Assembly: GCA_947167935.1 (NCBI GenBank)
Contig: CAMVJU010000003.1
Span: forward strand, 86,534 to 150,533
Length of the DNA stretch: 64,000 nt
Direction: 5' to 3'
Source: an uncultured Prevotellaceae bacterium
GTDB lineage: Bacteria; Bacteroidota; Bacteroidia; Bacteroidales; Bacteroidaceae
Each line of letters starts with the position of its first letter. Position 1 is the first letter of the stretch. Made by a program: the position numbers and the translations under genes. Under the pieces are notes generated by a model, which saw only the letters and a list, made by a program, of their open reading frames with translations, searched no databases and was not told the origin of the DNA. Positions 1 to 64,000 of the stretch are shown piece after piece.

Positions 1-587
1 TCATCCTCGTTTTCAACAAGACTGACCTGCTCGACGATGACCAGCGCCGCTATCAGCAGATGATGGTGCAGCTCTATGAGACCATCGGATACCAATGCCT
101 GCAGGTATCTGCTGCCACGGGTGAGGGCTTCGACCAGCTGACTCCTCTCTTAGAGGGCAAGATAACCCTGCTCAGCGGCAACAGTGGGGTGGGGAAGTCC
201 ACCCTCATCAATCGCCTCGTGCCAGGTGCAAACCTGCGTACTGCTGATCTCAGCGATGCCCACAACATGGGTATGCACACCACCACGTTCAGCGAGATGA
301 TACCTCTTACTTCTCACCTCTCACCTCTCACCTCTTATTTAATTGACACTCCGGGCATCAAGGGCTTCGGCTCTTTCGATATGGAGCCCGAGGAGATTTC
401 CGGCTATTTCAAGGAAATCTTCCGCTTCTCCAAGGACTGCCGTTTCAATAACTGCACCCACACCCACGAGCCGGGCTGTGCCGTGCTGCAGGCTTTGGAA
501 GACCACTACATCGCTCAGAGCCGCTACCAGTCCTATCTCTCGATGCTGCAGGACAAGGACGAAGGCAAGTATCGTGCCGCCTACTGA
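1..587 (+). CDS. rsgA: RsgA, ribosome small-subunit-dependent GTPase (5' truncated by window edge)
   Basis: RsgA is a circularly permuted GTPase that binds the 30S subunit late in its maturation. The reading frame is open from the first bases of the window: 'NKTDLL' (the G4 motif) lies upstream of the first ATG in the ORF track, so the gene begins before the window and the listed start at 60 is not the true one. The motif order G4, then G1 'GNSGVGKST', then 'HTTT', then G3 'DTPGIKGFG' is the hallmark permutation. The C-terminal zinc-binding stretch '[14 protein letters not shown]' is present. Between the HTTT motif and G3 there is a repeat-encoded tract, '[12 protein letters not shown]', where relatives have a short turn. 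It comes from a TCACCTC heptamer repeat at about 302-337. The N-terminal OB domain is outside the window. Confidence 0.95.
302..337. repeat. TCACCTC heptamer tract inside rsgA
   Basis: A run of near-perfect TCACCTC/TTACTTC units with 7-nt period lies in frame inside rsgA and encodes '[10 protein letters not shown]'. The same family recurs at about 1041-1090, 1813-1904, 3132-3170, 3898-3930, 6943-6972, 8107-8126, 13583-13614, 14633-14666, 20603-20636 and 49838-49866. Confidence 0.85.
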
Positions 588-651
588 GCATTTTCTCTTC
601 GCTTCCTTCATCCATGCAATAATTCGGCAACTCATGCGTTATTGATAATGT

Positions 652-2838
652 ATGCGCTGCTGTAGAATCATATTGATCACCATAGCGGTGTTGGCTCTGG
701 CTGCTTGCGGGGCCGACACCGCCATGAAGAAAGGTGACAAGTTTTTCGCCATAGGCGAGTATTATGATGCAGCCAGCTGTTACAAGAAAGCCTACTCGCA
801 GACCAAAGCCAAGGAGAAACCCCTGCGTGGACAGCGTGCCCTGAAGATGGCCGACTGCTATCGTCGTATCAACTTCACCCAGAAAGCCATCGCTGCCTAC
901 AACAATGCCGTTCGCTACAAGCAGGCCGACACCACCGCCCTCTTCAGCCTGGCTCAGCTGCAGCTGAAGAACGGCAGCTATAAGGATGCCGAGAAGACTT
1001 TCCTGCTACTTATCGATAGCTTGGGCACCACGGAAAGAAAACTCACCTCTCTTGTCAATTCTCACACCTCACACCTCTCACCTCTCACTTCCATGACTAT
1101 CACCGGCCTCCAGTCGGCCCGTATGGCACCGCAATGGAAGGCCGAGGCCGACTATTCTGGCTATACGGTGAAGAAGCAGGACATCTTCAACTCCCGCCGT
1201 GCGGAATATTCACCTGCGCTGGTTGGCGACGACAGCGACCAGCTCTATTTCTCTTCGACACGCAATCAGGCCAAGGGCGACGAGGTGAGCGGCATCACCG
1301 GCATGAAGAATGCCGACATCTTCTTCTCGCAGAAGGACGACAAGGGAAAATGGAGTAAGCCGGAGCCTATCGAGAGCGACCTGAACAGCGAGGAGGACGA
1401 GGGGGCCTGCACCTTCTCGGCCGACTTCAAGACAATGTTCCTCACCGTCTGCAAGACCGATCCCAGCTATCCGCGCTATGCTCAGATAGCTACGGCGCAG
1501 CGCAGCGATGCCTCATGGGGAAAGGCTACGGTGCTCGATATCAGCCGTGACACGCTTTCCACATTCGCTCATCCTGCTCCCTCGCCCGATGGCCGCTGGC
1601 TCTATTTCGTCAGCGACATGCCTGGCGGCTTGGGTGGCTACGATATCTGGCGGGCTGAGCTCATTGGCAACAGCATCGCCAGCGTCGAAAATGTGGGCAC
1701 TCCTATCAACACTCCGGGCGATGAAATGTTCCCCACCTTCCGTCCCAATGGCGACCTCTATTTCAGCAGCAACGGACATCCCGGCTTTGGCGGGTTGGAT
1801 ATATATATTGTTAGTGGTGAGAAGTTAGAGGTGAGAGGTGAGAGATTACCTGTCGACTCAAACCAGCTAGACAATTCTCTCACCACTCACCTCTCACCTC
1901 TCACCCCTGAGATTGAACATCCCGGTTCCCCTCTCAACTCTGCCGGCGATGACTTTGGCATGACCTTCGAGGGCCTGCACAACCGAGGCTACTTCAGCTC
2001 GAATCGTGGCGATGCCCGTGGCTGGGACCATATCTATTCCTTCGAGAAGAGCGAGGTGATACAGACCGTGAAGGGCTGGGTCTACGAGCAGGACGGCTAT
2101 GAGTTGCCGCAGGGTCTTGTCTATATGGTGGGCAACGACGGCACGAACAAGAAGATATCTGTGCGTGGCGACGGCTCCTTCGAGGAGGAGATCAAGCCCA
2201 ACGTCAGCTATGTCTTCCTCGGCACCTGTCGCGGCTTCCTCAACCATAAGGAGGAGCTGCGTGTGGAGCCTGTCCTGGAGAGCGAGGAGTATGTGCTGCA
2301 GTTTCCGTTGGCCTCCATCACCGCGCCTGTGCTCATCGACAACATCTTCTTCGACTTCGACAAGGCCACGCTCAGGCCTGAGTCGACGGAGGCCCTCGAC
2401 AAGCTTGTGGAGCTGCTGAACGAGAATGCCAACGTCACCATCGAGCTCAGCTCGCATACCGACAACCGTGGCTCCGACCAGTATAACGAGCGTCTCAGCC
2501 AGCGGCGTGCAGAGAGCGTGGTGAACTACCTCATCGAGCACGGCATCGCTGCCGACCGTCTCTCGCCTAAGGGTTATGGTGAGACGAAGCCGAAGACGAT
2601 CAAGAAGAAGCTGACCGAGAAATACGACTGGCTGAAAGCCGACGATGTGCTGACGCCGGAGTTCATCGAGGCTCTGGGCGACGAGGAGAAGAAGGAAATC
2701 TGCCACCAGCTCAACCGCCGCACCGAGTTCATCGTCCTGCGCACTACCTATGGTATGTATGATGCCGAGGGCAAGGTGAAGCAGCAGCCTGCCAGGCAGC
2801 AGAAAGAGGAACCGCAAGAACAGGAGGACCTATGGTAG
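652..2838 (+). CDS. PorE-like lipoprotein: TPR, PD40 propeller, OmpA peptidoglycan-binding domain
   Basis: This is a 728-residue outer-membrane lipoprotein. A signal peptide ends in a lipobox ('LALAAC', Cys19). TPR-like helices span about 25-120, a PD40/WD40-like beta-propeller about 160-460 ('PDGRWLYFVSD', 'GGLGGYDIW'), a small beta-rich domain about 475-550, and an OmpA C-terminal domain about 560-700 with 'FFDFDKATL', 'SHTDNRG' and 'NRRTEF'. This order matches PorE of the type IX secretion system, which links the secretion machinery to peptidoglycan. Involvement in T9SS is inferred from domain order. Two repeat-derived insertions are present: one after the TPR region (about residues 130-146) and a palindromic one in the propeller (about 387-419). 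The stop overlaps the next gene by 7 nt, so the two are probably co-translated. Confidence 0.8.
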   Translation: MRCCRIILITIAVLALAACGADTAMKKGDKFFAIGEYYDAASCYKKAYSQTKAKEKPLRGQRALKMADCYRRINFTQKAIAAYNNAVRYKQADTTALFSLAQLQLKNGSYKDAEKTFLLLIDSLGTTERKLTSLVNSHTSHLSPLTSMTITGLQSARMAPQWKAEADYSGYTVKKQDIFNSRRAEYSPALVGDDSDQLYFSSTRNQAKGDEVSGITGMKNADIFFSQKDDKGKWSKPEPIESDLNSEEDEGACTFSADFKTMFLTVCKTDPSYPRYAQIATAQRSDASWGKATVLDISRDTLSTFAHPAPSPDGRWLYFVSDMPGGLGGYDIWRAELIGNSIASVENVGTPINTPGDEMFPTFRPNGDLYFSSNGHPGFGGLDIYIVSGEKLEVRGERLPVDSNQLDNSLTTHLSPLTPEIEHPGSPLNSAGDDFGMTFEGLHNRGYFSSNRGDARGWDHIYSFEKSEVIQTVKGWVYEQDGYELPQGLVYMVGNDGTNKKISVRGDGSFEEEIKPNVSYVFLGTCRGFLNHKEELRVEPVLESEEYVLQFPLASITAPVLIDNIFFDFDKATLRPESTEALDKLVELLNENANVTIELSSHTDNRGSDQYNERLSQRRAESVVNYLIEHGIAADRLSPKGYGETKPKTIKKKLTEKYDWLKADDVLTPEFIEALGDEEKKEICHQLNRRTEFIVLRTTYGMYDAEGKVKQQPARQQKEEPQEQEDLW
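1813..1904. repeat. Palindromic heptamer-repeat insertion inside the PorE-like gene
   Basis: A GAGGTGA run (1828-1844) is followed about 32 nt later by its inverted counterpart (CTCTCACC..., 1877-1893, 16 of 17 bases complementary). The whole block is in frame within the propeller domain and would form a long hairpin in DNA or mRNA. It encodes low-complexity, Ser/Leu/Thr-rich residues between two propeller blades. Confidence 0.8.
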
Positions 2839-4139
2839 CATTGCCCGATGAGTTCGTCAGAACGACGCGCCAGCTGATGGGCGAGGAACGCTTCAGCCGC
2901 TATCTCTCCGCTTTCGACGAGCAGCCACCCGTTAGCATCCGCCTCAATCCCATGAAGGTCTCATTGGACTCATTGGCCCCATTGGCCTCATTGACCCAGA
3001 CCGTCCCTTGGTGCCGCAATGCCTACTATCTCTCCGAGCGTCCCAACTTCACTTTCGACCCGCTGCTGCACGCCGGCTGCTACTATGTGCAGGAGGCCGC
3101 CTCGATGTTTCTCGACACCGTGTTGCACCAGCACCTCACACCTCTTACCTCATACCCCTCACCTCTCACCGCCCTCGACCTCTGCGCTGCCCCTGGCGGC
3201 AAGTCCACGCTGTTGAGGAGTGTCCTGCCCGAGGGAAGTGTGCTCTACAGCAACGAGCCTGTGCCCAAGCGTGCCAGCATCCTACTGGAGAACATCACGA
3301 AGTGGGGCTACCCCGACTGCCACGTCACCAACAACTATCCCCGCGACTATGTGCGCTCAGGCCTGAAGTTCGACATCATCCTCTGCGATGTGCCCTGCTC
3401 TGGCGAGGGCATGTTCCGCAAGGACCCGCAGACCATCGGCGAGTGGAGTTCGCAGAACGTAGAGAAATGCTGGCGACTGCAGCGCGACATCGTCAGCGAC
3501 GCGTGGGCCTGTCTCAACGACGGCGGCTTGCTCATCTACAGCACGTGTACCTTCAATACAAAAGAAAACGAGGAGAATATCCGTTGGATACTCGACACCT
3601 TCGATGCTGAGCTGCTGCCCGTAGACACTGAGGCTGATTGGGGCATCATCGGCTCCTTGCTGCCAGGCTTCCACGGGCCCGTCTATCGCTTCATCCCCGG
3701 CATCACCCGCAGCGAGGGCCTCTTCATGGCAGTCGTGAGAAAGAGGAGAGAGGCAAGAGGAGAGAGAAGAGAGAATGGTGGAAAGAAAAGAGAGGAAAAA
3801 GAAAAGAGGAAAGAGAATGGTGGAAAGAGAAGAGAGGGAAAAGGAAAGAGGAAAGAGAATGGCTTGAGAATTCTCACTCCACCCTCCATCACAAATGTCT
3901 CACCTCACACCTCTCACCTCACACCTCAAATAAGCCTTTCCTACCCTCAGGCCATCAGCTATCTGCAGCGTCAGGCCCTCCAGCTTCCTCCCGACACGCC
4001 GCTTGGGCTTGTGCAGGTGTGCTATCAGGGTTATCCGCTTGGAATGGTGAAGAATCTCGGCACCCGTGCCAACAATCTCTATCCCAAGGAGTGGGCCATC
4101 AAGTCCACCCACGCCCCTTTAGAGACTGTCACGCTTTAA
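2832..4139 (+). CDS. RsmF/NOL1/NOP2/Sun-family rRNA cytosine-C5 methyltransferase
   Basis: This is an AdoMet-dependent RNA m5C methyltransferase. It has the AdoMet-binding motif 'DLCAAPGGKST' (about residue 118), the 'CDVPCSGEGMFRKD' motif (about 189) and 'YSTCTFNTKENE' with the catalytic cysteine (about 235), followed by a C-terminal RNA-binding domain ('VCYQGYPLGMVKNLG'). The layout fits RsmF-type enzymes of Bacteroidota; the exact rRNA target is inferred. Odd features are a 9-nt periodic 'CTCATTGGM' tract near residue 42, a TCACCTC tract just before the AdoMet motif (3132-3170), and a Lys/Arg/Glu-rich purine tract (about 3737-3880) followed by another TCACCTC tract, which separate the catalytic and RNA-binding domains. 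It starts inside the stop region of the PorE-like gene. Confidence 0.88.
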   Translation: MVALPDEFVRTTRQLMGEERFSRYLSAFDEQPPVSIRLNPMKVSLDSLAPLASLTQTVPWCRNAYYLSERPNFTFDPLLHAGCYYVQEAASMFLDTVLHQHLTPLTSYPSPLTALDLCAAPGGKSTLLRSVLPEGSVLYSNEPVPKRASILLENITKWGYPDCHVTNNYPRDYVRSGLKFDIILCDVPCSGEGMFRKDPQTIGEWSSQNVEKCWRLQRDIVSDAWACLNDGGLLIYSTCTFNTKENEENIRWILDTFDAELLPVDTEADWGIIGSLLPGFHGPVYRFIPGITRSEGLFMAVVRKRREARGERRENGGKKREEKEKRKENGGKRREGKGKRKENGLRILTPPSITNVSPHTSHLTPQISLSYPQAISYLQRQALQLPPDTPLGLVQVCYQGYPLGMVKNLGTRANNLYPKEWAIKSTHAPLETVTL

Positions 4140-4186
4140 ACACATTCCACTTGACATCCTTTCCGTTGAACTCTACAACAATTTAT

Positions 4187-4249
4187 GGAGGCTCCGGAGA
4201 AAAATTTGGAGGCTCCACAGAAAAATTTGGAGGCTCCACAGCAAATTTT
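4187..4249. repeat. 21-nt tandem repeat, three units (family A, locus 1)
   Basis: There are three consecutive 21-nt units starting 'GGAGGCTCC' and ending in an A/T run (4187-4207, 4208-4228, 4229-4249), followed by a partial unit. They fill the gap between the convergent RsmF and DUF1846 genes. Read on the other strand the unit is GGAGCCTCC plus an A/T run, the same family as at 16532-16615 and 32375-32457. A short ORF across it (a repeated 'EAPQKNL') has no ribosome-binding or promoter support and is not called. Confidence 0.85.
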
Positions 4250-4262
4250 AGAGGTTATCTTC

Positions 4263-5729
4263 CTATTTCTTTTTGACTGGATCGCATGTGAGGCCGCAGC
4301 CCAGCTTCTTGAATATCTTGCGGTCTACCTCGCTGAGCATCACGGTGCTGTGCACCTGGCAATGGCGCAGACGGGGTAGCTGCTCCAGGGCGTGGCGGCA
4401 TTGCTCGTCATCGTTGGAGAGCACGCTGAGGGCTACCAGCACCTCGTCGGTGTGCAGACGCGGATTTCTGGCGCCCAGATATTCGGTCTTCGTCTTCTGA
4501 ACGGGCTCGATGAGGCTCTGCGGGATGAGCTTGGCATCGTGGTCGATGCCAGCGAGATGCTTGGTGACATTGAGCAGCAAGGCTGCTGAACAGCCTAGCA
4601 GGGGCGACGACTTGGCCGTGATAATGGTGCCGTCGTCGAGCTCCATGGCGGCGGCGGTGTGTCCGCTCAGCTCCTTCTTGGCAGCAGCAGCCACGGTGAC
4701 GCGACGGTAGGCGGTGGTGATCTTCGCCTGATTGAAGAGCATGAGTATCTTGTTCACCTCGCTCTCGTTGTCGGCACCCTCGGCCATCTTGTTCGTCGCA
4801 TCGTAATAGCGGCGGATAATCTCCTCGCGGGAGGCGTTGCAGCACACCTCGTCGTTGCTGATGCAGAAGCCCACCATGTTGACCCCCATGTCGGTAGGCG
4901 ACTTATAGGGACTGCCGCCATAGATGCCCTCGAAGAGTGCGTTGAGCACGGGGAAGATTTCGATGTCGCGGTTGTAGTTGACGGCAATCTTATCATAGGC
5001 CTCGAGGTGGAACGGGTCGATCATGTTCACGTCGTTGAGGTCGGCGGTGGCAGCTTCGTAGGCAATGTTTACAGGATGCTTCAGCGGCAGGTTCCACACG
5101 GGGAAGGTCTCGAACTTGGCGTAGCCGGCACGGATGCCGCGCTTGTTCTCGTTGTAGAGCTGGCTGAGGCAGACGGCCATCTTGCCGCTTCCAGGACCGG
5201 GAGCAGTTACGATGACGAGCTCGCGAGAGGTCTCCACATAGTCGTTCTTGCCGAAGCCCTCGTCGCTGGCTATCAGTTCAACATTGTGAGGATAGCCGTC
5301 GATCAGATAGTGTACGTAGGAACGGATGCCGAGACGCTCCAGACGATGGCGGAATTGGTCGGCGGCGTGCTGGCCGTTGTAATGGGTGATGACGACCGAG
5401 CCCACCATGAACTGTCGATTCATAAACTCCTCACGCAGGCGGAGCACGTCTTCGTCGTAGGTGATGCCGAGGTCGGCGCGAATCTTATTTTTCTCGATGT
5501 CCTCAGCGTTGACCACAATCACAATCTCGATGCTGTCGCGCAGCTGGGCTAGCATCCGCAGCTTCGAGTCGGGCTTGAAACCTGGCAAGACGCGCGATGC
5601 ATGGTGGTCGTCGAAGAGCTTGCCGCCTAGCTCCATGTAAAGCTTGCCGTCAAACTGTGCGATGCGCTCGCGGATGTGCTCTGACTGTATCTTCAGATAC
5701 TTCTCGTTGTCGAATCCTATCTTCTGCAT
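4263..5729 (-). CDS. DUF1846 family protein
   Basis: This 488-residue cytosolic protein matches the DUF1846 family along its length, including 'LGGKLFDDHHASRVLPGF' near residue 35, 'SGKMAVCLSQLYNE' near residue 180 and 'DMGVNMVGF' near residue 275. No biochemical role is firmly established to my knowledge. The glycine-rich 'APGPGSGK' resembles a nucleotide-binding loop, but I do not claim ATP binding. The C-terminus is 'DPVKKK'. It is divergent from the PAP2 gene and has a TAnnTTTG box about 47 nt upstream of the start. Confidence 0.85.
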   Translation of the reverse strand: MQKIGFDNEKYLKIQSEHIRERIAQFDGKLYMELGGKLFDDHHASRVLPGFKPDSKLRMLAQLRDSIEIVIVVNAEDIEKNKIRADLGITYDEDVLRLREEFMNRQFMVGSVVITHYNGQHAADQFRHRLERLGIRSYVHYLIDGYPHNVELIASDEGFGKNDYVETSRELVIVTAPGPGSGKMAVCLSQLYNENKRGIRAGYAKFETFPVWNLPLKHPVNIAYEAATADLNDVNMIDPFHLEAYDKIAVNYNRDIEIFPVLNALFEGIYGGSPYKSPTDMGVNMVGFCISNDEVCCNASREEIIRRYYDATNKMAEGADNESEVNKILMLFNQAKITTAYRRVTVAAAAKKELSGHTAAAMELDDGTIITAKSSPLLGCSAALLLNVTKHLAGIDHDAKLIPQSLIEPVQKTKTEYLGARNPRLHTDEVLVALSVLSNDDEQCRHALEQLPRLRHCQVHSTVMLSEVDRKIFKKLGCGLTCDPVKKK

Positions 5730-5775
5730 AATTTAAAAATGTACGCGCGAGGACGTCCTCTCGTAAAACAAAGTG

Positions 5776-5783
5776 CAAAGTTA
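5776..5783 (-). promoter_or_regulatory. Bacteroidota -7 box (TAACTTTG) for the DUF1846 gene
   Basis: TAACTTTG on the minus strand matches the Bacteroidota TAnnTTTG -7 element and lies 46 nt upstream of the DUF1846 ATG. No clear TTG is seen at the usual -33 spacing. Confidence 0.5.
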
Positions 5784-5869
5784 CAATATTTTTCCGAAAA
5801 ACGTGGCTTCCCTTCCAAAAAAATATCAAAGTTCCGTAGGAAACTGACGGCTGTTTGTGAAAAAAGGTG

Positions 5870-5877
5870 TAACTTTG
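5870..5877 (+). promoter_or_regulatory. Bacteroidota -7 box (TAACTTTG) for the PAP2 gene
   Basis: TAACTTTG is followed by only 8 nt before the ATG at 5886. This supports that start over the upstream one in the ORF track and implies an extremely short or absent 5' leader. Confidence 0.55.
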
Positions 5878-5885
5878 CTGCCGAA

Positions 5886-6446
5886 ATGATGAAGAAGATT
5901 ATTTTTTTGTTTTGTCTGCTGACGACGTTGAATGTCAGCGCGCAACAGCAGCACAGTGATGCTGTGGACGATGTGTTGCAGCATGTGCCTATGGCTGCCG
6001 TTTATGGATTGAGGGTATGTGGCGTGCAGAGCGACTCACAGTCGTGGACGGAGTTTCTGGCCACATCGGCCTCTGCCTATATCTTGAGTGCCGGTACAGC
6101 GTATGTGCTCAAACATTCATGCAACGAGTTGCGTCCTGACAAGAGCGATCGTCGATCGCTGCCTTCAGGACACGCCACTTTTGCCTTTGCAGGTGCCACC
6201 GTGCTGATGCATGAATACGGGCACCTGTCGCCCTGGATTACTGTTGGAGGCTATACGCTCGCCACGCTTGTCTCAGCCGACCGTGTGCGTCTGGACCGTC
6301 ATTATGTGCACGATGTGTGTGCTGGTGCTGCCATCGGCATCGGCGCTACCGAGCTGACCTACTGGCTGAAACGTAAGTTCATAAAGAACCGCAACATCGA
6401 TGTCAGCTTCAATGGCTTCCAGTTCGATGTTGCGGTGAGATGGTGA
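5886..6446 (+). CDS. PAP2-family membrane-associated phosphatase with signal peptide
   Basis: This is a lipid-phosphatase-like (PAP2) enzyme of 186 residues. The start at 5886 is chosen because it gives a clean signal peptide ('MMKKIIFLFCLLTTLNVSAQ') and has a promoter box just upstream; the ORF-track start at 5739 would add an implausible basic extension. The three PAP2 motifs are present: 'KHSCNELRP', 'PSGH' and 'DRVRLDRHYVHD' (catalytic histidines in the last two). The substrate is unknown; candidates are undecaprenyl pyrophosphate, phosphatidylglycerophosphate or lipid A phosphate. It is convergent with ribH, with only 24 nt between the stops. Confidence 0.85.
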   Translation: MMKKIIFLFCLLTTLNVSAQQQHSDAVDDVLQHVPMAAVYGLRVCGVQSDSQSWTEFLATSASAYILSAGTAYVLKHSCNELRPDKSDRRSLPSGHATFAFAGATVLMHEYGHLSPWITVGGYTLATLVSADRVRLDRHYVHDVCAGAAIGIGATELTYWLKRKFIKNRNIDVSFNGFQFDVAVRW

Positions 6447-6470
6447 TTTCCAATCTCTGATAGCTAAGTG

Positions 6471-6941
6471 CTAGAATTTTGCCATCTTAATGGCTACGAT
6501 GGCGCACTCGTCGCCTTTGTTTCCCAAACGACCGCCAGCACGGTCGCGAGCCTGCTGCATGTCGTTGGTGGTGAGTAGTCCGTAGATGACGGGGATGTTG
6601 CTCGTGGCGTTCAAACGTGCTATTCCTGCAGTAACACCCTGACAGATGTAGTCGAAATGGGGCGTCTCGCCGCGAATGACAGAGCCGAGGATGATAACGG
6701 CATCGTAGCCGTCGTTCAGCGTCATCTGGTGTGCACCATAGATCAGCTCGAAGGAGCCGGGCACGCGCTTCACGTGAATGTTCTCAGGTAGTGCGCCGTG
6801 TTTTTCCAGAGTATTGACACAGCCGTCGAGCAGTGCACCGGTAATCCCAGGATTCCATTCGGCCACAACAATGCCGAAAATCATGTTCGACGCATCGGGT
6901 ACGCTCTGCGCGTCGTAGGCTGACAGGTTGCTTGTTGCCAT
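6471..6941 (-). CDS. ribH: 6,7-dimethyl-8-ribityllumazine synthase
   Basis: RibH condenses 5-amino-6-ribitylaminouracil with 3,4-dihydroxy-2-butanone 4-phosphate in riboflavin biosynthesis. The 156-residue length is normal. The motifs 'VAEWNPGIT', '[11 protein letters not shown]', '[14 protein letters not shown]' (with the catalytic His) and a C-terminal '[14 protein letters not shown]' are all present. The 39-nt gap to the upstream TPR gene is almost entirely a GAGGTGA-type heptamer tract. The two genes are probably co-transcribed. Confidence 0.95.
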
Positions 6942-6980
6942 CTTAGAGGTGAGTGGTGTGAAGTGAGAGGTGTAAAACCC

Positions 6981-7727
6981 TTACTGCGACAGGCGCTCAA
7001 TGTATTCGTCGATGATGTCGACGTAATAGGATGACTGAGAAATGCCGCTGATACCCTTGGCACGCTCATACTGCTTCACCTTCTTATACATCTCCAGTGC
7101 CTCATTCTTCTTGCCCTGAGCCTCCAGGATCTCACCGGCCTGAATGTAGTAGATAGGACTCTGCAGGATATTGTCGGCCTTCTCGCCAGCCTGCTGCAGG
7201 GCTTTCACAGCTTCGTCCAGCTTGTTCACATGAGCGTAGGCGTTGCCAAGAGCAGCACGTGCTGCAGGCGAGATGAGCAGGTCGCCGGCATCGTCAAACT
7301 TCTCCAGATACTTCACGGCCTCTTCCCACTTGTCCATGTGAGCATAGCACAGACCGGCATAGAGGTTGGCCACGTTGCCGGCAGGTGTTGAAGAATACTC
7401 GTCGGCAATCTTCAGGAAGCCCATGCTCTTCGTAGCGCTGTCGCCATTGAGAGCTGCAAGATAGTTCTGTTCGCTGAAGTCGTTCATGCCGTTCATCAGT
7501 GCCTCCTCGGCGTTGTACATGCTTGTCTGGGGCACGACGGATGCCGTCTGGGCCTCACGCAGCTTGGCAGCCTTGTGGTTGTTCCAGAAAACGATACCAA
7601 CAATGATAGCCACGATAGCGATGACGCCGCCGATGATCAGGTTCTTGTACTTGAGGATGAAATCCTCTTTCTTGTTCAGGGCCGGCTGAGTCTCAGCGTT
7701 GGCCTTTTTTGCAATTTTTTCTGCCAT
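6981..7727 (-). CDS. TPR-repeat inner-membrane protein (YfgM-like)
   Basis: This is a 248-residue protein. The cytoplasmic N-terminus is followed by one membrane segment ('LIIGGVIAIVAIIVGIVFW', about residues 31-49), then TPR-type helical repeats ('ANLYAGLCYAHMDKWEEAVKYL', 'ALGNAYAHVNKLDEAVKALQ', 'KKNEALEMYKKVKQYE'). The layout resembles YfgM, a periplasmic chaperone-associated protein, but function here is inferred. It lies directly upstream of ribH on the same strand, a pairing I believe is common in Bacteroidales. A TAATTTTG box lies at 7780-7787 on the minus strand, without a clear -33 partner. Confidence 0.75.
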   Translation of the reverse strand: MAEKIAKKANAETQPALNKKEDFILKYKNLIIGGVIAIVAIIVGIVFWNNHKAAKLREAQTASVVPQTSMYNAEEALMNGMNDFSEQNYLAALNGDSATKSMGFLKIADEYSSTPAGNVANLYAGLCYAHMDKWEEAVKYLEKFDDAGDLLISPAARAALGNAYAHVNKLDEAVKALQQAGEKADNILQSPIYYIQAGEILEAQGKKNEALEMYKKVKQYERAKGISGISQSSYYVDIIDEYIERLSQ

Positions 7728-7827
7728 TATGTGTTTTATTTTATTCTGTTTTCTTCTTAGGAAATTCGATTTGCGGGCGCAAAATTACTGAAAATCTCGC
7801 AGATAGTGAAATTTATTTCCCACTTTT

Positions 7828-7859
7828 TTTGCTTTTCAGCCCTAAAAGCTGTAAATTTG
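7828..7859 (+). promoter_or_regulatory. Bacteroidota promoter for recF
   Basis: TTTG (7828-7831), a 20-nt spacer and TAAATTTG (7852-7859) match the Bacteroidota consensus. The recF ATG follows after only 10 nt. Confidence 0.7.
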
Positions 7860-7869
7860 CACAAAATTT

Positions 7870-9054
7870 ATGGTTTTAGAGCAACTTTCCATCGTCAATT
7901 ACAAGAATATTGAGGGAGCCACGCTGTCTTTCTCGCCCAAAATCAACTGCTTCATCGGCAACAACGGGGCAGGGAAAACCAACGTGCTCGATGCTGTCTA
8001 CTTCCTCAGTTTCTGCCATTCTGCCAACGGCAATCAGGACGCTCTCGCCATCCGGCATCATGAGGAGTTCTTTGTGATTGAGGGGAGCTATTCTTCCTTT
8101 TCCAACTTCTCACCTCTCACCTCTCCGCTCGGCTCTGCCGCTTCGCTCGTCGAAGAACCCTCACCCTTGAAAGTGTTCTGCGGCATGAAAAAGGGGCAGA
8201 AGAAGCATTTCAAACGTAATGGAAAGGAATATCAGCGCCTGTCTGAGCATATCGGGCTCATCCCATTGGTGATGGTGTCGCCTGCCGATATGCTGCTGAT
8301 TGAGGGCAGCAGCGAGGAGCGCCGTCGCCTGATGGATTTGACCATTGCCCAATGCAATCGGCCTTATATCAACGCGCTGAACCGCTACAACAAAGCCTTG
8401 CAGCAGCGTAATGCCCTATTGCGTGACGAGGACCATGAGCCTGATGCTCAGCTAATGGAATTGTTGGAGGAGGAAATGGCACGTCAGGGCGAGGAGGTGT
8501 CGGCCTGTCGCAGCGCTTTTGTCGAAGAGCTGACGCCAGCCTTCCAGCAATTTTATAATACGGTGAGCGATGGCCATGAGCAGGTGTCGCTCAGTTATGT
8601 GTCTCATTGTCAGCGAGGTCCACTGCTCGATGTTATCCGTCGCGACCGTATGAAAGACCGCGCTGTGGGCTATTCCTTGCACGGCATCCATCGTGATGAG
8701 CTTGAGATTCTCATTGACGGACATCTTATGCGCCGTGAGGGCAGTCAAGGACAGCAGAAGACTTTTGTGATAGCCCTGAAACTGGCTCAATATGAATATT
8801 TAAAGAGGAGTGAGGCGAGAGGAGAGGGAAAAGAGGAGAGTGACCTGCCGTTGCTGCTGCTCGACGATATCTTCGACAAGCTCGACGCACATCGTGTGGA
8901 GCAGATTATCCGTTTGGTGGCCAGTCAGCAGTTTGGTCAGATTTTCATCACCGATACCAACCGTGAGCACTTAGACCAAATCCTCTCGCATGGAGACTGT
9001 GACTACCGCCTCTTCCATGTTTCTGACGGAAAAATAGAAGGAACGAATGTTTAA
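7870..9054 (+). CDS. recF: RecF, DNA replication and repair protein
   Basis: RecF is an SMC-like ATPase that loads RecA at gapped DNA. It has a Walker A ('GNNGAGKTN', about residue 30), an ABC signature region ('REGSQGQQKTFVIALKLAQ', about 286) and a Walker B ('LLLLDDIFDKLD'). The length of 394 is slightly above the usual 360-370. The excess comes from a repeat-encoded insertion near residues 76-98 ('FSPLTSPLGSAASLVEEP'), in a loop before 'FCGMKKGQKKHF', and a smaller purine-rich tract before Walker B. Its stop overlaps the next gene by 8 nt. Confidence 0.95.
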   Translation: MVLEQLSIVNYKNIEGATLSFSPKINCFIGNNGAGKTNVLDAVYFLSFCHSANGNQDALAIRHHEEFFVIEGSYSSFSNFSPLTSPLGSAASLVEEPSPLKVFCGMKKGQKKHFKRNGKEYQRLSEHIGLIPLVMVSPADMLLIEGSSEERRRLMDLTIAQCNRPYINALNRYNKALQQRNALLRDEDHEPDAQLMELLEEEMARQGEEVSACRSAFVEELTPAFQQFYNTVSDGHEQVSLSYVSHCQRGPLLDVIRRDRMKDRAVGYSLHGIHRDELEILIDGHLMRREGSQGQQKTFVIALKLAQYEYLKRSEARGEGKEESDLPLLLLDDIFDKLDAHRVEQIIRLVASQQFGQIFITDTNREHLDQILSHGDCDYRLFHVSDGKIEGTNV

Positions 9055-9337
9055 GCGAAGAGAACAACCCGTGGAGAAGCTGGTGATGCAGCAGTTGCGG
9101 TTTCTGGGATTGGAGACGCCGCTGCTGCAGAAGCGCCTTGTGGAATCGTGGCCCGTTGTTGCTGGTGAGGCTATTGCCCGTTTCACCACAAATGTGCGTA
9201 TACAGAATCAGACGCTCTTTGTCTCTATTTCTGTTCCTGCCCTGCGTGCCGACCTGAGCATGAAACGTCAGGAATTGGTCCAGCAGTTGAATCAGCATGT
9301 TGGCGCACAGATTATTGCCGACATACGATTCTGCTGA
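9047..9337 (+). CDS. DUF721 (DciA-like) protein
   Basis: This small (96-residue) DUF721 protein starts within the end of recF (ATGTTTAA overlap), so it is probably translationally coupled to it. Its core, 'VVAGEAIARFTTNVRIQNQTLFVSI', matches the DUF721 fold. In bacteria without DnaC or DnaI, DUF721 proteins of the DciA group help load the DnaB helicase. Whether this short form does so is inferred. The recF-DUF721 pairing is conserved in Bacteroidota and supports a role in replication. Confidence 0.8.
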   Translation: MFKRREQPVEKLVMQQLRFLGLETPLLQKRLVESWPVVAGEAIARFTTNVRIQNQTLFVSISVPALRADLSMKRQELVQQLNQHVGAQIIADIRFC

Positions 9338-9378
9338 CTTCGCCTACCTTTGTTCAATTGCATAAAATTATTCTTATC

Positions 9379-11844
9379 ATGATGAAATATTATCTCTTAC
9401 CATTGGCATTGCTGCTGACCACGACGGTTGCAGCTCAAGAGAAGACGGAAATCACCGAGTTTAATCTGGCTGGGCCTTTCGCTGTGAGTCAGCCCTTCGC
9501 TGTTGATACAGTCAACGTGGGTGGCAAGCAGTTTGACGAGACATCGCTGCTTGAGGCGTTGCCTCATGATGCCGTCTCCACCACAACTTGGCAGGCAGGT
9601 TTGTTACCTTCACTTACCGAGTCGAAGAGTGTGGGCGTGCTTAGCTTCTTCCTTAACAACAGCGATTTCGTGAAGGGCACCATCAATGTGGAAGGCCCTT
9701 CGAACTATAAGCTTTTCATCGACGGCAAGGAGGCCGGTGCCGATTTGAAGTTGGCACCTGAACACCATACGCTGGCTGTGAAATTCCTGGCACAGCCCAG
9801 CGACAGCGATAGCATCCGCGTTACTATCGATGCCAACCGCCTCGTCGTGCCGACTTTGGATAAGGCGCATCCCTATATGGTGCACGACCTGACTGACGGA
9901 CGACGTGTTCGCGGCATCAGTCTCTCTGCCGATGGACTCTATGCTTTTGTAAGCTACCAGACCACTGAGCGAGGCGGACAGAGTCGCTGGGAGTACGAGC
10001 TGCGCGATGTGAAGACGCAGCGCATCATTAGCCGTCCTATGCAGAGCATCCGCTGGATGCCTCGCACGTGCGCATATATAGAAGAGGTGTGGGAGGACGG
10101 AAAGCGCATGCTTTACAAGGTGGAGCCTTTGACGGGACTGCGTAGTATTTTTGCTGCCGGTGTGCCGAAGGGTGGCTATTCCGTCAGTCCTACGGAGGAT
10201 TATCTCATCATTACTGCTGAGGAAGAGGGACCAAAGGAAGACGAGGAAGTGTTCGAGGTGGTGGAGATGGACGACCGCCAGCCCGGTTGGCGTGACCGCA
10301 ACTACTTGATGAAGTTCGACTTGGCCAGCGGTATTGCCCAGCGCATCACCTTTGGCACGAAGGGTGAGCATCTCTACTCCATCTCGACCGATGGCAGACA
10401 GTTGCTCGTTGTCTCTTCCTACAGCCGTCTGGCAAAGCGCCCTACGGAGGTACAGGATTATTATCTACTTGATGTTCAGACGTTAAAGGCTGATACGTTG
10501 ATGCAATGCGTTGGCTTCTTGGGTGGGGCACAGTTCTCGCCCGATGGCAAGCAATTGCTCTTCCAAGGAACCCCCGAGGCTTTTGACCGCATAGGCTGTC
10601 AGTTGCCCGCCAATGTCACGCCGAGTATGACCGAGAACGAACTGTTCCTCTATGACCTTGCCTCAAAGCAGGTGACACCGTTGACCAAGGACTTTGACCC
10701 TTCCATTGAGAACGTAGACTGGTCGTGGGCCGATGGTCTCATCTATTTCTCTGCCGAAGACCGCGACTATGTGAACCTTTTCCGCCTCAATCCAGCGACG
10801 GGTCACATTGATATGCTGCTTTTGCCTGGCGACTATGCCTACCGCTGGGACTTGGCAGCACATGCTCCCACGCTTGCCTACTTGTCGTATAAGACGATGG
10901 AGCCTGCCTCGGCCTACATCACCAATCTCCATCCAAAGAATTCAAAACTCATCAAGACACAAGTCGTCTTCGATGGTAAGACTGCACTCGGCGATGCCCA
11001 GTTGGGCACCTGCCAGGACTGGAACTTTAAAAATAGCAACGGCGATATGGTCTATGGCCGCCTCTATCTGCCAGCCGACTTCGATGCCACGAAGAAATAT
11101 CCGCTCATTGTCTATTACTACGGCGGTTGCTCGCCTGTGAGCCGTTATTTTGAGTCGCCCTACGCTCCGCAGATGTGGAACTCGCTGGGCTATGTGGCCT
11201 ACATCCTGCAGCCCAGTGGCGCTACGGGCTTTGGTCAGGAGTGGGCTTCCAGACATGTGAATACGGCGGGTGGCGCTGCCAAGGGTGGCTCGCCTGCTGG
11301 AGACATTATCGAGGGTGTGAAGCAGCTGTGCGCCGAGCATCCTTTCATCAATGCGGAGAAGATAGGCTGTATGGGTGCCAGCTATGGTGGCTTTATGACG
11401 CAGTATTTGCAGACGCAGACCGATATCTTCGCCTGTGCCGTCAGTCATGCAGGCATAGCCAATCACACCAGCTATTGGGGTGAGGGTTATTGGGGCTATA
11501 ACTATAGTGAAGTCAGTATGGCCAACAGCTATCCGTGGAGTCACCGCGATTTGTACGTAGACCATAGTCCGCTGTTCAATGCCGACAAGATTCACACACC
11601 GTTGCTCCTCCTGCATGGCAACGACGACACCAATGTACCGCTTATCGAAAGCCTGCAGATGTTCACGGCTCTGAAGCTCTTGGGTCGTGAGGTCGCACTT
11701 GTCGAGGTGGAGGGACAGAATCACCACATTACCGACTATGGCAAGCGTGAGAAATGGCTGGCCACTCAGATGGCTTGGTTCCAGCGCTGGCTGAAGGACG
11801 ATCCCTCGTGGTGGAATGCCCTTTACCCAAAGAAACATTTATAA
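9379..11844 (+). CDS. Secreted S9-family prolyl oligopeptidase (DPP-IV-like)
   Basis: This is a serine peptidase of about 821 residues with a signal peptide. I chose the ATG pair at 9379/9382 ('MMKYYLLPLALLLTTTVAAQ') over the TTG at 9358, because it gives a clean signal sequence and a TACCTTTG box lies at 9345-9352. An N-terminal beta-propeller is followed by an alpha/beta hydrolase domain with the catalytic Ser in 'GCMGASYGGFMTQY', Asp in 'LHGNDDTNVPL' and His in 'GQNHHI'. S9 enzymes of this type remove dipeptides or tripeptides after proline, and in Bacteroidota they act in the periplasm on peptides from dietary protein. Specificity cannot be fixed from sequence. Confidence 0.88.
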   Translation: MMKYYLLPLALLLTTTVAAQEKTEITEFNLAGPFAVSQPFAVDTVNVGGKQFDETSLLEALPHDAVSTTTWQAGLLPSLTESKSVGVLSFFLNNSDFVKGTINVEGPSNYKLFIDGKEAGADLKLAPEHHTLAVKFLAQPSDSDSIRVTIDANRLVVPTLDKAHPYMVHDLTDGRRVRGISLSADGLYAFVSYQTTERGGQSRWEYELRDVKTQRIISRPMQSIRWMPRTCAYIEEVWEDGKRMLYKVEPLTGLRSIFAAGVPKGGYSVSPTEDYLIITAEEEGPKEDEEVFEVVEMDDRQPGWRDRNYLMKFDLASGIAQRITFGTKGEHLYSISTDGRQLLVVSSYSRLAKRPTEVQDYYLLDVQTLKADTLMQCVGFLGGAQFSPDGKQLLFQGTPEAFDRIGCQLPANVTPSMTENELFLYDLASKQVTPLTKDFDPSIENVDWSWADGLIYFSAEDRDYVNLFRLNPATGHIDMLLLPGDYAYRWDLAAHAPTLAYLSYKTMEPASAYITNLHPKNSKLIKTQVVFDGKTALGDAQLGTCQDWNFKNSNGDMVYGRLYLPADFDATKKYPLIVYYYGGCSPVSRYFESPYAPQMWNSLGYVAYILQPSGATGFGQEWASRHVNTAGGAAKGGSPAGDIIEGVKQLCAEHPFINAEKIGCMGASYGGFMTQYLQTQTDIFACAVSHAGIANHTSYWGEGYWGYNYSEVSMANSYPWSHRDLYVDHSPLFNADKIHTPLLLLHGNDDTNVPLIESLQMFTALKLLGREVALVEVEGQNHHITDYGKREKWLATQMAWFQRWLKDDPSWWNALYPKKHL

Positions 11845-11893
11845 AGACAGTTTTTCAATGAGTCTTTGTAGTCCCATAGGTTCCGCTACGCCC

Positions 11894-12916
11894 ATGAAAA
11901 TTAACATGTGCCAATGGGTGGCTAAGGTTATCCAAAGGAAGGAAGTGCTGGCTATGCCGGTGATGACGCATCCGGGAATTGAGATGAACGGTCACACTGT
12001 GCGTGAGGCAGTCTGTGATGGGAGTATCCATGCTGAGGCCGTTGTTGCTCTCACTAAGAAATATCCCAGCGTGGCGGCCTGCACTATTATGGATCTGACC
12101 GTTGAGGCTGAGGCTTTCGGTGCCCCGATTGTATTCCATGACGATGCCGTGCCTGCAGTAAGCGGCCGTCTGCTACATAGTGTCGAAGACATCAACTGCT
12201 TACAAGTACCATCGCTCCACGCGGGCCGTGTTCCCGAGTATCTGAAAGCCAATCTCCTTGCAGCTCACGCATTACAGAGGGGAGGGGAGGTGCTACGCCC
12301 GTTGTTCTCAGGCTGCATCGGCCCGTTCTCATTGGCGGGCAGGCTCTATGACCTTTCAGATTTGATGATGCTGATCTATGAGCAGCCGCAAGCTGCCCAT
12401 ACACTGCTGAAAAAGTGCACTCGGTTTATCGCCAAGTATTGTGAGGCGCTGAAGCTGACGGGTGCCAATGGCGTACTGATGGCAGAGCCCGCAGCTGGCC
12501 TCTTGTCTAACGATGATTGCCAGACATTCTCATCGCAGTATGTCAGGCAAATTGTAGAGCAGGTGCAAGATGAAACGTTCATGGTCATTTTGCACAACTG
12601 TGGCAATACAGGCCACTGTACTAAGGCAATGGTTGCGACGGGCGCCGCAGCCTACCACTTCGGCAATAAATGCAGCATGGAGGAGGTCATCGCTGACGTG
12701 CCGCCTACGGCATTGGCTATGGGCAACATCGACCCTGTCACCGTCTTTAAAGGCGGTACACCCGAGCTGATGCGTTACGATGTGCTCGACCTTCTGGGAA
12801 AGATGAAAGACCACCCCAACTTCATTCTGAGTAGTGGCTGCGATACGCCACCCCACACACCCGAGGCCAACATCGATGCCTTCTTCACTAGTCTTAAGCA
12901 GTTTAATAACCAGTAG
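11894..12916 (+). CDS. MtaA/CmuA-type cobamide methyltransferase (UroD superfamily)
   Basis: This 340-residue UroD-fold protein resembles MtaA/MtbA/CmuA methyltransferases, which move a methyl group between a corrinoid protein and a thiol. The zinc motif typical of the thiol-methylating class is visible: 'LHNCGNTGH' near residue 236 and 'SSGCDTPPH' near 315. The start at 11894 gives the usual length. ORF-track starts at 11816 and 11858 overlap or abut the peptidase gene and add residues without family support. It lies 20 nt upstream of a free MetH reactivation domain and near the corrinoid fusion gene. The thiol acceptor here could be homocysteine rather than coenzyme M, which is an inference from those neighbours. 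Confidence 0.8.
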   Translation: MKINMCQWVAKVIQRKEVLAMPVMTHPGIEMNGHTVREAVCDGSIHAEAVVALTKKYPSVAACTIMDLTVEAEAFGAPIVFHDDAVPAVSGRLLHSVEDINCLQVPSLHAGRVPEYLKANLLAAHALQRGGEVLRPLFSGCIGPFSLAGRLYDLSDLMMLIYEQPQAAHTLLKKCTRFIAKYCEALKLTGANGVLMAEPAAGLLSNDDCQTFSSQYVRQIVEQVQDETFMVILHNCGNTGHCTKAMVATGAAAYHFGNKCSMEEVIADVPPTALAMGNIDPVTVFKGGTPELMRYDVLDLLGKMKDHPNFILSSGCDTPPHTPEANIDAFFTSLKQFNNQ

Positions 12917-12936
12917 ATTTAGCCCCACCTAAGCCA

Positions 12937-13581
12937 ATGACCCTCAAACAGTTGTCCTTCAAAGACTTGGCCGTCACCCTTGCCGATGTGTACGAGCAGA
13001 TGGGCTATGGCGATGCTATGCCTGATGAGCAGACACAATGCGAGACCCAAGCTGTAGTAGATGAGGTGCGACACTGGTTGAGGCCGCAGTTTTGCTTTTT
13101 CGTCAGTCGCGACCTGCCTGCCTTCCGCATGGGAAAAATCATTGAGCAGCAGTTGCGAGGCAGCGAGGCCTATGCTCTCTTCATCTGCACAGCTGGAATG
13201 GAATACGAAGCCTGGCAGCAGCGCCTGAAGGAGCAGGATGACATGGTGCGTGTCTTCATTGTCGATGCGTTGGGCAGCGTTATTGCTGAAAAGTGCGCTG
13301 ATGTGATGGAACAGCACTTGCAGCAGAGCATCGACAAGTTGGGCTGGCATCACACCAACCGTTTCTCTCCCGGCTATTGCGGCTGGGACGTGAGCGAGCA
13401 GCAGTTGCTCTTTCCATTGTTCGAGGAGAAAACCTGTGGTGTCCGCCTCAACAACAGCTCACTCATGGTTCCCATTAAGAGTGTCAGCGGCATTATCGGC
13501 CTGGGCGAAAAAGTCCGCAGGCTTGACTACACCTGTGGACTATGTGACATGAAACAGTGTTATAAGCGTCGGAAGAGGTAA
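12937..13581 (+). CDS. Free-standing MetH activation-domain-like protein
   Basis: This is a 214-residue homologue of the C-terminal, AdoMet-binding reactivation domain of cobalamin-dependent methionine synthase. It has 'RFSPGYCGWDVSEQQLLF', which corresponds to the RxSPGY motif that contacts AdoMet, and 'LNNSSLMVPIKSVSGIIG', the usual downstream segment. In MetH this domain reductively methylates oxidised Co(II) corrinoid. As a separate protein it would reactivate a corrinoid partner in trans, and the obvious partner is the convergent fusion gene 12 nt away. The C-terminus has 'CGLCDMKQC', a cysteine cluster that could bind a metal or Fe-S centre. I do not claim which. Confidence 0.78.
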   Translation: MTLKQLSFKDLAVTLADVYEQMGYGDAMPDEQTQCETQAVVDEVRHWLRPQFCFFVSRDLPAFRMGKIIEQQLRGSEAYALFICTAGMEYEAWQQRLKEQDDMVRVFIVDALGSVIAEKCADVMEQHLQQSIDKLGWHHTNRFSPGYCGWDVSEQQLLFPLFEEKTCGVRLNNSSLMVPIKSVSGIIGLGEKVRRLDYTCGLCDMKQCYKRRKR

Positions 13582-13582
13582 T

Positions 13583-13614
13583 ATCTCACCTCTCACCTCT
13601 CACTTCTCACCTCT
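13583..13614. repeat. TCACCTC heptamer tract between convergent genes, supplying the fusion gene's 3' end
   Basis: Four TCACCTC-type units fill the space between the activation-domain gene and the convergent fusion gene. The last codons of the fusion gene ('EVRSER' and stop) are encoded by the repeat itself. Confidence 0.8.
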
Positions 13615-16433
13615 AATAACTGCTTGGCAACAGTGACGGCTGAGTTGGCATTGTCGCTATAGCCATCGGCGCCAATCTCATCGGCAAAACCCTGTGTCAC
13701 AGGCGCACCGCCCACCATGACCTTCACTGTTTTACGCAGGTTGGCAGCTTCCAAGGCACTGATAACCTCCTTCATATAGCCCATCGTCGTAGTGAGCAGA
13801 GCACTCATGCAGAGAATATCGGCCTTATGTTCCTTGACGGCCTCGATGAACTTGTCGGCGGAGACGTCAATGCCGATATTAATAACCTCGAAGCCGCAGC
13901 CTTCCAGCATTGACGCCACGAGATTCTTGCCAATGTCGTGTAAGTCTCCCTTTACCGTGCCGATGACCACCTTGCCTAATGATGTTCTCGTCGTGCCAGC
14001 CATCAGCGGCTGCAACTCCTGCAGGGCGGCTTTCATAGCGCGTCCAGCCATGAGCAGCTGTGGCACGAAGGCCTTGCCCTCCTGGAACTGCCGACCTATC
14101 TCAGACATAGCGCCAATCATCTGCTCGTTGATGAGTGCTTGCGGCTCCTTGCCTGCTGTGATGGCCTCCTTGGTAGCTGCTACAGCGGCGGCGCTGTCGC
14201 CAGAGAGGATAGAGGAGAAGATTGACTCTCCCTCTTGTTTCTCTTTGTGAGAGAGGGGAGATGTCGCTCCATCCGTCAGTTCATTGCGATGATTCTGCCC
14301 ACTTGGGATTACAGGCAAGGGCTGGAGAGAGGTGTGCTGAGGTTGTAAAGGGGAGAGTCGGATTCCCTTCACTGGCTCGATAGCCTTAGCCATCATGGCG
14401 ATATGTTTATCGTTGGTGCCGCAGCAACCGCCGACAATGTTCAGATGGTGGCCTTCCAGCAGGGGCCACAGGTCTTTTAATAGGCTCTCGGGTGTCTTCG
14501 TGTAGTGGCCTTTGGCATCGGGCAAGCCTGCGTTGGGGTAGAAGCTGACGCGTGTACCAAACTGAGCCAATTCCTTGACGAGTGGCGCCATTTGTGTCAC
14601 GTCGGTCACGCAGTTGATGCCGATAGAGTAGATGTGAGAGGTGAGGGGCGAGAGGTGAGAGAGGAATTCAAGGATATTCTGCCCCAGCATGTTGTGACCG
14701 TCGGGTGTTGCCACCGAGAAGCTGAGCATCAGAGGCAACTGTGGGGCTACCTTACGGGCGGCCTCGATGGCCACGCGGGCATTCTCCACGTCGAAGATGG
14801 TCTCGATAAGCAGGGCGTTGACGCCGCCATCAGCCAACGCCTGTATCTGCTCCTTGTAGGCTGAGCCCAACTGTTCCTTCGATAATGGTTCGCTGCTGGT
14901 GGCGACAGATATAGTGCGGTTGGTGGGACCGATGCTGCCAACCACGAATCGGGGCTTTTCCGGCGAGGAAAATTCGTCGGCGCATTGGCGGGCAAGGCGA
15001 GCGGCAGTGAGGTTGATCTCACGTGCAAAATCCTGTAGCCCGTAGTCGGCCAAGGAGATGCGCTGTGCGTTGAACGTGTTCGTTTCGATGATGTCAGCAC
15101 CGGCATCCAGATATTTCTTGTGGATGCTGCTGATGACAGACGGCGCCGTCAGTACCAGCACGTCGTTGCAGCCCTTCAGGTCAATGGGATGGCTCGCGAA
15201 TCGTGTGCCTCTATAGTCCTTCTCCTGCAGACCGAAGTGCTGTATCATCGTGCCCATTCCGCCGTCGAGGAGAAGGAGGCCCACTTCTTGCCCATCTCCA
15301 AGGGAGGGGTGCGTGTTTTCTTCTTCCTGTTGCTCAATAGTTTGGATGATTTCTTCTATTCTGCGGTTGGCTTTTGTTTTTTCTACGATCTCCATCGCCT
15401 CCTCCACCTCCTGCTCGTTGTGGAAGTCCATCTCGATGTGGACGCCGTCGGTGCCGATGGCTTCGAGCAATGGGCGGAGTTCGTCGAGTTTCACCCAGCA
15501 GGCCATGACGCTCTTCCCTGCATTGAGGATGCGGCGGTAGAGGTCGTACCACTTCGGGCTACCACCTTGTGGCTCGCCTACGCCGGGCGTCCATTGGATG
15601 GCATCTAGCTCGTCAATCTCCAGTAGGGCGTCGAGGTGGTGCATGGCGCCCACGCCGTCGAGGTGATAGAGGGTATAGGGAATCTTCTGGCATTGCTCGC
15701 GAATGAAGGGCTGTACGAAGCGGCGATAGTCGTCCACGCTGATCATCGTCGAGATGTCGCTTTGCAATTTCGTCATTTTCCCAGGTGCCCATGACGAGAA
15801 ATAACAGAAGGCCATCTCGTCGCCTTCGCGGATGATGTCGTAGAGCTCGTCGAACACGCGGAAGTAGATGTCGTTGATTTGTTGCAGTTGTCGTTCCAAC
15901 AGTTCGGGCTGCATCACCGTGTCCATCAATACGCGGTCTGTTCCCTTCAAGGCGGCCAGCACATCAAGACCCTCCATTAGGTCAGGCATTCCTACGTAAT
16001 AATGTCCTTGCGCCTTGCGCTTGCAGGCGTGTAGCAAATCTTTATGTAGCAGCCAGTTGGGATGGTTGGGGTTAAAGACGATGTTATCAGAGAATTGAGG
16101 GTCGGGATGAATCCAGATGGTGTCCTCGCCGCCCTCGAATACGCCTCCGAGAATAGCGGCCAAAGAGCCTGGACCCAACTGCGTGTTCGCAACAGGCAGG
16201 ATGTCGGCCTTCAGACAGGAGTGTGCTACGTACCAGTCGAGGTACTCGGCACGCCATTCAGGATCAAACCATCGCTGGTTCAGGTCTTTATAGGGCTTTG
16301 GCTGGGGCACATCGGCATGTGGCTTAACGCCCTGCTGGAAGTGCTCCCACATATTGATGATGATGCCCTTGTGGTGCCACCAGTCGACGTATCGCCGTTT
16401 CGTTTCTTCAAGATTAGTTTTCCAAGTGTTCAT
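13593..16433 (-). CDS. UroD-fold, homocysteine S-methyltransferase and corrinoid-module fusion (MetH-like)
   Basis: This is a 946-residue single chain. I start it at 16433 ('MNTWKTNLEE') because a promoter lies just upstream; the ORF-track start adds 38 unlikely residues. Residues about 1-365 are a UroD-superfamily methyltransferase of the 'YHLDGVGAMHHLDALL' type, which lacks the Cys zinc site of MtaA. About 384-690 is a homocysteine methyltransferase with zinc cysteines in 'GINC' and 'GGCCGT'. About 735-940 is a corrinoid module with a helical cap and the cobalt-ligand motif 'DLHDIGKN'. The folate-binding domain of MetH is missing. Inferred activity: methyl transfer from an unknown substrate through cobalamin to homocysteine, giving methionine. 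Both linkers and the C-terminus consist of repeat-like sequence, and a TCACCTC insertion lies inside the homocysteine domain (14633-14666). A frame error joining genes is possible but unlikely, since all domains are intact in one frame. Confidence 0.85.
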   Translation of the reverse strand: MNTWKTNLEETKRRYVDWWHHKGIIINMWEHFQQGVKPHADVPQPKPYKDLNQRWFDPEWRAEYLDWYVAHSCLKADILPVANTQLGPGSLAAILGGVFEGGEDTIWIHPDPQFSDNIVFNPNHPNWLLHKDLLHACKRKAQGHYYVGMPDLMEGLDVLAALKGTDRVLMDTVMQPELLERQLQQINDIYFRVFDELYDIIREGDEMAFCYFSSWAPGKMTKLQSDISTMISVDDYRRFVQPFIREQCQKIPYTLYHLDGVGAMHHLDALLEIDELDAIQWTPGVGEPQGGSPKWYDLYRRILNAGKSVMACWVKLDELRPLLEAIGTDGVHIEMDFHNEQEVEEAMEIVEKTKANRRIEEIIQTIEQQEEENTHPSLGDGQEVGLLLLDGGMGTMIQHFGLQEKDYRGTRFASHPIDLKGCNDVLVLTAPSVISSIHKKYLDAGADIIETNTFNAQRISLADYGLQDFAREINLTAARLARQCADEFSSPEKPRFVVGSIGPTNRTISVATSSEPLSKEQLGSAYKEQIQALADGGVNALLIETIFDVENARVAIEAARKVAPQLPLMLSFSVATPDGHNMLGQNILEFLSHLSPLTSHIYSIGINCVTDVTQMAPLVKELAQFGTRVSFYPNAGLPDAKGHYTKTPESLLKDLWPLLEGHHLNIVGGCCGTNDKHIAMMAKAIEPVKGIRLSPLQPQHTSLQPLPVIPSGQNHRNELTDGATSPLSHKEKQEGESIFSSILSGDSAAAVAATKEAITAGKEPQALINEQMIGAMSEIGRQFQEGKAFVPQLLMAGRAMKAALQELQPLMAGTTRTSLGKVVIGTVKGDLHDIGKNLVASMLEGCGFEVINIGIDVSADKFIEAVKEHKADILCMSALLTTTMGYMKEVISALEAANLRKTVKVMVGGAPVTQGFADEIGADGYSDNANSAVTVAKQLLEVRSER

Positions 16434-16441
16434 AGATGTTG

Positions 16442-16472
16442 CAAAGTTACGAAAAAAGCTTGTAAAGAACAA
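16442..16472 (-). promoter_or_regulatory. Bacteroidota promoter of the corrinoid fusion gene
   Basis: On the minus strand TTG (16470-16472), a 20-nt spacer and TAACTTTG (16442-16449) match the consensus. Only 8 nt separate the box from the ATG, so the transcript is predicted to be nearly leaderless. Confidence 0.7.
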
Positions 16473-16531
16473 CGGATTTTGGAAGATTAACGCAATTCGG
16501 CCTAAAATAAAGGCAAAACGGGGAAGAATAA

Positions 16532-16615
16532 ACAGCTTCTTTAGCAAAATAAGGAGGCTCCTCAGCAGAATAAAGAGCCTCTTCAGATAAATAAACAGCC
16601 TCCTTAGAGAATTAT
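16532..16615. repeat. 21-nt tandem repeat, four units (family A, locus 2)
   Basis: There are four consecutive 21-nt units: 16532-16552, 16553-16573, 16574-16594 and 16595-16615. Each has a GCCTCC or GAGGCTCC core followed by an A/T-rich spacer ending around AATAA. They lie upstream of the corrinoid fusion gene, in the 373-bp gap before the VanX-like gene. No coding sequence is seen in this gap. Confidence 0.75.
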
Positions 16616-16670
16616 CTTACGTGACCAAAATTCGCAAACAAGCAGAAAATGTTGCGGAAAATAAGATGAG

Positions 16671-16759
16671 CGCGAAAAAAGGTCAAGGGGTAACATTGCA
16701 AAACACCTGTGGGAATAAGCGTTTTGGGAGATGATGTTACCTCTTGACGTTTTTTTGCG
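16671..16759. terminator. Long imperfect hairpin, possible bidirectional terminator
   Basis: GTCAAGGGGTAACAT (16682-16696) pairs with ATGTTACCTCTTGAC (16734-16748) at 14 of 15 positions. The stem is flanked by an A6 run on the left and a T7 run on the right, with CGC/GCG clamping the outside. The 37-nt loop holds a smaller CAAAAC/GTTTTG stem. Runs on both sides suit termination in either direction. It lies just past the stop of the VanX-like gene. The long loop is unusual for a terminator, so a regulatory or mobile origin is possible. Confidence 0.5.
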
Positions 16760-16806
16760 GCAATAATATATTTTTCTTCAGAATAATCCCACGTTATTTA
16801 TGTCTC

Positions 16807-17598
16807 TTACTTTATCTGCTTCACAGGGAAGGTGAAGTAGGTATCAGGGAAAGGCTCGTCCTTTAGGGTGAAGTGCCACCACTCGGTGTCGAAAGGCTTG
16901 AAGCCGTGACGGAGCATGGCCTGACGAAGGATCATGCGGTTCTGAAACTGCTCGGGGGTGATGCTGCGTTTCGGGTTGGCAGGGCTTTTGCTGTTATCGC
17001 CCGTGTACTCGCCGGTTTCGGGATTGCCGCAGAAGTCGGGATGGCTCTCTGGGCCGAACCAGTCGAAGGTTCCGCCCATGTCCACCTCCTTCTCCGTAGC
17101 CATGTCGAACAGCGTCAGGTCGAGGGTGGAGCCACGGGTATGACCGCTCTTCAGACAGATATAGTCCTGTGGAAAGAGCACGCTCTTGTCGAGGTCGGGA
17201 TAGAAGTAGGACTTCATCAGCGTGTCGGCAATGTCCTCGGCCCAGCGCACGAAGTGGTCGACACCCTTCTGCGGGCGGTAGGCATCGTAGATCTTCAGGC
17301 GATATCCAAGTGCCTTTACATCATCGCTCACGGCCTTCAAGCTGTCGGCAGCCTGACGGGTGAGCAGCGCCGTCGGCTCCTCATAGCCGTCAATGCGGGT
17401 TCCCACGAAGTTGTATGTGCCGAAGTAACGAATCTCCAGAATCACATCGGGCACTACGTCGGTAATAGTCACAAACTGGCTGGCATCGTCAGTCGCGCTG
17501 ACCGCCGTGCTCTTCTTGCTTTCCGAAAAGCAGGACACCAGCGTCATGCCGCAGATTGTCAGGATGGCGGCATGCATCCATAGTGTGCTTTTTCTCAT
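16807..17598 (-). CDS. VanX/DdpX-like D-Ala-D-Ala dipeptidase (M15), predicted lipoprotein
   Basis: This is a 263-residue zinc metallopeptidase of family M15. An N-terminal signal with lipobox ('MTLVSC') predicts a lipid-anchored envelope protein. The zinc and catalytic motifs are visible: 'SGHTRGSTLDLTLFD' (zinc His and Asp) and 'TEWWHFTL' (catalytic Glu, zinc His), plus 'YDAYRPQKG', as in the D-alanyl-D-alanine dipeptidases. It probably recycles peptidoglycan-derived D-Ala-D-Ala in the periplasm. Vancomycin resistance is not implied: VanX is cytoplasmic, and no vanH, vanA or vanS genes are nearby. The cupin gene lies 4 nt upstream on the same strand, so the two are co-transcribed. Confidence 0.85.
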   Translation of the reverse strand: MRKSTLWMHAAILTICGMTLVSCFSESKKSTAVSATDDASQFVTITDVVPDVILEIRYFGTYNFVGTRIDGYEEPTALLTRQAADSLKAVSDDVKALGYRLKIYDAYRPQKGVDHFVRWAEDIADTLMKSYFYPDLDKSVLFPQDYICLKSGHTRGSTLDLTLFDMATEKEVDMGGTFDWFGPESHPDFCGNPETGEYTGDNSKSPANPKRSITPEQFQNRMILRQAMLRHGFKPFDTEWWHFTLKDEPFPDTYFTFPVKQIK

Positions 17599-17602
17599 AC
17601 CG

Positions 17603-18106
17603 TCAATCTAATGGAATCTCCGGATGCTGCACGGCGAGGGGCAGACCGTCCTGCGAGAGGTAGAACATATAGAGGATGACGGGCTTCGTGCCGCGGTTTT
17701 CGCCGTGATGGATGGTGTTCACCATCTCCACGACGGCCTCGCCCTCATGAACCGTCTTCTCCTTGCCGTCCTGGCCGATGATAGTCAGTTCGCCCTGTAC
17801 CAGTATACCGTAGTTCATCACGGGGTGGTGGTGCCAGCCCAGCTTCTGTCCGGCAGGGAACTCATACTTCACGGCCACCAGCTCCGGACGGCCCTGCAGA
17901 TAGTCGGGCAGCTCCACGCCATCCCAGCTCTGGCTGGTGCGTATCAGTTCTTCACTCTTCACCGCCTGTGCGGTTGTTTCCTCCTGTACAGTAGTTTCCT
18001 GTACATTTGCTTCCTGTACTGTAGCTTTCTTGCAGCCCGTCATGAAGACCGTTGTGCCGCTGAGTGTCAGGGTGGCGGCAAGCACCCAAATGAATCGTTG
18101 TTTCAT
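17603..18106 (-). CDS. Cupin-domain lipoprotein
   Basis: This is a 167-residue protein with a lipoprotein signal ('VFMTGCKK') and one cupin barrel. The metal-binding histidines appear in 'GWHHHPVMNYGILVQGEL' and 'NTIHHGEN', typical of small single-domain cupins. The substrate is unknown. Just after the lipobox is a stretch encoded by a 15-nt tandem repeat (GTACAGGAA plus a six-base spacer, three copies), giving 'VQEANVQETTVQEE', probably a flexible tether between lipid anchor and barrel. It sits immediately upstream of the VanX-like dipeptidase, which suggests a shared envelope role but not a defined one. Confidence 0.75.
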   Translation of the reverse strand: MKQRFIWVLAATLTLSGTTVFMTGCKKATVQEANVQETTVQEETTAQAVKSEELIRTSQSWDGVELPDYLQGRPELVAVKYEFPAGQKLGWHHHPVMNYGILVQGELTIIGQDGKEKTVHEGEAVVEMVNTIHHGENRGTKPVILYMFYLSQDGLPLAVQHPEIPLD

Positions 18107-18139
18107 TATAGTTTTGTTTAAATGTAAAAGTAACGGATA

Positions 18140-19162
18140 TTATAGTCTCATGCCCAGGAAGGCACGGGCACGCCATTTGTTCTGGTTGACGACTATGACA
18201 TTATCGTCGAAGACTGAGTTGTTCATGACGAGGGTGGCACCAGCAAAGTAGCGGGGCGAGAAGTTGCGGACGATGGCAACCCGCTCGTTGAAAATCATGT
18301 TGAAGCGCATGCGCTGGGCCCACTTACGCTCGCCGTTCACGGTGAAGTTGTTGCGGTTGTAGACCACGAAGGTGGGGAGCATGGAGAAGTGGAGCAGCCA
18401 CTTCTTGCCAATGACCCAGTTGTAGCCGTAGCCGCCGCCGATGCCGAAATGGCCGATGTAGATGCGCGTGTCGGGGGCATCGGGATTCCTCGCTTTCAAG
18501 GCGTCGTTGGTCTCGATGCTGCCTCCTTGATAGCTGATGCCCGCCAGCCACGAGCCTGCCGAGCGGCGCTGGATATAGCTCTGGGTGAAAGCGGCAGGAA
18601 AGGAGAAGCGGCGATGGTTGAAGGTGTAGTAGCCCGCCAGGTTGATGACCTTCAGCGTGACATCGCCCGACTCCAAGCGGCTGTCATTATCGCCACGCTC
18701 AATGTCGCCTGCCAACGACTCCGACCGCTGGTAGCTGAAATCGAGGCTCAGCTTGCTGCTATAGTAGTTGAGATTGAACTCATAGTCCTTATAGATGCCA
18801 CTCCATTTGTAGGGGTTGATGGCCATTCCGATGCCTATTCCACGGTAGATTCCGGCTATGGAGAAAGTCGTCTTATGGCTGGTGCTGAGGTCGGCCCTGC
18901 AATAGGTGTCATTCACCGTTCCCTTTGCATGGAAGTCGTTGCCTGTCTGGTTCATCCTCACTTTCAGCGTCAGGCGTCCCTCAGGTCTGACAACGTAGTT
19001 GGTGTCGTAGGGTATCTTGTAGTATCGGGCAGCAAGGGCACTATCCACCCGCGACATCATCTGCTGGTCGCGACTCTGGGCTGCAATTTGTTCGGAATTT
19101 TGCGCCCGTACGCCCAAGGCAAACATTATAGCGGTAACGATAACCAATGGAATATGTTTCAT
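18140..19162 (-). CDS. DUF4421 family outer-membrane beta-barrel protein
   Basis: This 340-residue protein has a signal peptide ('MKHIPLVIVTAIMFALGVRAQ') followed by alternating amphipathic strands, including 'YDTNYVVRPEGRLTLKVR' near residue 53. It ends in 'WRARAFLGMRL', the aromatic-terminal strand typical of an outer-membrane barrel. The sequence is recognisable as the Bacteroidota DUF4421 family, whose function is unknown. It has its own 33-nt gap from the cupin gene and is co-oriented with the acid phosphatase gene upstream. Confidence 0.7.
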   Translation of the reverse strand: MKHIPLVIVTAIMFALGVRAQNSEQIAAQSRDQQMMSRVDSALAARYYKIPYDTNYVVRPEGRLTLKVRMNQTGNDFHAKGTVNDTYCRADLSTSHKTTFSIAGIYRGIGIGMAINPYKWSGIYKDYEFNLNYYSSKLSLDFSYQRSESLAGDIERGDNDSRLESGDVTLKVINLAGYYTFNHRRFSFPAAFTQSYIQRRSAGSWLAGISYQGGSIETNDALKARNPDAPDTRIYIGHFGIGGGYGYNWVIGKKWLLHFSMLPTFVVYNRNNFTVNGERKWAQRMRFNMIFNERVAIVRNFSPRYFAGATLVMNNSVFDDNVIVVNQNKWRARAFLGMRL

Positions 19163-19241
19163 CTCTGTTTCTCAATAACTATGCATTTTCATATTTCCTT
19201 GCCAGCCGGAACTGATGGCGGTAGACGAGGCAGGCCCCTTT

Positions 19242-20102
19242 TCAGGGTACTATTTTCTTCTTCCCTTCATCGATGATAACACCATGTGTTGTTTTGTCGG
19301 CTGGAGTGCCGTCGAGGCGATAGATGCGGGCTGACTGCTGCGGGCTGACGTTCAAAGTACGGACTTCTGTTGTCTGCCCTGTCTTTTCTGCATACTCGGC
19401 ACGGGCTTTCTTCATCTGCTCGAGGAAACGCTCACTAGTGTGCAGACGGGCGTAGGCGGCGGAGGCTGCCAGACGGGCGGCATCGGTGTCGCTCTGCCAG
19501 TGGGCACCCACCACCAGACGGTTCTCGCCATAGCGGTAGCCACGGGCAAGGATCTCGGTGGCGCGGTCGGGGTTGATTTCCGTCATCAGCAGGGCCGCGC
19601 TCCATCCCAGCAGGGTATGGCCGGAGGGGAAGGAGCCGTTCTTTCGCAGGGCCTCCTCATCCTCGGGAGTCAGCGTCGGCTCGTTGAACACCATGAAGGG
19701 GCGGCGGCGCATGTACTCCCGCTTGGGCTTGGTGCAGATGCTGTCGCACGTGGCCGTGCCTTCGAGCAGCACCTTATAGATTTCGGGCGTCTCCTCCTGA
19801 CTGATCTTCATACCGAAGGCTTCCTCAAACTCGGCCAGTATGGTGGGCAGCCCATAGACGGCATCGCGTTCAGCCTGGGCGGCCCGCTCGGGGTCCTTGC
19901 GCATCTCCTTGCCCCAGTAGTAGCGGGCCACGTCGTTCATGAAGGCCACCGACGTGCTGTCGGGCGGCCCGGGCAGGAACACCATCATGTCGGGCATCTC
20001 GCCCTGGGTGAAATATGCATCCACAACCGGCAGCTCTTCCTGAGCATTCACACCCATTGCAGCCATCATGGCGGCTGCGGCCAGCAATAGCGTCTTTTTC
20101 AT
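19242..20102 (-). CDS. Class A (PhoN-type) acid phosphatase, PAP2 superfamily, with C-terminal sorting tail
   Basis: This is a secreted non-specific acid phosphatase of 286 residues. It has a signal peptide ('LLLAAAAMMAAMGVNAQ') and PAP2 motifs in the class A form: 'KPKREYMRRRPF', 'NGSFPSGHTLLGWS' and 'GENRLVVGAHWQSD'. Periplasmic enzymes of this class release phosphate from nucleotides and other monoesters. After the catalytic domain comes an extra tail, 'YRLDGTPADKTTHGVII', that resembles the tail shared by four other secreted proteins in this window. It may be a surface-sorting signal rather than part of the enzyme. Confidence 0.85.
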   Translation of the reverse strand: MKKTLLLAAAAMMAAMGVNAQEELPVVDAYFTQGEMPDMMVFLPGPPDSTSVAFMNDVARYYWGKEMRKDPERAAQAERDAVYGLPTILAEFEEAFGMKISQEETPEIYKVLLEGTATCDSICTKPKREYMRRRPFMVFNEPTLTPEDEEALRKNGSFPSGHTLLGWSAALLMTEINPDRATEILARGYRYGENRLVVGAHWQSDTDAARLAASAAYARLHTSERFLEQMKKARAEYAEKTGQTTEVRTLNVSPQQSARIYRLDGTPADKTTHGVIIDEGKKKIVP

Positions 20103-20144
20103 TATGCAATATTTTTTTTCAACTGTTTGACTGGGAAAATGAAA

Positions 20145-23100
20145 TTACTTTTTTGTTTTAATGACTACGGTTTCACCACGATGGATATAGATGCCCGGCT
20201 GTATGGGTCGGCGACCTATCTTGAAGCCCTGCAGGGTGTACCATTCGGTGTCATCGTCGGCAGAAACGCTGACAGTATGTATGCCCTGCGAGACTTTGTC
20301 CAAGTCTAACACGTATGGCTGTTCCAGTGTTCCGTAGGCACCGTCGCTGACAAAGTATTTCTCGTTCTCTATTACGTACTCCTGGCCATTGTGATAGACA
20401 CGCAGCTCGATGGTGGCATCCTTGTCATCAGCCGACGAACCCATGACGGTGAGGAAGTAGTAGCCGCCGCTGAATCCTATGGCTCCGCGGCACTCGCCAT
20501 TGATAAAGGCTCCTACCTCGGCATCCTCAATGCGCTCGTTGTTTTTCTCCACGACGGTAATGAATGCCATATTGTCGGGGAACTGGCTGTCATCGACCGG
20601 AGTGTAGTGAGAGGTGAGGGGCGAGGGGCGAGAGGACAACCTGCGGCCGTGGGCAGTACCGGCAAATGTTCGCGGATAGTGGAACGTCTTGGCGGTTGCC
20701 GCCTTCGACTCGTAGATGTAGCCCTCGCCAGGCACAATGCTCTCCAAGATTCCCTCCCAGGTACCACGGCTGCCGAAGATGGCGTAGGCACGGCGGCTCT
20801 TCACCATGTCGCCCACCTCGGGCCGCAGGTCGGCAAAGGCCTCATCAAGCGACATGACGTTGCCTGACAATGTGCCAATCCAGTTGTATCCATTTCGAAT
20901 GGTCTGTGCACGCTCTGCTACGTCGATAGTTTTGCCAAAAATGTCGAGCGAGGTGTTCGACGACACCTGTACCTTATACATGTTACCGGGTTCCATGTCT
21001 GTCAGTGTTCCGTCGACCTTGCTGCCGTCGCTGGCTACCGAGGCAAAAGCCGTCTTGCCCTTGACAATCTGGAACTTCTTCAAATCCTTCGAGGCCTTAG
21101 GCAGGATATCTCTGATAGCCGTCGACTCGGGCTGCACATAGAGGGACATCCATGTCCATCCCTTGGGCAGCGAAACGGTCTGCAGCACATTGTCTGTAGA
21201 GCGGAATGCCACAGGATTGTCGTAGGTGCCGATGATAGCATCGGGTGTGTACATCAGGTTGGTGCTCTTCTCACCGTCAGGCATGGTGAGCTCCACGATG
21301 GGATAGATGATACCCGTCGTCGCATCGTACATCTTGAACGTCAGGTTACGCTGGCCAGTGCTTAGGTCGGTGGGTGCGGCACCATAGACGATCATGTCCA
21401 CATAGTAGGCATCGCGGGTGCTGACATACTTTGGACGTGCCACGCCACAGCAGAGTCCCATGTCGTCGAAGGCAGCAACCACTGACTCAGTGTATTCGCA
21501 AATCTTATCGTCGATGTACACCTGTCCCGTCAGGGTCATGTTGCTCTCATAGCGGTCTTCATCGACGGCCCATTCGGGTTCGTCGCCCTCAACGGTGATA
21601 TTGCACTGCTGTACGCGGCGGATGCCCAGATGGTCGGTAAGGTAGACATAGACCACGTACTTACCTACGGGAACCATCTTTCCTATGTAGAACTCGAGGT
21701 AGTCCTGGTCGTTCTCAATCGTTCCGATAGGCTTGTCGACGGTCATCCATGTGGGCAGACCGCTGATTTCGTAGCTCTGCGGCTGTCCTGTCCTGTTATA
21801 GATGGGAATGATGTATGAAAGCTCTTCGTTCCACTTCTTGTAGTGTGTTGTAGGAAAGAGCTGCTGGTTGCCATTCCTCCAGTCGACGCTGGCGAAGTCG
21901 GCATGGAACATCCACTCGGCTGTCTCGGAGTTGTTGCCGTGCTCGTCTTTGATAAAGTCAACCTTGGCCACGAAGTCGTTGCCATCCATCAGCGGCAGCG
22001 AGGTGTCGGGGAAGCTGAAGTAGACCTGGTCGGCAGAAACCGTGAAGTTGAACTGCGTGTCTTCCATGCGCAACCTCGTGGAGCCAGGCTTCAGGGCAGG
22101 AGCGTTGAGGGCCTGTGTCGGGGATTGACTATTGGCAATCTTCAGTTGCGAGTCTTTCTGACCGAAGTTGGCGGTAGAGAAGGTGGTTATCACAGTGCCC
22201 TGCTCGTTGCGGTTGATTTCCTCCATGGGGAAGTAGCCCACCAATCCGGGATAGCTGTTGTCCATGCGCTCGTACATACGCTTGCTGATGAGGGCTCCGT
22301 CGAGGGCAGCGCCCCAGATACGAATTTCGTCGACATCGCCCGTGAAGCGGTTGATCTCCGCATCGCCATCATAGGCACCGCCAATTGTCAGGTAGTGTGA
22401 GCTGAAGCCGGGCACGCTGGCTTCGGGCAGCACCTTCACCGCCTGTCCATCGATGTAGGCAATGGCACTGGTGCCGCGACGCACGTTGAAGGCCAGGTGA
22501 TGCCAGTTGCCGTCGCAGTAGTTATTGTCACTCAGTGTGATTTCGTTATTGGTGGTTGTCAGAATCAGCTTCCCGTCGCTGAATCCGATGACGGTATTTT
22601 CCACCGACACTAGGGTGGCAGCATCGTTGTTGTCGGCCTCATCGCCGCGGAACCACATCTCGAAGGCGAAGTTATCGGTCTTTGCAGGATTGAAGGTCGA
22701 GATGTCAACCTTCAGCGGGCTGCCCTCTTCGCCTGAGAGGTGGGCGGCGCGATTCTCGTTGTTGATATACCAGCTCTCGCTATCCATGTGCATGTGGCGC
22801 GAACGGGCCAGGTCGGTGATTTGCGTGCCGTGGCCTTCGTCCATACGCCAATAGCCCACGAGTCCTGGTGTGTAGGATGCCCGCTTCTCGAGTCGCTTCT
22901 CATAGAGTTCAGTAGCTGTCACTTCGGAGTTCCAGATAGAGAGGCCGGCAATCATTCCCGTCATGCCGTCGCCACCGATGCCCAGCTTGCCATGACTGCT
23001 GAGATCTTTTGCAATGACGTTCTCGCCCACATAGATGGGCTTTTTATCATTGGCCGTGGCATAGAGCATGGTGATGCGGTTCTCGGGATTGTCGGCATCC

Positions 23101-26100
23101 TTGCGGTCATAGTTCAGCGCCATGTATACCCATTGGTTGTCGGGAATCCTAGTATTGGTATCATAGACAGCATCTTCGTTGCCGATGCGTGCCCGCAGCA
23201 TACCGTCGTCATGGGTTGAGAGCGAAAGCAGGTTGTCGTCGGTGCCCACGCTGACGATGGTGCCGTCGCCCTGGCGGTAGAACCACAGGTCGAAGGCATA
23301 GTCATAGTTCGCCAGGTCGTACATAGCATCGGTCTCGATGCGCTTGCCGTTGAGCTGTGCTGCCACATCGGGCGCACTCGTAGCCACAGCATTGTTCAGG
23401 CCGCCCTCGATGCGGAAGTTGTCGCTCTTGCTCAGCGAGTTGCCGTTGAGCACCTCGTTGAAGCGTATGTGCATGTTGTTGCGGTTCATATAGGTCAGCC
23501 AGCCGTCCTCGGGACTTACCATGCCCAGGATCTTCGGGCCGTGGGTGTCCTGCGTCACCTCGATGATGTTGCTCTCGTAGGTCACATCGTCGTTGCCATA
23601 CTTGCCGAAGGTCTGAGCCTGCAGCTCGTAGAGGCCGTCCTCGGCAAAGGCTACCGAGTCTGCAAACTGGCTGCCTTGTGGCATGGGCTCGTAACCCATC
23701 GTGAGCAGGCTGTCGACGGTGGTCCATTGCTTGACAACGTTCCACGTGTCGGTGCCCTTGCGGCGGAAGCGCAGGCGGATGCCCTGCAGGTTTTTGTCCT
23801 GACGGTCGAGGTTGTACATCTTGGCAATGATGCCGCCATTGTCCTTCAGGTATTCCTGGTTGAGCACGGTGTGATCGACAGCCAGGTCGACATGGGCCGA
23901 CGACGGCACGAAGTGTACGCGAAGCGTCACCTTGTCGCTTTCGATGCTCGGGTCTTTCTCGGACTTCAGCTGCACAACGATGTCTTCGTAGTCAATGATG
24001 CTCGGGTCACTCTGACGTACGATGAGGGTCTTCTCGACGGTCTCGCCGCCCTTCATCTTGATGAGTCGTCCGTCCTTGCCGTTGCTCAGCACGGCCCCGT
24101 CGACCAAGAGGATAGCGCCATTGGGATTGCTGCCTTCCTTCACCTGCAGCACGTAGTTGCAGATGTCGTTGGTCTCGCTCTGGTTCGACAGCTGCAGCAC
24201 GAACTTCGCATCGCTGCCAGTAGGCACGTCGGTCAGCTCGCTGCTGCCCTTCACCTTCAGCTGCGGGTTCTCCACCTTCATCGTAGCCTCGTTGAGCTGT
24301 GTTCCCTTCTGGTAGAACTTGGTGTAGCTGGCACCCTCATACGGGTTGACGGTCTGTCCGCCACGTGTGCGGAAGATGGGGCCCCATCCTGCAGGCGACT
24401 TGTAGACATCGACCGAGAGGGCCGTGCGCACGTCGCCGTCGCTCATTGTCCATGCCACGGTACTCGTCCTCGTTGTGAGCGTGTCATTGCTATAGCCGGT
24501 GCCAGAGTTGTCGGTGTAGTTGAACAGTACATTGAAACCGGCATCATTCACCAGCGGACCATATTTATTGTCTATAGACACGGTGTGCGTGTAGCTGTGA
24601 GAGTGCGTATAGCCTTTCTTCGTCGAGTTCTCTGTTGTCTGGCTTATCTTGGTTCCACTGGCAATTGAATAGTTGTCGATGAAACAGTCATTATCATTGA
24701 AGGCAGTGAGTTTGTCTTCCTCATTATCGGCAATACGCTGTTTCCACAACCTGATCTGGTTGATGGCGTATTCCACCTCGTCTTTTGCATCCTTGCTCTC
24801 TGTGCCGTCTATCATGCGATAGCTGGGGTAGCCGTTTGCGGCAGCCATCTGATCGGAAGTCCAGTAGTCGCGGTCGCCGTTGGTGTGTCCGTACTCCTCA
24901 TCCTCAGGCGTATACTTAGTGTAGTACATCACCTTGCCAGGCACCACTGGTGTATTACTTAAATCCCAGTGGTTGCCTGTGATGTGACCTTCTTCCAACT
25001 TAGTGCGGATTATCTCTTCCCAGTTGGGTATGAGTGTGTTGAGAATATAGGCCTGCGGATAGACGAAAGTAGTTCCAAAGCTCTGACTGACGGTGATGCC
25101 GCTCTTCTCTTCAAGCTTAAAGGTGCCGTCTTCCTGCTTGAAGAGGCCGAGGATGCGGCCTTTGCTGAAGAGCAGGTTGGTGGCGCGTCCGACATAGGTG
25201 TCACCACCTTCGGGTGCGAAACTCATGGTTGCAAGGTCTATGACCATCGAGCTGGGCGTGGTCATCTGTTCGCTCACCGTGTAGGAATGGTCGTCAACTT
25301 CCGTGTCTTTGTCCGAGTAGGTGTCATAACCTGTTACCGTTTGCTGGGAGACGAACTTGAATTTCGACTTGGCCATCACCGCAAATCCCAACACCTCGCC
25401 TGAGACAATCTCCCAAGTTGGTGTTTCGCTCAAGTAGAAACCGCCGCCATCTTTTTCGCTGGAATTGTTGTAAACCTCCGTGTGAGCGTATGAGGTGAGC
25501 GTCTTTTGGGTGGCAGATGCCACAGAGGTGGAACCTGGCGGACGGCGGATCACCATGTTGACATCGTCAGGACCGCTCGTCACGAAGTTTGTGCCGGAGC
25601 CGATGCTACCCAACAAGATCAGGTCGAGCGCTTCGGTCTTTGAGTTGGGTGCCTGCCACATGGTGGTGCGTCCGTCAATTTTCACACCGATGCTGAGGTT
25701 ACGCAGGTTGCCTGCGGCCAGGTTGGGGAATCCGCCATCCCACTGATAGGCGATGTGTCCTGTGGAGTCGGGCACAACTTGGATGTTCAGGGTGGTGTAG
25801 GCCTCGCCCACCTCTACTTCCTCACCATTGATGGTGGCTTTCTCGGCAAAGATGGTAGTGGTGGCACTGGCATCGTTCATGATGGTGAACACGGCATCCC
25901 GTGGAATCTCCTTGTATTCCTTCTTGGTGTCAAGGTTGGTGTATTGTTCAGAGACGCTGATGTCGAAATCGTATAGCTTATCCTGCTGGAACAGCGGATA
26001 TTGGTAGACGTATTCATAGCCGTTCGAGGTGTATTTCACCACCTGTACAGAATCTAGGCTGTTATCAAGGTTGGTGACACCAATCTTGTGCTCGCCGAAG

Positions 26101-29100
26101 GCACCGTTCTTCATGCCTTGCTGCACAACATTGATGGTAGGATTGGAGCGATACTGTCGGATCATCTTTGCACTATACAGGTATTCCGACTTAACGTTAT
26201 CAACCACCATCGAGTCTTTCTTCATCTTTTCCTCGATGGCGTTGGTGGCATCAATCATTGGCAGGTTCTGGGCAAAGACCGGCTCATTGTCGTATTCGGT
26301 GCCGCCCACGAACTTGATGCTTTCCACCTTGTACTTCAGCGGGGGCAGCATGGCTGAGAACTCACCCGTCTTCTCATCGGTCGTGATATAAATGAAATAG
26401 GTGTCGTCGTGGTCGCCACCGGCACGGTAGGCCGTGCTCTGGATTCTGTCGGTGGCACTCTGCACGGGGATGTTCTCAGTGCCGAAGGTGCCGTCGCCGT
26501 GGCTGTCGACAATATAGTTGAACGAGCATTGCGACTCCTTGCCCAAGCTGAGCTTGATGGTGGCCTTACCCAGGCGGTTCACGCTGCGGTTGAAGCCTAC
26601 GGGCTCGTTCAGGTCGGTGAAGCCGCCGTTGATACGGCCGGTGACGTTGACCAGCGTGGAGTCGACGAAGTTGACGGTCTCGGCACGCTTGAAGTCGTAG
26701 GTCGAGCCATCGAGCGGGAACGAGGTGAACTTGTGTCCGTTCATGTAGCACTCTATCAGGTGTTTGCCGATAGGCACGGCAATCTCGAACTCGCCGTTGG
26801 CATCGCTGTACACGCCCTCTTTCGCCTGTACCAGCGAGCCGTCGATCATAAACTGGACGCTATCCACGGGAATGTTAGTGTTCAGGTAGGTCACCTTACC
26901 ACGTACGGGGAATGACGACACGTCGGTGAAGTCGTAGCTGTTGAGCGTCAGGCTGCCGTTGCCGATGAAGCCGTTGCGCGACAGGGGCGAGAACTCGTGG
27001 ATGCCGCGAGTCGGCGTGATGGTGTAGGTGGAGCCACTGCCCACGAAGGGTATGCCGCGGATGATGTACTCACCGTTCTCGTTGGTCACGGCATAGCGCG
27101 ACAGCTGGTTGTCGACGGGCACGATACTGGATGCAGAGATGTTGTTGCCCACCTTGGCATGACGGCCATTCGGCATGTCGTTGGCGTAGGATGCATCGAA
27201 GACGTAGCGGCTCAGCCCTTCGTCCAAAGGCCAGTAGAGTGCCAAGCCCTGCTCACGGCCGTTCAGCACGCGGTCGGTATAGTTGTCTTTCTCCTTGTCG
27301 GTCAATATGTGATTCCATACACGTACCTCGGCAAGGTTGCCACGGAAAGCCTCGTCAGTCTCCAGGTATTTGCAACCGCCCACAGAGAACGGCAGTGTGG
27401 TTTCACTACCAACCACCTCAGTAATCATATTGGGGAAGTAGTTCTTCTTTCCGAAATCGGTAGATAGGTTATAAGCGGTCAAGACAGTCTCCTGGGAGGT
27501 TCCATCGGGCATATACATGCAAATGCCGTTGTAGATATAGCAGCCATCGGGAATCTCACCCTTCTGATTTTCCACGAAGTGGTGTTGCTTGTCAGAGACA
27601 TGGTCACCAGTTCCTATCAGCTTGAAATTGTCATCGACCGACAACGAAATGCTCTCGCCCGAATACTGGCAGCCAACCAGCGAATAGATGCCGGAAGGAA
27701 TGGTCAGGCCTGAGTCGTACAACGATCCTGTCCATGAGTGATCAATGTACTCTACTGGCTCAGGAAGCTGTATGGTCTTTGAAAAAGCACGGTACCAGAG
27801 GTAGTGTGATGATGTGCTCCACCATCCAGCACTGACCTGTTCGTAGCCATCGGCGTACATCTTGTCATTGTTTGCGTTCTTGTCATCGCTGGTACAGAAC
27901 ACCCAGGTCTGATACTCATCGCTATAGTAGGACTCCGACCCGCCGTCATTGATAGCCGTGTCGTCCTCAATAAAGACCTTGATGGCTTTGTATTCTGATA
28001 TGATCTTTTCTGATTTCGTGATGGGTCCCGTCTTCTCATAAAGAAGTTTGTAGCCATCGCCTTGCCGGCTGCCTAAGAGAAGACGTCCGAGACCAGGAAT
28101 CTCACCAATGACGGCTCCCTCGCTGAGTCCGCCATCAGGACGCACAAACATCTGCACGGTGTAGTCCTTGTCGCTGCCGAATACCTTGGCCATCTCGGCA
28201 CTGTCTGCCTCCCATGCAATACCCGTCGAGGCGCCATCGACATACTGCGAGGCACCCTTCACCACGTTGTCATCGCCGGTATTCGAGGGACGCAGCGAGA
28301 GACGCACGTCCTCGACAGCCGAACCCGAGCCGAAGGTGACACGGCCCGAGATGACACCGCGTGCCTGACAGAAGCCCACGTCGTAGAGGGTGTTCTGCAG
28401 CGTGTTGCCGCTGTATACCTCAATCTTGTACTCGTAGTAGTAGCCTGGCTGTACGGTGTTGTCCTCGTAGGTGTAGAGTTCCGATGTGCCATTGGCAGTA
28501 TGGATGCGCATAAACTCGCTGCTGCTGTTGACATAGCGGCGCGAAAGGACGTAGGTGCTGTTTTCCGAACCTATCTGGTTGGCAGTCCACGACAGGCGCA
28601 CTGTAGCATCGTGCGTGCCCTTCGTGGCCTCAAAAGTCTTCACCTGGGAGCCGGAAAGCAGACCCGCATAGACGGCATCGCTCTCAAAATGATACTTGTC
28701 GTTGACCAGCGACAGGCGCACCTTGTACTGATAGCGCGTGGAGACGTTGGGTAGGTCACTATCGACAAACGACAGCGAGGCGCCGGCTGCAGGCTGGGCA
28801 TCGCCGGTGACGCTGCCATACTCAGTCCAGTCGCCTTCCTCGGTAGTTTTGCGCAACACCTTGAAGTTGACGGTAGCGGCCTCGGTCGGCACACGGGAAT
28901 ACTGCCAGGTGAGCTTCACTTTATCGGTCACACTGATATCCTGCTGCAGGGTGTGGATTGCCATGCTGGGAGCGGTGCTCATACCGTCGGAGATGCTGTA
29001 ACCCAGCTTGGCCAGCAGGGCGTCGTCAGGACTGTTCAACATGCCTGAGTTGATGCTCTTGCCTATCCAGTCCTTGGGCACATTGAGCACCATATACTTG

Positions 29101-30236
29101 TAGTACGCACCTGCCTGCACGCCATCGTCGGTGTAGCTCATGGAAGTGCCACTATTGTCAAGGTTGCCGCGGCGGCTCCACGACTTGCCCGACTGGATGT
29201 TGCCGCTGGCATCGGTCTCTATCCTGTAGATATAAGGTGTACACGACATATAGTTGCCGTCGGTGGGCTGCGACCACGACAGCACCGTGGTCTTGTCAAA
29301 CTGGCGGTATTCAGTCGTGATGCTTCCTGGCACGGGAACCACCTGGAACACGTTGTTCTTGTTGTAGGCACTCGATTCACTCCAGAAGTCGGCCTTCGGG
29401 TCTTTCACACCCTGACGGGCCGTGACATTCACGTCGATGCGTTTGGGATTGCCAACCGACTCGGGGATAGTGGTGTTGTAGCTCTTTGCCAGGTTTTTGT
29501 CGCAGTCGAAAGACTCCTTCACGGTCTCCTTGCTGCCGTCCTGCTTATAGAAAATGTAGGCGACGTCGTAGGTGCAGTAACGGGCGCGCACATCGTTGAC
29601 CTTGCTCGGAATGTCGTCGGGCAGCTTCGGCGTGGTGAACCTGATATTGTCGGCACCGGTGCGCTCACACGTGTATTTGCCGGCATCGATGGCATCCATG
29701 CCCAGCGTGCTGCCAATCTCGCACTCGTAGCGCAGCACCTTCGTGTACCAGTCATCGTTGTTGTGCTGGAAGTAATAGTATATCTTCCACGTGCCGCCGG
29801 CCAGTTCGGCAGGGAAGTAGAAGTCCACCTTGGCCGTCATATAGTGGTTGTCGCTGCCCCACTTCGTCAGCCAGAAGCTTTGCTCCGAGGTGCCTATCTG
29901 CTGGTCGCCCATCTGCGAGTTGGTGAACCACGCCTTGGCATTGGCCTCACAGATGTAGGCCTTCACCTCTGCCGTCTGGCTCTCATCATCGCCCTGGTTG
30001 ACATACTTCAGGTACATCAGGTCGATGGTCTTGCTACCATTCGTGGCATAGACATGACCACCCTTGGAGTAGGTGTTGCTATAGTCAAGGTCGGCGAGGA
30101 ACACCTCAAGGCACAGGTGGTCGCCCGAGGTGTAAGCATAGTACTTGCTTTCGTTGAGCACCCAGTCGCTGGCCTGGACGCGCAGTGCCGTCATAGCCAA
30201 AAGGATTGACAGCAGTAGATAGATTCTTGTCTTCAT
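20145..30236 (-). CDS. Giant (3363-residue) secreted LamG/Fn3-type surface protein with C-terminal sorting tail
   Basis: This single uninterrupted ORF of 10 kb starts with a signal peptide ('LLLSILLAMTALRVQA'). The N-terminal 650 residues contain Fn3-like beta-sandwiches. A LamG-type domain spans about 655-1030 ('FRGNLAEVRVWNH', 'LYWPLDEG'), and a carboxypeptidase-regulatory-like domain lies at about 1107-1165. Two more LamG domains lie at about 2280-2445 and 2510-2660 ('DEIRIWGAAL'), after a bacterial-Ig-like segment near 2230. The last 45 residues ('YTLQGFKIGRRP', 'PGIYIHRGE') match the tail shared by other secreted proteins here. It is probably an adhesin or glycan-binding surface protein; no catalytic motif is recognised. 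A TCACCTC tract encodes 'RPSPLTSHYTP' near residue 3205. Confidence 0.82.
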   Translation of the reverse strand: MKTRIYLLLSILLAMTALRVQASDWVLNESKYYAYTSGDHLCLEVFLADLDYSNTYSKGGHVYATNGSKTIDLMYLKYVNQGDDESQTAEVKAYICEANAKAWFTNSQMGDQQIGTSEQSFWLTKWGSDNHYMTAKVDFYFPAELAGGTWKIYYYFQHNNDDWYTKVLRYECEIGSTLGMDAIDAGKYTCERTGADNIRFTTPKLPDDIPSKVNDVRARYCTYDVAYIFYKQDGSKETVKESFDCDKNLAKSYNTTIPESVGNPKRIDVNVTARQGVKDPKADFWSESSAYNKNNVFQVVPVPGSITTEYRQFDKTTVLSWSQPTDGNYMSCTPYIYRIETDASGNIQSGKSWSRRGNLDNSGTSMSYTDDGVQAGAYYKYMVLNVPKDWIGKSINSGMLNSPDDALLAKLGYSISDGMSTAPSMAIHTLQQDISVTDKVKLTWQYSRVPTEAATVNFKVLRKTTEEGDWTEYGSVTGDAQPAAGASLSFVDSDLPNVSTRYQYKVRLSLVNDKYHFESDAVYAGLLSGSQVKTFEATKGTHDATVRLSWTANQIGSENSTYVLSRRYVNSSSEFMRIHTANGTSELYTYEDNTVQPGYYYEYKIEVYSGNTLQNTLYDVGFCQARGVISGRVTFGSGSAVEDVRLSLRPSNTGDDNVVKGASQYVDGASTGIAWEADSAEMAKVFGSDKDYTVQMFVRPDGGLSEGAVIGEIPGLGRLLLGSRQGDGYKLLYEKTGPITKSEKIISEYKAIKVFIEDDTAINDGGSESYYSDEYQTWVFCTSDDKNANNDKMYADGYEQVSAGWWSTSSHYLWYRAFSKTIQLPEPVEYIDHSWTGSLYDSGLTIPSGIYSLVGCQYSGESISLSVDDNFKLIGTGDHVSDKQHHFVENQKGEIPDGCYIYNGICMYMPDGTSQETVLTAYNLSTDFGKKNYFPNMITEVVGSETTLPFSVGGCKYLETDEAFRGNLAEVRVWNHILTDKEKDNYTDRVLNGREQGLALYWPLDEGLSRYVFDASYANDMPNGRHAKVGNNISASSIVPVDNQLSRYAVTNENGEYIIRGIPFVGSGSTYTITPTRGIHEFSPLSRNGFIGNGSLTLNSYDFTDVSSFPVRGKVTYLNTNIPVDSVQFMIDGSLVQAKEGVYSDANGEFEIAVPIGKHLIECYMNGHKFTSFPLDGSTYDFKRAETVNFVDSTLVNVTGRINGGFTDLNEPVGFNRSVNRLGKATIKLSLGKESQCSFNYIVDSHGDGTFGTENIPVQSATDRIQSTAYRAGGDHDDTYFIYITTDEKTGEFSAMLPPLKYKVESIKFVGGTEYDNEPVFAQNLPMIDATNAIEEKMKKDSMVVDNVKSEYLYSAKMIRQYRSNPTINVVQQGMKNGAFGEHKIGVTNLDNSLDSVQVVKYTSNGYEYVYQYPLFQQDKLYDFDISVSEQYTNLDTKKEYKEIPRDAVFTIMNDASATTTIFAEKATINGEEVEVGEAYTTLNIQVVPDSTGHIAYQWDGGFPNLAAGNLRNLSIGVKIDGRTTMWQAPNSKTEALDLILLGSIGSGTNFVTSGPDDVNMVIRRPPGSTSVASATQKTLTSYAHTEVYNNSSEKDGGGFYLSETPTWEIVSGEVLGFAVMAKSKFKFVSQQTVTGYDTYSDKDTEVDDHSYTVSEQMTTPSSMVIDLATMSFAPEGGDTYVGRATNLLFSKGRILGLFKQEDGTFKLEEKSGITVSQSFGTTFVYPQAYILNTLIPNWEEIIRTKLEEGHITGNHWDLSNTPVVPGKVMYYTKYTPEDEEYGHTNGDRDYWTSDQMAAANGYPSYRMIDGTESKDAKDEVEYAINQIRLWKQRIADNEEDKLTAFNDNDCFIDNYSIASGTKISQTTENSTKKGYTHSHSYTHTVSIDNKYGPLVNDAGFNVLFNYTDNSGTGYSNDTLTTRTSTVAWTMSDGDVRTALSVDVYKSPAGWGPIFRTRGGQTVNPYEGASYTKFYQKGTQLNEATMKVENPQLKVKGSSELTDVPTGSDAKFVLQLSNQSETNDICNYVLQVKEGSNPNGAILLVDGAVLSNGKDGRLIKMKGGETVEKTLIVRQSDPSIIDYEDIVVQLKSEKDPSIESDKVTLRVHFVPSSAHVDLAVDHTVLNQEYLKDNGGIIAKMYNLDRQDKNLQGIRLRFRRKGTDTWNVVKQWTTVDSLLTMGYEPMPQGSQFADSVAFAEDGLYELQAQTFGKYGNDDVTYESNIIEVTQDTHGPKILGMVSPEDGWLTYMNRNNMHIRFNEVLNGNSLSKSDNFRIEGGLNNAVATSAPDVAAQLNGKRIETDAMYDLANYDYAFDLWFYRQGDGTIVSVGTDDNLLSLSTHDDGMLRARIGNEDAVYDTNTRIPDNQWVYMALNYDRKDADNPENRITMLYATANDKKPIYVGENVIAKDLSSHGKLGIGGDGMTGMIAGLSIWNSEVTATELYEKRLEKRASYTPGLVGYWRMDEGHGTQITDLARSRHMHMDSESWYINNENRAAHLSGEEGSPLKVDISTFNPAKTDNFAFEMWFRGDEADNNDAATLVSVENTVIGFSDGKLILTTTNNEITLSDNNYCDGNWHHLAFNVRRGTSAIAYIDGQAVKVLPEASVPGFSSHYLTIGGAYDGDAEINRFTGDVDEIRIWGAALDGALISKRMYERMDNSYPGLVGYFPMEEINRNEQGTVITTFSTANFGQKDSQLKIANSQSPTQALNAPALKPGSTRLRMEDTQFNFTVSADQVYFSFPDTSLPLMDGNDFVAKVDFIKDEHGNNSETAEWMFHADFASVDWRNGNQQLFPTTHYKKWNEELSYIIPIYNRTGQPQSYEISGLPTWMTVDKPIGTIENDQDYLEFYIGKMVPVGKYVVYVYLTDHLGIRRVQQCNITVEGDEPEWAVDEDRYESNMTLTGQVYIDDKICEYTESVVAAFDDMGLCCGVARPKYVSTRDAYYVDMIVYGAAPTDLSTGQRNLTFKMYDATTGIIYPIVELTMPDGEKSTNLMYTPDAIIGTYDNPVAFRSTDNVLQTVSLPKGWTWMSLYVQPESTAIRDILPKASKDLKKFQIVKGKTAFASVASDGSKVDGTLTDMEPGNMYKVQVSSNTSLDIFGKTIDVAERAQTIRNGYNWIGTLSGNVMSLDEAFADLRPEVGDMVKSRRAYAIFGSRGTWEGILESIVPGEGYIYESKAATAKTFHYPRTFAGTAHGRRLSSRPSPLTSHYTPVDDSQFPDNMAFITVVEKNNERIEDAEVGAFINGECRGAIGFSGGYYFLTVMGSSADDKDATIELRVYHNGQEYVIENEKYFVSDGAYGTLEQPYVLDLDKVSQGIHTVSVSADDDTEWYTLQGFKIGRRPIQPGIYIHRGETVVIKTKK

Positions 30237-30261
30237 ATCTTCGTTTTTTAGTTATTGTTTC

Positions 30262-30402
30262 CTAATCGGCGAGATCAGCACTATACGTGGTAGAGCCGTC
30301 GTATTTGATATTCCCTTGGTCGTTGCCGTATGAATTGGCAAAAAACGTTGCTGTCTTCACATTGACAGACACACATTCTGGTGTGTTGTATCTCTTTTTC
30401 AT
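30262..30402 (-). CDS. Small 46-residue ORF coupled to the BspA-like gene (not in ORF track)
   Basis: An ATG at 30402 overlaps the stop of the BspA-like gene by 4 nt (ATGA), and the frame runs 46 codons to a TAG. The protein begins 'MKKRYNTPECVSVNVKTA' and ends 'TYSADLAD'. It has no signal peptide. The form 'MKK.Y..PE...V.VKTA' is one I recognise from many tiny, uncharacterised proteins of Bacteroides and Prevotella. The overlap and the family look support a real gene. Function is unknown. It sits between the BspA-like and giant LamG genes and is probably on the same transcript. Confidence 0.6.
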   Translation of the reverse strand: MKKRYNTPECVSVNVKTATFFANSYGNDQGNIKYDGSTTYSADLAD

Positions 30403-31631
30403 TTGATCACGTATTTCTTTCCATTATTCATATAAATTCCCTTTGTGCTTGGTTTGCCGCTAAGTCGTCGACCACTTAGGTCATACCACTCTCCATCATT
30501 TGGTGAGGGATTGGTAGTGAGGCTCCCTATCCCCGTTTCTTCGTCTGGGAAACTAATCTCCAAACGGGTGCCTGATATGCTTGACAGCCAGCTCGTGGGG
30601 ATTTGCAGATAGGCTTTATTCGCTCCAATTGTACCATCTGAGGTGCGATAGAAGGCACCATCCTTCAAAATCAGGTTTGTATATTCAACATCGTTTGTGG
30701 TAACGGTAGAAGTTATGCCTGTCGCTGATGTGACGCCTACGAGCAGGTTTTTCTCATAGAGAACATTATCACCTATGGCTTGGGTGTTTTTTTCATCTTT
30801 TATAAGGTCTGAAAACGGATAATCTGAACGTTGCAAGTTTGCATAGCCACAGCTACTATTCGTACGGTGAATGAGCACGCCCTTACCAGGAACAAGATAG
30901 CGTACACGCTGAATATGAATATAATTGTGGTCATCCCCTTCTTCTTCGTCAGCTACATAGAAGAGCATATTGGAACCGTTATCCACGTCAACAAATGTAG
31001 CACTTCCACAATAGGTAATAAGCTCCTTGTTTATCGGGAAATGACCATATACTTTTGCTTTGCCAAATACTTGGTCATCAGTTATAAGTTTTGCTGGAAT
31101 TCTGATGTCGACATGCTCGGTCAGAATGTATATATGATTTTCATCCTCTTCATACTCCCATTTTAACTTCTTCCACGATTCAGATGTTCCAGTGTAGCCT
31201 TCAATATCGATTGTTTCAAGCGGACTGTTTGCCCCTATGCTATTCAACAGGGCTTCCATGTTAGCCACCGACATTCTACCACCCATATTTATCTCAGTCA
31301 GTGTGCTAGTTCTGCCAAATAGACTACCTTCAAACGAAGGATTACCACCATCGATAGTCAGGGATGTCAGGGGCTTATTATCATTTCGAGCATTGCTGAA
31401 TGCCCCACTTCTCACTGTAGTGACAGTAGCAGGAATGGTGAGGTCTTCAGCACGCTGGCCATAATCTAATGTCAATCCATCAATGATGGTTTTCCCTTGA
31501 TCTTCATACGTGAAGTATTCTACATTATTCTGGGCATAGCCCGCCATTGTTCCTGCCACCAGCATAAGCAGGAGCCCGAAGGCCCGTGCCATCAGTGTCA
31601 TTTTAGTTTTTGTCTTGTTCATCATATACAC
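30399..31631 (-). CDS. BspA-like secreted protein with C-terminal sorting tail
   Basis: This is a 410-residue protein with a signal peptide ('FGLLLMLVAGTMAGYAQ'). The next 120 residues look like BspA-type (Treponema pallidum-type) leucine-rich repeats ('LTIPATVTTVRSGAFSNA', 'LTSLTIDGGNPSF', 'LTEINMGGRM'). The middle is beta-rich and unassigned. The end, 'YDLSGRRLSGKPSTKGIYM', is the best example in this window of the shared tail. BspA proteins bind host or matrix proteins in other species; the role here is not known. Met4 (31622) is an equally good start. A promoter box lies at 31708-31715. Confidence 0.75.
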   Translation of the reverse strand: MYMMNKTKTKMTLMARAFGLLLMLVAGTMAGYAQNNVEYFTYEDQGKTIIDGLTLDYGQRAEDLTIPATVTTVRSGAFSNARNDNKPLTSLTIDGGNPSFEGSLFGRTSTLTEINMGGRMSVANMEALLNSIGANSPLETIDIEGYTGTSESWKKLKWEYEEDENHIYILTEHVDIRIPAKLITDDQVFGKAKVYGHFPINKELITYCGSATFVDVDNGSNMLFYVADEEEGDDHNYIHIQRVRYLVPGKGVLIHRTNSSCGYANLQRSDYPFSDLIKDEKNTQAIGDNVLYEKNLLVGVTSATGITSTVTTNDVEYTNLILKDGAFYRTSDGTIGANKAYLQIPTSWLSSISGTRLEISFPDEETGIGSLTTNPSPNDGEWYDLSGRRLSGKPSTKGIYMNNGKKYVIK

Positions 31632-31697
31632 ATTATTTATAATATTACTTCATTTTTTGACAGGGGAAGTAAAATTGTTTTTTGTTAATAATTCATT

Positions 31698-31946
31698 TTA
31701 GATGCTGCAAAGATAGTTCTTTTTAGTGAATTCACCAAATATGTAGCTAAAATTCGTACGATGCACAAATGATAAAGCCCCCGAAAAAGGGGGCTTAACG
31801 TAATAAGTAAGTTCGTAAGTTTCACACACACTCCACCTGCATACTGTTGAGGTGAGTGATGTTGCAGATCTGTGGGGAATAAACTCCATTGAGTCATCTT
31901 TGTAGTGGTGAACCGTGCCTTTTGTGGTTTTTACTAAGTCTTTCAT
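31698..31946 (-). CDS. Doubtful small ORF, possibly a degraded small Bacteroidota gene
   Basis: The frame begins 'MKDLVKTTKGTVHHYKDD' then 'SMEFIP', which looks like the N-terminus of small uncharacterised Bacteroidota proteins. After about 45 codons it loses that character and runs through the GC-rich hairpin at 31775-31796. It is best read as a small gene whose 3' part is degraded or frameshifted. The longer ATG at 31970 is less convincing. Confidence 0.3.
   Translation of the reverse strand: MKDLVKTTKGTVHHYKDDSMEFIPHRSATSLTSTVCRWSVCETYELTYYVKPPFSGALSFVHRTNFSYIFGEFTKKNYLCSI
31708..31738 (-). promoter_or_regulatory. Bacteroidota promoter of the BspA-like gene
   Basis: On the minus strand TTG (31736-31738), a 20-nt spacer and TATCTTTG (31708-31715) match the consensus. 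It lies 76 nt upstream of the first ATG. Confidence 0.65.
31775..31796. terminator. GC-rich hairpin (AAGCCCCC/GGGGGCTT)
   Basis: A perfect 8-bp stem with a 6-nt loop of A and G. The stem matches the one at 33069-33096. There is no long T run on either side, so strength as a terminator is uncertain. Confidence 0.5.
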
Positions 31947-31978
31947 ATTCAGATGTTCAAATAATTTCAATTGTAACG

Positions 31979-32116
31979 AAACGAACGAAATAACTCATAA
32001 CGTTAAGCCTCGGATTTGAGGCCAATATTTAATATATTACTATAGTAATATATTAAATATTGAAGTTTACTTTCTTTTCTCATGGAGCTTATCGTTATGA
32101 GTTATTTCGTTCGTTC
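31979..32116. repeat. Nested palindrome: 21-bp inverted repeat enclosing a perfect 38-nt palindrome
   Basis: CGAACGAAATAACTCATAACG (31982-32002) has its exact reverse complement at 32093-32113, with further pairing outward after one bulge. Inside is a perfect A/T palindrome (32024-32061) and a small GCCTC/GAGGC stem. The whole could extrude as a cruciform. It may be the end of a mobile element or an excision scar. Confidence 0.85.
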
Positions 32117-32129
32117 GTTATGTTCTCGC

Positions 32130-32327
32130 TTACTTCATCTCATTCTCGAAGGCCATCACGTAGCCCAGGATCACGTCGTTCATGGTGCAAGATCTCCGCC
32201 TCGGCATATCGACCCTTTCCGATGTGAGCGAAAATTTTCGCCCACATTCACTTTCCCAGGCTGGCTCCATGTTTCGGATGGCTTTCAGGATGTCCTTATG
32301 GGGCTTTCCCTGCAAAGTTAGGGACAA
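32130..32327 (-). pseudogene. Fragment resembling a Rha-family phage regulatory protein
   Basis: The frame reads 'GKPHKDILKAIRNMEPAWE' then 'GRKFSLT', which is the conserved N-terminal signature of Rha-type phage regulators (with the usual form 'hkdv..aIrnmep.W....g.kF.l'). Sequence after this no longer follows the family and ends within 65 codons, and the start lacks an ATG. This is a truncated remnant, not a working gene. It suggests past insertion of a phage or integrative element. A TAACTTTG box overlaps its first codons. Confidence 0.4.
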
Positions 32328-32374
32328 TTTGATGGTCAGGAAAAGACATGAAACAGTAGTTTTTTCAAAAAAGT

Positions 32375-32457
32375 GCCTCCAAAATTTCGTGCGGGGCTTC
32401 CAAAATTTCGTGCGGAGCCTCTTTTTTTCGCTCAGGAGCCTCTTTTTTTGCTAAAGA
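32375..32457. repeat. 21-nt tandem repeat, about four units (family A, locus 3)
   Basis: Units start at 32375, 32396, 32417 and 32438 with cores GCCTCC, GCTTCC, GCCTCT and GCCTCT, each followed by an A/T run and, in the first three, a short CG-containing tail. The last is 20 nt. Offset by a few bases they read GGAGCCTC(C/T), the same core as the arrays at 4187-4249 and 16532-16615. Confidence 0.75.
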
Positions 32458-32576
32458 GCCTCCTGTTAACCCAAGCTGCAAAACTCGGCGCAGCATACCT
32501 CCCCTCGGGGAGGCAGGAGGGGGTCACCGCCCTGACCACCACCAGTTGCATGGGCTACGGCCCCATCTAAAGGACG

Positions 32577-32660
32577 AAAATCTTCAAAAATCTGACAAAA
32601 AATAGGAATAGTCTGCCCCTACCGGTAAACCTCTATTTTTGGTTGATTTTTGAAGATTTT
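32577..32660. repeat. Long inverted repeat (AAAATCTTCAAAAATC arms)
   Basis: A 16-nt perfect arm (32577-32592) has its reverse complement at 32645-32660. With mismatches the pairing continues inward through AAAAATAG/CTATTTTT, giving a stem near 28 bp with a loop containing ACCGGT. It could act as a terminator or be part of a mobile-element end. Confidence 0.75.
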
Positions 32661-32674
32661 TGTTGTTGAACTAG

Positions 32675-32827
32675 GGCATACACCGTCCCGAACAGACAAA
32701 CCGGCTGCGCACCATGCTGAATATCGTGCTCTCAATGGTCACCATCAATCTGAAGGACTACCGCGATGCCGACACGTCGGCGATAGCGATACTTTCGCCC
32801 GACACGTTCGTAAGCAAATACTTGTAA
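32675..32827 (+). pseudogene. 3' fragment of an unidentified gene
   Basis: Just after an in-frame TAG, a 50-codon frame reads in a protein-like way ('LRTMLNIVLSMVTINLKD', 'IAILSPDTFVSKYL') to a TAA. Codon choice looks coding and the end looks like a natural C-terminus, but there is no start signal and I do not recognise the family. It is probably the tail of a gene cut by the adjacent inverted repeat. Confidence 0.35.
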
Positions 32828-33068
32828 GTAGGCCTTTCCCACACACCGAAATAATATCCGCCGAGATTCCCCAAGGAGTCCCGGCGGTTTCGTTTCCTGG
32901 CGCACGGAGCGGCGGGGCGAGCGTTATCCGTTTTGTCTCAAGTGATATTCGACGTTTGCGCTGTGCGCGGCGACACGGGCGGCGGGGGCGACGGAAACGG
33001 GCCGGAAGTGTTAAAATGTGAAATTTAGGGGGGCAAAACGCTCGAACACAACGAATACCACACACAAC

Positions 33069-33096
33069 GATAAGCCCCCAATTTCGGGGGCTTATC
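33069..33096 (-). terminator. Terminator-like hairpin after the acidic-tailed gene
   Basis: GATAAGCCCCC and GGGGGCTTATC form a perfect 11-bp stem with a 6-nt loop, 30 nt past the stop of the gene at 33126-33950. No strong T run follows on the minus strand. Confidence 0.6.
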
Positions 33097-33125
33097 TTAT
33101 GAAAGGGGGATTCGTAAATAAGAGG

Positions 33126-33950
33126 TCAGTCTTCCACGTAGTCGGCCAGGCCTTCGGCTTCCTCGTCGGGGTCGGAGCTGCCAAGGTCCATCATCGTGCT
33201 GTAGTTGTCCTCGGTGATGTCGTCGTCGTTGGGCTCGCCAATCTCAACATCGTCCTCGTCGGGCTTGTTGTAGGTGTCCTCAATCTCAACATCCTCATCA
33301 TCGTTCTCCTCGTCGTCGCTGTAGGAGTTGAACTTCATGCGGGGCTTCTCGGCCTCGGGCTTTACCTTGGCGAAGATGGCCTCTACCCATGAACCCTTGG
33401 ACACTTCGAGCACGTCGTAGCCGTCGGCCACCTTTTTCTCGTAGAGGCCGCCCTTTTTGTGCAGACGGTCTTTGGGAAGGGTGGTGGTGGAGATGTCGAA
33501 GCCGCTCTCGATGATGTCCTTGATGCTCTGTGACAGCGAGTCCCAGCCGCCGCCGAAGTTGCGGTCGAGCACCTCGACGAGCTTGGCGGCCGAGATGTGG
33601 CGGATGTTCTCGTAGGTGAGGTCGGTGACGCGGCTGATGGGGCGTTTCTTGATGGCCCAGGTCACCTTCTGTGTGTCGTCGAGCTTTACCTGACCTACCT
33701 TGTAGCCCAGGTTCTCGTATTTCTTCACCTCCAGCTTTGATTCAGCGTTGACTTCCTCGATGGTGAAGGCCGAGCGGATGATGTCGATATAGTGGCGAAT
33801 GTTTTCCTTTACCTCGGCATCTTTCTCGGCGCTCTCGTAGAGGCGGAAGATGTCGTTTTCCTGAATGTCCCAGACGCTGCTCTTGGTGAGCGTTTTCAAT
33901 GTAATTGTCTTTTTCTCTGGCTGTTGACTCATAGACGTGTTTTCTTTCAT
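33126..33950 (-). CDS. Uncharacterised protein with a long acidic C-terminal tail
   Basis: This is a 274-residue protein without a signal peptide, and I do not recognise its family. The N-terminal 200 residues are mixed helical with basic patches ('KTITLKTLTKSSVWDIQEND', 'TWAIKKRPISRVTDL'). The last 70 residues are highly acidic and disordered ('DDEENDDEDVEIEDTYN'). Acidic tails of this kind occur in proteins that contact basic partners such as DNA-binding or ribosomal proteins, but no function is claimed. Met7 (33932, 'MSQQPEKK') is an alternative start. It is divergent from rarA, with well-formed promoters for both genes in the gap. Confidence 0.7.
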   Translation of the reverse strand: MKENTSMSQQPEKKTITLKTLTKSSVWDIQENDIFRLYESAEKDAEVKENIRHYIDIIRSAFTIEEVNAESKLEVKKYENLGYKVGQVKLDDTQKVTWAIKKRPISRVTDLTYENIRHISAAKLVEVLDRNFGGGWDSLSQSIKDIIESGFDISTTTLPKDRLHKKGGLYEKKVADGYDVLEVSKGSWVEAIFAKVKPEAEKPRMKFNSYSDDEENDDEDVEIEDTYNKPDEDDVEIGEPNDDDITEDNYSTMMDLGSSDPDEEAEGLADYVED

Positions 33951-33963
33951 TTGATTATGGCTG

Positions 33964-33994
33964 CAAAAATAAGCACTTTATTTCTTATTTACAA
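33964..33994 (-). promoter_or_regulatory. Bacteroidota promoter of the acidic-tailed gene
   Basis: On the minus strand TTG (33992-33994), a 20-nt spacer and TATTTTTG (33964-33971) match the consensus, 13 nt upstream of the first ATG. Confidence 0.65.
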
Positions 33995-34012
33995 GTTTTT
34001 TACGAATTATTT

Positions 34013-34043
34013 TTTGCCGATTGGATGAAATACTGTACCTTTG
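34013..34043 (+). promoter_or_regulatory. Bacteroidota promoter of rarA
   Basis: TTTG (34013-34016), a 19-nt spacer and TACCTTTG (34036-34043) match the consensus. This box lies inside the ORF-track extension and supports the start at 34063. Confidence 0.7.
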
Positions 34044-34062
34044 CTCCATAAATTATAAAAAG

Positions 34063-35325
34063 ATGTCACAGCCATTAGCAGAAAGACTGCGTCCGCGTAC
34101 CCTTGACGACTACATCGGGCAGAAGCACCTGGTGGGTGAAGGGGCCGTGCTCCGACGGATGATTGAGTCGGGACGCATCGCTTCGTTTATCCTCTGGGGA
34201 CCGCCGGGGGTGGGGAAGACCACGCTGGCGCAGATCATCGCACACCGTCTGGAGACGCCGTTCTATACGCTGAGTGCCGTGACCAGCGGCGTGAAGGACG
34301 TGCGCGACGTGATTGAGAAGGCGCAGAAGGGCCGCTTCTTCAACGAGGCATCGCCCATCCTCTTCATCGACGAGATTCACCGCTTCTCGAAGTCGCAGCA
34401 GGACTCGCTGCTCGGCGCTGTGGAGCGTGGCATCGTCACCCTGATTGGCGCCACGACGGAGAATCCCTCCTTCGAGGTGATCAGACCCTTGCTCTCACGC
34501 TGCCAGGTATATGTGCTGCAGCCGTTGGAGAAAGACGACCTGCTGGAGCTGCTGCATCGCGCCATCACCACCGACGTCATTCTGAAGGAGCGAAACATCG
34601 AGCTGAAGGAGACGGGAGCCCTGCTCCGCTATAGCGGCGGCGATGCACGCAAGCTGCTGAATATACTGGAGCTCGTAGTCGAGAATAATGTTGTCATCAC
34701 AGATCAGTTGGTGGAGGCTACTCTGCAGCAGAATCCGCTGGCCTACGACAAGGAGGGCGAGATGCACTACGACATCATCTCAGCCTTTATCAAGAGCATC
34801 CGCGGCAGCGACCCCGACGGCGCCCTTTACTGGATGGCCCGGATGATTGAGGGTGGGGAAGATCCGCAGTTCATCGCCCGCCGTATGGTCATCAGCGCCA
34901 GCGAGGATATCGGCCTGGCCAATCCCAACGCCCTGCTGCTGGCCAATGCCGCCTTCGATACGGTGATGAAGATAGGGTGGCCCGAGGCGCGTATCGCCCT
35001 GGCTGAGTGCTGCGTCTATCTGGCCACGTCGCCGAAGAGTAACTCGGCCTATCTGGCCATCGACGATGCCCTTGCCCATGTGCGTGAGACGGGTAATCTG
35101 CCTGTGCCGCTGCACCTGCGCAATGCACCCACGAAGCTGATGAAGCAGCTGGGCTATAGCGACGGCTACAAGTATCCGCACGATTTCCCCGGTCATTTCA
35201 CGCAGCAGCAGTATTTGCCCGACGAACTTGTGCAGCAGCGCTTTTGGCATGCACAACATTCGCCCGCAGAGCAGAAACTCCACGAGCGAATGATAAGCTA
35301 TTGGGGCGACCGCTTCAAGGACTGA
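34063..35325 (+). CDS. rarA: RarA/MgsA, replication-associated recombination AAA+ ATPase
   Basis: This is an AAA+ clamp-loader-like ATPase of 420 residues acting at stalled replication forks. The start at 34063 ('MSQPLAERLRPRTLDDYIGQ') is the conserved family start and follows a promoter; the ORF-track start at 34021 overlaps that promoter. It has Walker A 'GPPGVGKTT', Walker B 'FIDEIHRF', and the C-terminal tetramerisation region with 'ISASEDIGLANPNAL'. The length is normal. Its stop codon directly abuts the stop of the convergent pectate lyase gene, with no base between and no visible terminator. Confidence 0.93.
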   Translation: MSQPLAERLRPRTLDDYIGQKHLVGEGAVLRRMIESGRIASFILWGPPGVGKTTLAQIIAHRLETPFYTLSAVTSGVKDVRDVIEKAQKGRFFNEASPILFIDEIHRFSKSQQDSLLGAVERGIVTLIGATTENPSFEVIRPLLSRCQVYVLQPLEKDDLLELLHRAITTDVILKERNIELKETGALLRYSGGDARKLLNILELVVENNVVITDQLVEATLQQNPLAYDKEGEMHYDIISAFIKSIRGSDPDGALYWMARMIEGGEDPQFIARRMVISASEDIGLANPNALLLANAAFDTVMKIGWPEARIALAECCVYLATSPKSNSAYLAIDDALAHVRETGNLPVPLHLRNAPTKLMKQLGYSDGYKYPHDFPGHFTQQQYLPDELVQQRFWHAQHSPAEQKLHERMISYWGDRFKD

Positions 35326-37374
35326 CTAAAGCACCACGGCCTTGTGTCCGCCAATAATGTAAATGCCTTTCTTGGTGGTGGTTACATGGCGTCCGTCGAG
35401 TGAATAGACGGCGTTGTTGAATCGTATAATGTTTGTTTCGGAATTGTCAACCTGTATGATGCCGGTTGGCTGACTGACGTGCAATGTCAGTATGAGGCAT
35501 GTCTGACTTCCCTTCGGCGTAAAGGTGAAGGTGCCACTGAAAGGCTCTTCATAACTGATGCTGTGTGTGATGCTGCCGGGTGTGGCATCACGTGCGGGGA
35601 AAGGGTAGGCGTCGGCGTTGTAGGTCGTGCCGTTGACTTCGCTCAGATAGCTGCTGCCGCCATCGGCGTTGGCATAGCCGTAGAAATCAACGCTGGAAAA
35701 CTGAAGGCCGGCAGGCAGCGTGAGCTTGTACTGACGGTTGGCTGAGTATTTGATGGTGCCGTAGTTGCCGGTAGCGGGTGTGCCCGTCTGATTCATCTTG
35801 AAGCCGCCGCTGAACGTCCAGTCGCCGTTGGAAGTCTGGCCGCTGATGTCGTAGCTGCTATATTGCGACTCACCCACGTTGATGACCTTGCCCTGCGGCT
35901 CGCCGCCCTCGTTCTGGGCAGCGGTGATGTCGGCCACCAGCGAGTTGAGGTAAACCTCAAGCATGGTGTAGCCCTCGTCGTTGAGGGTGTTGCAGTCGTT
36001 TTTGTCGTTAGGATTCAGTCCGTTGGCCGTCTCCCACTCGTCGGGCATACCGTCGCCGTCGGTGTCGACGGGTGCCTCGGTGCTGTTCAGCGTGGGCCAG
36101 GCGCTCCAGTCGCTGCCGGCACCAGCAGGCTTGTTGTCGTCCTGCGTGTTGATAAAGCCGCTGCTCAGTCCGTTGCCTGTATGGCTGGCCTTGCCATTGC
36201 GGGTGTCGCTGATCATCATCTCATCGAAGCTATCGCGGCTTTTCGAGCAGCCCACATAGCTCAGCACACGTTCGTAAGCCTGAGCCGCCGTGTGAGTAGT
36301 GGTGTAGATGAAGGGCATGGGTTCGGTGAGACGGATGCTGTCGCGGGTGGCCTGTGTCCATGTGCCGTCGCAGTCGGAGGCGTTTACCTGCTGGATGATG
36401 CCGATATTCCAGTTGTCGGCGGTCACATCGCTATACTTCGAGTTGTAATTGCCCGTGACGTAGTATTTCCCCCACAGATGAAGGGCGGGAGCATAGGCCG
36501 GATACTCGGCCACATAGCTGTTGGTGCGGATGCCGATACCGGCTATACGCTTGCCTTTGTTATTGGTGGGTGAGCCCGGTCCGGGCTTATAGTAGTTGTT
36601 CACGATGTTTACCGTCATGCCCTCACCGCCGTAGCAACCATTGCTGCCCCAGTTGTAGATGACGTTGTTGCGCATGTCCATACGCTCGTCGAGCTGTGTG
36701 GTGGGACGCGGGCCGAGGCGCGGCGTACGCGAAGTGTGATGGGCGATGAGGTTGTGGTGGAACGAGGCACCGCTGCCGCCCCAGTTGCCGCCGTAGCCGT
36801 GGGCACCCTTCGAATGGCCGCTGTTGACAAGGCTCTGTGCCACGAGGCACCACTGTACGGTGGTGTTCTTGTTGCCGAGGACGGAGAGGCACTCGTCGAT
36901 GCTCCACGACACGGAGCAATGGTCAATCATCCAGTCCTGCTTGTCAAACCCACCGAAGCCGTCCCAGCCGTCGGCACCGTCTTTCTTCACATTCTTGTTG
37001 CCAAGACGGAAACGCATATAGCGCACGATGACGTTGTTGCCGCTGATGTTCACGGGATAGTCGGCGATGCAGATGCCGTCGCCAGGAGCTGTCTGGCCGG
37101 CAATGGTGGTATTGCTGGGGATGCTGAGCGATGACTCCAAGTGAATGGTGCCGCTGATGTCGAAGACAATGGTCTTCGCGCCTTGTTGCTGTAAGCACCA
37201 GCGCAACGACTGATAGCCGCTATCCTTGAGGTTCTTCACATGGAGCACCTTACCACCACGTCCACCAGTGACGTAGCGACCGAAACCCTCAGCACCAGGG
37301 AAGGCGGGTGTCAACTCTTGCGCCTGGAGGGTAAGTACCACGAAAAAGGTTAGGAAGGAAAGAATTATTTTCAT
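35326..37374 (-). CDS. Secreted pectate lyase (PL1-like) with C-terminal sorting tail
   Basis: This is a right-handed beta-helix lyase of about 682 residues. The start at 37374 ('MKIILSFLTFFVVLTLQAQ') gives a clean signal peptide. Typical Bacteroidota pectate lyase motifs are visible: 'FPGAEGFGRYVTGGRGG', 'DHCSVSWSIDECLS' and 'RTPRLGPRP', the last with the arginine expected to act as base. It cleaves de-esterified homogalacturonan by beta-elimination. After the helix come a calcium-type 'DTDGDGMPDEWE' motif, a beta-sandwich domain, and the shared tail 'YSLDGRHVTTTKKGIYI'. With the SusC/D pair it indicates pectin use. Confidence 0.88.
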   Translation of the reverse strand: MKIILSFLTFFVVLTLQAQELTPAFPGAEGFGRYVTGGRGGKVLHVKNLKDSGYQSLRWCLQQQGAKTIVFDISGTIHLESSLSIPSNTTIAGQTAPGDGICIADYPVNISGNNVIVRYMRFRLGNKNVKKDGADGWDGFGGFDKQDWMIDHCSVSWSIDECLSVLGNKNTTVQWCLVAQSLVNSGHSKGAHGYGGNWGGSGASFHHNLIAHHTSRTPRLGPRPTTQLDERMDMRNNVIYNWGSNGCYGGEGMTVNIVNNYYKPGPGSPTNNKGKRIAGIGIRTNSYVAEYPAYAPALHLWGKYYVTGNYNSKYSDVTADNWNIGIIQQVNASDCDGTWTQATRDSIRLTEPMPFIYTTTHTAAQAYERVLSYVGCSKSRDSFDEMMISDTRNGKASHTGNGLSSGFINTQDDNKPAGAGSDWSAWPTLNSTEAPVDTDGDGMPDEWETANGLNPNDKNDCNTLNDEGYTMLEVYLNSLVADITAAQNEGGEPQGKVINVGESQYSSYDISGQTSNGDWTFSGGFKMNQTGTPATGNYGTIKYSANRQYKLTLPAGLQFSSVDFYGYANADGGSSYLSEVNGTTYNADAYPFPARDATPGSITHSISYEEPFSGTFTFTPKGSQTCLILTLHVSQPTGIIQVDNSETNIIRFNNAVYSLDGRHVTTTKKGIYIIGGHKAVVL

Positions 37375-37424
37375 TTGTTTGTAGTTCGTGTGGGTGTCGT
37401 TATTGGCCCCCACTTGCCTTTTGT

Positions 37425-37461
37425 ATAAAAAACTCCCCGACGGCTCATTGCCGCCGGGGAG
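37425..37461 (-). terminator. Rho-independent terminator after the 1080-residue protein gene
   Basis: CTCCCCGACGGC and GCCGCCGGGGAG form a 12-bp stem (one wobble pair) with a 5-nt loop. On the minus strand it is followed by TTTTTTAT, a classic intrinsic terminator 29 nt past the stop. Confidence 0.85.
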
Positions 37462-37489
37462 CTGAATGTTGTGTTAGCTGTAAGAAGGA

Positions 37490-40400
37490 TTACTTCTGCA
37501 TCATCTTCTTACCGTTCTTAATGACAACGCCCTTGTAGTTGGCGTCCACCTTCTGACCAGCGAGGTTGTAGATAGCGCCGTTGAAGGCCTTCTCAGCAAC
37601 CATCGACTCGATACCAGAACCCTCTTTCTCGAATACCTGTACCTTGCTGATCTTCACAGTACCAACAAGCCAGCCCTGCTGCCACAGCACGTGAGCATCG
37701 TTGCCAGTAGTGGTAACACCCTGATAGTTGTCGAAAGCGAAGTCGTAAGCCTTAGTGGTCTGGCTGGCAGTAACGTCATAGACGTGCTGGTCGGCACCAT
37801 TCCAGGTACCCATGTTCACCTGAACCTGTCCGTCAACGGGGATGGTAGCGTAGAAGCGAACTACGTAGTCATGACCCTGAGTGACGTTGAACCAGTCGAG
37901 AGCGAAGAGCTGCAAATCCCAGATGTTTGCCTGCTTAACGGTGTTGGTCACAACAAGTGCACCATCTTCCACGTCATAGCTTGCTCCTTCGGGAACACCC
38001 ATGTTATAGTACGGATAACCGGTCTCGGTGGTCCAATCCTTCTCGGCAATAAGTTTACCGGGCTCAGCGGGTTCCTCAGAAGCGGGTCCGTAGTACTCCA
38101 GCTCGAAGTTATCCCAGATGCACCAAGTATCGGTGCGGGTACCCTTGACACCTACGGTGAGCTTGCCGTCAGTTACGATGACGGTGATGGGCTCCACTTG
38201 ATACTTGCCAGCGGTGAAGGAGTCGGAGAGCTTGTCCATACTTGTTCCACGGTCTTCTGCTTCCATGTCGATGAACTTAGAGGTAGCGTCGTTGGCGTAG
38301 ACAACGGGATAATCGGTGCCGTCATAAGCATCGGTGTAGTCAGTGAGGGCAGCCTGGGCATTCAGGATGTACTTGCCGTTGGGCACCTCGATAGTCTGGC
38401 TCAGTGTAAAGGCTGCTTGCCATGACTCTGCACATTTGTTCTCGTTCTTACCACCGCAGAGATTCTGGTTGCTGGCCTCCATAGTCCAAGCGCCCTGATT
38501 GCGGTTGTTGCGGTTGAAGTTCGGGTCGAGAATCAGGAAGGTAGCATCCATAGGATCCTCCTCAGTAGCTTCTGCGAGTCCGGCAACAGCCTGCTCATGA
38601 GATGCAATAACCCACATAGCCTTCTCGTCACCGGCAGGCAGGTTGCGTGCAAGCACAGTGTTTTCAGTGCCGTCCCAACCGTAGTAGTTGAGCGTATCGA
38701 CAGTGATGTAGTAAACATAGACGGGGTTGCCATCCATATCTTCGCCAAGTTCCTCACCCTTGATAATGTTCAAGGCTGCAGGAGTGCCATTGTCCATCCA
38801 CTCACCATTGAAGTAGTATTGTTCGCCACCATTGCTGGCCTGAGTCTCCATGAAGTAGGTGCCGTTCTCCTGCTTGTGAAGAATGACATACTCGGGATGC
38901 TTGACGAGCGAACCCTGGGTGCCCCAGCTGTTAGCGCAGCCCCATGCCATAGTGGTGCTCACGTTGACCAGATAGTACTTGCCGTCTGCAAAGTCAGCAA
39001 TGTCGAGTTCCTGAGGATTCTCAGCAGCGGGTGCAATCTCGATGCTGGATATCAGGATGTTGCCAGTGCCAGAATACTTCTGGAAGGTATAGGTGCCAGC
39101 ACCCAGACCGAACTCGATGATGTTGGCATCCTCGAAGAGCTTCAGGTCGGCAGCCTCAGCAAGCTCGACTACAATAGAGTCGTTGCCAGCCTGATCCTTA
39201 TAGGTGACTTCCATCATCTCCATGTGAGCATAGTTGGTGCCACTGACGTTGACATAGCACTTGCGGTCGTTGACCTGCGAGCCGTCCTCAGCATCTTCGG
39301 CATCAATGTTCTTACAAGAGTTCTTCGAGCAGATAACCTTCACGGTGACGGAGTCGCCCTCGGCTACCTGGAAGGTGATGTTGGTGTTGCTCATCTGGAT
39401 GTAGCGCTCATTGCCTGCGGGCACCTGATACTGCTCGTCCTTCAAAGCCTTGAAAGTCAGATCCTTCACGAAGAAGTCCATCTTGTCGGCGCTGATTTCA
39501 CCGTTCTCAATCGTATAGACCTCACCTGTGGTTGACGTGGCAGTAGCCTCCTCGTCAAGTACGACATCACCAGCAATTACTTGGATGGTCTTCTTTTCCT
39601 TGATGGGATTCAGCACATAGATGTCCTTTGTGGATTTCTTTGAGGTAAAGGTAGCATAGTCGCCATTGACAATCTTAGTGTATGCAGAGACAGTAGCAGA
39701 CTCAGTCAGAGTAGCTCCGTCGCCCTGTACTTCTTCACCATTCAAATCATAATAGTTTACACCATTCTGCTCTGCATAGGGAGTGATGATGGTAAATGAT
39801 GCACCGTCAACAGCAATTTCGGGAGCATCGAAAGAGAAGTCCACGATAGCCTCATTTTCGGCATCGGGCACAGCCATACCCATGACATAAGCCTGGAATT
39901 TCACGGTAGCAGATGCGTAGCACTTGATGGGGGCAGTGTACTTTTCGCTGGCAGCGCTGGGAGTTGAGCCGTCGGTGGTGTAGTACACATCGGTGGTAAC
40001 ACCGTAGGCCTCACGCGGTGAACAGGTTACTTCCTTGAACCATAGGCCGCCCTCGAAGGTCTGTGGACCTACCTTTACTGCGGGAGTACCAGGTGCCTCG
40101 TTGGCCTCAACGATAACATAGCTCAAAAACATGTCTCCATTCCAAGAACCGACCCAAAGAGTCATGTCATCGTCGACTGTGTACTCGAAGCGGAAACCGG
40201 CGTCGGTGGCAGGATGATTTTCATCGGGCTTCGGATTCAAGGCGTTGGCATCGGTACAGTCGTTCTTCGACTGAACGCCGCCTTCTCCACCTTTCCACAG
40301 CTTAGGAATACGGGCATCTTTACCAGTTTTGTTGTTGCCTTGGAGGAAGAAAATAAGCTTTGAACCGGCAGTAACCTTCATAACCATGATGTCCTGATTG

Positions 40401-40732
40401 TTCTTCAGACGCAAAGAGTTGTAATGATCCATGTTGTACTCCTGGCCATACTTGGCTGCGATCTCTGCTGTAACATGGTTGTCGTCAGCTTCATTGACAA
40501 CAGAAAGATTTGTCTTTCCCTTACCAGTAGACTTGTCATGTCCAGTGGGAGTGAAGAAGAAACCATTGCCATAGATAGAACCAGATGCAATCTTTTCTGT
40601 GCCGTTGTTGTTCCATTCGTCACATACCAGCACATAACTGTGTTTCAGTGGTACGAGGTCGTCCACTGATGCTGCACTCGACATGCTTGCGAAGCCTGCG
40701 AGTGCGCAGATTAGAGTAATGATTTTTTTCAT
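37490..40732 (-). CDS. Secreted 1080-residue beta-sandwich protein with chitobiase-C-like module and sorting tail
   Basis: The protein has a signal peptide ('IITLICALAGFASMSSA') and a series of beta-rich domains. Near residues 240-280 is a chitobiase/hexosaminidase C-terminal-like module ('VYYTTDGSTPSAASEKYTAP'). Regions around 750-890 and 920-1030 resemble carbohydrate-binding modules ('GTWNGADQHVYDVTA'). The last residues ('YNLAGQKVDANYKGVVI') match the shared tail. No catalytic domain is recognised, so a surface glycan-binding role is inferred from its place between the pectate lyase and SusD-side genes. It has its own promoter and terminator, so it is probably an independent transcript. 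Confidence 0.7.
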   Translation of the reverse strand: MKKIITLICALAGFASMSSAASVDDLVPLKHSYVLVCDEWNNNGTEKIASGSIYGNGFFFTPTGHDKSTGKGKTNLSVVNEADDNHVTAEIAAKYGQEYNMDHYNSLRLKNNQDIMVMKVTAGSKLIFFLQGNNKTGKDARIPKLWKGGEGGVQSKNDCTDANALNPKPDENHPATDAGFRFEYTVDDDMTLWVGSWNGDMFLSYVIVEANEAPGTPAVKVGPQTFEGGLWFKEVTCSPREAYGVTTDVYYTTDGSTPSAASEKYTAPIKCYASATVKFQAYVMGMAVPDAENEAIVDFSFDAPEIAVDGASFTIITPYAEQNGVNYYDLNGEEVQGDGATLTESATVSAYTKIVNGDYATFTSKKSTKDIYVLNPIKEKKTIQVIAGDVVLDEEATATSTTGEVYTIENGEISADKMDFFVKDLTFKALKDEQYQVPAGNERYIQMSNTNITFQVAEGDSVTVKVICSKNSCKNIDAEDAEDGSQVNDRKCYVNVSGTNYAHMEMMEVTYKDQAGNDSIVVELAEAADLKLFEDANIIEFGLGAGTYTFQKYSGTGNILISSIEIAPAAENPQELDIADFADGKYYLVNVSTTMAWGCANSWGTQGSLVKHPEYVILHKQENGTYFMETQASNGGEQYYFNGEWMDNGTPAALNIIKGEELGEDMDGNPVYVYYITVDTLNYYGWDGTENTVLARNLPAGDEKAMWVIASHEQAVAGLAEATEEDPMDATFLILDPNFNRNNRNQGAWTMEASNQNLCGGKNENKCAESWQAAFTLSQTIEVPNGKYILNAQAALTDYTDAYDGTDYPVVYANDATSKFIDMEAEDRGTSMDKLSDSFTAGKYQVEPITVIVTDGKLTVGVKGTRTDTWCIWDNFELEYYGPASEEPAEPGKLIAEKDWTTETGYPYYNMGVPEGASYDVEDGALVVTNTVKQANIWDLQLFALDWFNVTQGHDYVVRFYATIPVDGQVQVNMGTWNGADQHVYDVTASQTTKAYDFAFDNYQGVTTTGNDAHVLWQQGWLVGTVKISKVQVFEKEGSGIESMVAEKAFNGAIYNLAGQKVDANYKGVVIKNGKKMMQK

Positions 40733-40791
40733 AAGATAAAATCGTTAGTTAATAATTAGGTTGATAAAGATAGTTCTTGAAATAAACGATG

Positions 40792-40821
40792 CAAAGATAC
40801 GAAATAAATCGTAAGGTGCAA
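40792..40821 (-). promoter_or_regulatory. Bacteroidota promoter of the 1080-residue protein gene
   Basis: On the minus strand TTG (40819-40821), a 19-nt spacer and TATCTTTG (40792-40799) match the consensus, giving a leader of roughly 55 nt. Confidence 0.7.
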
Positions 40822-40852
40822 ACAAATCGTGTTAAAAATGTGTTATTTTTGA

Positions 40853-40878
40853 GGAGACGGCACAAAAGTACCGCCTCC
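40853..40878 (-). terminator. Terminator-like hairpin after the small lipoprotein gene
   Basis: GGAGACGG and CCGCCTCC pair with one wobble around a 10-nt loop, 8 nt past the stop of the small lipoprotein gene. The downstream run on the minus strand is A-rich, not T-rich, so support is moderate. Confidence 0.5.
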
Positions 40879-40886
40879 TTTCACAT

Positions 40887-41411
40887 TTATTGTCTTACCA
40901 AGTAGGTCTGTACGGGCGTATCACCAAAGTGCGCAATGGTGATAACCTCCTGCTTTCCACTGACAGCCACTCCGGTGAAAATGGCCGATTTTGAAACCTT
41001 GCCCTTGTCGTCGACGACGCGCTTGAGTATCTCGATTCTTCCGGTGGTGTTGGAATAACTGTACTCATAGTAGGGCAGGCTGGCGGTGTTTGACTCATCC
41101 ACCCAGGTGCCAGAGGTCTTTCCTTCGCTCATCTTCACAGCCACAGAGTCGGTCGATACAAAGGCAAGGCTTTCCACAAAACCCTGAATCTCTTCGCCGT
41201 AGGCATTGGTCTTCAGCCCAGTGCCACGTACCCATGTGGTGTTGGCAATGCTTTCGGGGTGGGCAATGCTGAGCGAGTCGGTGTAGCCGTTCACCCATGA
41301 CGGGTTATCGGTGTTGACGTCCTCGTACTCGTTGGCATCGCCGCAGGAGGTGAGACCGATAGCCAATAAACAATAACCAATAACCGTTGATATGCTGAAT
41401 ATCTTCTTCAT
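40887..41411 (-). CDS. Small lipoprotein of the SusC/D locus, function unknown
   Basis: This is a 174-residue lipoprotein (start at 41411, 'MKKIFSISTVIG'; the ORF-track start adds three residues). The lipobox is 'IGLTSC'. The mature part is beta-rich ('TWVRGTGLKTNAYGEE', 'KQEVITIAHFGD') and I do not recognise the family; a lipocalin-like or carbohydrate-binding fold is possible. It is the last gene after SusC, SusD and the DUF4957/5123-type lipoprotein on the same strand. The hydrophobic core of the signal peptide ('GYCLLAIG') is encoded by a 7-nt periodic repeat (TTATTGG type, 41361-41386). Confidence 0.65.
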   Translation of the reverse strand: MKKIFSISTVIGYCLLAIGLTSCGDANEYEDVNTDNPSWVNGYTDSLSIAHPESIANTTWVRGTGLKTNAYGEEIQGFVESLAFVSTDSVAVKMSEGKTSGTWVDESNTASLPYYEYSYSNTTGRIEILKRVVDDKGKVSKSAIFTGVAVSGKQEVITIAHFGDTPVQTYLVRQ

Positions 41412-41451
41412 TTTTGACAATTCGTTAAATTCGTAGTCTTATAATTGGCTT

Positions 41452-43920
41452 TTACTTGTTGCGCCAACGGGCGGCACCTACATTATTATTATAGATGTCA
41501 TTGTTGGTGTTCTTGAAGTAGAGGTTCACGTTGTACGTGGTGGTAGCCGTGCCATCGAGAGCATCAGCACGGTGCATGTGCTGGTCGTTGGCAGTCTGTG
41601 CAATGTGCGGCGGACAGGGCTGTTCCATCAGATCGGTGGCCGAGATGTCGGCAACCTGTACCTCCAGCGTGCCGTTGAGGGTGGCGTTGCCGTCCTTCAC
41701 CAGTTTGCCGAAGTTGTTGCTCGTGGCTGTCCAGGGGTTGTTGCTGAAGATAGAGCCGTTGGTCAGGTCGTTGTTCGTCGACCAGTTGTTCTCAAAGTTC
41801 AACGTCACCCTGCCAGAAGAGCCATCGGCCATCGTCTGTGTGTTGCGGATATCGGCACCCCACATAGCGAGTACACGCTGGTCGCCTGCCTGCTTGCAGA
41901 GTACGAAGAGATTGTTCTTCACATTGTAGACGGAGCCGTTGGGCAATCCGCGCATCTTGAAGATAGAGCCGTCGGCACGGGTGTTGAAGTTGATGAGCGT
42001 GTTGTTCGAGAAGGTGATGTGCCACGCCCCTGAAGTCCAGGCAATCTCGCTCTGCTCAGAGAAGAAGGCGGGGAAGGGGCAGTCGTAGAAAGTATTCTCA
42101 ACAACCTTCATGTCCTTGTAGAGGTTGGAGGCCACGTTCTGTCCTGAACCATGAATCCAGCAATAGCCGCCAGCGCCCTGGGTGTAGTAGCCGCAGTCGA
42201 AGAACAGGTTGTTCTTGATAAGTACGTGGTTCCACACCTTGTAGTTGGCTCCCTGCTCACGTATGAATCCGCGGACGAGGCGCTTGAAGGTGCAGTTCTC
42301 GATGACGAGTGAGTCGAGTGTCACGGCCATGCCGTTGCTGTACATGTTGAAGAAGTAGTTACCTGTTACGCCTCCCAGGCCGGCATTGTTATCGCCGTAG
42401 TTGAACGCCTCGGGGTTGTCGAAGTCGATGTCGTAGAAGGCCAGCTTCTTCATGTAGATCTCGCCACCTTCACCGGCTTCAGGTTGACGTCCGAACATAA
42501 ACATGGAGTAGGGGCCGCCGTTCCATTGTTCACCATTGGTAGCCTGGTCGTAGCGTGAGTGCTTGCCAATGCCGCTGATAACGCGGGCACGCTTACCCTG
42601 AGCCACGTCAGCCGGGTTGGTACGTAGGGTGAAGCCCTTACAGGTGATGTCGTTGCCATCGAGATAGTAGGTCTTGCCGCCCTCCAGCAGGAAGGTCTGT
42701 CCCTCGGCGTAGTTGGTGTTAGAAATGAAGTCGTAGAGCGTCGGGGTAAGCGGAGCTGCATGATATTTCTCCGTGGCGAGTGCAAAGACGTCGTCACGCT
42801 TAACATTCTCGTCGTCGGGCAGTCCCATGCTCGATGCTTTGGCGTAGAGCTCGTCGTAGGAGAGGAGGATGGGTTCGCCAGGCTGACCATCGGAGCGAGC
42901 TGTGCAGGTGTTGTACTTGGCATCGATAGCCACGGGAACACGCGGGTCAATGACGTCGATGACATAGACGGAGTTGGGTGTCAGGCCGTCAATGACAACG
43001 TAGCCACGCTGGCGGTCTGCATTGGTAATCTCATAGTATTTCCACTTTGCACCCACTGAGCTGTTGGGGTTGTTGGGTGAGGGCTGTACCTGCAGGTACT
43101 GGTAACCCAGATTGCCGTCCTCGTCGATGTTGAAGTTCTCATAGTAGGCAGAGAGCTTGTCAAGGTTTTCATCATCGATGCTCAGCTTGAGGTCTTTCAG
43201 TTGGAACTTCTTATTCGGGTCAGTGCTGGCATTGTATTCCGAGACGTAGGCCTTCAGTTTCTCCATATCGGCATCGGTCAGTCCGAGACCCACATCCTTG
43301 AGGTTAGAGTTCAGGTAGACGTGCATGGTCTCCTCGGTGGTCTCAGCCTGGTTTACGTAGACGGCGTTGGGCGTGGCATAACGCTCAGCCGTCTGTATGC
43401 CCATATACTCCTGCCACTGGCGACCGTTGCCGTGTCCGTACCAGTTGGAGGCGTGCTCGAAGCTGTTGGGATCGTTGGGATCATTGCGGTCGAGCTTCGA
43501 CAGTGCACGGATGGCAAAGCGATAGTCGGTCTTGTACTGCAAGTTGGGAATGAGCAGGTCGAGTATGGTAGGTCCGAGAATGGTGTCGACAATGAGGTCG
43601 TTGGTGCCCTGAATGGAGGCCCAAGCAGTTGCACCGCCCGTCACCTTCGGCATAAGTGCCATCTGTACCTGATAGCCGGCGCAGTCGTTCACACCATACC
43701 AATAGAGGTGGATGGTGTTGCCGTGAGGATAGGCACCGTCGAGTCCACAGTTATAGGGATAGTCGGAGCCTTTACCACGTGTGTTGTCGCAGATGAACAT
43801 AGTCATGAACTCCCTGTCGGTGCCAGGTGCGGCAGTCTCTTCGTCTTCCTTACACGACACAAGGAGTGCAGAGGAACTCGCAAGGAAAAGGAGCAGTATG
43901 CTGTTTAATATCTTTTTCAT
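41452..43920 (-). CDS. SusC/D-associated surface lipoprotein, DUF4957/DUF5123-like beta-helix
   Basis: This is an 822-residue lipoprotein with lipobox 'ALLVSC'. The N-terminal half contains fibronectin-III-like sandwiches ('NLQYKTDYRFAIRAL', 'GLTPNSVYVIDVIDP'). From about residue 400 a right-handed beta-helix follows ('GKTYYLDGNDITCKGFTLR', 'LVIENCTFKRLVRGFI', 'VKNNLFVLCK'). I recognise this as the DUF4957/DUF5123 type found in Bacteroidota pectin-utilisation loci directly after susC and susD. It is probably a surface glycan-binding protein. Weak similarity of the helix to polysaccharide lyases leaves a catalytic role open. Confidence 0.75.
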   Translation of the reverse strand: MKKILNSILLLFLASSSALLVSCKEDEETAAPGTDREFMTMFICDNTRGKGSDYPYNCGLDGAYPHGNTIHLYWYGVNDCAGYQVQMALMPKVTGGATAWASIQGTNDLIVDTILGPTILDLLIPNLQYKTDYRFAIRALSKLDRNDPNDPNSFEHASNWYGHGNGRQWQEYMGIQTAERYATPNAVYVNQAETTEETMHVYLNSNLKDVGLGLTDADMEKLKAYVSEYNASTDPNKKFQLKDLKLSIDDENLDKLSAYYENFNIDEDGNLGYQYLQVQPSPNNPNSSVGAKWKYYEITNADRQRGYVVIDGLTPNSVYVIDVIDPRVPVAIDAKYNTCTARSDGQPGEPILLSYDELYAKASSMGLPDDENVKRDDVFALATEKYHAAPLTPTLYDFISNTNYAEGQTFLLEGGKTYYLDGNDITCKGFTLRTNPADVAQGKRARVISGIGKHSRYDQATNGEQWNGGPYSMFMFGRQPEAGEGGEIYMKKLAFYDIDFDNPEAFNYGDNNAGLGGVTGNYFFNMYSNGMAVTLDSLVIENCTFKRLVRGFIREQGANYKVWNHVLIKNNLFFDCGYYTQGAGGYCWIHGSGQNVASNLYKDMKVVENTFYDCPFPAFFSEQSEIAWTSGAWHITFSNNTLINFNTRADGSIFKMRGLPNGSVYNVKNNLFVLCKQAGDQRVLAMWGADIRNTQTMADGSSGRVTLNFENNWSTNNDLTNGSIFSNNPWTATSNNFGKLVKDGNATLNGTLEVQVADISATDLMEQPCPPHIAQTANDQHMHRADALDGTATTTYNVNLYFKNTNNDIYNNNVGAARWRNK

Positions 43921-43966
43921 AACGGTATAGTTTTTAACCTTTTCAACTTTTCACTTTTACACCCTT

Positions 43967-46075
43967 TTAGTATCCATAGTAATTCTTATAGGCTCCTGCT
44001 GAACGCTGGATAGCCAGGTTGGGATAAGGGAGAATGTAACGCACTACAGGCAGTTCGCTGGCTTGGGGGATGGTGGAGAACTGTTCCTGTGCCCCGTTGC
44101 GTATCAGCCAGATGTTACCGCTGTCATCACAACGGATGAATCCGTAGAAGGAGTATTTGCACTGGTCTTTCGGAGTGCCGTTGTCAGCGTTACCCCACTG
44201 ATAGAAGTCGGCTCTGTTCCAAGCCTTGGCCGAGAATCCGAAGTTGGTAATCTGGCTGGTGATGGGCTGGCTGGCAGCACGCTTGTAGGCGTTGTAGATG
44301 CGCAGGCTCTTGAGCGACTGGTTGGGATAGCGTTGGACGACGCTTCCAGCAGCATTGATGGTGTAGCCGTAATACTGGTCCTTAAAGAAGAGTAGTGCCA
44401 GTCCGTTGGCAATGGGCTCGTCGATGTTGTACTGGTGGTAGTAGATGCGCTCAGGCAGGTTGTCAATATATCCGGCATCGGTGGAGTAGCCGTCATGTTC
44501 GTTGATGGCGTCTTCAAATCCGGACATACTGCCTACGTTCTGCATGCCAGCAGAATAGTAACGCAGGAAACTGTAAACCACTTCCTCAGCATAGGTGTTG
44601 GTACGAACGAGGTCACGCCAGCGTGAGTTCTCACCGGCAAACTCCCATTTGCGCTCGTCGAGGATAGCCTTTTGGAAAGCTTCCTTGCTGCTCTGTGCCT
44701 CAGTGATGAAGTTGGGGTCGCCGTCCTCGAAGGCACGGCTGTGTACCTGCTGCAGACACTCAACAGCCTTGTCGGTGGGGCCACCGTTCAATTCGTTGGC
44801 AGCCTCGGCATACATCAGCAACACGTCAGCGTAGCGCATGTAGGGATAGTTGATACCAGTAGAGCCTGTGGTGATGTTGCCCAAGGCAGAACCTTCTGAC
44901 GTCCATAGCTTCGACCACTTGTTGTTATGTACGGTATAGTCGTTGCGGATATAGACGGAGTCTGCCAGATTGCCTTCGCTGTTGGTGAAATAAGAGTAGT
45001 ACCACAGTCCATTGATAAACTCGCGGCGCTGGTCACCGTTACGGAACAGGAAACGGTAGAAGGCGTTCAGACGTCCGTTGCCGCTGGTGGCTCCCCAAGG
45101 ACCTACGGTCTCGCTCTCATAGGCAGAGTAGGTGGGCCCCTGAATATAACCGATGTTACCGGTCGACTCCTTGGCGAAGGGAATCTCGAAGATGGGGTCG
45201 TCGTTGTTGATGACCTGATAGTTACATTCGTTGACAAACACGTCCTGATAACTTTGTGCAAGCTTGTGAGTGCCAGAGAGAATCACGGAGTCTGCATACT
45301 GCATAGCGATGCGGTAATACTCCTGCCAGTTTTGCGAACGCTCCATTGTGCCGTAGCTCTTGGAATCACTCTTGTTGGGGCGCAACGAATAGCCGCCGGC
45401 TGTCAGTGCAATACGTGCGATGAGGGCATGTGCGAATTCCTTTGAGCAACGCTCTACAGTGACACTGTTAGCGGTCAGCATGTTGGGCGCTGCCTTCTGC
45501 AGATCTTCGATGATGGCCTTTTGAACGTCCTCGCGGTCGGCAACGGGAATGACAAAGTCGCTACCTTTCGTTGAAGCCGGTTCGAAAGTAAAGGGCACGT
45601 CTCCAAACATCACTACGAGATCGTGGTAGGCCATGGCGCGCAGACACTTGGCTTCACCAATCCATTGCATAAACTCCGTGTCGGAAGTGTCGTAAAGCGG
45701 ACTGTTCTCTGCCGACATGATGAACTTGTTGCAATACTCAATCAAGTTGTAGGCTGCTGTCCAGAAACTGTAGATGTTGCCACCCTGGTCGTCGCAGTCG
45801 AAGCGAGCGTAGGTAGTGTGCTGGTGGGCATTGGACGAACTGATGATCATATCCACGTCGCTGTTCAGCGTGAAGCGGGTGAAATAGGCATCTCCATAGA
45901 GGTTGCTTGACAGCGCCTGGGCGTAGACACCATTGAGGGCGCGATTCACCTCCGTTTTCTGGCTGAACACGAAGTCTTCAGTATAGGCTGACGGCGCATC
46001 AACGTCAAGGTAGTCGTTGCATGATGTCATGGCAAGTGCTGCCACTCCGATCAATAAAATGTATTTTGATTTCAT
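43967..46075 (-). CDS. SusD/RagB-family outer-membrane glycan-binding lipoprotein
   Basis: SusD is the lipoprotein lid over the SusC transporter. The 702-residue chain has lipobox 'AMTSCNDYLDVD' (the usual SusD start), helical TPR-like regions ('GEAKCLRAMAYHDLVVMFGDVPF'), and C-terminal family motifs ('MRYADVLLMYAEAANELNG', 'ERKWEFAGENSRWRDLVR'). It is longer than the classic 550 residues. The start at 46075 is chosen for the clean lipoprotein signal; the ORF-track start at 46114 overlaps the end of susC. It lies 16 nt downstream of susC. Confidence 0.93.
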   Translation of the reverse strand: MKSKYILLIGVAALAMTSCNDYLDVDAPSAYTEDFVFSQKTEVNRALNGVYAQALSSNLYGDAYFTRFTLNSDVDMIISSSNAHQHTTYARFDCDDQGGNIYSFWTAAYNLIEYCNKFIMSAENSPLYDTSDTEFMQWIGEAKCLRAMAYHDLVVMFGDVPFTFEPASTKGSDFVIPVADREDVQKAIIEDLQKAAPNMLTANSVTVERCSKEFAHALIARIALTAGGYSLRPNKSDSKSYGTMERSQNWQEYYRIAMQYADSVILSGTHKLAQSYQDVFVNECNYQVINNDDPIFEIPFAKESTGNIGYIQGPTYSAYESETVGPWGATSGNGRLNAFYRFLFRNGDQRREFINGLWYYSYFTNSEGNLADSVYIRNDYTVHNNKWSKLWTSEGSALGNITTGSTGINYPYMRYADVLLMYAEAANELNGGPTDKAVECLQQVHSRAFEDGDPNFITEAQSSKEAFQKAILDERKWEFAGENSRWRDLVRTNTYAEEVVYSFLRYYSAGMQNVGSMSGFEDAINEHDGYSTDAGYIDNLPERIYYHQYNIDEPIANGLALLFFKDQYYGYTINAAGSVVQRYPNQSLKSLRIYNAYKRAASQPITSQITNFGFSAKAWNRADFYQWGNADNGTPKDQCKYSFYGFIRCDDSGNIWLIRNGAQEQFSTIPQASELPVVRYILPYPNLAIQRSAGAYKNYYGY

Positions 46076-46091
46076 AGTCAGTATCTTGCTT

Positions 46092-49000
46092 TTAGAAGGT
46101 GATGTTTGTTCCAAAGACGAAGCCGCGAGCGCGCGGGTAGCGGTTGTAGTCCATACCGCAGGTCAGGCCTGTCTGTACGTCCACCTCAGGATCGTAGCCC
46201 GAATAGCCTGTGATGATGAACAGGTTGGAGGTGGAGACGTAGAAGCGTGCCTTCGAGATACCTGCTTTCTTGGTGAGCTCCTTCGGCAAGGTGTAGCCGA
46301 TGGTGATGTCGTTGCAGCGCAGGAACGAACCGTCCTCGATGAAGTACGACTGTGTCAGTCGGGTTGTCACGTCAGTGGGATTCCACAAGGTGCGGTTGGC
46401 ATTGGCGTTCTTATAGATGTTCACGCAATCATCTACATAATAGAGTTTGTAGAGGATGTCACCCTTCGTGCCGCTCAATGAGCCGTCGATATCGTTGTAC
46501 TGCCAACCGTCCTTGAACTTGCTGAGCACATTGTAGAAATTCCTTGAGTTGCCAACCGATGATGAGAGCATATAGCCAGTGGCGTTGTTCACGTCGAAGT
46601 CGAGCATATAGGTAAAGTTAGCGGTGAAGTCGAAGCTCTTCCATTGTCCGCTCAGACCAAAGCCACCCTGAATCTTCGGGTTGGTGTTGCCGATGACGGT
46701 GCGGTCATTCTCGGTGATGCGTCCGTCGCCGTCCAAGTCCTTGAACTTGATTTTACCGGGTAGGGTAGCGATACCGCTGTTCGAGCTACCGCTGACGTCG
46801 TTGATGACGGTGACATAGCCATCCTCACGCGGAGCACAGTCTTTCGAAGTACCATTGTCGGCAGCTGCTGAGCCCCAAGGCACGGCCTGGTAGTTGTTCA
46901 GCGGGTCGAAGTAAAACTCGTCGAACTGGTAGAGGCCATCGTAGACGAAGCCGTAGATGAGGCCTACCTCGTCGCCTACCTTGATGCAATAGTCGTTGTA
47001 GCTGGACTTCCAGCGGTCGTTCTGGTCCCAGACGACATCGTCGGTGCCGTTCAGTTTGTCAACCTTCTTCTTGTTGAAGCCAAAGTTCAGGTTGGCTGTC
47101 AGCACGTAGTCTTTACCCTGCAGGATGTCGCCGGTGATGGTGAATTCAAAACCTTTGTTAGTGACCTGTCCGATGTTCTGCATCTGGCTGGTGTAGCCAA
47201 TGACAGAGGGTAGGTCGCTATTGTAGAGCAGGTCGCGTGTAGTGTACCAGTAGACTTCGGGATTGATGCTGACGCGGCCATTCCAAAGCGAAATGTCGGC
47301 AGCGAGGTTGCGTTTGATGGTGGTCTCCCACTTGATGTCACGGTTGGCAAACTTGTTGCCGCCGTTGTTGCCGTAATATTGCTCGCCAAACTGCGTCACC
47401 TCACCGAAGCCGGGGCCGCCGGTGGAGTTGATGGCATAGAGCTGGCGCCACATGTCGTTGCTGATGCTGTTGTTGCCGGAAAGACCGTAGGCAGCGCGAA
47501 TCTTGAGCTGACTGATCCATTTGATGTTCTTCATAAAGGGCTCTTCAGAGAGCACCCATGCACCACTGACGGCGGGGAAGTAGCCCCACTGTTTTCCTGG
47601 AGCGAACTTCGTGCTACCGTCGGCACGGAACGTGGCCGACACTAAGTATTTGTGGTTGAAGTTATAGTTGGCCTGTCCGAAGAACGATGCCATGCGGTCG
47701 GGTGTGGCAAGGCTGGTCGTTGACTGATAGGGTGAGCCGAAGCCCATGTTGTTCCACGCCTCGCGGGCCGTGAAGGCACGGGGGAAGTAGCGGTTGGTCA
47801 TGGTGCTGGACTTCGACTGCGAGTTGTGTATCTCTTGTCCAACAAGGAATGACAGGTTGTGCACGTCTTTCAGCGTCAGGCTGTAGTTGGCGGTGTTCGT
47901 CCACACATAGCTCATGGAGTGTCCGTTGCCCACGGCGGCCACCGGCTGGTTGTTGTTGCTCTTGCCAGTGTCGGTCAGTGCGCCGTAGAAACGGTTACTG
48001 TCAGTCCACCGCAGACCGAGAGTGGCCTCCGAGCGCAGCGTCAAGCCCTCGATGGGTCGCCAAGTGAGAGACAGACCGTTGGTATAGGTATACGAGTGGT
48101 TGATCTGCTGGTTGATGGCGATGTCGTTCTTTGGGTTAGTGTAATGGAAAAGCTCCTCCTCGTCAGGATCAGCGTAGGAGGGGTCTATATAACCAAACTC
48201 ACGCAGACCGTTGGTGGGACGGTACTGCAGCACGTCGATGATACCGCCCGTGCCTATCTGTGTTCCACCGGCACCCTCGTTGCGGCGATAGGTGAACTTC
48301 GGGTTGAACTGCAGCGACAGCTTGTCGGTAATCTGCACGTCGGTCTTCACGTTCAGGTTGGTGCGGCGTACACCTGAACCGAGGATGATACCCTTGTCTT
48401 CCGACTGCGTGAGAGAGATGTTGAACTTCACCTTGTCCGAGCCACCTCCGATGTTCACGTTGGTGGAGTAGTTGATGGGTGTCTCGCCCATCACCTCGTC
48501 CTGCCAGTCGTGCGAGGGCAGGGTTGTGTACATATCAAGATCGTAGGGGTTGCCGAAGTTGGCCTTGAAAAATTTGGCGTTGCTCGAGCGGGTGCCATTG
48601 CAGGCGTGCCACTGGTATTGGTAGTTGGCATATTCTGAGGCGTTCATCAGGTTGAGTTTCTTTGACAGATGCTCCATCTTCAGACTACCGTTGAAGCTTA
48701 CCTGTACCTTGCCGGACTGTGCGCTTTTCGTGGTGACCACAACAACGCCGTTGCCACCCTTGGCACCATAGACGGCGGTCAGGGAGGCATCCTTCAGTAC
48801 GTCGATGCTGGCGATATCGCCGGGCGGGATGTCGGTGATGTTTGACACCTGGAAGCCGTCGACAATGTAGAGTGGCTCGTTGGTCTGCGTCACCGAGGTA
48901 CCGCCACGCACGCGGATATGTACTTCAGCACCGGGCTCACCGTCGACCGTGGTCACCTGCACACCTGAAATCTTACCCTGCAGTGCTACTGCGGCTGAGG

Positions 49001-49412
49001 TGACAGGCACCACCTCCAGCTTCTTGCCTGAGATGGAACCTACGGAGCCAGTCAGGTCCTTACGGGCCTTGCTGGTGTAGCCCACGACCACCACCTCATC
49101 TAAGGCAGCGTTGTCGTCCTTCAGCTGGATTTTCATGTTGGGGCCAGCTGTGGCTTCCTGCGACACCATTCCGATGTAGGACACCACAACGGTCTTTCCT
49201 TGCTGTAGCTTCAGCGTAAAGTTACCGTCAAAGTCGGTCGCAGTAGCGTTCTTGGGATTTCCCTTCTCAACTACGGTGGCTCCAATGACAGCCTCGCCTG
49301 TGGCATCAACTACCGTACCCTTAGCTGTGGTCTGCGCATGCAGGTTGCCCACTACTAAGAGCAAACACAGCAGTAGCGCCGTGCGAAAGATACTCTTAAT
49401 GTTTACAGACAT
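46092..49412 (-). CDS. SusC/RagA-family TonB-dependent outer-membrane transporter
   Basis: This is a 1106-residue TonB-dependent transporter that imports oligosaccharides. After the signal peptide ('LLLCLLLVVGNLHAQ') comes a CarboxypepD_reg-like domain ('GTVVDATGEAVIGATV'), then the SusC signature 'LDEVVVVGY', the plug ('VRGGTSVTQTNEPLYIVDG', 'DASLTAVYGAKGGNG') and a 22-strand-type barrel ending in 'RARGFVFGTNITF'. With SusD and the beta-helix lipoprotein it forms the uptake part of a utilisation locus. The substrate is probably pectic, judging by the pectate lyase nearby. No sensor-regulator (HTCS, SusR or ECF sigma) is visible in the window. Confidence 0.95.
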   Translation of the reverse strand: MSVNIKSIFRTALLLCLLLVVGNLHAQTTAKGTVVDATGEAVIGATVVEKGNPKNATATDFDGNFTLKLQQGKTVVVSYIGMVSQEATAGPNMKIQLKDDNAALDEVVVVGYTSKARKDLTGSVGSISGKKLEVVPVTSAAVALQGKISGVQVTTVDGEPGAEVHIRVRGGTSVTQTNEPLYIVDGFQVSNITDIPPGDIASIDVLKDASLTAVYGAKGGNGVVVVTTKSAQSGKVQVSFNGSLKMEHLSKKLNLMNASEYANYQYQWHACNGTRSSNAKFFKANFGNPYDLDMYTTLPSHDWQDEVMGETPINYSTNVNIGGGSDKVKFNISLTQSEDKGIILGSGVRRTNLNVKTDVQITDKLSLQFNPKFTYRRNEGAGGTQIGTGGIIDVLQYRPTNGLREFGYIDPSYADPDEEELFHYTNPKNDIAINQQINHSYTYTNGLSLTWRPIEGLTLRSEATLGLRWTDSNRFYGALTDTGKSNNNQPVAAVGNGHSMSYVWTNTANYSLTLKDVHNLSFLVGQEIHNSQSKSSTMTNRYFPRAFTAREAWNNMGFGSPYQSTTSLATPDRMASFFGQANYNFNHKYLVSATFRADGSTKFAPGKQWGYFPAVSGAWVLSEEPFMKNIKWISQLKIRAAYGLSGNNSISNDMWRQLYAINSTGGPGFGEVTQFGEQYYGNNGGNKFANRDIKWETTIKRNLAADISLWNGRVSINPEVYWYTTRDLLYNSDLPSVIGYTSQMQNIGQVTNKGFEFTITGDILQGKDYVLTANLNFGFNKKKVDKLNGTDDVVWDQNDRWKSSYNDYCIKVGDEVGLIYGFVYDGLYQFDEFYFDPLNNYQAVPWGSAAADNGTSKDCAPREDGYVTVINDVSGSSNSGIATLPGKIKFKDLDGDGRITENDRTVIGNTNPKIQGGFGLSGQWKSFDFTANFTYMLDFDVNNATGYMLSSSVGNSRNFYNVLSKFKDGWQYNDIDGSLSGTKGDILYKLYYVDDCVNIYKNANANRTLWNPTDVTTRLTQSYFIEDGSFLRCNDITIGYTLPKELTKKAGISKARFYVSTSNLFIITGYSGYDPEVDVQTGLTCGMDYNRYPRARGFVFGTNITF

Positions 49413-49462
49413 AAATTTTAGTAGTTTTTTGGTTTGTTTGTTTGTAATAATAGAATTTGTTG

Positions 49463-49492
49463 CAAAAGTACAAAAAAATAAGTAGCCGACAA
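49463..49492 (-). promoter_or_regulatory. Bacteroidota promoter of susC
   Basis: On the minus strand TTG (49490-49492), a 19-nt spacer and TACTTTTG (49463-49470) match the consensus. The leader is about 45 nt, longer than for most genes here. Confidence 0.7.
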
Positions 49493-49502
49493 AGTTTTGT
49501 CT

Positions 49503-50531
49503 CTACTTTTTTTCGTAAACGATTGCGCTCTTTAACAATTCTTCCGCCTCGCGACGTGCAATTTTACCGGTTTCTGTGAGAGGGATTTTATTGATGCTGC
49601 AAAAGTAGCGTGGATTCCATAGGCGGGGCAGAATTTGCTCGCATAAGGGGCGTAGACTCTCAGCGTCTTGCCGTTCTGTCAGCAGTACTACGGCCTCGCC
49701 CAAACGTACATCTTTTATGCGCGTGATGCAGAAAGGTGCATTCAGGTGTGGTCGTAGCAGTCGCTCCACCTCTTCGGCCTGAATCTTTATGCCGCCAGAG
49801 CAGATAACGTTGTCTTTGCGACCTAGGATGCGGAAGGAGTGGTGAGAGGTGAGAGGTGAGAAATAAGGGGAAAACTCTGCTATGTCGTTGGTAACTAACG
49901 GACCATCGTGTACAGCGGGTGCATTGATGACGAGACAATTCTCGTCATTGAGAGATACATCAACACCCTCGAAGGGTGTGTACCATTCACTGGCGTTGGG
50001 GCCGTTGAGGCGGCGTAGGGCGATATGCGACAGGGTCTCGGTCATGCCGTATGTACTCCAAACGGCATTAGGAAAGTCCTTCAACTTTCGCTCTAATTTT
50101 TCGTCGATGGCGCCACCGCCAATGATGAGGTGCTTAATCTGCATCAGCCGCTTGCGTTCCTCTGGCACCTGTAGCGAATTCCACACCTGCAGGGGTACCA
50201 TAGCGGCAAAGGAAAGTGAAGAGTGAATAGTGAATAGTGAATAATTTGCTGCCGCCATAGGATGACTACTGGGCTCCACGCTGATGAGTTGCAGACCACA
50301 GGTGAGGGCACGCACCACCATCATCTTGCCGGCAATATAGTCAAGGGGCAGGCAGAGCAGGGCCGTGTCGCCTTCTTTCAGTCCTAGAAAGTTGCAGGTG
50401 ATGTGTGCTGATGCTTCCATGCGATGCTTCTCCACCAGCAGGGGCTTCGGATTTCCCGTGGAGCCACTGGTATGCACACAGACATACGAACTGTCGTTGT
50501 GCCATTCAGCCAAAAACTCTTCTAAGGACAT
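49503..50531 (-). CDS. menE: MenE-like o-succinylbenzoate-CoA ligase
   Basis: MenE activates o-succinylbenzoate with ATP and CoA in menaquinone synthesis. The AMP-binding signature 'HTSGSTGNPKP' is at the N-terminus, followed by 'YGMTETLSH' and 'LGRKDNVICSGGIKIQ' near the hinge, and the C-terminal catalytic Lys in 'PLTETGKIARR'. It is short (342 residues) compared with acyl-CoA ligases in general, lacking about 100 N-terminal residues, but this is normal for Bacteroidota MenE. It overlaps menC. Two repeat insertions are visible: 'SLFTIHSSLSF' (GTGAATA heptamers, 50214-50245) and '[10 protein letters not shown]' (TCACCTC type, 49838-49866). Confidence 0.88.
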   Translation of the reverse strand: MSLEEFLAEWHNDSSYVCVHTSGSTGNPKPLLVEKHRMEASAHITCNFLGLKEGDTALLCLPLDYIAGKMMVVRALTCGLQLISVEPSSHPMAAANYSLFTIHSSLSFAAMVPLQVWNSLQVPEERKRLMQIKHLIIGGGAIDEKLERKLKDFPNAVWSTYGMTETLSHIALRRLNGPNASEWYTPFEGVDVSLNDENCLVINAPAVHDGPLVTNDIAEFSPYFSPLTSHHSFRILGRKDNVICSGGIKIQAEEVERLLRPHLNAPFCITRIKDVRLGEAVVLLTERQDAESLRPLCEQILPRLWNPRYFCSINKIPLTETGKIARREAEELLKSAIVYEKK

Positions 50532-51613
50532 GCTCTCCACAGTTTATCGCCGCGAATCTCTAAAGGCATAGGGATGTTGTCGGTAAATAGCTGGCCAGTG
50601 CCTAAACCCTGAGGGGTGGTGATTTCGTTGCCATATACAGAGCTGCAGAATTGTGCGATGGCGTTTAAGCCAACATTGCTCTCCAAGGCGGATGTGATCC
50701 ACGAGCCGATTTCCATATCGTTGGCAATCTCAATCCATTCGCGGCAGCCAACCATACCTCCGTGCAACGATGGCTTTAGCACTATATATGCCGGTCGGAT
50801 AATGTTCAGCATCTGCCGTTTCTGTTCTGGGTCATTGATGCCTATGAGTTCTTCGTCGAGTGCAATGGGCAACGGTGATTCACGGCACAGTTCCGCCATA
50901 TTCGCCCATTGGCCCGCCTTGATGGGTTGTTCAATCGAGTGCAGGGCATATTGAGACAGTAGCTCAAGCTTATAGAGGGCGTCGCCGTCGTCGAAGCGAA
51001 AGGCGCCGTTGGCATCGACACGCAGTTCAATCTCGCGTGGTCCGAAACGCTCACGGATTCGATGCAGCAGCTCTATCTCTTGGTCAAAGTCAATGGCACC
51101 AATCTTTAGCTTAATGCAGCGGAACCCCTGCCGCAACTTCTCCTCTATACGCTGAGCCATTTCTTCATAGCTGCCCATCCACACAAGTCCGTTGATAGGA
51201 ATGCCCTCCTTGCCACGGGTGAAAGGCGTGTCGAATAATGCATAATGATTAATGCTTAATGCATAATCTTGATCATCAGATTGCCTGTTATTATGCATTA
51301 AGCATTGAGCATTAAGCATTGATAACATAGCTGTTTCTATGCCAAAAAGCATGGAGGGGTAGGGGCGCAGATCGTCATAGGGGATGATGCCCGTTTGCTC
51401 CACTTCATCGCAGAAACCTCGCAACACATTATTATATAAGAAGGGAGACAGGGCATCGCAGCTCAGGTCGGGTAGGGGAGCGCATTCACCTATACCGACG
51501 GTAGCACCGTCAGACACTGTGACCAGCCAGATGTGTCGCTCGGTGTACACGCCGCGACTCGTTCCCGCTGGTTGTTTGAAATGTAATATACGCTCCTCGA
51601 CGGTTATTTTCAT
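50522..51613 (-). CDS. menC: MenC, o-succinylbenzoate synthase
   Basis: MenC is an enolase-superfamily dehydratase that converts SHCHC to o-succinylbenzoate. Family residues are present: 'CIKLKIG' (catalytic Lys), 'LRVDANGAF' (metal Asp), 'SIEQPI' (metal Glu), 'ALDEELIG' (metal Asp) and '[10 protein letters not shown]' (second Lys). The length of 363 includes a repeat-derived insertion near residues 98-125 ('[16 protein letters not shown]...'), encoded by a palindromic GCATTAA-type heptamer block. Its start overlaps the stop of menB by 4 nt (ATGA) and its end overlaps menE. Confidence 0.9.
51235..51322. repeat. Palindromic GCATTAA-type heptamer insertion inside menC
   Basis: AATGCTTAATGCATAAT (51251-51267) has its exact reverse complement at 51290-51306, with a 22-nt spacer and more 7-nt periodic copies (GCATTGA/GCATTAA) outside. 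The block is in frame in menC. Confidence 0.85.
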
Positions 51614-52467
51614 GGTATCTGTGGATACTGCTCGAAGTTGGGCTTACGCTTTTCCAAGAAGGCGTGGCCGCCCTCCTGCGCCTCGTCGAGGAAATAGTAA
51701 AGCATGGTAGCGTCGCCGGCTAATTGCTGGATGCCTGCCTGTCCGTCGAGTTCGGCATTGAGGCCCGCCTTGATCATACGCAGGGCAATAGGACTGCGTT
51801 CCATCATCTCCTCGGACCAGCGCACACATTCGTCCTCCAACTCTGACAAGGGCACCACCTTGTTGACGAGTCCCATGTCGAGAGCCTCCTGTGCCGTGTA
51901 CTGCCGGCATAGGAACCATATCTCGCGTGCCTTCTTCTGTCCAACAATGCGTGCTAGATAGCTGGAGCCGAAGCCTGCGTCGAAGCTGCCCACCTTCGGG
52001 CCTGTCTGTCCAAAGATGGCATTCTCTGAGGCGATGGTGAGGTCGCAGACCAGATGCAATACGTGGCCGCCACCGATGGCGTAGCCGTTCACCATAGCGA
52101 TGACAGGCTTGGGTAGACGGCGTATCTGCATCTGCACGTCGAGGACAGAGAGGCGTGGCACACCCTCGTCGTCGATGTAGCCGCCGCGTCCCTTCACGTG
52201 CATATCGCCGCCGGAGCAGAAGGCATGCTTTACATCTTCTAGATGCATGCCTTCAGGCACCTCGCTCATGGCGCCGGTAAGTAGCACCACACGGATGCGC
52301 TGCAGCTCGCGGCATAAGGCGAAGGCTTCGCTCAACTCCTGCGTGGTTTTCGGTGTGAAGGCGTTGCGGAAACGTGGGCGGTTAATGGTGATCTTTGCAA
52401 TGCCGTTATATTCTTCGAAGAGAATCTCCTCGAATTTTCTAATCTCTTTCCACTCTCTTTGTGCCAT
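51610..52467 (-). CDS. menB: MenB, 1,4-dihydroxy-2-naphthoyl-CoA synthase
   Basis: MenB is a crotonase-fold enzyme that closes the second ring of the menaquinone head group. The 285-residue length is normal. '[16 protein letters not shown]', 'FCSGGDMH' (oxyanion hole), '[17 protein letters not shown]' and '[20 protein letters not shown]' are MenB signatures. It overlaps menC by 4 nt. Only 10 nt separate it from the upstream alpha-glucuronidase gene, where menF and menD would be expected in a complete cluster. Confidence 0.93.
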
Positions 52468-52477
52468 AAATCATTGA

Positions 52478-54436
52478 TTATTGTGTGTAGCCGCGAACAG
52501 GATTCTCGTACATACTGATAGGTATTTTGAACTGCATCATCTCATCAAGGTTGTGCACGGGGTGCTCCATGTCGGCAGGGATGGGCAGCTTGGAGAACTG
52601 CTGGAAATAGAGCAGACAGGCATCACGCCACCACTCAGCGTCACGGGCTTGGATGCGCAGACGGCGCTGGATGTCGTTGAAACGCTCCTCGTCGACATAT
52701 TGCTTCATCGCATCCCATTGAGCCAGCATCTGTCGGGCGCCGATGACACCGTCGGCATATTTGTGGCAGAGCTCGTCCCAGAAACTGCGGCCGCTGTGCA
52801 TACGATGCTGCCAGGGCACATGATGGAACCATGCAAGGTATTTCTCAGGACAGGTGTTGATATCGTTGTACTGGTCACACAGCTCCTTGGGATACTGCGA
52901 TACGGCGTCGGTGCCGTTGTGTGTGCGGTCGAAGCCAAGTCCCTCGCTGTTGGCCTGATGATAGTAAGCTGGTGTCCAGTCGGGGCGTATGCCGGGCACG
53001 GTGTACCAGGGCTCGGGGCCGTAGTGGTGGCCTCCGGCGAAGATGTGGTGCAGGCCGAGGGGCATCATGTAGCTTACAGCCGTCTCATGACTGCCTACCA
53101 TCAGCTGTGTCATCGGCTTCACGAAGTGCTCGTCGCTGGTGAAGGTCTGACGCAGCCATTCGTCGGCAATCTTCTCGCTCTTCATTGTCGGGCTCCAAGC
53201 CAGTCGTCCAAAGGCATACCAGTTGGCTTGTGCAAAGTCATGGCCGCACCAGTTCGTATCGTTGCCGATATTGGCGACGCCAGCCACGGCGGTGAGGCGG
53301 GTGGGCTCGAACAGCGAGAAGAACTCCTGCCACATCGGGGCGAGGAACACGAGATGATTGGCGGCGCCGAGATATTCCTGCGTCACCTGTAGCTCAGCAG
53401 CTAAGGATGTCTTCTGAATGGCGGTGAACAAAGGGCTGTAAGGCTCACGCGGCTGGAAGTCGACGGGACCGTTCTTCACTTGCAAGATGACGTTGGAACG
53501 GAACTTGCCATCCAACGGCATGAACTCGTTGTAGGCCTGCTTGGCGCGGTCCTTGTCCTGTGGATTGTAGACGAAGGCACGCCACATCACGATGCCCTTG
53601 TAACGTTTCAGGGCGTCGGCCATCATGTTGGCGCCGTCGACGTGGGTGCGGCCGAAATCGCATGGGCCAGGCTCGCCCTCGCTATTGGCCTTCACGAGGA
53701 AGCCGCCGAAGTCGGGCACCAGCTTGTAGATCTCATCCACCTTCTTCTTCCACCAGGCACGCACGTCCTTGTCCAATGGGTCAGCCGTCTTCAGTCCTCC
53801 CACGTGGATGGGTGAGGCGAAGTTCACCGACAGATAGACGCGTATGTGATAGGGTCGCAGGATGTCGGCGATGTGTTTCACCTGCTGCAGGTTCTCGGTG
53901 GCCAGGGCCTGCGGCTTTGCATTGACATTATTCAGCACGGTGCCGTTGATGCCGATGGAGGCGTTGGCACGGGCATATTGCAGCAGGATGTCATCGTTGA
54001 CCTCGGGCCAGAAGATGCTGTGTCCGGCAAAGCCACGCTCCACGGTGCCGTTGGGGTTGTCCCAGTGGTTGAGCAGGCGCAGGGAGTAAGTGGGAGTAGA
54101 CGTGATGCTGAAGCGGCTCATGTCGGCTCCCGTCTGCTGCATCCTCAGCAGTTCGAAGGCGCCATAGAGCAGACCGGCGTCGGTGCTGGCCGCTACGGTG
54201 GTCTTGCCGTCCTGACAGGCAATGGTGTAGTCTTCGGGGCCGTAGCCTCTCACTTTCAACAGCTCCAGCTCGCCACCCTTCCAGAATTTGCGCAACTCAT
54301 TGGTGGCAGTGCACGCTGGTCCAGATACTTGTGTGTTGTTTCCTTCGGTCATGCGCAGCCAAAGGCTGTGGCCGTCCTCAGCCCATGCTGCTACGGACAG
54401 CAGCAGGGCCAAGAAGGTATAGCGTAGTCTCATCAT
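52478..54436 (-). CDS. GH67 alpha-glucuronidase
   Basis: GH67 enzymes remove 4-O-methyl-glucuronic acid from the non-reducing end of xylo-oligosaccharides. The 652-residue protein has a signal peptide ('TFLALLLSVAAWA') and the family hallmarks 'LRLLNHWDNPNGTVERG', 'VKANSEGEPGP' (with the general-acid Glu) and 'NWCGHDFAQANWYAFGRLAW'. Length and domain order are normal for GH67. A periplasmic location is inferred. It lies between a GH43 gene (15 nt upstream) and menB (10 nt downstream), all co-oriented, so they probably share a transcript. Confidence 0.93.
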   Translation of the reverse strand: MMRLRYTFLALLLSVAAWAEDGHSLWLRMTEGNNTQVSGPACTATNELRKFWKGGELELLKVRGYGPEDYTIACQDGKTTVAASTDAGLLYGAFELLRMQQTGADMSRFSITSTPTYSLRLLNHWDNPNGTVERGFAGHSIFWPEVNDDILLQYARANASIGINGTVLNNVNAKPQALATENLQQVKHIADILRPYHIRVYLSVNFASPIHVGGLKTADPLDKDVRAWWKKKVDEIYKLVPDFGGFLVKANSEGEPGPCDFGRTHVDGANMMADALKRYKGIVMWRAFVYNPQDKDRAKQAYNEFMPLDGKFRSNVILQVKNGPVDFQPREPYSPLFTAIQKTSLAAELQVTQEYLGAANHLVFLAPMWQEFFSLFEPTRLTAVAGVANIGNDTNWCGHDFAQANWYAFGRLAWSPTMKSEKIADEWLRQTFTSDEHFVKPMTQLMVGSHETAVSYMMPLGLHHIFAGGHHYGPEPWYTVPGIRPDWTPAYYHQANSEGLGFDRTHNGTDAVSQYPKELCDQYNDINTCPEKYLAWFHHVPWQHRMHSGRSFWDELCHKYADGVIGARQMLAQWDAMKQYVDEERFNDIQRRLRIQARDAEWWRDACLLYFQQFSKLPIPADMEHPVHNLDEMMQFKIPISMYENPVRGYTQ

Positions 54437-54451
54437 ATAGAAAATAGGGTA

Positions 54452-56497
54452 TTAGTTGATGAGGAAGATTTTCGTCTTTCCCTTATAGGTACAGGTAACG
54501 GTGGCGCGTCCATCCACGATGGAGCCAACCTTGCAGTCTACGCCGGGCACAGAGGCCGTGGCCTTCACCTGAGAGTTGGCATTCAGCGGTGCGTAGACCT
54601 GATAGTGGGTCAGGTCAGTGTAGCCGTTCTGGTTGGTAGTGCGGACGGGCGTGTCGGGGATGAGCAGACGCTGGCCGTCGACGGTTATAGTCACCTCAGG
54701 CACGACGGGTGCCGTCAGCGGCTGGCCCATCTTCGAGAAACCGATGCCGTGGAGGTCGAAGAGACCTTGCGGGCGCTGCGGCTGCTGCGGACGGCGGCCT
54801 CCCCACTGGGGCTGCGGCGGTGCAGGAACCTCGGGGCCTTCTGTCACGAGATAGATGGCGTGCTTGCCAGTCAATCCTTCGACGGCTGGCACACGAATCT
54901 TGTACATCATGGCAGCCTTGGGTGCGTCGGCGGGAATGTCGAAGACACCAATCTCCTGACCCTTCCAAGGATCATCCATCAGGACGTGAATCTTGAAAGC
55001 CCCCTTGCCGCCAGATGACAGGTTCAGACAGAGCAGAGTGCCGTCACCGGCCTTGGTACCCTCGAAAGCGGGCAGGCCGTTGGCGCTCTGTGCCAGACCA
55101 CCGAAGCCGAAATATTTGAAGCCCACAATGCCGCCGTTGGTGATGCCAACGAGATCCATCGAGTTGTTCCATACGTCGAAGTTGTCCTGCATCCACTCGT
55201 TGCTGTTGGTGCCGCCATTCACAAAACAGGCGATACCGGCAGAATAATACTGGTAGGGGGGCAGACCGAAAATCTGGAAGCCTTCGCTGGTCACCTCAGC
55301 GCCGGTGTAGGTATTGCCGTCAGAGGCAGCAGCTACCCACTCATTATTCTTAGTATAGGGGTCGTAGCCAGTGATGGTCACTTTACCGCCCTTGGCCACT
55401 GGCTTCTTGTCCCACGTAATCTTCACGGGAGCCACCATAGGCTGACGGGCATTGCCGAAACCACGTGGCGGACGGTGATAGAACACGTACCACTGGCCAT
55501 TGATTTCCTGGATGGAGCCGTGGGTGTTGTGGCCAAAGTTGGTGGTGATGAGCTTTCCACCGTCCTGACCGACTACCACACCGCGTGAGTCAACCAGCAC
55601 GCCGCCTGAGCGCCAAGGGCCGAGGGGTGAGTCGCCGAAGGCATAGCGCAGGGCTGAGTTGGTGTTACCCAGGCCGTACTCCTTGCCTGAGTAGCCAGAG
55701 AACACCATCACGTATTTGTTGCCTACTTGACGGATAGATGAGGCTTCGAAGAAGTTGAAGTCGAGCGGATTTTGTCCTTGATACAGGGCTTTATATTCGC
55801 TGCCTTCTCTGTCGAGCAGACGGCCGTCGGCGCTGCTGGCAGGTATGAAGGGGTCAATCAGCTCAGTACCCTCGCGCTTTGAGTACATCGTGTTCTGGTC
55901 GAGCTCACAGGCTGTGCTGTGCTGGAAACCGTAGAACACGTAGGCGCGGTAGCCCTTGTTGAAGTCGGGGTCTTTCTTGTTGGTGATGTTCTCGACGAAC
56001 ACAGAGGGGTCGAAGTCGATGAGTGAGCCAGGCAGGCAGCGCGCACCGTCCTCAGTTAGGTTTACGGGTACGAAGGGCCCGTCGGGGCGGTCTCCCTTGC
56101 ACACCATTGGCGTGCGGCCCCAGCCACGGCTGTGCGGATAGAGCCAGTAGGTCTTCTTGCCTGTCGTCTTGTCGACGATTTCCACCAGGTCGGGAGCATA
56201 CATTGTGTCCCATTGTCCGTTGACGTACCAAGAGAAGATGGGGCCTTCGTCACGCCATCGCGTCAGGTCTTCGACGGGTGCTGACCATGCACGGACATCG
56301 TTGCCGCAGTATTGCGTATAATGGGTGTCGTGTGAGCCAATGATGTAGGCGCGCTTCTTTCCAGGATTGTCAGGATCGTCAAACACGCGAGGCTCACCAT
56401 CGGGTACATGCTCCCACAGGGGCAGATAGGGGTTTTGCGCCAGAGTCAGAGCGGCGCAGCTCATTGCGAGTGTGATGCTCAGAAACAGTCTTTTCAT
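54452..56497 (-). CDS. GH43-family glycoside hydrolase with C-terminal beta-sandwich domains
   Basis: This is a secreted five-bladed propeller hydrolase of 681 residues. It has a signal peptide ('ITLAMSCAALTLAQ'), a GH43-like catalytic domain about 25-390 with candidate acidic residues in 'FDDPDNPG', 'DFDPSVFVEN' and 'FFEASSIRQVG', and a carbohydrate-binding-like domain after that ('GGTNSNEWMQDNFDVWNNS'). GH43 members act as arabinofuranosidases or xylosidases. The subfamily cannot be fixed by eye, but the neighbours suggest arabinoxylan. A Pro/Gln-rich linker ('PPQPQWGGRRPQQPQRPQ') lies near residue 575. Confidence 0.82.
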   Translation of the reverse strand: MKRLFLSITLAMSCAALTLAQNPYLPLWEHVPDGEPRVFDDPDNPGKKRAYIIGSHDTHYTQYCGNDVRAWSAPVEDLTRWRDEGPIFSWYVNGQWDTMYAPDLVEIVDKTTGKKTYWLYPHSRGWGRTPMVCKGDRPDGPFVPVNLTEDGARCLPGSLIDFDPSVFVENITNKKDPDFNKGYRAYVFYGFQHSTACELDQNTMYSKREGTELIDPFIPASSADGRLLDREGSEYKALYQGQNPLDFNFFEASSIRQVGNKYVMVFSGYSGKEYGLGNTNSALRYAFGDSPLGPWRSGGVLVDSRGVVVGQDGGKLITTNFGHNTHGSIQEINGQWYVFYHRPPRGFGNARQPMVAPVKITWDKKPVAKGGKVTITGYDPYTKNNEWVAAASDGNTYTGAEVTSEGFQIFGLPPYQYYSAGIACFVNGGTNSNEWMQDNFDVWNNSMDLVGITNGGIVGFKYFGFGGLAQSANGLPAFEGTKAGDGTLLCLNLSSGGKGAFKIHVLMDDPWKGQEIGVFDIPADAPKAAMMYKIRVPAVEGLTGKHAIYLVTEGPEVPAPPQPQWGGRRPQQPQRPQGLFDLHGIGFSKMGQPLTAPVVPEVTITVDGQRLLIPDTPVRTTNQNGYTDLTHYQVYAPLNANSQVKATASVPGVDCKVGSIVDGRATVTCTYKGKTKIFLIN

Positions 56498-56519
56498 GGT
56501 TGTTTTAGTTTTTTTTTAG

Positions 56520-58724
56520 TTATAGTTTTGCGTTTTTCTCTAATTTCCAGCCTTCGCGCTGAAGCAGCAGCGGATTGTTGCCCTTGAACATACGGGCGGC
56601 TTTGCTGTCGCCTTTCAGCTGCCAGTCAAGCCAGGCCAGAGCGGGGACGGTGAACTCGCCGCCGTGAGGCTGACGATAGGTGCCGCCGTGGCCAACGGGA
56701 TAGTTGACGGCGCAGGCGGGTACGTGCTTGATGCGGTGGAAGTCGTCCATGCCGTTACCGTAAGCAATGTCGGTCTCACCGCCGAGGATGTAGATGATGG
56801 GGGTGTGTATCTCCTCCAGCTTCTCCTTGGGAGGCATGGGCATACCGCCTACGGCCTGGTTAGCGTTCTGCTGGTTGAAGAGGCCGCTGTTACAAATCAT
56901 CAGCGTGGTGATACGCTTGTCAGCGCAGTTGTAGAGGGTCTGCAGGCCTCCGCACGACATACCTGCTGCACAGATATGCTTCACGTCAATCTTCTGATAG
57001 TAAGGCGACTGCGGGTCGGCATTCTGGGCGATGGCCCAGTCGATGGAGGCAATCTGCTGCTCTGTGGTTGACATCGGGCCGCGGTAGGGTTTCTCCTCCA
57101 AGGGAATGTAACCCGTGGCGATGACAAGATAGCCGTGCGATGCGATCTCATTGAGGAACTTGTAGTGCTCCCAAGGTGAGTCGGTGCAGGCTCCGTTGCC
57201 CCATACAAGTACGGGCAGGCCCTTCTTCTTGCTGAAGGCTGACAAATCCTGCGGAGCGAAGACGGTGTGTGCTGGCAGCGTCGGCTCTTCCTTCATCACG
57301 GCCTTGTAGGCGCCGGTGCCGCCGTCCTCAACGATGCGTGACTTCACGCCGCCCATCTCCCACCAGTCGAAGTTGAAGAGCTTCGGGCCCTTGCGGCCTT
57401 TGAAAACGAGGTAAAGGTCACGATTTGCGACTGGAGCGGTGAGAGGTGTGCACTCGGCGGTGAGTGTCTGCCACTGCTCCCAGCCGCCAGTGCCAGGCAC
57501 GTTCAGTGTGCCGAGGAGCTCACCTCCGAGGCTGTCGAGATGCAGCTCAATCTGTCCGCCCCTGAGGCCGCTGGCCACGCGTGCCGTGAAGCTGGTGGGC
57601 CAGGCAGCGCCGAAGTCCACATTCTGCAGCTTGATATAGTCGCCGTTATGGATATCGGTGACGTAGACGCCGATGGCATCGTTCTGCTCTGTCTTCAGGC
57701 CTTTGGAGAAAGCCATCGTCTCAGCCTCTACACGACGGTAAGGACTGAGGGCATCAACGGGTTTCACGCCTTCGTCAGTAGGCAAGATGGTGGGGAAGCT
57801 GCCGTCAGCATTGTACTGGAACTCTTCCACGGCAACGCTGCGTCCGAAGCCGCCGCCGTTAGGCAGCTTGCCTGTGTGATAGAAGAAATAGCTGTGTCCT
57901 TTGTAGTCGGCCACGCCGCAATGGTTGGTGAACGAGTTGGTCTCGCTGAGTGGCATAATCTCACCGGCATATTTCCATGGGCCGGTAGGCGACTGTGCCG
58001 TGCTGTAGCTGATGTGTTCAGGCACGCCGCCGGCAGCATAGAGCAACTGGTAGGTGCCGTTGCGCTTTGTCAGCCACGGGCCTTCCACATAGCTGTCCTG
58101 GTATTTCTTGCTCGGCTCACGCCTGCCCATCATCGGGCCGCCAAAAGCTTCCTCTGTCATGTCGAGCTTGCCCAGCTCACCGCTGTAGGAAATCATGTCG
58201 CGGTTGAGCTTCAGGTAGTAGCACTGCGGGTTACCCCACATCAGCCATGCCTGGCCGTCGTTGTCGATGAAGACGGTGGGGTCGATGTGATCCCATGAAC
58301 CGTTTTCAAAGAGGGGCTTTCCGATGGCATCCTTGAAGGGACCTGTAGGCGTGTCGCCTACTGCTACGCCGATGGCCATGCCGCCGGAGAGCTTTGAGTG
58401 GGCGCAGATATACCAGTAGAACTTGCCGTTGCGGGCTACACACTGCGAGGCCCATGCACGGTCGTCGGCCCAGGAAAAGCTTTCCAAGGCGAGCGGTGAG
58501 CCGTGGTCGGTCCAGTTCACCATGTCGGTGGTGGAATACACGCGCCACTCCTGCATCCAGAAGAAATCGGCGCCGTCTTCGTCATGGCCTGTGTAGACGT
58601 ACATCGTGCCATCGTGTACCATGGGCGCAGGGTCGCTGGTGCACCATGTCTGCACGAAGGGATTCTGTGCCTTTGCGGCTACGGCTGCCATCAGGCAGCC
58701 ACAGATGATTGTTGCTTTCATCAT
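56520..58724 (-). CDS. GH43, CBM6-like and esterase fusion enzyme
   Basis: This is a three-part secreted enzyme of about 735 residues. I chose the start at 58724 ('MMKATIICGCLMAAVAAKAQ') for its signal peptide; the ORF-track start extends into the deacetylase gene. The GH43 domain (about 20-330) has 'TSDPAPMVHDG' (base Asp), 'HIDPTVFIDNDG' (modulator Asp) and 'SYVEGPWLTK' (acid Glu). A CBM6-like domain (about 335-460) follows ('HNGDYIKLQNVDFG'). The C-terminal alpha/beta hydrolase (about 485-733) has the nucleophile Ser in 'AAGMSCGGLQT', Asp in 'GGETDIAYGN' and His in 'PVGHGGTY'. The likely combination is arabinofuranosidase or xylosidase plus acetyl or feruloyl esterase, acting on decorated xylan. 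Confidence 0.85.
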   Translation of the reverse strand: MMKATIICGCLMAAVAAKAQNPFVQTWCTSDPAPMVHDGTMYVYTGHDEDGADFFWMQEWRVYSTTDMVNWTDHGSPLALESFSWADDRAWASQCVARNGKFYWYICAHSKLSGGMAIGVAVGDTPTGPFKDAIGKPLFENGSWDHIDPTVFIDNDGQAWLMWGNPQCYYLKLNRDMISYSGELGKLDMTEEAFGGPMMGRREPSKKYQDSYVEGPWLTKRNGTYQLLYAAGGVPEHISYSTAQSPTGPWKYAGEIMPLSETNSFTNHCGVADYKGHSYFFYHTGKLPNGGGFGRSVAVEEFQYNADGSFPTILPTDEGVKPVDALSPYRRVEAETMAFSKGLKTEQNDAIGVYVTDIHNGDYIKLQNVDFGAAWPTSFTARVASGLRGGQIELHLDSLGGELLGTLNVPGTGGWEQWQTLTAECTPLTAPVANRDLYLVFKGRKGPKLFNFDWWEMGGVKSRIVEDGGTGAYKAVMKEEPTLPAHTVFAPQDLSAFSKKKGLPVLVWGNGACTDSPWEHYKFLNEIASHGYLVIATGYIPLEEKPYRGPMSTTEQQIASIDWAIAQNADPQSPYYQKIDVKHICAAGMSCGGLQTLYNCADKRITTLMICNSGLFNQQNANQAVGGMPMPPKEKLEEIHTPIIYILGGETDIAYGNGMDDFHRIKHVPACAVNYPVGHGGTYRQPHGGEFTVPALAWLDWQLKGDSKAARMFKGNNPLLLQREGWKLEKNAKL

Positions 58725-58740
58725 AGCTGTTGTTGTGTTA

Positions 58741-59358
58741 TTAGGTTGTTTCGAATATCTTAAAAGTATAGCCTTGCTCCTGGAGCCACTCAATGCTCTG
58801 GGGCAAGGCTGTGCGTAGTTTGTCGATGGCCTTCAGTGAATCATGAAAGGTGATGATGGAGCCTGGTCGGGTGTAACGCTTTACATTGTTTAGGATGTCT
58901 TCAGCGGTCATCCACTTGGAATAATCACGTGTGACCAGGTCCCACATCACCACCTTGTATTTTCTTGATAGCCAAGCATACTGGCTGAGCCGCATCCAGC
59001 CGTGTGGCGGGCGCATATAGTGGCTGTGTATGTAGGCGTTGGCTTTCTCTACATTGTACATATACTCCTTGATGCTGTGACGGAAGCCGCTGATGTGGTT
59101 GTGGGTGTGGTTGCCCACCAGATGACCCTCGGCCTTGATCTGTTCAAACAGCTCAGGATATTTTCGTACGTTGTCGCCCACCATGAAGAAGGTGGCCTTG
59201 ACGCCATAGTGGCGCAGCGTGTCAAGGAGGAATGGCGTGGATTCAGGAATGGGGCCGTCGTCGAAAGTCAGGTATACTGAACGTTCTCGACGGTCCATTC
59301 TCCATAGGGCTTTCGGGTAGAGCCAGCGGAGGTATATGGCTGGTTGCTCGATAATCAT
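58741..59358 (-). CDS. Polysaccharide deacetylase (NodB/CE4 family)
   Basis: This 205-residue single-domain NodB-fold enzyme has the CE4 motifs 'YLTFDDGPIPE' (metal Asp), 'VGNHTHNHI' (metal His residues) and 'MRPPHGW' (motif 3), and 'IITFHDS' near the end. CE4 enzymes remove N- or O-acetyl groups from peptidoglycan, chitin or xylan. No signal peptide is seen, which leaves the substrate open. In many Bacteroidota a gene of this type lies next to the DUF2723 gene, as here (13 nt downstream of it). Confidence 0.85.
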   Translation of the reverse strand: MIIEQPAIYLRWLYPKALWRMDRRERSVYLTFDDGPIPESTPFLLDTLRHYGVKATFFMVGDNVRKYPELFEQIKAEGHLVGNHTHNHISGFRHSIKEYMYNVEKANAYIHSHYMRPPHGWMRLSQYAWLSRKYKVVMWDLVTRDYSKWMTAEDILNNVKRYTRPGSIITFHDSLKAIDKLRTALPQSIEWLQEQGYTFKIFETT

Positions 59359-59371
59359 ATTGCCTGATTCC

Positions 59372-62300
59372 TCAGCGTTGTTTTAATTGTCCGCCTTTAC
59401 TGATGAATTTCTTGAGCAGATCCATTTGCTGCTCCTCAAGTGCTTCTGCCTTCTTGCTGTCTATGGTGGCATAGAAGCTCCTGATGTAGCTCAGGAATTG
59501 GAAGTGCATATCACATTCGCTATTGTAATCCTTCATTACTTCATCTTTAAACGACTCATAGTAAGTCAGATACTGAGTGGAGCGCTTCCACAGTCCATCG
59601 AGGATGGGACGGGCCTTCTCGGCGATGGTGGAGTCGTTCTGGCCTAAGCGGATGTAGAGCTGAGCTTCAAAGAGCGACGATTCGTCGTAGGGAACATTCA
59701 CTGCCGGCAGCTCCTTGTCGAGCTTCTCCAGCACCTTCAGGGCCTTATCGTATTTCTCGTCGGCCAGCTGCATCAGGGAGTCGACGGCCTCATTATATCG
59801 CTGGTCGCCAGCGTTGAAGCCAGTCTTAGCCTCCACTCCGTCCTCACTGTACACACCTCCTACATAGTCGGACTGGTCGAGCAGGTCATCGCCTTCATTC
59901 ACAAGCTCAGTGGCAAGGTCGACCATCAGACGGCGGTGGGTACGGCACATACGCAGGACGGTTTCGTCAAGATAGATGCCCGGTGTGCTGACGCCTCCGA
60001 ACTTGAAGCGTTCCATCACGTTCTTGTAGGTCTTTTCCGTGTCATAGTTGGTCATGCCGGGTTCCGTCGTGGTGTAGGGCGTGAGACGATAGACAAGGCC
60101 CTCCTGTACGAAGTGGTTGCCGAGGTTCATGAGGTTCTCGCCGCCAACGGTCATGGCCACATAGATAGGCCGCTCCCAGTTGCAGTTGGCCAGCAGCTCG
60201 AGCATCATCAGCTTGCTCTTCGTGAGGTAGCGCATGCCGTGGAGTGAGATGGCCATACGGTCGGGGATGCTGTTGAGGCTGTCGGCATGTGTCTTGAGGC
60301 TGTCGCCCTGGATGAGCATACCGCTGCGCAGCACGGCTTCCTTGTCGATGGTGATGAAGACGGTGTCGGTGGGGATACAGTGGTAGTCAGGGTTGATGGG
60401 GTCTTGCACCCAGTATTTCAGCACGTTCTTCAGCTCGAAGGGATCGTCGCCCCATGACTGGCGGGCCGCATCGGGCGTCTCTTGGTAGATGGCGCGAATC
60501 TGCTCCTTAAACTGTGGTATGACGGGCACGACGTCGTTGGTACCCGACACATAGTTCAGTCGGGGCCAGGTGATAGGCAGGCCCGGCGAGTCGTATGCCG
60601 GACGCACCATCTGGTCTATGTACCAGTCGGTGCTGAGGTAGCTCAGGTTGCACACACGGGCATCGGTCCTGAAGCCCTCGGTGTCCTGGTTGTACCACAA
60701 GGGGAAGGTGTCGTTGTCGCCGTTGGTGAAGATGATGGGGTTGCCCTCATCCTGTAGCGACATCAGGTAGTTTTGGCCGAAGTCGCGGCAGGTGTAGCGG
60801 CCTGAGCGGTCGTGGTCGTCCCATGTCTGCGAAGCCATCTGTATAGGCACTATCAGACAGACCAGCGACGCGATGGCGGCCAGTGCCAGACGCATCTGCT
60901 TGTTTTGGTTCTTGATCACTTTATTCAGCCAGCTGATGATGGCTGCCACGCCCATGCCGCACCAAATGGCGAAGGCATAGAACGAACCGGCGTATGCATA
61001 GTCGCGCTCACGGGGCTGATAGGGTGTCTGGTTGAGGTAGATGACGATGGCCAGGCCCGTCATGAAGAACAGGAAGAACACCACCCAGAATTGCTGGATG
61101 CCCTTGCGGCCTCGGCTCAGCATCTGCCAGAAGAGACCGATGAGTCCCAAGATGAGCGGCATACAGTAGAACACGTTGCGGCCTTTGTTGTTCTTCAGCT
61201 CGTCGGGCAGCAGCGACTGGTCGCCGAGGAAGTAGTTGTCGATGAACGAGAAGCCGGTGAGGACATTGCCGTGTTCACGCTCACCATTGCTGCCCTGTAT
61301 GTCGTTCTGGCGGCCTACGAAGTTCCAGAGGAAGTAGCGCCAGTACATATAGTTGCACTGGTAGGAGAAAAAGAACTTTATGTTGTCCCAGAAGCTGGGA
61401 ATGGTGATCTTCTCGCCGGGATAGAGTTTCGAGTCGACATCCGAACCGCTCAGACCGCCTATCCATGACTTGTAGAAGCAGACGTGGCACGTTCCGTAGG
61501 AGCCGCTGCACAGCTGGTCGTCAGTATGTCCGGGAGCTTTCTGCGATGAGTACATGCGGGGGAAGAAGACGTTCTGCGAATAAACGGCCTCCATCTTGTG
61601 GTCGGCAATGAAGTATTCGTCGGGATCGTCGGGATGCACCTTCTCCTTCTGCTGGTAGATGGGAGCCTTCTCGTTGATCTTCTGATAGCCTTTGTCGTCA
61701 ATCTCGGGCTCCGAGGCGAAGGTCTGGCCGTAGAACAACGGACGGTCGCCATACTGGTCGCGGCTCAGGTAGCTGCCGAGCGTAAAAATGTCCTCGGGCG
61801 AGTTCTGGTCCATCGGCGGGTTGGCGCTGGAACGGATCACGATGACGGCATACGTCGAGTAGCCGATCATCAGCATCAGCATGCAGAGCAGCGTCGTGTT
61901 CTTCAGACGAGCCGAGATGAGGGGCATCGGATTCTTGATGCTGCCTCGACGGTAGAACAATGCCCAGGCAACAATAGCCAGCACGATGATGCCGATGATG
62001 AAGGCGCCCCAGCCATAGCCGTAGAACGGGATGCCCAAGAGGCCGAAGCCGCAGAGGAAGGCGATGTTCTGGCGCTTCCAGTTCTTCTCGGTGGCATGCT
62101 GTGTCTCGTAGATGGCCCAGATGACGCTGCCGATAAGCAGCACCATGTAGACATAGAGACCCGTGTTGAACGGCATGTGCAGGGTGTTGACAAAGAACAG
62201 CTCAAACCATCCGCCCACGGTGATGATGCCGGGCACCACGCCATAGAGTACAGCGGCGAGGATCACGAACGAAACGAAGAGGGCGAACAGGGCGCCCTTG

Positions 62301-62944
62301 GCATTGGCGTTGGGGAAGCGCTTGAAGTACCACACCAGCACGATGGCGGGCAGGCACAGCAGGTTCAGCAGGTGGACGCCTATCGAGAGGCCCGTCATAT
62401 ACATAATGAGCACCAGCCAGCGGTCGGCATGCGGCTCGTCGGCGTGTTCTTCCCATTTCAGGATGAGCCAGAACACCACGGCGGTGAAGGCCGAGGAATA
62501 GGCGTAGACCTCACCCTCGACAGCCGAATACCAGAACGTGTCGCTGAACGTATAGATGAGTGCACCCACCAAGCCCGATGCCTCGATGGCGATGAGCTTC
62601 GGCGTGTCCAGCTCTTCCCAGCGGTTGATGAGCAGTCGGCGCACCAGGTGCGTGATACTCCAGAAGAGGAAGAGGATACATGCAGCCGACAGCAGGGCGC
62701 TCATCGTGTTCACCATGCGTGCCACCTGGGCAGGGTCGCTGGTGAACTGCGAGAACAAGTTGGCCGTCAGCATGAAGAAGGGTGCGCCGGGCGGGTGGCC
62801 GACTTCCATCTTATATCCGGTGGTGATAAACTCAGGACAGTCCCAGAATGAGGCCGTAGGCTCGATGGTGGAGCAATAGACGAAGGCGGCGATGAAGAAA
62901 GTCAGCCAGCCCATAATATTGTCCACTAAGCGGAATTGTTTCAT
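59372..62944 (-). CDS. DUF2723 polytopic membrane protein (GT-C-like)
   Basis: This is a 1190-residue protein. The N-terminal half has about 12 membrane segments and the family start 'WLTFFIAAFVYCSTIEPTASFWDCPEFI', including 'GHPPGAPFFML'. The C-terminal half is soluble and includes helical repeats near the end. DUF2723 proteins have a GT-C fold like protein O-mannosyltransferases, and a role in protein or envelope glycosylation is assumed for the family but not proven. The length is normal. It is co-oriented with and close to the deacetylase gene, suggesting a joint role in cell-envelope glycan work rather than in diet-glycan use. Confidence 0.85.
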   Translation of the reverse strand: MKQFRLVDNIMGWLTFFIAAFVYCSTIEPTASFWDCPEFITTGYKMEVGHPPGAPFFMLTANLFSQFTSDPAQVARMVNTMSALLSAACILFLFWSITHLVRRLLINRWEELDTPKLIAIEASGLVGALIYTFSDTFWYSAVEGEVYAYSSAFTAVVFWLILKWEEHADEPHADRWLVLIMYMTGLSIGVHLLNLLCLPAIVLVWYFKRFPNANAKGALFALFVSFVILAAVLYGVVPGIITVGGWFELFFVNTLHMPFNTGLYVYMVLLIGSVIWAIYETQHATEKNWKRQNIAFLCGFGLLGIPFYGYGWGAFIIGIIVLAIVAWALFYRRGSIKNPMPLISARLKNTTLLCMLMLMIGYSTYAVIVIRSSANPPMDQNSPEDIFTLGSYLSRDQYGDRPLFYGQTFASEPEIDDKGYQKINEKAPIYQQKEKVHPDDPDEYFIADHKMEAVYSQNVFFPRMYSSQKAPGHTDDQLCSGSYGTCHVCFYKSWIGGLSGSDVDSKLYPGEKITIPSFWDNIKFFFSYQCNYMYWRYFLWNFVGRQNDIQGSNGEREHGNVLTGFSFIDNYFLGDQSLLPDELKNNKGRNVFYCMPLILGLIGLFWQMLSRGRKGIQQFWVVFFLFFMTGLAIVIYLNQTPYQPRERDYAYAGSFYAFAIWCGMGVAAIISWLNKVIKNQNKQMRLALAAIASLVCLIVPIQMASQTWDDHDRSGRYTCRDFGQNYLMSLQDEGNPIIFTNGDNDTFPLWYNQDTEGFRTDARVCNLSYLSTDWYIDQMVRPAYDSPGLPITWPRLNYVSGTNDVVPVIPQFKEQIRAIYQETPDAARQSWGDDPFELKNVLKYWVQDPINPDYHCIPTDTVFITIDKEAVLRSGMLIQGDSLKTHADSLNSIPDRMAISLHGMRYLTKSKLMMLELLANCNWERPIYVAMTVGGENLMNLGNHFVQEGLVYRLTPYTTTEPGMTNYDTEKTYKNVMERFKFGGVSTPGIYLDETVLRMCRTHRRLMVDLATELVNEGDDLLDQSDYVGGVYSEDGVEAKTGFNAGDQRYNEAVDSLMQLADEKYDKALKVLEKLDKELPAVNVPYDESSLFEAQLYIRLGQNDSTIAEKARPILDGLWKRSTQYLTYYESFKDEVMKDYNSECDMHFQFLSYIRSFYATIDSKKAEALEEQQMDLLKKFISKGGQLKQR

Positions 62945-63002
62945 TGGATATTGTTGTGTGAGAAATGTTTATTGTTGAGTGACTTGTTCGTTGCTCATTA
63001 AA

Positions 63003-63869
63003 TTATAGGCAGATGCCGAAACTGAGCTGGTGCATCTTTGGGCCGCGGTCTTTCTTGAAGAACTCCATGGGGCAGTATTTGCAATAGATGGCGGGCAGGT
63101 TGGGCACTTCAATCCTCACATAGCCGTCCACGGTGAAGGGGTGCTGGCCTATCTTCTTCGTCTCTACCTCATAGTCTTCGCCATCCAGCTCATAGTGACG
63201 CTGTCCGGTGGCAACTACGTTCCAGTTGACAATAGCACCGAGTGTGATGCTCCAGTCCTGCTTCTTGTCAAAATAGTGGGTGTAGAGCAGGGGCAATTGT
63301 ATAGCAAATACGTTCAATGAGGTGCTTCTTTCTTTCATGTCGGGAGCATAGGGTTGCAGATGCATGACGTCATTATCCTTCTTCCAATGTGTCTCGTCGT
63401 TCATCGCGTAAGTTCTCCAGTTCAAGCCCCAACCGATGCTCCACTCGTTCTGATTGCCGTAGGGGTGCCAGTCCCAAGTAGAGCCGATGCCAATCTCAAA
63501 CGAGGGCCACACTTTGAAGTCGTACTCTTCGGGTGCATCGAGTGCGGCGTTCAGGCCGATGTTGACGTGGAAGGAGTGGCTCCATTTCGTTTCCTTGCCG
63601 TTCTTTTTGATGGCAATCTTGTTGAAGTCCCTTACGTTTTTCAGAGTGCGGCGCACGGCATTGGTGTCGGGTATGCTGATGCGCTGCATGTAGTGGAAGT
63701 CTGGGTCTTCTTTTGTGCCGCTGATAACAATGCGCTGCACGGTGTCGCGCGTTTCAATCTTCACCTTTTTGGCATCTTCGATTACGAGCGTGTCGTTCGC
63801 TTCAATGGCTAAAGCCGGTGTTGCGATGCATCCGAAAAGGATGGCAGTAACGATGTTCTTCATTTTCAT
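63003..63869 (-). CDS. Outer-membrane beta-barrel protein, function unknown
   Basis: This 288-residue protein has a signal peptide ('NIVTAILFGCIATPALA'), a 90-residue leading segment ('DTVQRIVISGTKED'), and alternating strand segments ('WSHSFHVNIGLNAALDA', 'WSIGWGLNWRTYAMN', 'LLYTHYFDKKQDWSITLGAIVNW') ending in 'LSFGICL'. This is an outer-membrane barrel pattern, PorT-like in type. No family name can be given. It is 21 nt downstream of a gene that runs off the window edge, so the two are probably one operon. Confidence 0.65.
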   Translation of the reverse strand: MKMKNIVTAILFGCIATPALAIEANDTLVIEDAKKVKIETRDTVQRIVISGTKEDPDFHYMQRISIPDTNAVRRTLKNVRDFNKIAIKKNGKETKWSHSFHVNIGLNAALDAPEEYDFKVWPSFEIGIGSTWDWHPYGNQNEWSIGWGLNWRTYAMNDETHWKKDNDVMHLQPYAPDMKERSTSLNVFAIQLPLLYTHYFDKKQDWSITLGAIVNWNVVATGQRHYELDGEDYEVETKKIGQHPFTVDGYVRIEVPNLPAIYCKYCPMEFFKKDRGPKMHQLSFGICL

Positions 63870-63890
63870 CTTATCTTAATATTATATTCC

Positions 63891-64000
63891 TTATTTGTTC
63901 TTTTTTTCTGACTGTCTCCCAACCTCTTTCCACAGCTCATACTCATCGTCCCAGTCGCGCTGGTCCTCGATGCGCTGCATGATTTCTGCCGACAGCGGCG
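63891..64000 (-). CDS. 3' end of a gene cut by the window edge
   Basis: An open frame on the minus strand reads 'IMQRIEDQRDWDDEYELW' and 'KEVGRQSEKKNK' to a TAA at 63891-63893. The charged helical C-terminus and the 21-nt spacing to the beta-barrel gene indicate a real upstream gene of the same operon. Such an upstream position often holds a small regulatory or anti-sigma protein, but the fragment is too short to name. Confidence 0.6.
   Translation of the reverse strand, partial: PLSAEIMQRIEDQRDWDDEYELWKEVGRQSEKKNK

Follow-up and report, generated by a model that had tools for sequence, protein, structure and literature searches.

The window, a 64,000-nucleotide stretch of one contig from a genome bin that is 58% complete and whose closest relatives are Prevotella-like bins from the rumen, contains three neighboring genes whose products resemble enzymes of corrinoid-dependent methyl transfer (Table 1). 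A gene for an MtaA-like member of the URO-D superfamily forms one operon with the gene for a stand-alone activation protein of the MetH type (hereafter ACT), which begins 20 nt downstream on the same strand. The third gene encodes a fusion of a divergent UroD-fold domain (UroDN), a homocysteine S-methyltransferase (HMT) domain, and a corrinoid-binding module, and its likely start is the ATG at 16433, where the homologous N-terminus MxTWK is aligned. The first-pass annotation had placed an MtaA-like gene and a stand-alone activation protein beside the fusion, and both genes were found at those positions. The adjacency also holds, with 11 nt separating the stop codon of ACT from that of the fusion gene, but the two are convergent and therefore do not share an operon. 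Upstream of the MtaA-like gene (9358-11844, plus strand) is a protein of family F18 that by eye resembles a DPP-IV-type S9 peptidase; members of this family are also encoded upstream of the MtaA-like gene at two other loci (L021 and L042) and beside a GH141 gene at two more (L101 and L105). Elsewhere in the window, a single open frame of 3368 residues occupies 20145-30251 on the minus strand.

Table 1. Positions in the window of the three genes and of their domains and motifs
Feature	Position	Strand	Remarks
MtaA-like URO-D superfamily methyltransferase (presumed)	11894-12916	+	PF01208, 193.6 bits; ATG at 11894, in-frame ORF open upstream to 11795
MtaA-like protein, zinc-type site HNC	12593-12601	+	H260-N-C262 (P0001 numbering)
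MtaA-like protein, Cys codon of third zinc-type ligand	12839-12841	+	C342 (P0001 numbering)
ACT, stand-alone MetH-type AdoMet-binding activation protein, 214 residues	12937-13581	+	PF02965, 55.2 bits
ACT, AdoMet-binding RxxxGY-type motif	13360-13380	+	R142-F-S-P-G-Y-C148, invariant Cys included
ACT, C200-x2-C203-x4-C208	13534-13560	+	CGLCDMKQC (CxxCxxxxC); candidate Fe-S or zinc ligands with C148
Fusion gene UroDN-HMT-corrinoid	13593-16433	-	ORF open to 16547
Corrinoid-binding module of the fusion	13635-14225	-	helical cap 14013-14225, B12-binding domain 13635-13976
HMT domain, between UroDN and the corrinoid domain	14379-15275	-	PF02574, 281.5 bits
UroDN, divergent UroD-fold domain, candidate substrate O-demethylase	15318-16433	-	no Pfam family

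The MtaA-like protein has the His-Cys-Cys zinc-type site expected of MtaA, and H260, C262, and C342 are invariant across 12 homologs. Models for MtaA and CmuA matched it below their cut-offs, and its scores against the curated MtaA models NF040654 (86 versus 400 bits) and TIGR01463 (103 versus 235 bits) rule out MtaA proper, placing it in the URO-D superfamily instead, presumably as a second methyltransferase.

In the fusion protein, both zinc cysteine motifs of the HMT domain (GINC and GGCCG) are present, and this domain is 38% identical to its counterpart in the MetH of the same genome. The corrinoid module scored 69.1 bits against PF02607 and 101.1 bits against PF02310, and its B12-binding domain carries the DxHxxG cobalamin motif as DLHDIG. 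A fragment of ordinary MetH was ruled out, as the fusion scored 473 bits against a TIGR02082 cut-off of 1011 bits and has no pterin-binding domain. Searches of UroDN against the sequences of solved structures returned no match, and in a profile comparison with the MtaA-like family the zinc site did not align; the assignment of UroDN to the superfamily is thus one of fold, the closest PDB folds to its model of moderate confidence (pLDDT 67.6) being UROD (1JPI, E 7e-4) and MtbA (4AY8, E 1e-3). Three residues of UroDN, H257, D259, and E340, do not vary among 11 homologs, the most divergent of which is 25% identical, and this invariance and the resemblance of the motif make H257-x-D259 and E340 candidate metal ligands. 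Among UroD-type methyltransferases, a His-Cys-Cys site goes with sulfur or selenium chemistry and a carboxylate in place of Cys with O-demethylases (PMC10418091). By this rule, the MtaA-like protein resembles an S-methyltransferase, whereas UroDN has the look of an O-demethylase.

ACT scored well above the PF02965 cut-off of 25 bits, with the match confined to C-terminal positions 112-272 of the 273-position model, and it has the AdoMet motif of this family, including the conserved Glu (E118). The closest PDB fold to its AlphaFold model (pLDDT 91) is 1J6R, the stand-alone protein TM0269 (E 6.6e-13, TM 0.79/0.85), and the folds of MetH activation domains in the PDB were matched as well. Over 30 aligned homologs down to 29% identity, the invariant positions are E118, N141-R142, S144-P145-G146-Y147-C148, W150, C200, C203, and C208, confirming the extra CxxCxxxxC cluster described at first pass. 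The last three cysteines are missing from the genome's own MetH and from conventional stand-alone activators, and the AdoMet motif itself, RFSPGYC in ACT, reads RVAFGYATCP in the former and RPAVGYPSLP in the activators of split MetH. Judged from sequence, C148, C200, C203, and C208 are probably the ligands of a metal or Fe-S site, with the chance of an Fe-S cluster in particular slightly short of even. No cysteine-bearing activation protein was found in the literature searched.

The distribution of the three genes was then compared across genomes. UroDN is present in 10 of 151 genomes of the family, and all 10 also have ACT and the MtaA-like gene, often unlinked (Fisher p = 6e-12 for ACT and 2e-12 for the MtaA-like gene, values that ignore shared ancestry). 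Its distribution is patchy, as among the ten listed genomes of the genus only two, the window's and G122, contain it. Because UroDN is encoded apart from the MtaA-ACT pair in G122 and in genera g8 and g23, the co-occurrence cannot be put down to linkage alone. A scan of contigs yielded 39 ACT loci. At 18 of them the ACT gene faces one for a UroDN protein, the same arrangement as in the window and far more than chance would give; at one further locus a symporter gene lies between ACT and the facing UroDN. Searching 295 genomes of the order identified UroDN relatives in nine more genomes, which belong to other families of the Bacteroidales. Both ACT and MtaA-like proteins were present in all six of these that are at least 90% complete and in one of the remaining three. 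In a search of the phylum, UroDN was found in 1 of 396 genomes, that of the window. The proposal that the three genes go together is thus supported across genera and families, and their co-occurrence is not confined to this strain.

The methyl donor had initially been left unspecified. The carbohydrate genes conserved around UroDN point to O-methylated sugars and suggest that the methyl group is captured by UroDN within the fusion, not by the separate MtaA-like protein. In relatives, UroDN is clustered with genes for a GH31 enzyme, a sodium:solute symporter (SSS), and often a GH141 enzyme. A family-distant operon (L130) has the order GH31-UroDN-SSS-MtaA-ACT with GH141 next to it, and most of this set is kept at four loci from other families (L131, L132, L134, and L135). 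Orthologs of the GH31 protein (E < 1e-200) occur in 9 of the 151 family genomes, namely all UroDN genomes except the 58%-complete bin of the window (p = 1e-13), and in 6 of the 295 order genomes; UroDN is present in five of these six. None of the GH31, GH141, and symporter genes adjoins the three genes inside the window, and no GH31 ortholog was found in the window genome at its 58% completeness. The GH141 protein of the clusters matches BT1002 at 447 bits. BT1002, the founding member of a family that also contains a xylanase, frees 2-O-Me-Xyl-α1,3-Fuc from chain A of the pectin RG-II (PMC10154630). The closest PDB match to the GH31 protein is an annotated alpha-glucosidase, followed by YicI, and with alpha-xylosidase relatives such as the latter the enzyme would be predicted to split 2-O-Me-Xyl-α1,3-Fuc. 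Rhamnosidases, a rhamnose mutarotase, and a Gfo/Idh/MocA oxidoreductase encoded near UroDN clusters likewise fit pectin sugars. In some relatives the neighbors are a symporter, a DHDPS family protein, GH78, and fucose isomerase, and these differences suggest that the sugar may vary.

Related arrangements were found beside other glycoside hydrolases. In the sister genus g24, ACT and MtaA-like proteins occur without UroDN, and in all four of its genomes examined (L111, L113, L115, and L117) the MtaA-like gene adjoins a gene for a GH67 alpha-glucuronidase. Three of these four loci also encode another protein of the UroD family, which has an H-N-D site and whose gene is directly adjacent in two of them; a GH30 gene is present in L111 as well. 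GH67 enzymes free 4-O-methyl-glucuronate from xylan, and demethylation of this sugar is a possible function of the g24 loci. In genome G149 (L116, 3553-10722), a corrinoid-MtaA-ACT operon is followed by genes for a RhaT-type transporter, GH95, and a URO-D-family protein, perhaps representing a third methyl-sugar variant. The presence of the toolkit beside GH67 and GH95, further enzymes that might free methylated sugars, strengthens the general methyl-sugar reading more than the one specific to 2-O-methyl-xylose: O-demethylation of a glycan-derived methyl ether is somewhat probable, and 2-O-methyl-xylose as the particular substrate is proposed tentatively. The window also encodes a GH67 alpha-glucuronidase homolog (52478-54451, minus strand; 776.7 bits to the GH67 of g24), and its genome may encounter 4-O-methyl-glucuronate too. 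At other loci of g24 (L108, L109, L110, L112, and L114), ACT adjoins a threonine synthase-like gene, away from the MtaA-like gene.

Alternatively, the sugar genes could be chance or regulatory neighbors of a corrinoid system for a non-sugar donor, such as a methoxy-aromatic, methyl-sulfur, or methyl-selenium compound, since UroD-type corrinoid methyltransferases are known for aromatic ethers, thiols, selenols, and halogenated methyl compounds (PMC10418091) and the sugar neighbors differ among several rumen loci. This explanation is unlikely given the almost one-to-one presence of GH31 and UroDN over the 151 and 295 genomes and their adjacency across several families, and a sulfur or selenium substrate is further disfavored by the putative carboxylate-type site of UroDN.

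For a methyl-sugar demethylase, the methyl acceptor is suggested by the domain composition of UroDN proteins. In a tree of UroDN, many branches of which are weak, stand-alone proteins are outermost, followed by UroDN-corrinoid fusions and then by proteins with the inserted HMT domain; no more than three label changes are needed, in agreement with one gain of the HMT domain and two losses. This insertion, together with a homocysteine methyltransferase encoded on its own in the L132 cluster, makes homocysteine the best candidate acceptor, with methionine as the product. The MtaA-like protein is retained even with the homocysteine domain present and thus has some other task. The intact HMT domain of the fusion, its lack of a folate domain, and the corrinoid-ACT-HMT gene triplets of Ignavibacteria-type genomes would also be expected of a folate-independent methionine synthase variant that serves mainly to make methionine, with ACT as a transplanted MetH activator and UroDN as an opportunistic source of methyl groups. 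However, neither the six UroDN-corrinoid fusions in the tree nor its eight stand-alone UroDN proteins have an HMT domain, and a MetH is already encoded in the window genome, making such a variant quite improbable.

The remaining component, ACT, was examined for the corrinoid protein that it serves. In the window genome, the separate MetH retains an activation domain of its own. Besides ACT, genomes of g8, G122, and G149 have a conventional stand-alone activator of ~300 residues with the RPAVGYPSLP motif and no terminal cysteine cluster. ACT as an activator of MetH only was therefore rejected; pairing with MetH alone, which would have spoken against the initial proposal, was thus not what was found. 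A system served by a Ram/RACE activase was ruled out as well, as PF14574 matched in 0 of 16 ACT genomes and did match in the control, Methanosarcina acetivorans. Distant relatives of ACT adjoin corrinoid proteins, and three of these loci also encode a homocysteine methyltransferase. ACT very probably serves a corrinoid methyl-transfer system and, from its family and gene context, we infer that it reactivates the corrinoid domain of the fusion. That ACT is instead a spare activator of the cellular MetH, incidentally positioned beside the fusion, would agree with the known role of PF02965 in MetH reactivation and with ACT being the only PF02965 protein found in five genomes, but is highly improbable given that the window's MetH has its own activation domain, that relatives with a conventional activator hold ACT additionally, and that ACT tracks UroDN and the MtaA-like gene and adjoins corrinoid genes in distant bacteria.

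Several other gene contexts of activation proteins were observed. A conventional activation protein (about 300 amino acids) is encoded alone at L169, L170, L171, and L172, suggesting split MetH. In six operons (L049, L051, L052, L053, L057, and L058), a distant ACT gene and a corrinoid protein gene occur with two more genes, pterin-binding-like and methylene-THF-reductase-type-like. In genus g8 (L104, L100, L090, and L096), the MtaA-ACT pair is preceded by genes for a flavin reductase and serine hydroxymethyltransferase, possible sources of electrons or one-carbon units.

Taken together, we estimate at roughly 55% the probability that this corrinoid system demethylates an O-methylated plant-wall sugar, most likely 2-O-methyl-D-xylose from side chain A of RG-II, and passes the methyl group to homocysteine, with ACT acting in trans. 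Based on gene context and homology, GH141 and GH31 would free the methyl sugar and the sodium symporter would import it. UroDN would hold the ether oxygen at its carboxylate-type metal site (H257-x-D259 and E340) and pass the methyl group to Co(I) of the corrinoid domain in the same chain. The inserted HMT domain would then accept the methyl group to yield methionine, and the MtaA-like protein, with its S-type His-Cys-Cys site, may shuttle methyl groups between the corrinoid and another thiol. When Co(I) is oxidized to Co(II), ACT would re-methylate it in trans using AdoMet and one electron, which a metal or Fe-S site at C148/C200/C203/C208 could deliver.

Reactivation in trans by a detached domain had been put forward as a new arrangement. 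The detached activator as such is already known from TM0269 of Thermotoga maritima, and relatives of the window genome carry conventional ones. TM0269 reportedly acts on TM0268, a MetH lacking the reactivation domain, so that its partner is a methionine synthase. ACT and TM0269 share the free MetH-type activation fold and a presumed AdoMet-dependent reactivation in trans; however, the corresponding stretch of TM0269 is RISPGYGDL, with no Cys after GY, and its matched part ends four residues before the C-terminus, whereas ACT has C148 and the CxxCxxxxC cluster and travels with a UroD-type methyltransferase. The fusion combines homocysteine and corrinoid domains as MetH does, and the activation domain of MetH is homologous to ACT, but UroDN takes the place of the folate domain and activation falls to a separate protein. 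CmuA, a chloromethane methyltransferase, has UroD and corrinoid domains in one chain, as do the UroDN-corrinoid proteins of L048 and L026; its N-terminal domain family and its substrate are different, and in the present fusion the HMT domain is inserted between the two. Type 1 mlp clusters of anaerobes likewise combine MtaA-like His-Cys-Cys proteins, a corrinoid protein, and a dedicated activator with no folate methyltransferase in the cluster, but they use Ram/RACE and have been proposed to act on methyl-selenium or methyl-sulfur compounds (PMC10418091). In the present system the activator belongs to the MetH type, and the candidate capturing enzyme, with its putative O-type site, is encoded among sugar genes; nor do the genes conform to the definition of such a cluster (at least two Mlps, a corrinoid protein, and Ram/RACE on one strand), with PF14574 lacking in all 16 genomes and the genes convergent. 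The phenolic O-demethylases OdmB and VdmB of acetogens are also UroD-superfamily proteins that move an ether methyl group to a corrinoid protein (PMC10418091). Their substrates are aromatic, their activation is by Ram/RACE, and their acceptor is folate, whereas UroDN belongs to no Pfam family and is found among GH31, GH141, and a sugar-type symporter. Judged against the literature searched, novelty seems to lie in the cysteine-bearing class of ACT, in its partner, and in the sugar context.

Methyl-ether sugars are present in two major plant polysaccharides, the pectin RG-II and glucuronoxylan, and the sugar O-demethylase known from marine Bacteroidetes is an oxygen-dependent P450. The literature searched held no account of anaerobic removal of the sugar methyl groups of RG-II or glucuronoxylan and no corrinoid sugar demethylase, a gap in anaerobic sugar O-demethylation that the corrinoid route, if true, would fill. 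More broadly, and with less confidence, we suggest that Bacteroidales of the gut and rumen possess a family of O-demethylases that depend on B12, need no oxygen, and act on methylated sugars of the plant cell wall. The substrates would be 2-O-methyl-xylose from RG-II and, in a sister genus, 4-O-methyl-glucuronate from xylan, and the enzymes would be kept active by stand-alone AdoMet reactivases of a new, cysteine-bearing class. In Prevotella-like lineages, one polypeptide may convert methyl-sugar and homocysteine to sugar and methionine. Corrinoid activases would then be of two kinds, Ram/RACE and ACT, and the route would tie fiber breakdown in the rumen and gut to B12 supply and methionine synthesis.
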